Source: a virus | IMG/VR virus record: IMGVR_UViG_3300045945_000349 | Coordinates: 1 to 27,356 of that record | Length of the DNA stretch: 27,356 nucleotides | Strand: one strand, 5' to 3' | Shown: piece by piece, positions 1 to 27,356 of the stretch | How the letters are laid out: every line of letters begins with the position of its first letter | How positions within the stretch are numbered: the stretch's first letter is position 1 | Made by a program: the position numbers and the translations under genes | The notes under the pieces: model-generated | Database searches by the model: none | The model's input: only the letters and a program-made list of their open reading frames with translations | Told to the model about the DNA's origin: nothing

Positions 1-1
1 G

Positions 2-205
2 CTGCGCGTCCTCGGGCTCGGCCGCGCGCGCGCCTGGCTTCGCTGGGCGGGAGTGCGCACGTTCGGCCGGCGCGCGTGGAACGGGCACCGCGCAGCCGAC
101 GCCGCGAAGAGCCTGGGCGCGATCGCCCTCGGTCTGGTGCTGCTCGGGCAAGCGCTGTGGCTCGTCTTCATCGGCCTCCTTGTCGCTGCACGGTGGCCGC
201 TATGA
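2..205 (+). CDS. Partial membrane protein, C-terminal end
   Basis: The window opens inside a reading frame of which 67 residues are visible; the start lies upstream. The visible part has an Arg/Trp-rich, probably cytoplasmic stretch, then one strongly hydrophobic segment (about residues 43-62, rich in Leu, Ala, Val and Gly) and a short tail ending in RWPL. Its TGA at 203-205 overlaps the ATG of the next gene (ATGA), which supports the frame. It sits two genes before a lytic transglycosylase, so a lysis role such as a holin-like protein is possible, but I do not recognise the family. Seen: the frame, the membrane segment and the coupling. Inferred: any lysis role. Confidence 0.5.
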   Translation: MRVLGLGRARAWLRWAGVRTFGRRAWNGHRAADAAKSLGAIALGLVLLGQALWLVFIGLLVAARWPL

Positions 206-426
206 TATCCGACGCCGACGGCGTGATGTTCCTCTGCCCGTGCTTCGCAAGCAACGGTGGACCTATCGGAACCCACGCGGTGATTTGCTGGCGGCCAAGA
301 GTGCCGCAGGACACGTCGCCGACACCGGGCCGGTGGGAGATGGACGGCACAGGCTATACGGACCTCACCCTTCGCACGGGTTCGTCGTCCGTGCTCTTGA
401 CGAGTCCAGGTGGGTGCCGTGCGTGA
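202..426 (+). CDS. Small Cys-containing phage protein, 3' end apparently damaged
   Basis: A 74-residue product whose ATG overlaps the stop of the upstream gene; this is why 202 is preferred over the longer in-frame extension to 76. The body looks like a conserved small phage protein: an acidic start, MFLCPCF, a GGPIGTH segment, VICW, then a PGRW...GTG segment and a SVLLTSPGGC end. The frame then stops abruptly after GGCRA. In another frame the bases 419-442 read VREIVDA and stop with a TGA that forms an ATGA overlap with the transglycosylase start at 439, the arrangement used throughout this phage. A small deletion or frameshift near 415-420 would explain this. Function unknown. Confidence 0.5.
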   Translation: MISDADGVMFLCPCFASNGGPIGTHAVICWRPRVPQDTSPTPGRWEMDGTGYTDLTLRTGSSSVLLTSPGGCRA

Positions 427-438
427 GATCGTCGACGC

Positions 439-957
439 ATGACCGCTCCCGCCTGGCTCCCGAGCTACCTCGAGCAGCTCCTGACCGCCGCGGCGTTTCA
501 CTCTCTCCCCGTCGCGCGCCTCGCGGCCCTGGTCGAGCAGGAGAGCAACGGCGGGCTCAGCCCGCGCACCGGGCTCTACGATCCGCGCCAGCTCTACCGC
601 TATGAGCCGGCCTTCTGGGATCGCTACCTCGCGGGCCGCGCCGACTACGCGCCGCCGGCGGGCGCGGAGAGCGGCACGGCCTTCGAGCTGTGGAAGCAGC
701 GCGTCTCCGCGAGCTACGGCCTCTGCCAGATCATGTACCCGACGGCGCGGGACCACGGCTGGCCGAAGGAGTGGCCGCCCGAGGCGCTGCTCCAGCCGGG
801 CCCGAACCTCCTGCAGGCCGCGCGCATCCTCGCCGCGCACCGGCGAAACGTCCCGACCTGGCGCGACGCCTGGCTCCGCTACAACGGCGGCGGGCGGCCG
901 GCCTACGCCGACGAGGTCGAGGCGCGCGTGCCGCGCTTCGAGGATCTGCTCGCCTAG
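439..957 (+). CDS. Phage lytic transglycosylase (SLT/GH23-like endolysin)
   Basis: The 172-residue protein has the pattern of a soluble lytic transglycosylase, which cleaves peptidoglycan between MurNAc and GlcNAc. Residues 31-38 carry the catalytic motif, VEQESNG, with E35 the probable general acid. Residues 93-100 read YGLCQIMY, matching the G-L-x-Q-I-M/L motif of the family, and about 147-151 give the RYNGG motif near the C-terminus. No signal peptide or membrane segment is visible, so export would need a holin, or the protein acts from the virion. The position after a membrane protein at the left edge of the window fits a lysis cassette. Its end overlaps the end of a leftward gene by four bases. 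Confidence 0.88.
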   Translation: MTAPAWLPSYLEQLLTAAAFHSLPVARLAALVEQESNGGLSPRTGLYDPRQLYRYEPAFWDRYLAGRADYAPPAGAESGTAFELWKQRVSASYGLCQIMYPTARDHGWPKEWPPEALLQPGPNLLQAARILAAHRRNVPTWRDAWLRYNGGGRPAYADEVEARVPRFEDLLA

Positions 958-1157
958 CGCAGCGCGAGCCAGACGCTGCCGGCTACACAGGCGACGGCGG
1001 TGCCCTCGAAGAGAACGAAGAGGCAGAGGCCGCACCTTTCGAGCCATCGGCGACGGTGCAACGGCGCCAGCCCCCACGCCATTCCGCCACCGATGCCGGC
1101 AAAAGCGAAGCCCTGCGCAGCGTGGATCAGGGAGACGGCCATCGCGTGGTCGATCAT
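954..1157 (-). CDS. Small membrane protein, holin-like in layout
   Basis: A 67-residue protein with two hydrophobic stretches, about residues 15-32 (FAFAGIGGG region) and about 42-65 (LCLFVLFEG to SVWLAL), separated by a basic HRRRWLER loop. The ATG overlaps the TGA of the upstream gene (ATGA). It is the last gene of the leftward early operon and converges on the transglycosylase with overlapping stops. Two membrane segments and a small size suit a holin or antiholin, but no family signature is visible and expression from the early operon would be unusual for a lysis gene. The call rests on topology only. Confidence 0.55.
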   Translation of the reverse strand: MIDHAMAVSLIHAAQGFAFAGIGGGMAWGLAPLHRRRWLERCGLCLFVLFEGTAVACVAGSVWLALR

Positions 1158-2032
1158 CGGACCAGTTCCGCCTTGCCATCCTCGTAGACACGCTCGACGG
1201 CGCCAGGGCCGACGAAGCGGAAAGCCGAGCCGTCGGCACAGCGGCAGACGGGCTCCGCCGTCGGCGGCCTCGGCGTCGAGCCCGCGAAGTCGTGGCAGAG
1301 CCGCGCGCAGGGCTCGCGAAAGATCCGATCGGCGAGGCGCTGCACCTGGTCGCAGCCGGAAAGGAGGAGGACGGCGGCGAGGGAGGCGACGATCCCGAGA
1401 GCGCGCGCGGCGGCGATCCGCCGACGCAGCAGCGCCGCCTTCAGAGTCAGGTCCGCCAGCTCACGACTCCAACCGGCAACCGTCTCCTGCGTCACCTCCT
1501 TCGGTGCGGCGAGACGCACCGCGGCGGTGGCCTTGGGACACGAGAGGCGGTGCTTCCCGAGCGCCTGCGCGCGGCTGAAGCTGCGCCCGCACTCGCAGCG
1601 GAACGTCTCGGGGGACGGCTGGGGCATCGGATCCTCCTCCTCTTTCCGCGGCGGCGCCGCGATGATCTTGCGGGCCACGCTCGCCTCAGCCCGGCCGAGG
1701 TGCGCGCGGCGCTGCTGGCCGGCGTGACCTCGCGGGTCGGGGCCGGGGTTGATCCTTCGCCGCGTGCGCCGCTCGGGCGCGGGCGGCGGGCCGGCGCGCG
1801 TCACCGTCACCTCGCTGCGTTGCGCCAGGGCGACGACGCCGGGGCAGCCCTCGCAGCCGGCGAAGCGGTCGCGGTCGATCGTCGCGGAGAGGTCGGCGCC
1901 GCTCGCCTTCTTCGCCGCCGCGAGGCGGGCCTGGTTCGCCTGGCAGGCGCGCTCCGTCAACCGCGCGCGCAGCGGCGGGCAGTCGTAGAGGGTGACGGCG
2001 AGGGTCAGGCCCTGCGTCGTCGGGCTGGTCAC
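1154..2032 (-). CDS. Cys-rich protein with C2HC zinc finger and membrane anchor (possible fusion)
   Basis: Starting from the GTG that overlaps the stop of the upstream gene (GTGA), the frame is open for 292 residues. The N-terminal third has the pattern YDCPPLRARLT...C30...C60-x2-C63-PGVVALA, a zinc-binding-looking motif resembling those of small phage proteins. After a Pro/Arg-rich linker comes a C2HC finger (C146, C148, H161, C165, with aromatic and Leu core). Residues about 211-226 form a hydrophobic segment ending in LLSGC (C227), followed by a small domain with several Cys (CARLCH, CRCADG). An internal ATG at 1627 has a strong ribosome site, so a separate 157-residue product is likely. 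Whether the two halves are one protein or two in-frame genes cannot be settled here. Function unknown. Confidence 0.55.
   Translation of the reverse strand: MTSPTTQGLTLAVTLYDCPPLRARLTERACQANQARLAAAKKASGADLSATIDRDRFAGCEGCPGVVALAQRSEVTVTRAGPPPAPERRTRRRINPGPDPRGHAGQQRRAHLGRAEASVARKIIAAPPRKEEEDPMPQPSPETFRCECGRSFSRAQALGKHRLSCPKATAAVRLAAPKEVTQETVAGWSRELADLTLKAALLRRRIAAARALGIVASLAAVLLLSGCDQVQRLADRIFREPCARLCHDFAGSTPRPPTAEPVCRCADGSAFRFVGPGAVERVYEDGKAELVR
1625..1642 (-). promoter_or_regulatory. Strong internal ribosome binding site and ATG
   Basis: On the minus strand a purine-rich stretch, GAGGAGGAGG, lies about 5 bases before the ATG at 1627-1625. This is stronger than most sites in the operon. Translation starting here would give a 157-residue protein that begins just before the C2HC finger and shares the end of the longer frame. 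Confidence 0.6.
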
Positions 2033-2364
2033 CGCTGCACCCCCGCGGCCGCGAGCTGCGCCGCGTAGGAGCGCGTCCGCTCCTGGCAGGCCGGCGCGCC
2101 GCAGTCCACCAGGGCGCATTCCGGCGGCTCGGCCGGGCCGCGCAGCCGCGTCCCGCGGCAGAGATCGAGCCGCCGGTACGGCGCTACCAGGTCGCGGGCG
2201 TGCCCGAGAGCGCCGCTCCAGCGGCAGGCCACGCGCTGCGGCGCATCGTGCCGGCGTCGCGGCCGGGGCAGGGGCCCCTTCCCCTCCAGGACCGGCAGCG
2301 CCGCCTGCGGCGGGGCGGTCGAAGAGCGCCGGGAAGGCTGCTTTGCCCAGCCCGGCGCGCTCAC
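2029..2364 (-). CDS. Hypothetical small Cys-containing phage protein
   Basis: A 111-residue frame whose GTG overlaps the TGA of the recombinase gene and whose TGA overlaps the GTG of the next gene. Those two couplings fix the frame. The first 40 residues are Pro/Arg-rich and low-complexity. The second half has several Cys (ACRW, DLCRG, PECALVDCG, PACQER) that could bind a metal. No family is recognised. Placed directly after the integrase, it could be a recombination directionality factor or another accessory protein, but nothing in the sequence shows this. Confidence 0.55.
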   Translation of the reverse strand: MSAPGWAKQPSRRSSTAPPQAALPVLEGKGPLPRPRRRHDAPQRVACRWSGALGHARDLVAPYRRLDLCRGTRLRGPAEPPECALVDCGAPACQERTRSYAAQLAAAGVQR

Positions 2365-3902
2365 TGGAGCCCGCCCAGATCGAGGAGAATCCCTCCGGGG
2401 TGTGTCCCTACCGAGCGGAGGCGGTGACCGCGGCCCGGTAGCGACAAGAGCCGCAGCACCACGCCCGTGCAACGCGCGGCCGCGATCCCTGCGCGCTCGA
2501 AGAGAACGGCCTCGACCCCGGCCGCGAGGAGGCGGCGCTTCTCCGCCAGCTGCAGGAACGGCCAGGAGGCGAACGTGCTCGCCACCGCTGCCGCGATCTC
2601 CTCGGGGTCCGGGGTGTCGCCGGGCCCCGCCTCGAGATCGCGGCGCAGAGAGGCTTCTTGGCGCTCTAGCGATCGGATCCGGCCCTCGGCATCGGTCAGG
2701 GTGCGCAGGCCGCGCTCAAAAGAGGTCACGACGCGCTCGCGTTCGCGGCGGAGCTCCTCGAGGCGCTTCGTCCCGAGCTCCGGGTCGAGCTCGGCGACGG
2801 GCGCGGGCTCGAGCACCGCGGCGAGGGCGACCGCGAGGACCTCGGGATCGGCCAGAGCCCGGGCTACCGCGAGCTCGCCGGCCTGGTCGACCACCGCCTG
2901 GCCGAGCTGCCCCGTCGGGCACCCGCCGCGCTTCGTCGCCGTGCTGCAGCGGTACTTCCACCCCCAGCGCGCCAGGTGCGAGACGTAGAGCGGCGCGCCG
3001 CACAGCGCGCAGCGGGCCAGGCCGTAGAAGACCGCTGGCCCCCCGTCGCCGCGGCTCCGGCCACCGCGCCGACGCCGACCGTCGAGGATCTCCTGCACGG
3101 CTTCGAAGTCGGCAGGCGGCACGAGAGGCTCGGCGAAGACCGTCACCTCGAGGGGATCGGTGCGAGGGACGCACCGCTTGCCGATCCGCCGCAGCGCGTA
3201 GCGGCGCCGGCCGGCATAGATCGGGTTGCGGAGGAGATCCTTCACGCGCGTGCGGTCGAGGCCGAGCGTGCGCGCAAGCCGCGCGAAGTTGCGCTCGCCG
3301 GCGAGGACCTCGGCGAAGAGCCGGCGCACGATGCCCGCCTCGGGCCAGGTGTAGGACCACACGGGCCGGACCCCGCCCGCCTCGTCGCGCTCGAGGCGGT
3401 AGGCGACGGCCAGGGGGAGAGAGCTCGGCCCCTGCACGTGGCGCCCGGCCTTGCGGAGCTCCTCCTTCACCCGGTTGGCGCGCCGGGCGATGGCACGCCG
3501 CTCCATGCCGCCGAGCTCGCCGCGCAGCACCCCGAGGAGACCGCCCGTGTCCTCGGCCGGGTCGAGTACTCCCTCGCCGGAGAAGATCACCGACCCGGTG
3601 TCGGCGAAGCGATCGAGGATCGCGTAGTCCTCGAAGCGGCCGCGCCGGAAGAGCCGATCGAAGTCGACCACGACGACGCCGGCGATGCCGGGCTCCGCGA
3701 GCCGCTCGAGCACAGCGGCAAAGCGCGGCTCCTCGAGAACCTTTGCGCCGGAGACGCCGGCGAGCTCGACCCACTCGACGAGCTCGAGCTCGTGGCGGGC
3801 CGCGATGCGCGCGATCTCGGCGCGCTGCGCGGGCAGGCTCCCGCGGTCGGCGGCGGCCTGCGCCTCAGTGCTCACGCGAAGCAGCGCGATCGCCTGCCGC
3901 AT
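2361..3902 (-). CDS. Large serine recombinase (phage integrase)
   Basis: A 513-residue site-specific recombinase that would integrate the phage by a Ser-linked double-strand exchange. The N-terminal resolvase domain (about 1-145) begins MRQAIALLRVST with catalytic S11, and carries the VVVDFDRLFRR core and a GGMERRAIARRANRVKEELR E-helix. A recombinase domain follows (about 160-285), with a zinc ribbon next (C298, C301, C319, C328), a coiled-coil region (about 385-445) and a C-terminal tail. These are the usual parts in the usual order. The start at 3902 is chosen because the resolvase domain begins there and GAGGAGG lies just upstream; it overlaps the previous gene by 38 bases. No attP core is recognised next to it. 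Confidence 0.93.
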   Translation of the reverse strand: MRQAIALLRVSTEAQAAADRGSLPAQRAEIARIAARHELELVEWVELAGVSGAKVLEEPRFAAVLERLAEPGIAGVVVVDFDRLFRRGRFEDYAILDRFADTGSVIFSGEGVLDPAEDTGGLLGVLRGELGGMERRAIARRANRVKEELRKAGRHVQGPSSLPLAVAYRLERDEAGGVRPVWSYTWPEAGIVRRLFAEVLAGERNFARLARTLGLDRTRVKDLLRNPIYAGRRRYALRRIGKRCVPRTDPLEVTVFAEPLVPPADFEAVQEILDGRRRRGGRSRGDGGPAVFYGLARCALCGAPLYVSHLARWGWKYRCSTATKRGGCPTGQLGQAVVDQAGELAVARALADPEVLAVALAAVLEPAPVAELDPELGTKRLEELRRERERVVTSFERGLRTLTDAEGRIRSLERQEASLRRDLEAGPGDTPDPEEIAAAVASTFASWPFLQLAEKRRLLAAGVEAVLFERAGIAAARCTGVVLRLLSLPGRGHRLRSVGTHPGGILLDLGGLQ

Positions 3903-4050
3903 CGTCCTCCTCGAGCCCGACCAGGACCCGGGCCAACCGTAGCGCCTCCGCCTCGTCGCTCCGGAGCAGCGCACCACGAAGCCGCAGCTCGAGCTGCGCG
4001 CGCGCGCGGCCGATCTCGAGGGCCGCTTCGGCGAGGACGCGAGCGCTCAC
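3865..4050 (-). CDS. Small helical protein before the integrase
   Basis: A 61-residue frame starting with the GTG that overlaps the TGA of the zinc-ribbon gene (GTGA). It is rich in Ala, Leu, Arg and Glu and should form one or two long amphipathic helices, ending with an acidic GLEEDDAA segment. Its last 38 bases overlap the start of the recombinase in another frame. No family is recognised. The tight coupling on both sides argues for a real gene, although the high coding-like GC of all frames here leaves some doubt. Confidence 0.5.
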   Translation of the reverse strand: MSARVLAEAALEIGRARAQLELRLRGALLRSDEAEALRLARVLVGLEEDDAAGDRAASREH

Positions 4051-4376
4051 GGCCGCCGCTCCGCCTCGAGGTACTCCGACACGAGCGAGCCGAGAATGCT
4101 CGCGCGCGTCCCCGGCGCTTCGAGCGCCGCCAGGATCTCCTTGCGCAGCCCGCTCAGCTTCTCGTCGAGGCCGCGGCACGTCGCGAAGTGGGTGACGAAG
4201 CAGTCGGTGGCGCGCTCGGCGAGAAGGAGCGGCGTCACCTGCGTCACCCGGTACACCGGAGCGGGCACGTTCAGCGGCACCGTGCCGGGTTTCCCGTCTG
4301 CCTTCGTGATCGTCGCCAGCATGATCTTTGCGCCGCAGAGCTTGCAAGCGCGCGTCGGGAGGTCGGATCGGGTCAC
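4047..4376 (-). CDS. Small zinc-ribbon phage protein
   Basis: A 109-residue protein starting with GTG at the overlap with the upstream stop (GTGA). The N-terminus has CKLCGAKIMLATITKADGK, a CxxCG knuckle followed by a beta-hairpin-like segment, and further along HFATC gives a second His/Cys pair, so one zinc site is likely. The arrangement CxxCGxxI...HFATC is common in small uncharacterised phage proteins. The C-terminal 40 residues are helical. It lies between two small coiled-coil-type genes in the early operon. Molecular role unknown; nucleic-acid binding is a reasonable guess only. Confidence 0.65.
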   Translation of the reverse strand: MTRSDLPTRACKLCGAKIMLATITKADGKPGTVPLNVPAPVYRVTQVTPLLLAERATDCFVTHFATCRGLDEKLSGLRKEILAALEAPGTRASILGSLVSEYLEAERRP

Positions 4377-4612
4377 GGCTTGCGCTCCTCTCGCTGCAAG
4401 AGCTTCGTTGCGGCGCCGATCTCCGCCCACGCGACCCGCGCGCGCATTCTCCCCTCGGCCACGCGGCGCCGAACCAGCTCGACGTGCGCGAGCATCCGGC
4501 CCGCGCGCGCTAGCGCACCTTCCAGCTCGACGATCCGCGCTTCGAGCGCGGCCAGGCGGCGACGGCGGACGAAGGGAAGTCTCACCGCCCCCTCCGCCCC
4601 GCGCAGCTTCAT
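4373..4612 (-). CDS. Small coiled-coil protein
   Basis: A 79-residue, very basic protein with heptad-like Leu/Val/Ala spacing (LAALEARIVELEGALARAG, then HVELVRRRVAEG), so mostly helical and possibly a coiled coil. The ATG at 4612 lies directly against the stop of the upstream gene and its TGA overlaps the next GTG. No family or motif is recognised. Gene position and coupling are the main support. Confidence 0.55.
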   Translation of the reverse strand: MKLRGAEGAVRLPFVRRRRLAALEARIVELEGALARAGRMLAHVELVRRRVAEGRMRARVAWAEIGAATKLLQREERKP

Positions 4613-4960
4613 CTACTGACTCCGTTGCGGCTTCGGGCCGACGCGCGGGTCGGTGATCCCATGCCGCTGCTTGTAGCCGACGATGAAGGCGTCCAGTTCG
4701 TGCGAGATCAGGTCCATCCGTCGAAGGTCGCGCTCGGTCGGCTCGCTGCCCGGGTCGAGCATTCCCATGATCGAGCCGAAGAGGTGCTGCGCTCCGGCGA
4801 AGAAGGCGTCACGGAGCTGGTCGATTTGACCCCTGGGCATCGTCTGCCACGAATCTCCGTACGCCGCGAGCAACAGCGACGCGAACCCCAGCTCTACCAC
4901 CTGGCCCGCGTCCACGGCGCGGCCTGTCACGTGGGTGACTACCCTGTTGAGATCGGTCAT
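4613..4960 (-). CDS. Conserved phage protein of unknown function (helicase-linked)
   Basis: A 115-residue protein following the helicase gene. The start MTDLNRVVT at 4960 is preferred because GGGAGTGG lies about 7 bases upstream; an in-frame ATG 21 bases further up would overlap the helicase. The sequence has a well-ordered helical core, FFAGAQHLFGSIMGMLDPG, followed by EPTERDLRRMDLISHELDAF, a pattern that looks familiar from early regions of temperate phages, though I know no function for it. No membrane segment or metal site is seen. Confidence 0.68.
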   Translation of the reverse strand: MTDLNRVVTHVTGRAVDAGQVVELGFASLLLAAYGDSWQTMPRGQIDQLRDAFFAGAQHLFGSIMGMLDPGSEPTERDLRRMDLISHELDAFIVGYKQRHGITDPRVGPKPQRSQ

Positions 4961-4962
4961 CG

Positions 4963-6435
4963 CTAGATCCACTCCCGCCACGTTTCGCCGAGCACGAGGT
5001 CGGCAAGCGTGCGTTTGCCCCGTAGCGCGTCGAGAATCTGCTCGTCGACGGTCCCCGGAGTCACGAGGTCGAGGTACGAAACGCTCCCCGTCTGCCCGAT
5101 CCGGTGCGCGCGATCCTCGCTTTGCAGCCGCACCTCGAGATCGAACGTGTTCGAGTAGTAGACGACGGTGCGCGCCGCCGTGAGCGTGAGCCCGTAGCCG
5201 CCCGTCCGCGGCTGCCCGACGAAGAAGCGCGGACCGCCGGGAGACTGGAAGGCCTCGACCAGCTTCGGCCGCGCGGCGTCGAGCGTCTCGCCCGCGTAGA
5301 TGACCACCTCGCGCGACCCGTAGGCCTTGCGGAGTGTCTCGGCGATCGCGTGAACGTCCGCGGTGTAGCTTGCCCAGATGATCGCCTTCCCGTCCGTCTC
5401 CTCCAGCGCTTCGAGGAGCGCGTCGAGGCGCGCCGTCGCGATCCGCTCCGTCGTGCCGTCGGGCCGCGGGAGGTGCCCGCAGGCAATCTGGTGGAGGCGC
5501 AGGATGCGCGCGATCACGAGAGGTGCCTTCACCTCGAAGCCGGGCGCGCCCAGCTCAGCGCGCGCCTGGTCGCGCATGGCCCCGTAGATCCGCGCCTGCT
5601 CGGGCTCCAGCTCCACCTCGCGCCGCAGGTACACCTTCGGCGGGAGGTCGAGGCATTCCTCCTTCGTCGCCCGGTAGCTGTGCGCTTCGAGGCGCGCGTG
5701 CAGCTCTTCTACTCGACGGAACCCGACGACGCGCTGCACCTTGCGAAACTTCGGCTGCCGCTTCTCCGCATCCCAAAGCCGAATCTCCTCCGTCTTCAGA
5801 TCGCAGTAGCGAGCCCGCATCGCGTACCAGCTCCGCACGCCGAGCACCTCGGGATCGAGGAAGAGACAGGGCGCGTAGAGGTCCAGCGGGCTCTTCGTGA
5901 TCGGCGTGCCGGTCAGGATCCTCCGGTAGGGCGCCAGGTGACGAAGACGCAGCAACGCCTTCGTGCGCTGTGCGTTCGGATTCTTGATCGTCGTCGCCTC
6001 GTCCACGATGACGAGCGCGCGGCGGGCCCGCAGGAACTGCTCGGCGAACGCCGCTCCGCGCTCCGTTGCGAAGGCCTCGACGTTCATGCAGAGCCAAACG
6101 AAGAAATTGCCACCGGAGCACGCTCCCGCTTCAAGTGAGGCCCGCTTCTTCTGACCCGCTACTGCCGACCAAGTGAAGACGCGATGCAGAGGTATGGGAG
6201 GCCGCAGCTCTTCAAAGCTCCAGTGCTTCGGGATCTCGACCGTGCTCCAGTTGCGATACACGCCCTTTGGCGCGACGACGAGCGCAGCGTCGATCTTCCC
6301 GAGCTCGTAAAGGTGCGCGGCTGTCTCGATTGCCACCCGGCTCTTGCCGAGGCCCATGTCGAGGAAGAGCGCGAATGCCTCGCGGTCACGCGAGCGCTCG
6401 AGCGCTTTGACCTGGTGCGCGTAGAGCGGAAGCAT
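4963..6435 (-). CDS. SNF2-type DEAD/DEAH-box helicase/ATPase
   Basis: A 490-residue superfamily 2 ATPase of the SNF2 type seen in many temperate phages, where it is thought to act in phage DNA replication or recombination. Visible motifs: a Q-like motif (YAHQVKALE, 5-13), Walker A DMGLGKS (26-32), the DEAT Walker B box (145-148) followed by KNPNAQRTKAL, motif III LTGTPITKSPLDLY, and motif VI SEDRAHRIGQ (439-448). The C-terminal part is LDLVTPGTVDEQILDAL, typical of SNF2 proteins. Length is normal for the phage form without an attached nuclease. GGAGGG lies 7 bases before the ATG. It follows a pair of intergenic hairpins, which may affect its expression relative to upstream genes. Confidence 0.92.
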   Translation of the reverse strand: MLPLYAHQVKALERSRDREAFALFLDMGLGKSRVAIETAAHLYELGKIDAALVVAPKGVYRNWSTVEIPKHWSFEELRPPIPLHRVFTWSAVAGQKKRASLEAGACSGGNFFVWLCMNVEAFATERGAAFAEQFLRARRALVIVDEATTIKNPNAQRTKALLRLRHLAPYRRILTGTPITKSPLDLYAPCLFLDPEVLGVRSWYAMRARYCDLKTEEIRLWDAEKRQPKFRKVQRVVGFRRVEELHARLEAHSYRATKEECLDLPPKVYLRREVELEPEQARIYGAMRDQARAELGAPGFEVKAPLVIARILRLHQIACGHLPRPDGTTERIATARLDALLEALEETDGKAIIWASYTADVHAIAETLRKAYGSREVVIYAGETLDAARPKLVEAFQSPGGPRFFVGQPRTGGYGLTLTAARTVVYYSNTFDLEVRLQSEDRAHRIGQTGSVSYLDLVTPGTVDEQILDALRGKRTLADLVLGETWREWI

Positions 6436-6459
6436 CCGATCCCTCCGGAGACGAGAGAA

Positions 6460-6495
6460 GGCCCGGGGCAGCCCTCCGTGAAACCACCCCGGGCC
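6460..6495. repeat. Inverted repeat, 9-bp stem (hairpin nearest the helicase)
   Basis: GGCCCGGGG at 6460-6468 is the exact reverse complement of CCCCGGGCC at 6487-6495, with an 18-base loop. In the leftward transcript the stem is followed by UUCUCUCGUC. It could act as a partial terminator or as an mRNA stabiliser between the 285-residue gene and the helicase. Confidence 0.65.
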
Positions 6496-6497
6496 CC

Positions 6498-6536
6498 GGT
6501 GCGCGCTCTCGAACCACCACCCCCCGAGCGCGCACC
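6498..6536. repeat. Inverted repeat, 11-bp stem (second tandem hairpin)
   Basis: GGTGCGCGCTC at 6498-6508 pairs perfectly with GAGCGCGCACC at 6526-6536 across a 17-base loop. It lies two bases from the neighbouring hairpin, and both loops carry a GAA(A)CCACC string. It starts only about ten bases after the stop codon of the leftward 285-residue gene. Confidence 0.65.
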
Positions 6537-6546
6537 GACCCCGTCG

Positions 6547-7404
6547 CTAGACCGGGACCCCGTCGTCGGGCGCCTCGGGGATCCCGTCGAGCTCGTCGGG
6601 CCGCACCTTCACGCGGCCCTCGACGAGCAGCTGATGAAACGAGCGCGCCTCGCGGTAGAGCCGCGCGTCGGTGAGCGCGCCGACGATCTCCGGCGCCCAG
6701 GTGTGCCAGCTCTTGCCGTCCTTCTCCTCGCGCACCGTGCGCAGCTTCGACACCACGGAGAAGCGCGGCCGCGGCTTCGAGACGCCGTCCACGAGGAGCG
6801 GCTGATACTGCCGCAGCAGGCTGTTCCAGCGCTTGCTCGGCCGCAGCGCCGTCCGCCGCATCCGGATCGCGTAGGGCTCGCCCATCCCGTCGGCCAGGAG
6901 CAGCACGAAGTGGAGCGCCACGTCCTGCAGGAAGTAGCCGGTGTCGGCGACCAGCACGTCGCGGTTCTTCTCGTCGCGGCGCGTCGGCTGCGCCGCGCGC
7001 GGGTCCGTCACCTCGAAGGACTCGACGAAGCTCGCCGCGTCGCCGTCGATCTTCATGAGGTTGACCTGCGGCCGGAAGTGGGCCGAGAGCACGCGGATTC
7101 CGCTCTCCCCGTCGAAGAGCCGGCCGAGCAGCGTGTCGCAGATCTGCCCCGCCTTCGCGCCCGGCAGGTAGGCCGCGTGCGCCTCGTCGAGCTGCGGGCT
7201 CATCTTCTGCAGGATCACGAGCGTCGGGATCTGGACGTCTTCGCTCCGCTCCTCCTCGTAGCCGGCGCCCGCGTCGCCGGCAAGCTCCGCCTCGGGGATC
7301 ATCTCCAGCGCGCTCTCACCGCGCGTGGCGAGCGCGCTCTGCGTGCCCTCGCTCTCGCCGAGGCCGAGGTCCTGCGCCTCGGCCGTGTCCGTTCGCTTCG
7401 CCAT
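6547..7404 (-). CDS. Conserved phage protein, possibly ssDNA-binding or recombination-related
   Basis: A 285-residue soluble protein. The first 55 residues are acidic and low-complexity. The core begins IPTLVILQKMSPQLDEAHAAY, continues PGAKAGQICDTLLGRLFDG and VLSAHFRPQ, and later has GYFLQDVALHFVLLLADG and RPSKRWNSLLRQY. The combination of an IP-x-L-x-x-LQ-x-x-SPQ start, a G-x-I-x-DTL-x-G segment and a KWNSL motif occurs in a family of phage early proteins, to my knowledge of no proven function. Placement between a coiled-coil protein and a SNF2 helicase suits DNA metabolism. AGGAGAG lies 5 bases before the ATG. The role is inference from position. Confidence 0.72.
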   Translation of the reverse strand: MAKRTDTAEAQDLGLGESEGTQSALATRGESALEMIPEAELAGDAGAGYEEERSEDVQIPTLVILQKMSPQLDEAHAAYLPGAKAGQICDTLLGRLFDGESGIRVLSAHFRPQVNLMKIDGDAASFVESFEVTDPRAAQPTRRDEKNRDVLVADTGYFLQDVALHFVLLLADGMGEPYAIRMRRTALRPSKRWNSLLRQYQPLLVDGVSKPRPRFSVVSKLRTVREEKDGKSWHTWAPEIVGALTDARLYREARSFHQLLVEGRVKVRPDELDGIPEAPDDGVPV

Positions 7405-7467
7405 CGCTTCTCTCCTGGGTTGTTGACCCGGTGCCCGGCCGGGATGCCAGCGCGGCCCGCCCTTCGC

Positions 7468-8043
7468 CTACTTGGCGCGCGGCCGCGTGATCTTCGTCGT
7501 GTCGGCGCGGTAGACGCCGAAGAGCTGCTCGGGGAGCGGGCGGCCCGCTTCGTCCTGCTCGCGGACGAAAGCGGCAAGCGTGCCGGGGTGCACGGAGCGG
7601 AGATCCGAGACGGACACGCCGCGCTCGGCGGCCGCTTCGAGGAACGCCCGCGCCGCTTCGTCCTCGCCCTTGCCGAAGCTCGCCTCGACGCGGTGCTTGA
7701 TCAGGTCCCCGAATCCGTGCGCCGTCAGCCAGGCGAAGGCCTCGGGCGCGCGCACCTCGCTGATCGAGGCGCGAAGGATCGGCTTCACGTCCACCTTCTC
7801 ACCCGTCTGCAGCTTCAGCGTTGTCAGGCCGAGCGCACGCATCGCGTCGGGGAGGAGCTTGCCGGAGAGGTTCAGCCACTCGGCGCGCAGCGCTGTGACG
7901 CCCGCCTCCGCTTCCTCGATCTTCCGCTCCAGCTCGACCTGGCGCTCGGCGAGCTGCGCCACCTCGGCGAGCGCGTGGTCGGAAGGGATCTCCGAGGCGG
8001 CATCGCGGGCCAGCTCGGCATCGGTGAGGGCGGCTTCGGTCAT
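7468..8043 (-). CDS. Conserved phage early protein with N-terminal coiled coil
   Basis: A 191-residue protein. Residues about 25-60 form a coiled coil (LAERQVELERKIEEAEAG). A globular domain follows, with LPDAMRALGLTTLKLQTGEKVDVKP, then FAWLTAHGFGDLIKHRVEASFGKGEDE, VHPGTLAAFVREQ and LPEQLFGVYRADTTKI. This string of motifs looks conserved in early regions of temperate and T7-like phages, where I know of no established function. The ATG overlaps the previous stop (ATGA). A 63-base gap with its own ribosome site separates it from the next gene. No catalytic residues are evident. Confidence 0.7.
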   Translation of the reverse strand: MTEAALTDAELARDAASEIPSDHALAEVAQLAERQVELERKIEEAEAGVTALRAEWLNLSGKLLPDAMRALGLTTLKLQTGEKVDVKPILRASISEVRAPEAFAWLTAHGFGDLIKHRVEASFGKGEDEAARAFLEAAAERGVSVSDLRSVHPGTLAAFVREQDEAGRPLPEQLFGVYRADTTKITRPRAK

Positions 8044-8216
8044 CGGGGCGTCTCCTCGAGGGTCGGGGCAAGAGCGGCTGCCGCTTCCAGAGCGCGGCGC
8101 GCAGCCGCCGCTCGGCGCTGCGCCTCGAGGGCGCCGAGCCAGGCGGCGCGGAGGCCGGGCCAGGTGACCAGCTCGTGGGAAGGGAGAAGGCCGTAGCGGC
8201 CGGCGCGCAGCTTCAC
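8040..8216 (-). CDS. Very small helical protein
   Basis: A 58-residue frame from the GTG that overlaps the upstream TGA (GTGA) to a TGA overlapping the next ATG. It reads KLRAGRYGLLPSHELVTWPGLRA then an Ala/Arg/Glu-rich helix. No family is recognised. Coupling on both sides is the main evidence. Confidence 0.5.
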   Translation of the reverse strand: MKLRAGRYGLLPSHELVTWPGLRAAWLGALEAQRRAAAARRALEAAAALAPTLEETPR

Positions 8217-8533
8217 CCGATGATCCGCAGCACGAAGACGATCAGCGCGGCGCCGACGAGGCCGCCGAAGGTCATACCGGCGACGATCGCGAACGTCTCG
8301 AGAGCGCCGAGCCAGAAGGGGCGCGGCCGGCGGCGCAGCGGCAGCTCGGGCAGCAGGAGCCCGTCGTCGGCCGGGATCTCGCTGCGCCGAACGCCGTAGA
8401 GCTTCGCCGCGTGGAAGGGACAGATGCCGTGATTCCCGTCGCGCGGCTCGTGGCCGGATTCCTCTTCGCACCAGGCGCAGAGAAAGCCCGGCTCCATGCG
8501 CCGGGTCGGGTAGGAGAGAACGGAAGCGGTCAC
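8213..8533 (-). CDS. Zinc-knuckle membrane protein
   Basis: A 106-residue protein starting with GTG at the GTGA overlap. An N-terminal knuckle, CAWCEEESGHEPRDGNHGICPFH, offers a C-x2-C...C-x2-H zinc site, a form seen in many small phage proteins. A linker with paired Arg and Pro residues leads to one membrane segment (about residues 78-103, FAIVAGMTFGGLVGAALIVFVL) close to the C-terminus. A zinc-binding domain anchored to the membrane by a C-terminal helix is the visible architecture. Function unknown; a role at the host membrane early in infection is conceivable. Confidence 0.65.
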   Translation of the reverse strand: MTASVLSYPTRRMEPGFLCAWCEEESGHEPRDGNHGICPFHAAKLYGVRRSEIPADDGLLLPELPLRRRPRPFWLGALETFAIVAGMTFGGLVGAALIVFVLRIIG

Positions 8534-8763
8534 GCGGCACCTCCTGCGAGCGAATCGACCTTCGGGTCGGCGAACACGGACGGAGCGGCGAGCCACGCCC
8601 GCAGCGCCCGGGCCCGATCGCTCGCCTCGCTCCTGAGCTTGCAGAGCGGACAGAAGCCACCCGGAAACTCCGTCGGATGAGGCTTCCCTTCGAGCGCGCG
8701 CTCGACGTCCTCGGCGAAGGCGAGAGCCTCTTCGATCTGGCGGCGGGTGAATTGGTTGCTCAC
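8530..8763 (-). CDS. Small protein with CxxC motif
   Basis: A 77-residue protein starting at the GTGA overlap with the upstream gene. An N-terminal helix (FTRRQIEEALAFAEDVERAL) is followed by GGFCPLCKLRSEASDRARALRAWL, with one CPLC pair; only two Cys are present, so metal binding would need a partner or a dimer. No family is recognised. Confidence 0.55.
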   Translation of the reverse strand: MSNQFTRRQIEEALAFAEDVERALEGKPHPTEFPGGFCPLCKLRSEASDRARALRAWLAAPSVFADPKVDSLAGGAA

Positions 8764-9029
8764 AGCACCCCCGAGCGCACCGGGCGACGCGGCATCTTGC
8801 AGCGGCCGCTTTCGGCGATCGCGTGCAGGGTTTCTTGCGCCTTGCTCTTTCCGCGCTGCACGGCGCAGGCGGCGGCGCGGACCGTGCGCTCGCCGCCCGT
8901 CTTGAAGCAGCGCAGCGTCACCGCATCGCCTTCGGTCCGCAGCACTTCGCCCCGGATGCCGCGCTCGCGCACGTAGACGCGGGCGCCGGCGACGATCGGC
9001 CAGCCGGAGACGTCGAGAGGGGCGCTCAC
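8760..9029 (-). CDS. Small beta-barrel (SH3/KOW-like) protein
   Basis: An 89-residue protein starting at a GTGA overlap. Residues about 8-45 (WPIVAGARVYVRERGIRGEVLRTEGDAVTLR) have the alternating pattern of a small SH3- or KOW-like barrel: G-x-R-V-x-V, a turn with RGEV, and a closing strand. The second half is basic and helical (QRGKSKAQETLHAI). Such proteins can bind RNA or DNA, but function here is unknown. Confidence 0.58.
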   Translation of the reverse strand: MSAPLDVSGWPIVAGARVYVRERGIRGEVLRTEGDAVTLRCFKTGGERTVRAAACAVQRGKSKAQETLHAIAESGRCKMPRRPVRSGVL

Positions 9030-9559
9030 GAGAGCACCTCCAGCAGCGCGTCGGCCTTGTCGCGGATCTCGGCCAGCTCGGAGCAGTGATCCGTCGCGCA
9101 CCACGCGAACGAGATCCGGCCGAAGCGCTCCAGCACGTCGACCACTTCGGCGCGCCGCTTGTCGTCGAGCGCGCCGAGCCGCGTGCGCGCGTCGAGCTGG
9201 CACCCCTCGCAGCACGGCTGCGCGAGAAGCCGCAGGCTCGTCGTGCCGCGGCAGAAGACGCAGCGCCCCTCCGCCTCGGAAGGGTCGTTCCGGAAGGCCG
9301 CCAGCTCGGCGTCGGAGTAGTCGGAGAGGCGGTCGGCGCGCTCCTGGCGCTCCCACTCCGCGTCCTCGGCGGCGCGCTCCTGCGCCTCGCGCGCCGCATG
9401 CTCGCGCTTGGCGGCTTCGCGGGCGTCCTGCGCTTCGTCGTCGGAGAGGAGATCCGAGCACGCCGGGCAGAGCTGCCAGTCGGTGCGCACCGGCGCCGTG
9501 CGGCAGGCGGGGCAGAGGGAAGGGGAGGCGGGAGGGAGGGAGAGGGTCGGGGCGGCCAT
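9026..9559 (-). CDS. First gene of the leftward early operon: two-knuckle Cys-rich protein
   Basis: A 177-residue protein with an N-terminal zinc ribbon (CPACRTAPVRTDWQLCPAC, about residues 16-34), a highly charged helical or coiled-coil region (about 40-80, rich in Glu, Ala and Arg), and a second Cys cluster (CVFCRG, then CCEGC). A final helical part contains WCATDHC. This suits a protein with two metal-binding modules joined by a helix. It has a GGAAGG ribosome site about 7 bases before the ATG. Being first after the putative early-left promoter and operators, it should be among the earliest proteins made. Function unknown; a regulatory or host-takeover role is only a guess. Confidence 0.7.
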   Translation of the reverse strand: MAAPTLSLPPASPSLCPACRTAPVRTDWQLCPACSDLLSDDEAQDAREAAKREHAAREAQERAAEDAEWERQERADRLSDYSDAELAAFRNDPSEAEGRCVFCRGTTSLRLLAQPCCEGCQLDARTRLGALDDKRRAEVVDVLERFGRISFAWCATDHCSELAEIRDKADALLEVLS

Positions 9560-9571
9560 CTTGAGGTCCTT

Positions 9572-9619
9572 CCTTAACAGGTAAGGCGGACCTTAACACA
9601 GATGGCCAGGGGCCAGCAA
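9572..9619 (-). promoter_or_regulatory. Early leftward promoter region with operator palindromes
   Basis: On the minus strand, TTGCTG (9619-9614), a 17-base spacer and TTAAGG (9596-9591) make a weak promoter match. Overlapping the -10 is TAAGGCGGACCTTA (9582-9595), a palindrome of form TAAGG-N4-CCTTA that recurs at the rightward early promoter. Next to it CCTTAACAGGTAAGG (9572-9586) is a second inverted arrangement, and CCTTAACA occurs twice 19 bases apart. It reads as a repressor-controlled early promoter. Confidence 0.6.
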
Positions 9620-9637
9620 GAGGAAAGTAGGGCTGGC

Positions 9638-10066
9638 CTAAACTTTCTTGGAACCCCTGCGGGTGAGAGGGGTTACGGGAGGAACCGGCCGAGGCGTGGA
9701 CCGGGAGCGCAGCTTGTCGAGCACCTCGAGCACTTCGCGCTGCGCGTCTGCGTCATCAGCCAGGTAGCGCGCGCGATCGTCGCCCAGCCTGTCGTAGATG
9801 CGCCCGAGGATGGCGCCCAGCCCCTTTGAGCCTGTCAACTTCCGGCCCATGATCCACTCCCAGTCCTCCCCCGTAGCATCACCTATGAGCTGCGCACTTT
9901 CATCCGACGGTGTGACAACTCCGGTCACCCACTGACTGACAGCCGCTGGTGTCACCGCAAGCTCTCTTGCTAGCCAGCTCTGGTCTCTCTCCAGGTAGGC
10001 AAGCACACGCCGAATCCGGTTGCCGATCTCGGGGTCAGGAGGGACTCGCCTCCGCTTGGTCGCCAT
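9638..10066 (-). CDS. XRE-family phage repressor (CI-like, no protease domain)
   Basis: A 142-residue protein with an N-terminal helix-turn-helix: NRIRRVLAYLERDQSWLARELAVTPAAVSQWVTG, about residues 16-49, with TPAAVSQW as the turn and recognition helix. The rest is helical with a basic Pro-rich tail; no LexA-type peptidase motifs are visible, so induction by RecA-type self-cleavage is unlikely. It is divergent from a small Cro-like gene, with operator-like palindromes on both sides, the classic lysogeny-switch layout. It is transcribed leftward like the early-left operon, but separated from it by its own stop and the 9572-9619 promoter region. Confidence 0.82.
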   Translation of the reverse strand: MATKRRRVPPDPEIGNRIRRVLAYLERDQSWLARELAVTPAAVSQWVTGVVTPSDESAQLIGDATGEDWEWIMGRKLTGSKGLGAILGRIYDRLGDDRARYLADDADAQREVLEVLDKLRSRSTPRPVPPVTPLTRRGSKKV

Positions 10067-10100
10067 GCATAGATCCTAACTGCTCGCGTTCATTGCGGTT

Positions 10101-10114
10101 TTAGGGAGGCCTGA
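10101..10114. promoter_or_regulatory. Degenerate operator between repressor and Cro-like gene
   Basis: TTAGGGAGGCCTGA keeps the core xxAGG-N4-CCTxA of the TAAGG-N4-CCTTA palindromes found at the two early promoters, with changes at positions 2 and 13. It lies inside a longer imperfect palindrome, GTTTTAGG...CCTGAAAAC. It could be a weaker site used for autoregulation of the repressor. Confidence 0.4.
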
Positions 10115-10123
10115 AAACGATGC

Positions 10124-10161
10124 TTGCAGGATTTCCATCCCGTGTGATAAGGGTCCCCTTA
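10124..10161 (+). promoter_or_regulatory. Early rightward promoter with overlapping operator
   Basis: TTGCAG (10124-10129), a 16-base spacer and GATAAG (10146-10151, 4 of 6 to the consensus -10) precede the Cro-like ATG at 10163. TAAGGGTCCCCTTA (10148-10161) overlaps the -10 and ends two bases before the start codon. It shares the TAAGG-N4-CCTTA form with the leftward promoter. A transcript from this promoter would be nearly leaderless. Confidence 0.58.
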
Positions 10162-10162
10162 C

Positions 10163-10393
10163 ATGAAGGGGAATCGCGTCGTCAAAAGGCTTCGAACGGA
10201 GCTGGGGTTCACGCAGGCCGAGTTCGGCGAAGAGGTAGACCTCGCCGGCGTCTACGTCGCTCAGATCGAAACCGGGGTGCATGGGCTCGGCCGCGATGCG
10301 GCGCTGAAGATCCTCGACCGCTTCCGGGGCGAGATGATGGAGCGGCGGATCACCCTCGAAGATCTGCTGCGCGGCGAGGGCCGCGCGGCGTGA
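10163..10393 (+). CDS. Cro-like XRE helix-turn-helix regulator
   Basis: A 76-residue protein that is essentially one helix-turn-helix domain (about residues 5-56): VVKRLRTELGFTQAEFGEEV, then LAGVYVAQIETG as turn and recognition helix, then a C-terminal helical tail. It is divergent from the repressor and follows directly on a palindromic operator, so it most likely shares the repressor's operators as a Cro-type protein. No ribosome site is visible before the ATG, consistent with a leaderless or very short leader mRNA. The stop lies 20 bases from the stop of the convergent immunity gene. Confidence 0.8.
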   Translation: MKGNRVVKRLRTELGFTQAEFGEEVDLAGVYVAQIETGVHGLGRDAALKILDRFRGEMMERRITLEDLLRGEGRAA

Positions 10394-10412
10394 ACGCTGG
10401 CGCCGCCCTCGA

Positions 10413-10838
10413 CTACTGGCGCGCCACCGTCGGTGGAGACGCCTTCGGCACCGCGGTCAGCGACCAGACGAGCGCGGCGATCCAGCCGAGCGCCGTCCAG
10501 CCGAGCAGCGCGTTCAGCGCGAAGATCGCCGGCCAGCTCGGGTGCTCGCGCCAGGAGGCGATCAGCGTCGGGAAGAAGTACGCCGAGATTGCGGCCAGGA
10601 GGATCAAGAGCGCCGTCCCGAGGGCCATCGGCGACGACTCCGACGGGAGCGGCGTGGGCTTCGGTACGGGCGCAGCCAGTGGGGCAGGGATCGGGTCCAC
10701 CTCGCGCTCTCCGGTGCACCTCCAGGGCGCCGCGCCTTCGCCCGCCCAGATCGTGCCGTCTTGGCAGCGGACCACTCGGGCACCGGCAGGCACGGCTAGC
10801 AGCAGCAAGGCGGCGAGGGGGAAGAGCGCGCTCGGCAT
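10413..10838 (-). CDS. Superinfection immunity membrane protein (moron-like)
   Basis: A 141-residue protein on the strand opposite to the surrounding early genes. Residues 1-21 look like a signal peptide or first membrane helix (MPSALFPLAALLLLAVPAGA). Then a small motif with two Cys, CQDGT...PWRC (C25, C41), and a Pro-rich linker. The C-terminal half has two membrane segments, with YFFPTLIASWREHPSWPAIF between them and FALNALLGWTALGWIAALVW at the end. This matches the superinfection-immunity (T4 Imm-type) family, which blocks DNA entry of incoming phages. GGAGGAG lies 4-5 bases before the ATG. It is probably expressed by the lysogen. The Cys motif is an addition to the usual two-helix form. 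Confidence 0.85.
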   Translation of the reverse strand: MPSALFPLAALLLLAVPAGARVVRCQDGTIWAGEGAAPWRCTGEREVDPIPAPLAAPVPKPTPLPSESSPMALGTALLILLAAISAYFFPTLIASWREHPSWPAIFALNALLGWTALGWIAALVWSLTAVPKASPPTVARQ

Positions 10839-10845
10839 GGATCTC

Positions 10846-10919
10846 CTCCGCGGCCCGGACCTCCGGGACGATGGGTTGCCTGGTAGCGTCCATCTTACCC
10901 CCGGCGCCGGGCCGCGGAG
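10846..10919. repeat. 13-bp inverted repeat around the immunity-gene leader
   Basis: CTCCGCGGCCCGG at 10846-10858 is the exact reverse complement of CCGGGCCGCGGAG at 10907-10919, 48 bases apart. In the leftward transcript the second arm includes part of the GGAGGAG ribosome site of the immunity gene, so folding could hide it. Confidence 0.6.
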
Positions 10920-10967
10920 CCTTCAATCCGAGGTGCCTCCTCGCGCGCTCTTGTCGCCTGGAAGCGG

Positions 10968-11004
10968 TGGAAACAGGTGGCAACGACCGGGTGAAATGTT
11001 TCCA
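10968..11004. promoter_or_regulatory. 8-bp inverted repeat, operator-like
   Basis: TGGAAACA (10968-10975) and TGTTTCCA (10997-11004) are exact reverse complements with a 21-base spacer. They lie 37 bases before the start of the next rightward regulator gene and upstream of the leftward immunity gene. The relatively A/T-containing arms stand out in this GC-rich region and suit a binding site for a dimeric regulator. Confidence 0.45.
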
Positions 11005-11040
11005 GCGGCCGGGGGGTTCGCGCAGCAGCAGGGGAAGACG

Positions 11041-11346
11041 ATGCAGGACGGGCCCATGCGCCTTGCCGCCTGGCAGGCGATCAGCGAAACGGGGGCTCAC
11101 CAGGAGGTGGCTCGCCTCCTGAGAGCGCGCATGCGCTGGAAGTGCTCCGAACGCTCGGCAGTCGCGCGCCTTTCCCAGATGCTGAACCCACGCGACCCGC
11201 ACCAGCTTCCTGCCGACGCGCTTCTCGACGTGATCGACGCAACAGGGCGCGACCCCTTCACGCCGATCCTTCTGCGCCGCGCGCTTCGGAAGAGGCCGCT
11301 GCGGGCAGGCGAGCGGCCGAGGGTGCGGCGCTCTGAAGTGTCCTGA
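11041..11346 (+). CDS. Small regulator-like phage protein
   Basis: A 101-residue protein. The ATG at 11041 is chosen because AGGGGA lies 6 bases upstream; an in-frame ATG at 10996 has no ribosome site. The sequence, RLAAWQAISETGAHQEVARLLRARMRWKCSE..., continues with ARLSQMLNPRDPHQLPADALLDVIDATGRD. A short helical domain with LNP...HQL.....DVIDATGRD resembles the DNA-binding CII-like regulators of temperate phages, which control the lysis-lysogeny choice. The match is by eye only, so the class is tentative. It lies between the Cro-like gene and the replication region, where CII-type proteins are normally found. A basic C-terminal tail is visible. Confidence 0.6.
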   Translation: MQDGPMRLAAWQAISETGAHQEVARLLRARMRWKCSERSAVARLSQMLNPRDPHQLPADALLDVIDATGRDPFTPILLRRALRKRPLRAGERPRVRRSEVS

Positions 11347-11395
11347 TTCTCGCGCGACCGACCGTGACACGGCGGCGCGTATAGGGGGGTGAAAG

Positions 11396-11734
11396 ATGGG
11401 CAAGAGGAACGGTAAGGCCACAGGGTTCGAGGGCATCGTCACCAGCGTGCGCGACGCCTTCGCCGAGGAGCTGGAAGACGCGCTTCCCGAGCTCGACCAG
11501 GCGGTGAAGGCGGGCGGCGGAGAGGGCAGCTTCTCCTGCACGCTCCAGATCAAACCCTGCAAGCGCACGGCGGGCTTCCTCGCCACGCTGACCTCGCGCG
11601 TTCGCGCGCCGCGCAAGCCGCGGCCCTTCGATCTGCGCATCGGCGACGAGGGCCAGCTCGAGCTGGGCTTCGACCCGACGCCGCGCGACGAGGGCCAGGG
11701 CGACGGGGAGCACGAGGGCGCAGCCGCGCACTAA
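11396..11734 (+). CDS. Conserved phage early protein, unknown function
   Basis: A 112-residue protein with a GGGGGGTGAAAG ribosome site before the ATG. An N-terminal helix (FEGIVTSVRDAFAEELEDAL) precedes a beta-rich part, GSFSCTLQIKPCKR...FLATLTSRVRAPRKPRPFDLRIGDEGQLEL, and a charged low-complexity tail. The order helix, beta-sheet with T-I-K-like strand, and a basic loop before a final strand ending in GQL is a recurring form among small early phage proteins. No function is known to me. A strongly structured region follows. Confidence 0.62.
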   Translation: MGKRNGKATGFEGIVTSVRDAFAEELEDALPELDQAVKAGGGEGSFSCTLQIKPCKRTAGFLATLTSRVRAPRKPRPFDLRIGDEGQLELGFDPTPRDEGQGDGEHEGAAAH

Positions 11735-11739
11735 AGCGA

Positions 11740-11841
11740 GGTTCGGCGGCGCCGTCGGCACCCAACTCCTCCCCTCGCGATCTCGGGTCCCGCGCGGGGA
11801 GGAGGCTCTTCCACCGAAGAGCATCCGCGGCGCCGCCAACC
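11740..11841 (+). other. Predicted three-way-junction element before the replication gene
   Basis: Three nested stems can be read directly. An outer stem pairs GGTT-(C)-GGCGGCGCCG at 11740-11754 with CGGCGCCGCC-AACC at 11828-11841 (14 pairs, one bulged C). Inside it CTCCTCCCC (11766-11774) pairs with GGGGAGGAG (11796-11804), extended by CGCG/CGCG past one mismatch. CTCTTC (11806-11811) pairs with GAAGAG (11816-11821) over a CACC loop. The element ends about 20 bases before the replication-gene GTG. It may be a structured mRNA leader or part of a replication origin. Confidence 0.55.
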
Positions 11842-11861
11842 AGCCGGACGGGGGGTGGGGC

Positions 11862-13079
11862 GTGGCGCGAAAGCGCTATCCGAGCGACGAAGCGCGGCTG
11901 CGCGTGCGGCCGCATGTCCGGGTTCACTTGACGGTGGCGACCCACCGCAAGATCGCCGCCACCTGGGCGCAGCCCGAGCTGCGCGGGATGCTCGTCGAGC
12001 TCTGGCGCATCGCCCGGGAGGCGCACGCGGGGAAGACCCGGGACGTGGTCGCGCTCTCCCCGGCGGCAGTCCGTTCGATCACCGGGAAGGAGCGTCACGC
12101 CTTCGGCGTGCGGGCCCTCGTCGAGCTCTGCGAGGGGGTCGGATACCAGGTCTCCACCGACCCGGCTGCGATCCCGTGCGGACCGGCACCGACCGCTCAC
12201 CGGGTCGTCACCGATCCGCACCGCCTGCTCACCGCCTCTTCACCGATCCCGCACGGGGTCGGCGCCGTGTTCGTGTGGATTCGCAACTTCGCGAAAAAGC
12301 AAGACTTGGACTCCGCGCCTCGTGGAGTCACTCCGCGCAACTCCGCGCCCTCCGAGTCCGAGTCCGAGTCCGAGTCCGAGAGGAGTAGGAATACGGAGTA
12401 TGAGCGCGGAGGCGGGGCGCACTCCGCGGAGTCCCGGGACGCCGATCGGAGCGCCGCCGAGCCGGCGCGCACGCACCCGGGTTCGCCTTCGGCGGGGGAG
12501 GAGACGGAGCCGGATCGGACCGACCCGCCGGAGGGCCGAGCCGCCGCACCGCCGGACCGGCAGCCGAGCCCCGAGCCCGAGACGCCGGAAGCCCGATCCG
12601 CTCTGGAGGACGAGGAGGATCCGACCCGGGGGATCGATCCGGCAAAGCTCGCTCGCCTCCTTGCCGGCCGTCCCGATCCCCCCGGCACGACCACGCGCGC
12701 GTGGATCGAGGCGCATCTTCCGCACCTGGTCGCCGCTGCGGAGCTCGAGCTCGTAGCGGCGGGCGTAGAGCCGACACGCCGCGCGCTCGAGGCGGCGGTG
12801 CGGGATCGGCTCTTCGCCTTCCACGCGCAGGAGCTGCGCAGCGGCGCACGGGACGCTTCGCGCGACCGTGATCGACCGAAGCCCGAGCGGCGGTTCGAGA
12901 CCGCCGAGGAGACGAGCGCAGCGCTTGCAGCGCGCCGCGAGGAAGCGCGCGCATCCGAGGAGCCGCAGGTCTGCGCAGAGGCCAGTTGCGGCGCGTCGGC
13001 CACGCGCGTGCGCAAGCGGCGCTGGCTCTGCGATGAGCACTTCAACGCGGCTTCGGCCGCACAACCGGCGGCGGTGTAG
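11862..13079 (+). CDS. Replication-initiator-like protein with internal repeats
   Basis: A 405-residue protein with GTG start after GGGGGGTGGGG. The N-terminal 100 residues (HVRVHLTVATHRKIAATW, LRGMLVELWRIAREAH, VVALSPAAVRSITGK, AFGVRALVELCEGVGYQ) look like the winged-helix domain of phage replisome organisers. The middle, about 160-250, is low-complexity: a run of alternating Ser and Glu, then Pro/Glu/Arg-rich sequence, and the DNA encoding its start carries short repeats. A helical part (about 265-345) and a C-terminal Cys/His cluster (CAEASCG...CDEHFN) follow. Replication initiation is inferred from the domain order, the repeats and the position in the early region. No helicase or primase motifs are present. 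Confidence 0.68.
   Translation: MARKRYPSDEARLRVRPHVRVHLTVATHRKIAATWAQPELRGMLVELWRIAREAHAGKTRDVVALSPAAVRSITGKERHAFGVRALVELCEGVGYQVSTDPAAIPCGPAPTAHRVVTDPHRLLTASSPIPHGVGAVFVWIRNFAKKQDLDSAPRGVTPRNSAPSESESESESERSRNTEYERGGGAHSAESRDADRSAAEPARTHPGSPSAGEETEPDRTDPPEGRAAAPPDRQPSPEPETPEARSALEDEEDPTRGIDPAKLARLLAGRPDPPGTTTRAWIEAHLPHLVAAAELELVAAGVEPTRRALEAAVRDRLFAFHAQELRSGARDASRDRDRPKPERRFETAEETSAALAARREEARASEEPQVCAEASCGASATRVRKRRWLCDEHFNAASAAQPAAV
12310..12428 (+). other. Candidate replication origin inside the initiator gene
   Basis: ACTCCGCG occurs at 12310-12317, 12330-12337, 12340-12347 and 12421-12428; the first three are spaced 20 and 10 bases apart, in phase with the helix. Between the third and fourth copies lie five tandem TCCGAG units and then an A/G-rich, lower-GC stretch (about 12381-12404). 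Iterons next to a less GC-rich segment within the initiator gene is the arrangement of lambda-type origins. Confidence 0.45.
12351..12380 (+). repeat. Five perfect TCCGAG hexamers
   Basis: The hexamer TCCGAG is repeated five times without interruption and encodes alternating Ser-Glu. It lies within the candidate origin. It could be a protein-binding array, or a simple expansion tolerated in a disordered linker. Confidence 0.85.
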
Positions 13080-13107
13080 GCCGCGCGCCATCGAAGTGAG
13101 CGAGCGA

Positions 13108-13296
13108 ATGGGAAGCTACGAGTTCAGTTATAGCCTCGGGCAGCGCGTCCGAATCGTGGTGAGCGGCGAGGAAGGCGAGGTGATCGGCCTCGCGATCTAT
13201 TCGAACGCGATGCCGAGTGCTCTCATACGGTACAAGGCCGCGGACGGGCGCGCGCTCGATTCCTGGTGGTGCTGCAGCGCACTGGAGGCCGCGTGA
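13108..13296 (+). CDS. Small SH3-like phage protein
   Basis: A 62-residue protein. A GTG at 13096 in the same frame is an alternative start. The sequence reads LGQRVRIVVSGEEGEVIGLAIY...LIRYKAADGRALDSWW, a compact all-beta pattern (G-x-x-V-x-I, a turn with E-x-G-x-V, a closing strand with RY-K and a W-W end) seen in many tiny phage proteins. Function unknown. Its stop overlaps the start of the next gene (TGATG). Confidence 0.6.
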   Translation: MGSYEFSYSLGQRVRIVVSGEEGEVIGLAIYSNAMPSALIRYKAADGRALDSWWCCSALEAA

Positions 13297-13472
13297 TGGT
13301 GGACGAAGGACCGTTCACGACCGCGCAGCAGATCGGCCTGGTGGGAGGTGCGCTGGTGCAGCTCGGCAAGAAGAAGGCCGACGGCACGGCGAGCAAGAGC
13401 GTGGTGGTGCCGACGCTCTCGGCGATCATCGCCGAGCTGCGCGAGATCCGCGCGCGGGTGAAGGCCGAGTAG
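13296..13472 (+). CDS. Small phage protein, unknown
   Basis: A 58-residue frame. ATG at 13296 shares its A with the upstream TGA; GTG at 13293 is an alternative. It reads FTTAQQIGLVGGALVQLGKKK...SVVVPTLSAIIAELREIRARVKAE: a glycine-containing helix, then a C-terminal amphipathic helix. No membrane segment is convincing and no family is recognised. Confidence 0.5.
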   Translation: MVDEGPFTTAQQIGLVGGALVQLGKKKADGTASKSVVVPTLSAIIAELREIRARVKAE

Positions 13473-13473
13473 C

Positions 13474-13917
13474 GTGGCGCGCTCGGGCTTCACGCTCGAG
13501 GGGCTTGCAGCGCGGGAGCGGAGGCTCGGCCTCGGCGCCTCCGCGCTGCGGCCTGCGCACGTGGCGCCGGCGGTGCTCGCTGCGGCGAAGCCTCCGGCGC
13601 GGGGCCGCGCGCCGCACCGGATGAACGGCCTCGAGGCGGACTACGCGCGCCTCCTCGAGCTGCGGGTGCGCGCGGGAGAGGTGCTCTGGTGGAGCTTCGA
13701 GGGCTTCCGGCTGCGCCTGGCGGAAGGCACGTGGTTCACGCCGGACTTCGCCGTGCTGCTCGCCACCGGCGTGCTCGAGTTCCACGAGACGAAGGGCTTC
13801 ATGCGCGAGGCGGCGCGGGTGCGGCTGCGGGTGGCTGCGGGCATGTATCCCTGGGGCTTCGTGCTGGTGCGGCGTGGCAAGGGCGGCGGCTGGAGCTTCG
13901 AGCGGGTGCCGGCGTGA
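13474..13917 (+). CDS. DUF1064-type PD-(D/E)XK nuclease-like protein
   Basis: A 147-residue protein starting with GTG one base after the previous stop. After a 45-residue basic linker the core begins MNGLEADYARLLELRVRAGEVLWWSFE, then RLRLAEGTWFTPDFAVLLATG and VLEFHETKGF. E54, D91, E105 and K107 give the E...PD...E-x-K pattern of PD-(D/E)XK nucleases, and the string closely resembles DUF1064 proteins of temperate phages (T7 endonuclease I-like fold). A role in cutting branched or foreign DNA is likely from family knowledge, not proven. It is coupled (GTGA) to a zinc-knuckle protein. Confidence 0.82.
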   Translation: MARSGFTLEGLAARERRLGLGASALRPAHVAPAVLAAAKPPARGRAPHRMNGLEADYARLLELRVRAGEVLWWSFEGFRLRLAEGTWFTPDFAVLLATGVLEFHETKGFMREAARVRLRVAAGMYPWGFVLVRRGKGGGWSFERVPA

Positions 13918-14072
13918 AGGCGTGCGCGCGGCCTGGTTGCGAGAGCGCGCCGCGCACGGGCCAACGCTACTGCAAGGCGCACCACGCGGAGGCGGAGCGC
14001 GGCTATCGCGCGCGCATGCGCGCCGAGCTTCGGCGCCTGCGCCGGCTGCTTGCGGCGGTGAAGCAGCCGTGA
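13914..14072 (+). CDS. Tiny zinc-knuckle protein
   Basis: A 52-residue protein starting with GTG at a GTGA overlap. CARPGCESAPRTGQRYCKAHHAE gives a C-x4-C...C-x2-H cluster that could bind one zinc, followed by a very basic helix. Such proteins often flank nuclease genes in phages and may bind nucleic acid. Family not named. Confidence 0.6.
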   Translation: MKACARPGCESAPRTGQRYCKAHHAEAERGYRARMRAELRRLRRLLAAVKQP

Positions 14073-14284
14073 GCCCGGATCGCGCAGGAGCCACGATCTC
14101 GGCTCGGGCCGAGGCGCAGTACCTCTCGACCCGAGATCTCGCGGCACTGCTCGGGCGGAGCACGACGAAGCGCGGGCTGGAGCGCCTTCGGGTGCAGCTA
14201 CATCGCTTCCGCGTCGCGTACCGTGGTCATGCGCTGCGGCCGCGCTGGCACGTGGACACGGCGCGCACGCTGCTCGCGCGCTGA
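14069..14284 (+). CDS. Small helix-turn-helix DNA-binding protein
   Basis: A 71-residue protein starting with GTG at a GTGA overlap. YLSTRDLAALLGRSTTKRGLERLRVQLHRFRVAYRG has the pattern of a MerR- or excisionase-type winged helix (Y-L-S-x-x-D-L-A-x-L-L-G-x-S), with a basic wing and WHVD near the end. It is the last gene before the packaging module, so it may be a late regulator, or help recognise the packaging site. The class is fairly clear; the role is inferred. Confidence 0.65.
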   Translation: MSPDRAGATISARAEAQYLSTRDLAALLGRSTTKRGLERLRVQLHRFRVAYRGHALRPRWHVDTARTLLAR

Positions 14285-14307
14285 AGCGTTCCACGTGCAA
14301 CCTAATC

Positions 14308-14327
14308 CCCCCTCCCGCGGGAGGGGG
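14308..14327. terminator. Perfect 20-bp palindrome between early and packaging genes
   Basis: CCCCCTCCCG followed by its exact reverse complement CGGGAGGGGG (14308-14327), a perfect dyad that can form a G+C-only hairpin with almost no loop. It is not followed by a T run, so a Rho-independent terminator is only one option. Directly upstream of the terminase genes, it could also mark a packaging (cos/pac) site. Confidence 0.45.
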
Positions 14328-14382
14328 CGCTGACAAGCCCCCCGCGCTGGTGATACACGCTGCCCTCAGGGGGTGATCGAGT

Positions 14383-14865
14383 GTGTCGCGCTTCAGCGCG
14401 AGCGAGCTCGACCAGGAGGCGGCCGACCGGATCCTCGAGCGGCTCGTCGAGGGCGTCCCGGGCGGCGACGGGAAGCCCGCTAGCCTCGCTTCGATCCTGC
14501 GCGCAGCGCGCGCGGCCGGCGAGGCGATGCCGAGCTGGCGGACGGTCTTTCGCTGGCTGCACGCGTTCCCCGAGTTCGCGGCCGCCTACGCCCGTGCTCG
14601 CGAAGAGCAGGCCGAGGCGATCTTCGACGAGATCCTCGACGTTGCGGACGACGCTGGGGACGATCCGCAGAGCCGGCGCGTGCGGATCGACGCGCGCAAG
14701 TGGGCCCTTGGCCGGATGCTTCCGAAGCGCTTCGGCGACCGGCTGGCGGTGACCGGTGGCGACGGCGGCCCCCTCGAGATCGAGCATGCCGTCGAGATCG
14801 ACGCCCTCGACGCTCTCCTCGATCGTGTCCAGGCTCGCGAAGCTCCCGAAGGCGGCGCGCCGTGA
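14383..14865 (+). CDS. Terminase small subunit
   Basis: A 160-residue protein with GTG start after CAGGGGGTG. Residues about 30-75 are a helix-turn-helix region with PSWRTVFRWLHAFPEFAAAYARAREEQAEAIFDEILDVADD; then VRIDARKWALGRMLPKRFGD. This is the pattern of Sf6- and related terminase small subunits, which bind phage DNA and recruit the large subunit. It is directly followed by the large subunit, with overlap. The identification combines the motif string and position. Confidence 0.82.
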   Translation: MSRFSASELDQEAADRILERLVEGVPGGDGKPASLASILRAARAAGEAMPSWRTVFRWLHAFPEFAAAYARAREEQAEAIFDEILDVADDAGDDPQSRRVRIDARKWALGRMLPKRFGDRLAVTGGDGGPLEIEHAVEIDALDALLDRVQAREAPEGGAP

Positions 14866-16174
14866 GTTCCTCGCGCAGCTCAGCGAGCGCGAGCGCCTCG
14901 CGGTACTCGAGGAGCTGTACCGCTGGGAACGCTGGGCGCGGTCCGAGCAGCTCGAGCCGCCGGGCGAGTGGTCGGTGTGGCTCAACCTGGCCGGCCGCGG
15001 CAACGGTAAGACGCGCACGCTCTGCGAGTGGGTCCGCTACCGCGTGGAGCGCTGCGGCGCGAGGCGCCTCGTGATCGCGGCGTCTACCTCGGCCGACGTC
15101 CGCGACACCGTCGTGGAGGGCGAGAGCGGCCTCCTGGCGGTCTTCCCGCCGCACCGCCGGCCGCTCTACGAGCCCTCGAAGCGGCGCGTCACCTTCGCGG
15201 GTGGCGCGCGGGCGGTGCTCCTCTCGGCCGATCGGCCCGACCGCTTCCGCGGTCCCCAGTGCGACACGGCGGCGGCCGACGAGCTGGCGGCGTGGCGGTA
15301 CTCCGAGGCCTGGGAGAACCTGCTGCTCGGCCTGCGGCTCGAGACGTCGAAGGGGGTCGGCCCGCGCGCCGGCGTCGCCACGACGCCGCGCCCGACGCGG
15401 CAGATTCGTGAGCTGAAGGCGGACCCGGCGACGTGCACGACGGTGGGTCGCACCGTGGACAACCGGGGGAACCTGGCCCCCGCGTTCTTCGACCGGATCA
15501 TCCGGCGCTACCAGGGGACGCGGCTCGGCCGGCAGGAACTCGATGCGGAGATCCTCGAGGAGATCGAGGGCGCGATCGTGACGTTGGCGATGATCGACGA
15601 CGCGCGGGTGGCCGAGCTGCCCGAGCTCGGGCGCGTCGTCGTGGCGGTGGATCCGCCGGGCGGGCACAAGGCGACGAGTGCGGAGGCCGGCATCGTGGCG
15701 GCGGGGCGTGGTGCGGGCTCGGACGCCGAGCAAGGCTACGTGCTCGAGGACCGTTCGCTGCGCGGGACGCCGGACGAGTGGGCGCGCGCGGCGATCCGGC
15801 TGCACCGCGAGCTCGACGCCGACGCCATCGTGGCCGAGGTGAACCACGGCGGCGACATGGTGAAGGACGTGATCCGCTCGCGGGACCGGAGCGTGCGCGT
15901 GATCGAGGTGCGCGCGAGCCGCGCGAAACACGTGCGCTTCGAGCCCATCGGCGCGCTCTACGAGCAGTTTCGAATCCATCACCTCGGCACCTTCGCTGCG
16001 CTGGAAGATCAGGTCTGCGGCTTCACCTCGACCGGTTACGAGGGCGCCGGGTCCGAGGACTCCGAGAATCCGGCTTCGCCGGATCGCGCGGACGCGCTGG
16101 TCTGGGCGCTGACGGAGCTGCTCGTCTCGCGCGGCTCGGGCTTCGAGATCTACGCGGGGGAGGCGGCGGCGTGA
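14825..16174 (+). CDS. Terminase large subunit (packaging ATPase-nuclease)
   Basis: The motor that packages DNA into the prohead. With the GTG at 14825 it is 449 residues and overlaps the small subunit by 41 bases; in-frame starts at 14786 (ATG) or 14756 (GTG) are possible, so the exact start is uncertain. Walker A is GRGNGKT (57-63), Walker B ends in D-E (152-153, in the AADELAAW string), and a coupling ATT motif is suggested by GVATTPRPTRQ. The nuclease domain has VVAVDPPG (D276), IVAEVNHGGD (E338) and DRADALVW (D420/D423), the usual acidic triad. All key residues appear intact. GTGA couples it to the portal gene. Confidence 0.92.
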   Translation: MSRLAKLPKAARREFLAQLSERERLAVLEELYRWERWARSEQLEPPGEWSVWLNLAGRGNGKTRTLCEWVRYRVERCGARRLVIAASTSADVRDTVVEGESGLLAVFPPHRRPLYEPSKRRVTFAGGARAVLLSADRPDRFRGPQCDTAAADELAAWRYSEAWENLLLGLRLETSKGVGPRAGVATTPRPTRQIRELKADPATCTTVGRTVDNRGNLAPAFFDRIIRRYQGTRLGRQELDAEILEEIEGAIVTLAMIDDARVAELPELGRVVVAVDPPGGHKATSAEAGIVAAGRGAGSDAEQGYVLEDRSLRGTPDEWARAAIRLHRELDADAIVAEVNHGGDMVKDVIRSRDRSVRVIEVRASRAKHVRFEPIGALYEQFRIHHLGTFAALEDQVCGFTSTGYEGAGSEDSENPASPDRADALVWALTELLVSRGSGFEIYAGEAAA

Positions 16175-18279
16175 GCGCAGCGCACGTGCAGCTCGGGGAC
16201 CTCTACGTGCCGCGCAGCATGGTTGACGACCTGGTGGCGCGGCGCGTGGAGTCGGAGCGCGCCGAGACTCCGATCACGTTCCACGGCCCGCGCGTCTCGC
16301 TGCGCGGGCTCGGGCGCCAGCCGAGTACACAGAGCCTCCTCGAGGAGACGCGCTCCTGGGCGGCGATCGCAGCGAGCCGCGTCGCCTCGCGCGTGCAGTC
16401 GATCGAGCCGCTGCTCTTCGTGCGCCGGCGCGTGGCGGAGGGAACGCAGGAGGAGGAGCAGCTCGACGAGCACGTGGCGAAGGAGGTGCTCGACCGGCCG
16501 AATCCGATCTTCTCGCGGCGGCTTCTTGCCCGGCTCCAGGCGTTCCACTTCCTCCAGTGCGGGGAGTGGTACTTGCAGAAGCTGCGCGATGGGATCGGCG
16601 TCGTGCGCGAGCTCTGGCCGCTCCCGCCGCAGAATGTCGAGCCGATCTCCGATCCGCAGCGCGTGATTGGCGGCTACAAGGTGACGGACGGCTACGGGCG
16701 GCAGACGATGCTGCCGGCCGAGGACGTGATCCGCTGCTGGTCTCCGGATCCGCTCACGCTCTTTACGGCGATGGGCGCGCTCGGTCCGCAGGCGGTCGAG
16801 TGGGACACGCTGCGCTTTCTCTCGGATCACCTCCGCGCGTTCTTCGAGAGCGATGCGACGCCGCGCGTCGTCCTGACGGCCGACAAGGACGTGACGATGC
16901 CTTCGCCCGACGATGCGCAGGCGAAGGCGTTCTATGCGCACTGGCGAAACCGCTTCCACAAGGTCCGCGGCGATCTGCGCGGGCTGCCGGTGCTCTTGCC
17001 GAGCGGCGTCTCGCCCGAGGTGCTCGACGCGCACGGTGGCGATGCGGCGCTGGTCGAGCTGGACCGCCAGCGCAGCAAGCAGATCCTCTCGGCCTACGGC
17101 GTGCCGGAGTCGATCGCGGGGCTGACGGAGCACGTGAACCGCGCGAGCGCGGAGACGAACCTCTACGTCTTCGATCAGAACACGATCGCGCCGCTCCTCG
17201 ACCTCTTCGCCGAGGCCTACACCGAAGGTCTGGCGCGCGAGTACGATCCGCAGCTCTTCGTTCGCTATGAGGACTTCGTTGCGCCCGACAAGACCTTCGA
17301 CCTCCTGCGCGAGCAGCAGGACCTGGTGCACAAGGTGCGCAGCGTGCAGCAGGTCTTGCGTGACCGCGGCGCGGATCCCGAGGACGCGCCCTGGGGTGAG
17401 CTGCCGGTGGGGACGCTGGCGGACGAGCCCTACACCGGCGAGGAGCGGGAGGATTCTCCCGAGGACGCGGCAGACCTCGCGATTTCTGGCGGCGTCAAGG
17501 TGGCGCCGTCGGCCTCGGTCCGAACCCCTTCCTACCAGCGGATCGAGGCCACTTCTCCAGACGCTGCCTGGGCGCGCCTCCTAGCTGCGGAGCGGCAGTT
17601 CGTCTCTCGCTTCGAGCGGGCGATGGCGACGGTCTTCGATGCGCAGCGCAAGGCGGCGCTCGCGCGGCTTCGCGCGGTGACGCGGGCGCGCGTCTCGGCA
17701 ACCGACGTCTTCGACCCGAACGCCTGGGGCGCGCTTTTCGAGCGTGTGGTGCAGCCGATCCGCCGGCGCGCGTTCGCTTCCTCGGGCCGTGAGGCGCTGC
17801 ATGCGGTGGGGAGCGATGTCGGCTTCACGCTGAAGGACCACGCGGCGGCGCTGCTTGCGCGCCAAGGCGCGCAGCTCGTCTCGAAGGTGAATGCGGTGAC
17901 GCTCGCGCGGCTGCGAGAGGAGCTGTCCGCGGGGACGCTCGAAGGCGAGGGCGTCGATCAGCTCGCCAAGCGGATCTCGGGCGTCTTCCAGAATCGAAAG
18001 CGCGCGCGCACGGTGGCGCGGACGGAGCTTTTGAAGGCGCACGAGTCAGGGCAGCTCGAGGGCTTCCGGCAGGGCGGCGTGCCCGGCAAGCAATGGAACA
18101 CGTCGCGCGACGATGCGGTGCGCGACTCCCACGAGATCGACGGCCAGGTGCAGGCGCTCGAAGAGGACTTCGAGTTGGCCTCGGGGAATCGCGCTGCGTA
18201 CCCGGGCGACGACTCGCTGCCGGCCGACGAGGTAGTCAACTGCCGGTGCTTCGTGACACCGGTACTCGAGGAGGACTGA
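16171..18279 (+). CDS. Portal protein fused to a MuF-like head morphogenesis domain
   Basis: A 702-residue protein starting with GTG at the terminase stop (GTGA). The first about 420 residues match an HK97-type portal: EETRSWAAIAASRVASRVQS, the LWPLPPQNVEPI segment, YGRQTMLPAEDVIRCWSPDP, GVPESIAGLTEH...NLYVFDQNTIAPLLDLFAEAYTE. The C-terminal part from about 490 is helical and ends in the MuF-type signature: VARTELLKAHESGQLEGF, KQWNTSRDDAVRDSHEIDGQ, YPGDDSLPADEVVNCRCFVTP. The two are normally separate neighbouring genes; here they are one frame with no stop. The portal part forms the DNA channel; the MuF-like part is probably a minor capsid or ejected protein. Confidence 0.9.
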   Translation: MSAAHVQLGDLYVPRSMVDDLVARRVESERAETPITFHGPRVSLRGLGRQPSTQSLLEETRSWAAIAASRVASRVQSIEPLLFVRRRVAEGTQEEEQLDEHVAKEVLDRPNPIFSRRLLARLQAFHFLQCGEWYLQKLRDGIGVVRELWPLPPQNVEPISDPQRVIGGYKVTDGYGRQTMLPAEDVIRCWSPDPLTLFTAMGALGPQAVEWDTLRFLSDHLRAFFESDATPRVVLTADKDVTMPSPDDAQAKAFYAHWRNRFHKVRGDLRGLPVLLPSGVSPEVLDAHGGDAALVELDRQRSKQILSAYGVPESIAGLTEHVNRASAETNLYVFDQNTIAPLLDLFAEAYTEGLAREYDPQLFVRYEDFVAPDKTFDLLREQQDLVHKVRSVQQVLRDRGADPEDAPWGELPVGTLADEPYTGEEREDSPEDAADLAISGGVKVAPSASVRTPSYQRIEATSPDAAWARLLAAERQFVSRFERAMATVFDAQRKAALARLRAVTRARVSATDVFDPNAWGALFERVVQPIRRRAFASSGREALHAVGSDVGFTLKDHAAALLARQGAQLVSKVNAVTLARLREELSAGTLEGEGVDQLAKRISGVFQNRKRARTVARTELLKAHESGQLEGFRQGGVPGKQWNTSRDDAVRDSHEIDGQVQALEEDFELASGNRAAYPGDDSLPADEVVNCRCFVTPVLEED

Positions 18280-18283
18280 AGTC

Positions 18284-18436
18284 ATGGGTCATCGACGCCA
18301 GCGCTTCGAGGACGAGGAGACGAAGCCGATTCCGCAGGAGCCGACGGAGTCCGAGCCGGCGGAGCCCGAGCCGGCGCATCCGGCACGCGGCAAGCGGCGC
18401 GGCGCGGCTTCCGAGCCGACGCCCGAGGCCGGCTGA
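18284..18436 (+). CDS. Tiny acidic Pro/Glu-rich protein
   Basis: A 50-residue frame with a clear GAGGAGG ribosome site and a TGATG overlap with the next gene. It is almost entirely Glu, Pro, Ala, Ser and Arg (EPTESEPAEPEPAHP), so probably disordered. No function is recognised. Position between portal and protease suggests a small virion or assembly factor, or a spacer. Confidence 0.5.
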   Translation: MGHRRQRFEDEETKPIPQEPTESEPAEPEPAHPARGKRRGAASEPTPEAG

Positions 18437-18966
18437 TGCGCCGCTCACCTTCAAGCCCGGCGAACGATCCGTTCGGCCTCTTCCTCGTCTCCGGTGCGAC
18501 GGACGGGACGACGAACCCGCAGACGCTCGGCGGCGGCGGGTTCAACCTGATCGACTCGCTGGGGTTGAACGCCTATCCGGCGGAGCCGAAGACGGCGGCG
18601 GCGCTCGGGCTCTTCACGCTCGATCAGCTCTCGCGCGCCGTGCTGACGGCGTGGAAGACCGGCGGCACGGGCTCGTGGGCGCTGGCGATCGAGATGAGCC
18701 GCAACGCGGGCAGCAACTGGACGGCGGTCACGCGGCTCGCGCTGGCGGCGATTCCGAGCCGTGCGGCTGCGCTGCCGCAGGTGATCGAGAACCCCTTCCC
18801 GGCGGATTTCATGCGCACGCTGGGCGTGGACGTGAACGACGTGGTGAGCGTGCGCGCGCGGGTTACGCCTGGCCAGGCGGCGGCGCAGACGGTCGCGGTC
18901 GTACTGTCGCTTCAGCCTGGCCCCGGCTCGGGCTTCGGCGGCGATCGCGGCCGGATCTACGGCTAG
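18436..18966 (+). CDS. Possible virion protein, beta-rich, unknown family
   Basis: A 176-residue protein sharing an A with the upstream stop (TGATG). It is rich in Gly, Thr, Ala and aromatic residues: FGLFLVSGATDGTTNPQTLGGGG, FTLDQLSRAVLTAWKTGGTGSWALAIEMSRN, then VVSVRARVTPGQ near the end, consistent with a beta-rich virion protein such as a decoration protein. It lies between the portal and protease genes. I do not recognise the family. Confidence 0.55.
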   Translation: MRRSPSSPANDPFGLFLVSGATDGTTNPQTLGGGGFNLIDSLGLNAYPAEPKTAAALGLFTLDQLSRAVLTAWKTGGTGSWALAIEMSRNAGSNWTAVTRLALAAIPSRAAALPQVIENPFPADFMRTLGVDVNDVVSVRARVTPGQAAAQTVAVVLSLQPGPGSGFGGDRGRIYG

Positions 18967-18981
18967 CGGGGGAGGGCGGCG

Positions 18982-20052
18982 ATGCGCTTCAACCGGAACG
19001 TCGAGATCGAGCGCGCCGAGCTGGGCGAGGATGCCAGCTTCCCGGTCACGCTCTTCACCGATGGCGAGGCGAGCGACGGGCACATCTTGCACGTGGCCGG
19101 CGCGCGCACCGCGCCGCGCATGCCGCTCTTCGTGAACCACTGGGCCGACCCGACCATGACCATGGGGAGCCTGACGGATCCCAAGCGCAGCGAGCACGCG
19201 ATCCGCTACCGCGCGCAGATCGACCTCGGCGCACCCGAGAGCGCCGTGGCAGCGATCCGGCGCGACGTGGCCTACATGATCGGCCAGGGCCACGTGCGCA
19301 GCATGAGCGGCCGGTGGGACGCCGATCCGAAGGACGTCGTGCCGCGCACGGCGCTTCCGGCCGATCACCCGGCCTACGTCGACCCGGCGAAGGAGCCGGC
19401 AGGGCGCAAGCGCTGGGGACTCTACTTCAAGCGCTGGACCGCGCTCGAGGGCTCGATCGTCGGGCTGGGCGCCGATCCCAAGGCGCTGATCGGCCGGAGC
19501 GAGGATGCGAGTCTGCCGGAGCCGGTGCGGGCCTTCTGGCGCGCCGAGGCGCAGGCGCAGCCGCAGAGCGAGCTCGAGCACCTCTACGCGGAGCTGCGCC
19601 TCCGCTACCAGGCCATGCGCGGCGCGGGCGCGAGCTTCGCGGACGTGCTGAACGCGCTGCAGGGCGTGCTCGGGGCCGAGGAGGCCGGGACGCTCGAGCG
19701 CCTAGAGCGCGAGGGGCTGCCGGGCATCTGGCTTCCGGCCGCGCTCCTCGAGCGCCTCCATGGCGAGCGTGCAGCGTTCACCGATGCCATCGCCGCTCTC
19801 GAAGCGGTGCTCATTTCCCGGGAAGACGCCGATCATGCCGGCGCCGACCCTGCTGCCGAGCCGACGGAAGAGTCCGACCCGGCTCCGCCCGAGCGCGCAG
19901 CGCTCGAGGCTCTCTCGCATGCACGCGCTGGAAGTGTCGCCGCGATCTCCGCGGCGGAGTTCTTCGAGCGCCTCGAATCGAAGATGAAGAGCAGCAGTTC
20001 CGTCATCGCGGCCGACGTGGTTCGGCGGGTGACGGGGAGGGTTTCAGCATGA
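18982..20052 (+). CDS. HK97-type prohead protease with C-terminal scaffold-like domain
   Basis: A 356-residue protein with GGGGGAGGG before the ATG. The N-terminal about 170 residues fit a phage prohead protease (U35-type): PLFVNHWADPTM with H53 as probable catalytic His, GSLTDPKRSEHAIRYRAQIDL, then GHVRSMSGRW with S107 or S109 as the probable nucleophile. Residues about 200-356 are helical, acidic and Ala/Glu-rich (ELEHLYAELRLRYQAMRGAG, AALEAVLISREDADHAG), like a scaffold or delta domain, so protease and scaffold appear fused. ATGA couples it to the major capsid gene, the usual order. Confidence 0.82.
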   Translation: MRFNRNVEIERAELGEDASFPVTLFTDGEASDGHILHVAGARTAPRMPLFVNHWADPTMTMGSLTDPKRSEHAIRYRAQIDLGAPESAVAAIRRDVAYMIGQGHVRSMSGRWDADPKDVVPRTALPADHPAYVDPAKEPAGRKRWGLYFKRWTALEGSIVGLGADPKALIGRSEDASLPEPVRAFWRAEAQAQPQSELEHLYAELRLRYQAMRGAGASFADVLNALQGVLGAEEAGTLERLEREGLPGIWLPAALLERLHGERAAFTDAIAALEAVLISREDADHAGADPAAEPTEESDPAPPERAALEALSHARAGSVAAISAAEFFERLESKMKSSSSVIAADVVRRVTGRVSA

Positions 20053-21413
20053 AGATCAAGGTTCGACTCCGCGCCAGCGGCGCGGAGGTGGAGATCGAAG
20101 AGAGCGCCTTCGACACGGCGCTGCACGAGCGGATCACTCCGCGCTCGATCGGCGACATGCCGGCCGAGGAGTTCATGACGCAGCTGGCGACGGTCGGCGC
20201 GCGCCAGACGGGCGAGGTGGTGGGGCAGATCCTCACGCAGCTTGGCGTCGGCCAGGTGAACCGCGGGAGCCTTGCGACCACGCCGGGCACGCAGCCGCGC
20301 CAGTCGGCCGATGCCGGCGCCGTCGAGGCGCAGCGGATCGAGCGGGTGCGACCGTCATGGGAGCGGCAGTACCTGACCCTGCCCGAGTCCGAGCGGAAGG
20401 TCCGCACGGTCGAGGGGGATCTCCTCGTGCTGCGCTGGGCGCAGGCGGTGGTCGACAAGGACTACGCGCGCGCCGAGCGGATCATCCGGGAGAGCGATCC
20501 CGTCTACTCGCGCGCGCCGCTCGCCGAGGGCGCGGCCGCGACGGGCGGGAACCTCGTCCCGACGCCGCTCGCGAGCGTGATCCTCATGAAGCGCGATGCC
20601 CACGAGCGGATCGCGCCGCGCAGCATGCGGTTCACGAGCCCCGCCGACACGCTCGACGTGCCGACCGAGGCGACCGTGGGCGACGTGGCGGCGACGGCCG
20701 AGGCGACCGCGCCGAGCGAGACCGACTCGACGTTCGGGCTGGTGACGCTCACGAAGAAGAAGGTCATGCGGGCGTGCCGCGCGTCGCGCGAGCTCCTCGC
20801 GGACATCTCGCAGGCCTTCTCGCTGGTGACGATCCTCTCCGATCAGGTGAGCCGGCGCCTGGCCGTCTTCAGCGACGGGCAGGCGGCGGTCAACGGGAAC
20901 GGCACTCCGCCCAACTGGACGTCGGCCATCCAGGGCGCGTCCATCACGGCGGTCACCGGCAGCGGCGGCGCGATCACGCGGAAGAAGATCAAGGACCTGC
21001 TGCTCGGGCTGCCGTCCGAGTGGCGCAACGGTCCGGGCGTCTTCTTCTTCGGCAACGCCGCGGTGACGGGCTTCCTCTCCGACGTGGTCGACACGACGGG
21101 CCGGCCGATCTGGCTGAACCAGACCGACCCGGCTCGCCCGGTGGGTGACGTCGGCAACGCCGTGGGGCTCGTCGAGGGGATCCCGTACCTCGAGGTGGCG
21201 CCCTTCTCGACGAACATCCTGTACGTCGGCGTCCTCGCCGAGGGCTACGGGATCCTCGAGGACGAGGCGCTGCTCGTCGAGGCCTCGACCGAGGCGTCGG
21301 ACGTCTTCCTGAAGCACCAGGTTCTGTGGAAGTTCATGCAGCGGCGCGACGGTGCGGTTCTCCGCACCGACTGCTTCCGCAAGACCGACGCGGCGGTCCT
21401 GGCCCCGGCCTGA
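20049..21413 (+). CDS. Major capsid protein (HK97 fold)
   Basis: A 454-residue protein starting with the ATG in ATGA at the protease stop. The N-terminal about 110 residues are helical and would be the delta domain removed by the protease. The mature part carries typical HK97-fold strings: EGAAATGGNLVPTPLASVIL, a DTLDVPTEA...GDVAATAEA E-loop-like region, FGLVTLTKKKVMRACRASRELLADI, INPUT-like pocket segments FSDGQAAVNGNGTPPNW, GIPYLEVAPF and KFMQRRDGAVLRTDCF near the end. This is the main shell subunit. A strong hairpin follows the stop, so its mRNA may be processed or attenuated separately. Confidence 0.9.
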   Translation: MKIKVRLRASGAEVEIEESAFDTALHERITPRSIGDMPAEEFMTQLATVGARQTGEVVGQILTQLGVGQVNRGSLATTPGTQPRQSADAGAVEAQRIERVRPSWERQYLTLPESERKVRTVEGDLLVLRWAQAVVDKDYARAERIIRESDPVYSRAPLAEGAAATGGNLVPTPLASVILMKRDAHERIAPRSMRFTSPADTLDVPTEATVGDVAATAEATAPSETDSTFGLVTLTKKKVMRACRASRELLADISQAFSLVTILSDQVSRRLAVFSDGQAAVNGNGTPPNWTSAIQGASITAVTGSGGAITRKKIKDLLLGLPSEWRNGPGVFFFGNAAVTGFLSDVVDTTGRPIWLNQTDPARPVGDVGNAVGLVEGIPYLEVAPFSTNILYVGVLAEGYGILEDEALLVEASTEASDVFLKHQVLWKFMQRRDGAVLRTDCFRKTDAAVLAPA

Positions 21414-21437
21414 TCCGAGGTGAGGGGGTGAGCTGAC

Positions 21438-21471
21438 GGGTGCCCCGGGGAGGCGACTCCTCGGGGCACCC
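21438..21471 (+). terminator. Strong hairpin with GCGA tetraloop after the capsid gene
   Basis: GGGTGCCCCGGGGAG (21438-21452) pairs with CTCCTCGGGGCACCC (21457-21471); 14 pairs are Watson-Crick and one is a G-T wobble. The GCGA loop is a GNRA tetraloop, which is unusually stable. There is no following U run, so attenuation or mRNA stabilisation of the capsid transcript is more likely than full termination. Confidence 0.6.
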
Positions 21472-21495
21472 AAGGCGCTTTCGAGGGGGTGAGAG

Positions 21496-21708
21496 ATGGC
21501 GTGCCAGTTCCAGCGGGTCCTAAGCCTGGCGAGCGGCGTTCTCACTCTCTGCTCGGACTGCGGGCTGACGCGGGACGAGGTGCTCGCGAAGCCGGACGTG
21601 CCGGAGGCCTGCCGCGAGGCGGCGGGCGGCGGCGCGCGGACGCAGGAAGGCGGCTGGGATCGGCGCGAGCGCGGCGGCGCGACGCGCGGCGGAGGGCTGG
21701 CGGGGTGA
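21496..21708 (+). CDS. Small protein with Cys pair, after the capsid gene
   Basis: A 70-residue frame with a strong GAGGGGGTGAGAG site before the ATG. It reads ACQFQRVLSLASGVLTLCSDCGLTRDEVLAKP..., with C and CSDC possibly forming a metal or disulfide site, followed by a low-complexity Gly/Arg tail. The stop overlaps the next GTG. The ribosome site supports translation; no family is recognised. Confidence 0.5.
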   Translation: MACQFQRVLSLASGVLTLCSDCGLTRDEVLAKPDVPEACREAAGGGARTQEGGWDRRERGGATRGGGLAG

Positions 21709-22613
21709 GCGAGCGCCTGTCCGTCGCGATCGTCGGCAACCTCTCGGCGCTGGTCGGGCTGCAAGACTTCGCGCTGGCAACGTTCGCCGAGGCGACGCGG
21801 GTCACGCGCGCGGATCTGAACCTGCAGGATCTGGACCCGGGCGGCTCGTGCACGGTCCGGTTCGGCAACGCGACGGGAGGCGGTGGGGACGGCTTCTCCG
21901 TCACCTTCACCGCGCCTGCGCTGCTGGCGAGCGGCACGGGCGACTTCGTCGTTCCGGCGGGCGGGAAGCTCTACGCCCGCGTCATCTCGGCAAGCGGCGA
22001 TCCGGGGAACCTCTCGGGCAACGTCGAGGTCTCCCCTGCACTCGTGGCCTCGGGCGCCTCGGCGCTCGTGACCGTCACGGCGGTGAAGGAGTTCGAGCGA
22101 ATCACCAGCTCGGAGCATGACGCGCGGCTCTCGCTGCTGTGCGATGCGGTGACGCGGCTTTTCGAGCGCTACTGCCGGCGGCCGCTCCTGGCCGTGTCGA
22201 TCGTCGGCGAGCGCCAGCTCGGCGCCGACTCCGAGGACCTCGTCCTCTCGCAAGAGATCAGCGACGTGGACGCAGTGCGGGAGAACGGCGCCACGCTTTC
22301 CGCTTCCGAGTACGCCTTCGAGGTGTCGGCCTTCGGGACGCAGCGCGTGCTGCGCCGCGTCGATCGCTGGTGGACGCGCGGCGTCGCCTACGAGGTGGAC
22401 TACCAGACCGGCTTCGCGACGCCGCCGAAGGATCTCACCATGCTGGCGCTTAGCGAGGTGATCGCGGCGTGGCACCAGTTCAAGGTGTCGGGGCAGGCGC
22501 GCCTCGGCATGACGCAGCAGGTGCTCGACGCGGGCGGGACCGCGTCGTTCCTCGAGTGGGAGCTGACCAAGGTGACGCGCCTCGGCCTGGCTCCCTACCG
22601 GAGGCTCTTCTAG
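21705..22613 (+). CDS. Head-tail connector with an N-terminal beta-rich extension
   Basis: A 302-residue protein from the GTG in a GTGA overlap. Residues about 130-302 fit a gp6-like head-tail adaptor: TSSEHDARLSLLCDAVTRLFERYCRRPLL, SIVGERQLGADSEDLVLSQEISDVDAVRENGATLSASEY, VAYEVDYQTGFATPPKDLTMLALSEVIAAWHQF and a C-terminal LAPYRRLF. Residues about 1-125 are beta-rich and Gly/Thr/Ser-rich (FALATFAEATRVTRADLNLQDL, SCTVRFGNATGGGGDGFS, FVVPAGGKLYARVIS), unlike a normal connector and more like a capsid decoration or head-fibre domain. The reading frame is open throughout, with no obvious second start. The fusion is what makes it unusual. Confidence 0.75.
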   Translation: MSERLSVAIVGNLSALVGLQDFALATFAEATRVTRADLNLQDLDPGGSCTVRFGNATGGGGDGFSVTFTAPALLASGTGDFVVPAGGKLYARVISASGDPGNLSGNVEVSPALVASGASALVTVTAVKEFERITSSEHDARLSLLCDAVTRLFERYCRRPLLAVSIVGERQLGADSEDLVLSQEISDVDAVRENGATLSASEYAFEVSAFGTQRVLRRVDRWWTRGVAYEVDYQTGFATPPKDLTMLALSEVIAAWHQFKVSGQARLGMTQQVLDAGGTASFLEWELTKVTRLGLAPYRRLF

Positions 22614-23027
22614 ATGCCGCTCGCGGTGTCGGTGAAGCTGAAGGGGGATCGGCAGCTCGTGGCCGCGCTCGGGCGGCTCGACCCGCGCCGCAATCCCGAG
22701 CCGATTCGGCGCGCGCTTCTCCGCGGCGCCTTCCGGATCCAGCAGCAGGCTACGACGGTGCACATCATCGCGGGCGGGACCGGGCCGCCCGACCCGGTGC
22801 GCATCACGTCGCGCACGGGCACCGGGCGCCGCTCGATCGCGGTCGACCAGGCGGGCCTTCGCTCGCTGACGGTCGAGGTGGGGAGCGGCCTCCTCTACAT
22901 GGCCGTTCATGAAGGCGGCGGCCAGTTCCACCCGCCGCGGCCCTGGCTCGGGCCCGCGGTGGCGGACGTCGAGGCGGAGCTCCCGGAGATCTTCGCGACG
23001 GAATGGGAGCGGGGGGCGCTCTCGTGA
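22614..23027 (+). CDS. Tail completion protein (HK97 gp10-like)
   Basis: A 137-residue protein with ATG immediately after the previous TAG. It shows the gp10/virion-morphogenesis pattern: VSVKLKGDRQLVAALGRLDP...IRRALLRGAFRIQQQATTV, then a middle basic segment, LYMAVHEGGGQFHPPRPWLGPAV and a C-terminal helix. Y-x-x-x-x-E-GG...PPRPWL is typical of this group, which links the connector to the tail. Size and position agree. Confidence 0.75.
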   Translation: MPLAVSVKLKGDRQLVAALGRLDPRRNPEPIRRALLRGAFRIQQQATTVHIIAGGTGPPDPVRITSRTGTGRRSIAVDQAGLRSLTVEVGSGLLYMAVHEGGGQFHPPRPWLGPAVADVEAELPEIFATEWERGALS

Positions 23028-23425
23028 GCGAGTGGGGCCAGGTGATCGACGCGGTGCTCGCGAAGGTGGTTGCAGCCGACTCGGCGGTGACCACGCGGCG
23101 CGGGCTCGTCGGACTCTCGCTGATTCCCTCGGATCAGTACCCGCACGCGATGGGTTACGTGCTCCAGGCGACGAGCGAGCTGCTCTCGGGCGGCTACCTG
23201 CAGGAGACGCGCCGCCTCGAGGTTGTCGTGCTCTTCGTCTCAAATGGTGAGAGCCAGGAGGCGGTCTACCAGCGCTTCGACGCGGTGCGCGAGGCGCTCT
23301 ACGCCGACCGGACGCTCGGCGGCCTCGTGCGCCGGCTCTTCGTGTCGGATGGGCTGCCGCTAGAAGACGAGGCTTCGGCGGTGATGACGCTTCGCCTCGT
23401 CTGCACCTGCGAGAAGGTGGTGTAG
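23024..23425 (+). CDS. Probable tail terminator or neck protein
   Basis: A 133-residue protein starting with GTG at a GTGA overlap. It begins with a helix (QVIDAVLAKVVAAD), then a beta-rich body with YVLQATSELLSGGYLQETRRLEVVVLFVSNGESQEAVYQRFDAVREAL, ending in TLRLVCTCEKVV. An alpha-beta layout of this size at this position is usual for siphovirus neck or tail-terminator proteins. The exact assignment between this gene and the next is uncertain. Confidence 0.6.
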   Translation: MSEWGQVIDAVLAKVVAADSAVTTRRGLVGLSLIPSDQYPHAMGYVLQATSELLSGGYLQETRRLEVVVLFVSNGESQEAVYQRFDAVREALYADRTLGGLVRRLFVSDGLPLEDEASAVMTLRLVCTCEKVV

Positions 23426-23427
23426 CC

Positions 23428-23838
23428 GTGGCGACGCTGCTCGACCTCGACAACCAGGTGGCGGCCGCGGTCGCGCTCTGGGCTGGCGCTCCGACGCGAC
23501 TCGACTCCGACTACCTCGACGAGCACGAGGCGATCCCGGCTGGTGGCTCTCGCTTCCAACTCCGGGTCAACGCGGTGGGGAAGCTCAGCGATTCGAACGA
23601 GTTCTACCAGGTGGCCATCGTGGACCTCGTGTCGCTGCACCGGCTGGCGGATCCGGTCGACGAGCGCGCGTACACGCGCGGGGCGATGCAGACGAACCTC
23701 GCGCTCGCAACCTCGCTTTCGTGGTGGCGCGCGCTGGCTGCCGTCTACGCCGTCGAGGAGCCGCCCTCCGTCGAGACGGAGCGCGTGGGCAACGTGGTGT
23801 TCTTCAGCGTCGAGGCGCGCTTGCGCCTCGCGCCGTAG
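23428..23838 (+). CDS. Neck/tail protein, second small component
   Basis: A 136-residue protein with GTG start two bases after the previous stop. Pattern: an N-terminal helix, then FQLRVNAVGKLSDSNEFYQVAIVDLVSLHRLAD, AYTRGAMQTNLALATSLSWWRAL and VFFSVEARLRLAP. The fold seems related to small tail-terminator-type proteins, and together with the previous gene it fills the slots between the completion protein and tail tube. Which of the two is the terminator is not clear from sequence. Confidence 0.58.
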   Translation: MATLLDLDNQVAAAVALWAGAPTRLDSDYLDEHEAIPAGGSRFQLRVNAVGKLSDSNEFYQVAIVDLVSLHRLADPVDERAYTRGAMQTNLALATSLSWWRALAAVYAVEEPPSVETERVGNVVFFSVEARLRLAP

Positions 23839-23850
23839 GGGGGATTCGGC

Positions 23851-24870
23851 ATGCCGAAGTTCGACGGGTCGCATTGCATCGCGGTGGCAACGCAGACGGG
23901 CGAGGGCACCTACAACGCGACGCTCGACGGGCTGACCACTTCGATCACCGCGGCGCAGGGGCTGCTGCTCCCGCGTGAGAACATCGAAGTCACCTTCGCG
24001 CGCGACGAGGAGGAGCCGGCGGCGGTGGCGGGCTCGCTCACGCTCCCGATGGGCGCGTTCAAGCGGCGGATCGTCGAGAGCCTGAAGCTGGTGGTCGACT
24101 TCTGCGGCAACCGCGCGTCGCCGGGCGGCGCGCCGGCGGATGGCGACTTCGTCCCGATCGCCGGGCTGCTGGCGCTCCTCGAAGGCCTCGGGGTCACGGT
24201 TGCCGCGTGGGGGAGCGGCGTGGGCCAGCTCGGCGTCTACGCGGCGCCGAACCCGGTTTCCGTGCTGCTGCACTACAACGGTGTCCGATACGAGCTGCTC
24301 GATTGCCGGGTGTCGGGGGAGGTGGAATTTGCCGCGGGCAGCCCGGCCAAGGCGACGTTCGAGATCGCGGTCGGTTCGATCAAGGACGTGGCCGAGGCGG
24401 CGCTGCCCTCGACGCTGACCTACGGCGTGCAGGCCACCGTCTCCCCTCCGATCGTCGAAGGCGTGGCGCACGCCTGGGGTGCGACGCGCGGCTTCGAGAA
24501 GCTGACTCTCGGCTTCGAGCAGGAGATCGAGGACATCGCCGATTCGAACGCCGTGACGGGCTTCGTGAAGGACAAGACCTCGCGGGTCACGAAGATCTCG
24601 ATCGAGGGGCTTTACACCGACGACTCGGACGAGGACTTCGCGGACACGCAGCTCGCGGTCACCTCTTCGGGCTCGCTCTCGCAGCTCTCCTTCCAGGTGG
24701 GAACCAACGGCGTCACCGGCCAGCCGGTGAAGGCGGTGCAGATCGTGGTTCCGCAGCCGGTCCTGCTCTCCGTCGAGAAGACGAAGCTCGGCAGCAAGGC
24801 GGCGGAGAACGTCGAGCTGGAAGCGCGGCACGACACGGCCAACGCGGAGCTGCAGATCATCTTCCGCTAG
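23851..24870 (+). CDS. Major tail tube protein
   Basis: A 339-residue protein with ATG start and GGGGGAT-type site upstream. It is beta-rich with Gly/Thr-rich turns: FDGSHCIAVATQTGEGTYN, RENIEVTFARDEEEP, AAGSPAKATFEIAVGS, and a long C-terminal half with repeated strand-turn patterns (RVTKISIEGLYTDDSDEDFA, AENVELEARHDTANAELQIIF). It is longer than the simplest tube proteins, so an added surface domain is possible. Position directly before the tape measure supports the call. Confidence 0.78.
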   Translation: MPKFDGSHCIAVATQTGEGTYNATLDGLTTSITAAQGLLLPRENIEVTFARDEEEPAAVAGSLTLPMGAFKRRIVESLKLVVDFCGNRASPGGAPADGDFVPIAGLLALLEGLGVTVAAWGSGVGQLGVYAAPNPVSVLLHYNGVRYELLDCRVSGEVEFAAGSPAKATFEIAVGSIKDVAEAALPSTLTYGVQATVSPPIVEGVAHAWGATRGFEKLTLGFEQEIEDIADSNAVTGFVKDKTSRVTKISIEGLYTDDSDEDFADTQLAVTSSGSLSQLSFQVGTNGVTGQPVKAVQIVVPQPVLLSVEKTKLGSKAAENVELEARHDTANAELQIIFR

Positions 24871-24886
24871 AGGGGGTGCGCCCGCC

Positions 24887-26467
24887 GTGGCGGGAAACAA
24901 GAAGTTCACCGTTTCGGCCGAGATCCGCGCGGAGGACCGGGCGTCTCCGGTAGTTGGTCGGATCACGCGTTCCTTTCAGTCGCTTGGGAGTGAGCTGAAG
25001 GAACGGTTTGTGATCACCGCTGGTGACGTCGTGAACGCGGCGGGCAGCATCGTGAGAGCGGTGGGGTCCATGTTCGCAGCCGCGGCAGAGGCGGAACGCG
25101 GGCAGACTCGCCTTACACAAGCGCTGGAGCGCCAGGGTGCCGCTACGCCGCGCGTGGTGAGTGCGTTGAACGAGCAGGCGCAGGCGATCGCCCGCGTGAC
25201 CGATCTTCAGGACGATCAGATCACGTCCGTTCAGACGTTACTTGCGCAGCTCGGGGTTCAGGCGTCGCAGATCCCGGAAGCAACGCAGGCGACGATTGAT
25301 TTGGCCGCGGCGCTTGGAATCGACCTGAACACGGCCGCGCAGCAGGTCGGCGCCACGGTCAACGGCGTCACCGGACGCCTTGCGCGTGTGGCTCCCGAGC
25401 TGGCGAATCTCTCCGACGAAGCGCTGCGAAGCGGAGAGGGCATCCGGCTTCTTGGGGAGCGCTTCAAGGGGGCTGGCGAGGCGGCATCGGAGGACTTCGG
25501 GAAGCAGCTCGCGGGCCTGAAGAATGATCTTGGCGAGCTCGGCGAGGCGTTCGCAACCGGCGCGACGGGCACGGGTGATTTCGAGGAAGCGGTTCGGAGC
25601 GCACGAGAGGAAGTGCAGCAGTTCGGGCCTACTGCAGAAATTTTGGGTCAGACGATGGGCAACGTCGTCTCGATTCTTGTTTCTGCTTTGGAGGGGTTGA
25701 TCTCGGTTTCCAAGAAAGCCGGCGATTTCTTTGCTTCGGCGCTCCTTCCTGAGGTTGCGAACGCGGTTACGGTGACGGAGCAGTTTCGCGATGCCGCCAA
25801 CGCATCGGTTGAGGCAATGCACGCTCAGGGCGAGGCTGCTGCGGAAGCTGCCGCTGCACATGGCGATTTGGCTGCGACTGCAGACGCTGCTGGGAATGCA
25901 ATCGCTGGTGCTTCTGACAGCACCAACAACTTGACGGCCAGCCAGCGCGAGGCGGCTGCATCTTCGACGGCTCTCGATACCGCGCTCAAGGCGGTTGGGA
26001 TCACCGTCGAGGATCGAGCAGCGAAAGAAGCGGCGCTGCTGGCCATCCTCGAGCAGGCCGAGCTTGCGAACGTGCGCCGGCAGATCAGCGATGAGCGCTA
26101 CGTGGCGATCGTCGCGGCGGTGAATGCGGAGCTGGAGAAGCTGCGGCTTACACAGGAGGGCGTCGTCGAGTCTACCGACGCTGCTACCGACGCTTTCTCC
26201 TTGCAGGCTGACAGCCTCTCGCGAGTGGCGACGGCTGCGGGATCGGCTGCGGTTGCCATCGGGCAGCTCGAAGAGCGTCAGCGGAGCCTCGATGGTCTGC
26301 GGGGCCAGGCGGTCGGAATCTCGCTTGCGGAGGTCGAGGCGCTGGAGAGGTTCCCTCTCGGGCGCCCGAGTGGCCTCGGCCTTGGCGGTCACTCTTCAGG
26401 CCTCGGCTTCGGCGGTCGCCGCGGCGTCACCGTCGATCCGAACGGCCGCCGGGTGCGGGCGGCGTAG
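24887..26467 (+). CDS. Tail tape measure protein
   Basis: A 526-residue protein with GTG start after AGGGGGTG. It is mostly alpha-helical with repeated Ala/Glu/Gln-rich helices (LEQAELANVRRQISDERYVA, TASQREAAASSTALDTALKAV), one hydrophobic stretch near the middle (MGNVVSILVSALEGLISV), and a Gly-rich C-terminus (GLGLGGHSSGLGFGG). Using the usual 0.15 nm per residue, the predicted tail is about 80 nm. Base usage is visibly less GC-rich than in neighbouring genes, especially at 25620-26000. It is short for a tape measure but within the known range. Confidence 0.82.
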   Translation: MAGNKKFTVSAEIRAEDRASPVVGRITRSFQSLGSELKERFVITAGDVVNAAGSIVRAVGSMFAAAAEAERGQTRLTQALERQGAATPRVVSALNEQAQAIARVTDLQDDQITSVQTLLAQLGVQASQIPEATQATIDLAAALGIDLNTAAQQVGATVNGVTGRLARVAPELANLSDEALRSGEGIRLLGERFKGAGEAASEDFGKQLAGLKNDLGELGEAFATGATGTGDFEEAVRSAREEVQQFGPTAEILGQTMGNVVSILVSALEGLISVSKKAGDFFASALLPEVANAVTVTEQFRDAANASVEAMHAQGEAAAEAAAAHGDLAATADAAGNAIAGASDSTNNLTASQREAAASSTALDTALKAVGITVEDRAAKEAALLAILEQAELANVRRQISDERYVAIVAAVNAELEKLRLTQEGVVESTDAATDAFSLQADSLSRVATAAGSAAVAIGQLEERQRSLDGLRGQAVGISLAEVEALERFPLGRPSGLGLGGHSSGLGFGGRRGVTVDPNGRRVRAA

Positions 26468-26470
26468 CCG

Positions 26471-27250
26471 ATGGCCTGGCAGCCGCACCGCTGGGCCTAC
26501 CTGCACGCCGCGGCCGACGCCGGCGCGGCCGCGCTGACCGTGTCCGTCGCGACGGCGACGGGCTTCGGGAAAGAGAACCTGATCGACTACCGGGCGCAGA
26601 GCCTCCTGCGCCTGAACGCCGCGCAAACGGCCTTCAACGTGATCCTCGACCGCGGCGCCGCGGGCCTCGAGGCGGTCGATCGGCTGGTGATCCCCTCCGG
26701 CCACAACCTCGGCGCCGCCACGCTCACCGTGCATCGGAGCACGACGGGCGCCTTCGGAGGCGAGGAGGTGCAGCTCGGGACCGTGGCTGCGCCGGGCGCC
26801 GGCGCCATCGACCTGGCGCTGACCTCGAGCACGCACCGCTACCTCCGGCTCAGCGTCAGCGGGCCCTCGGCGGTCTACGAGTTCGGCGAGCTCTTCTTCA
26901 CCCGCGTGCGGATCCCGACGCGCGGCTGGGATCCTGGCTACGACGACCGGCCCGTCCGGAACGCCGAGACGCGCCGCACGGCGCGCAGCTACGTGACCAC
27001 GCTCTACGGCGCGGCGCAGAGTGAGATCCGGGCGAAGGCGAGCCGCTACCGGGGCGCGGATCTCACGCTGCTCGACGAGCTGATCTCCTTCCTCGATCTC
27101 GGGCTCCCCCTGTGGTACTGGCGCCCCGACTCGGCCGCGAAGCCGATCTATGTCCTCGGCGAGCTCGAGGGCCGGGTGCAGGACTCGCCGGCGCCGGCGT
27201 TCGCGGGCGAAGCCTTCGGGCCCTCCTTCGTCTTCCGGGAGACGGTCTGA
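26471..27250 (+). CDS. Distal tail / minor tail protein
   Basis: A 259-residue protein with ATG three bases after the tape-measure stop. The N-terminal 150 residues are beta-rich with a carbohydrate-binding or discoidin-like feel: NVILDRGAAGLEAVDRLVIPSGHNLG, ATLTVHRSTTGAF, YLRLSVSG, ELFFTRV. The C-terminal part has TLYGAAQSEIRAKASRYRGADLTLLDELISFLD and PLWYWRPDSAAKPIYVLGE. Position after the tape measure suggests the distal tail or baseplate region. The family is not certain. Confidence 0.65.
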   Translation: MAWQPHRWAYLHAAADAGAAALTVSVATATGFGKENLIDYRAQSLLRLNAAQTAFNVILDRGAAGLEAVDRLVIPSGHNLGAATLTVHRSTTGAFGGEEVQLGTVAAPGAGAIDLALTSSTHRYLRLSVSGPSAVYEFGELFFTRVRIPTRGWDPGYDDRPVRNAETRRTARSYVTTLYGAAQSEIRAKASRYRGADLTLLDELISFLDLGLPLWYWRPDSAAKPIYVLGELEGRVQDSPAPAFAGEAFGPSFVFRETV

Positions 27251-27356
27251 TGCTGGCGCTGAGCGCTACGCAGGCCGCGCTCGCTGCGCGCCCCGCGACG
27301 ATCCCCGTCGTCTTCGCCGTGCTGCGCACCTGGACGAACAAGGCCGCCGGCACGGT
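27250..27356 (+). CDS. Partial gene at the right edge, probable tail protein
   Basis: The ATG shares its A with the previous TGA (TGATG). The visible 35 codons read LALSATQAALAARPATIPVVFAVLRTWTNK and then the window ends. Position suggests another tail or baseplate protein. Too little is present to name it. Confidence 0.45.
   Translation, partial: MLALSATQAALAARPATIPVVFAVLRTWTNKAAGT

Follow-up and report, generated by a model that had tools for sequence, protein, structure and literature searches.

In phage lambda, related dyads read by CI and Cro lie at both early promoters (OL and OR), with three sites to each promoter, the repressor and cro genes are divergent, and an operator adjoins the repressor gene. 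The immB region of the telomere phage PY54 also has divergent repressor and cro genes and a palindrome near the repressor gene; there, the strongest binding of CI is over the cro promoter, Cro binds OR3 only, and the cro and cI mRNAs are leaderless (PMC4488713). Mycobacteriophage BPs uses gp33, a small repressor unlike lambda CI, carries a palindrome at PR between the divergent early and repressor promoters, distributes its operators, built of paired 12-bp half-sites, over five loci, and has an immunity that depends on integration (PMC4557955).

Here we describe a locus that resembles each of these in part, found in a viral contig of 27,356 bases (the window, meaning the whole stretch that was analysed, to which all window counts refer). 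With lambda it shares the divergent repressor and Cro-like genes, the related dyads at both predicted early promoters and an operator adjoining the repressor gene, but it has one strong site per early promoter instead of three, a different operator sequence, no detected peptidase domain in its repressor, and no other genes separating the left operator from the repressor gene. PY54 is an unrelated phage with another operator sequence, and has a single recognisable operator with no OL partner, whereas its CI binding over the cro promoter matches the repressor binding predicted here, and its leaderless cro has a counterpart in the near-leaderless Cro-like gene predicted here (PMC4488713). The small repressor and the palindrome between divergent promoters recall BPs, although the putative operators described here occupy one locus only, and the integration dependence of BPs immunity is a further difference (PMC4557955). 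Two general traits of a CI/Cro-type immunity region are present, namely a repressor gene divergent from that of a small helix-turn-helix (HTH) lytic regulator, and shared dyads at the early control regions that are rare elsewhere. In its predicted working the arrangement resembles a lambda-type switch; the phage is nonetheless not a member of the lambdoid group, since it lacks tripartite operators of the OL1-3/OR1-3 kind (each side has one or two sites), has no detected cleavable repressor, and carries a serine recombinase instead of the tyrosine integrase that is a lambdoid trait.

Two rare palindromes beside a divergent regulator pair

The pattern TAAGG-N4-CCTTA occurs exactly twice in the window, as TAAGGCGGACCTTA (9582-9595, OL1) and TAAGGGTCCCCTTA (10148-10161, OR1), where shuffles lead one to expect 0.00 copies. 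An initial annotation had quoted these two sequences, a relaxed copy with two mismatches, TTAGGGAGGCCTGA (10101-10114), and a half-site cluster, CCTTAACA (9572); all four lie where it had placed them, and its observation that the window holds no other exact copy is borne out. Allowing up to two mismatches yields five matches in the window against 1.18 expected, with no wide scatter: four fall within 9582-10161, leaving one at 8678 that is probably fortuitous. The half-sites TAAGG and CCTTA are not in themselves unusual, as the seven in the entire window are about the number found in shuffles, but five of the seven lie between 9572 and 10161. The coordinates of all features are given in Table 1.

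Table 1. Sites, candidate promoters and genes of the locus, in window coordinates
Feature	Position	Strand	Description	Basis
Large serine integrase	2361-3902	-	leftward operon, far end	
First leftward-operon gene	9026-9559	-	zinc-ribbon-like protein	ORF list, weak Pfam matches
Possible extra left site	9562-9576	.	TGAGG-TCCTT-CCTTA, N5 spacer	inference
OL1	9582-9595	.	TAAGG-CGGA-CCTTA, perfect 5+5 dyad upstream of leftward operon	exact match, dyad rank
Candidate early-left promoter	9590-9619	-	TTGCTG-N18-TAAGGT, -10 inside OL1	graded scan
Doubtful weak left site	9628-9641	.	TAGGGCTGGCCTAA, two mismatches	mismatch scan
Putative repressor	9638-10066	-	142 aa, XRE-type HTH	phrog_2328 and HTH_3 matches
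OR2	10096-10119	.	24-bp dyad CGGTTTTAGGGAGGCCTGAAAACG, 8 of 10 pairs	dyad rank, relaxed-core match
Candidate early-right promoter	10124-10151	+	TTGCAG-N16-GATAAG, -10 overlaps OR1	graded scan, inference
OR1	10148-10161	.	TAAGG-GTCC-CCTTA, perfect dyad	exact match, dyad rank
Cro-like XRE protein	10163-10393	+	76 aa	Pfam HTH_3, 26.6 bits, over cut-off
Superinfection-immunity protein	10413-10838	-	convergent, just past Cro-like gene	Imm_superinfect, 55 bits
Small protein	11044-11346	+		phage regulatory protein CII (Phage_CP76), weak sub-threshold match, E=0.039

In a ranking of every N4-spaced dyad of the window in which A:T pairs carry a weight set by composition, OL1 and OR1 jointly take rank 1 for 5-base arms. 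In shuffles of the two intergenic stretches that preserved dinucleotides, a perfect dyad with 5-base arms and equal spacing common to both stretches arose once in 20,000. The likeness of OL1 and OR1 extends over 23 nucleotides, of which 19 agree (TGTG-W-TAAGG-NN-C-N-CCTTAC-N-TG), in the same orientation relative to the early promoter on both sides; such an asymmetry would be expected if promoter and operator elements were superimposed. The promoter sequences upstream of the two operators show no significant similarity. A single base separates the end of OR1 from the start codon of the Cro-like gene.

Around the relaxed copy between the divergent genes (core TTAGG-GAGG-CCTGA) lies OR2, which is a longer dyad, different from OL1 and OR1, and ranks third in the window among N4 dyads with 10-bp arms. 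Its consensus, TTTNAGG-N4-CCTNAAA, matches only OL1, OR1 and OR2 when up to three mismatches are allowed. The relaxed core TNAGG-N4-CCTNA has three copies in the window (OL1, OR1 and 10101-10114) against 0.12 expected, and when the two intergenic stretches were shuffled locally 20,000 times, no shuffle contained two or more, statistics that are somewhat flattering because this core was picked after inspecting the three sites; the dyad ranking and the shared-dyad shuffle test are independent of it. OR2 is centred 41.5 bp ahead of the start codon of the repressor gene, similar in placement to the site at which lambda CI, itself made from a leaderless mRNA, activates its own synthesis. That OR2 might serve to activate the repressor gene here is speculation by analogy.

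Further sites on the left are less distinct. The 9572 half-site forms part of a copy with an N5 spacer, TGAGG-N5-CCTTA, which overlaps the ribosome-binding region of the gene that opens the leftward operon; the predicted fold of the left leader (9555-9645, minus strand) pairs around this region too. A second candidate, at 9628-9641, overlaps the repressor stop codon and lies 46 bp from OL1, close to the 47 bp that separate OR2 from OR1, a coincidence of about 1e-4 in local shuffles that was picked after the fact. It is a poor dyad (rank 1003 in the N4 ranking), and its role as an operator is doubtful.

The sites frame a divergent pair of HTH proteins, one of 142 aa on the minus strand and one of 76 aa on the plus strand. 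The longer matches phrog_2328, a transcriptional repressor family (E=3.6e-9 in PHROGs), and HTH_3 at a level under the Pfam cut-off (E=5.6e-4). Its N-terminal HTH is its sole match in Pfam and PHROGs, in which no C-terminal peptidase domain of the S24/LexA type was detected, and so self-cleavage in the manner of lambda is unlikely. Judged by eye, the two proteins have different recognition helices, and a common target for both is therefore not assured; single-sequence structure models of the two were left unused for their low confidence (pLDDT 51 and 63). The leftward operon, starting from 9559, encodes Pam3 gp33/gp34-like proteins, an SNF2-type helicase and then a large serine recombinase with Resolvase, Recombinase and zinc-ribbon domains. 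As this integrase ends the operon, integration may come under the control of OL1. On the other side, a transcript from the early-right promoter would cross the superinfection-immunity gene antisense.

The initial annotation had read the palindromes as operators lying over both early -10 boxes. As a prediction, shared operators at both early control regions of the divergent XRE pair hold up well, whereas the overlap with the -10 boxes, though plausible from the sequence, is not established: a consensus scan found no sigma-70 promoter at OL1 or OR1, and the candidates that do overlap the two sites score weakly in a graded scan, the left one as the top leftward candidate near OL1 and the right one as the third-best local rightward candidate. 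If the rightward candidate is correct, transcription would begin about 5 nt ahead of the ATG of the Cro-like gene, making its mRNA near-leaderless.

A predicted switch and competing explanations

We predict, with a probability of about 85%, that the palindromes serve as operators for the CI/Cro-type lysis-lysogeny switch of a temperate phage. The XRE repressor encoded leftward would bind TAAGG-N4-CCTTA as a dimer at OL1 and OR1; at OL1 it would obstruct RNA polymerase at the early promoter of the leftward operon, which leads to the helicase and the serine integrase, and at OR1 it would likewise block the promoter from which the Cro-like gene is transcribed rightward. With both early promoters blocked, the prophage would be kept silent. 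At OR2, between the divergent genes, the repressor, the Cro-like protein or both would set the level of repressor synthesis. The sites with their positions and rarity, the gene layout and the HTH assignments are observed, and we infer the pairing of proteins with sites, the positions of the promoters and the sign of regulation. In favour of the switch, the repressor and Cro-like pair adjoins the sites, and the phage carries genes for a serine integrase and for superinfection immunity; against it, each early promoter has a single strong site (OL1 or OR1) and not a cooperative group like those of lambda, and no homologous immunity region was found in the collections searched.

How the two proteins divide the sites allows a refinement of the switch that is not its opposite, and to which we give rather less than even odds: the repressor would read OL1 and OR1, while the Cro-like protein would mainly read OR2 and so shut off the repressor gene. 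PY54 offers a precedent, its Cro binding the cI-proximal site only (PMC4488713). OR2 is likewise the site closest to the start of the repressor gene, and it has outer arms of its own (TTT..AAA) and is a better long dyad than OL1 or OR1; however, the AGG-N4-CCT core common to the three suggests that one protein could read them all. More tentatively still, the locus may be a minimal switch, with one strong operator read by the repressor at each early promoter, a separate, longer dyad read by the Cro-like protein before the repressor gene, a near-leaderless cro with a single base between operator and start codon, and an induction that does not proceed by RecA-dependent cleavage.

Explanations that dispense with a phage repressor fare less well than the switch. 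The palindromes might act as RNA hairpins that terminate transcription or hide the Cro-like gene's ribosome-binding site, and it is true that OR1 places AAGGG 9 nt ahead of the Cro-like ATG, that the dyad arms pair in part in a 61-nt right leader, and that the 91-nt left leader folds more stably than its shuffles (z -3.4). In the predicted folds of the left leader and of a short right leader, however, the TAAGG-dyad arms are not paired with each other; the right leader does not exceed its shuffles in stability, there is no T-run terminator at OL1 or OR1, and OR2 lies outside the ribosome-binding region of the Cro-like gene, all of which makes this reading improbable. To the same low degree we credit binding by a host regulator, such as a LexA-type protein of the host, which would suit a repressor with no detected self-cleaving peptidase domain, whose induction must come from elsewhere; but the sites coincide precisely with the module of the phage's own two regulators, with no copy anywhere else in the phage sequence searched, and the pattern is not known to fit any LexA box. 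Chance similarity is the least probable explanation of all: the intergenic stretches have 51-56% GC in a phage of 71% GC, which raises AT-containing motifs locally, but local dinucleotide shuffles almost never give the pattern.

Relatives of the phage and the meaning of the predicted operator

The record IMGVR_UViG_3300045934_000208 (21,893 bases) is 100% identical to positions 11631-26171 of the window over the 14,541 bases compared, and would carry the sequence of the same phage about 6.2 kb beyond the window; that extension contains no operator copy with up to two mismatches. Apart from this contig, the relatives of the terminase and the helicase among viral contigs are 32-48% identical. 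The exact operator is absent from the 44 loci examined outside the window and from the 11 whole records searched. An extended form, TGTGNTAAGG-N4-CCTTAC, has 15 matches in the viral contigs, one exact copy each and mostly in sequences of 37-51% GC, which were probably fortuitous, the sole one inspected (L084) lying within a coding region.

The two regulators are similarly isolated. Neither has a relative among the viral contigs, and the Cro-like protein has none in the phage collection, where the repressor has one HTH match of 42 residues at 40%; the repressor also has no relative in the plasmids or the genome contigs. A search of 398 genomes with the regulators gave one remote HTH match, and one with the phrog_2328 family, which matched 345 of the 398, was discarded as too broad. 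A literature search for the operator sequence returned nothing relevant.

The general picture of phage switches is unchanged by this locus, in which the operator sequence is new while the kind of element and its arrangement are ordinary. What it offers is a specific operator sequence for a temperate phage that has no close regulator relatives in the collections searched, and this predicted operator in turn predicts the specificity of the phage's immunity and the operons that its repressor would silence.
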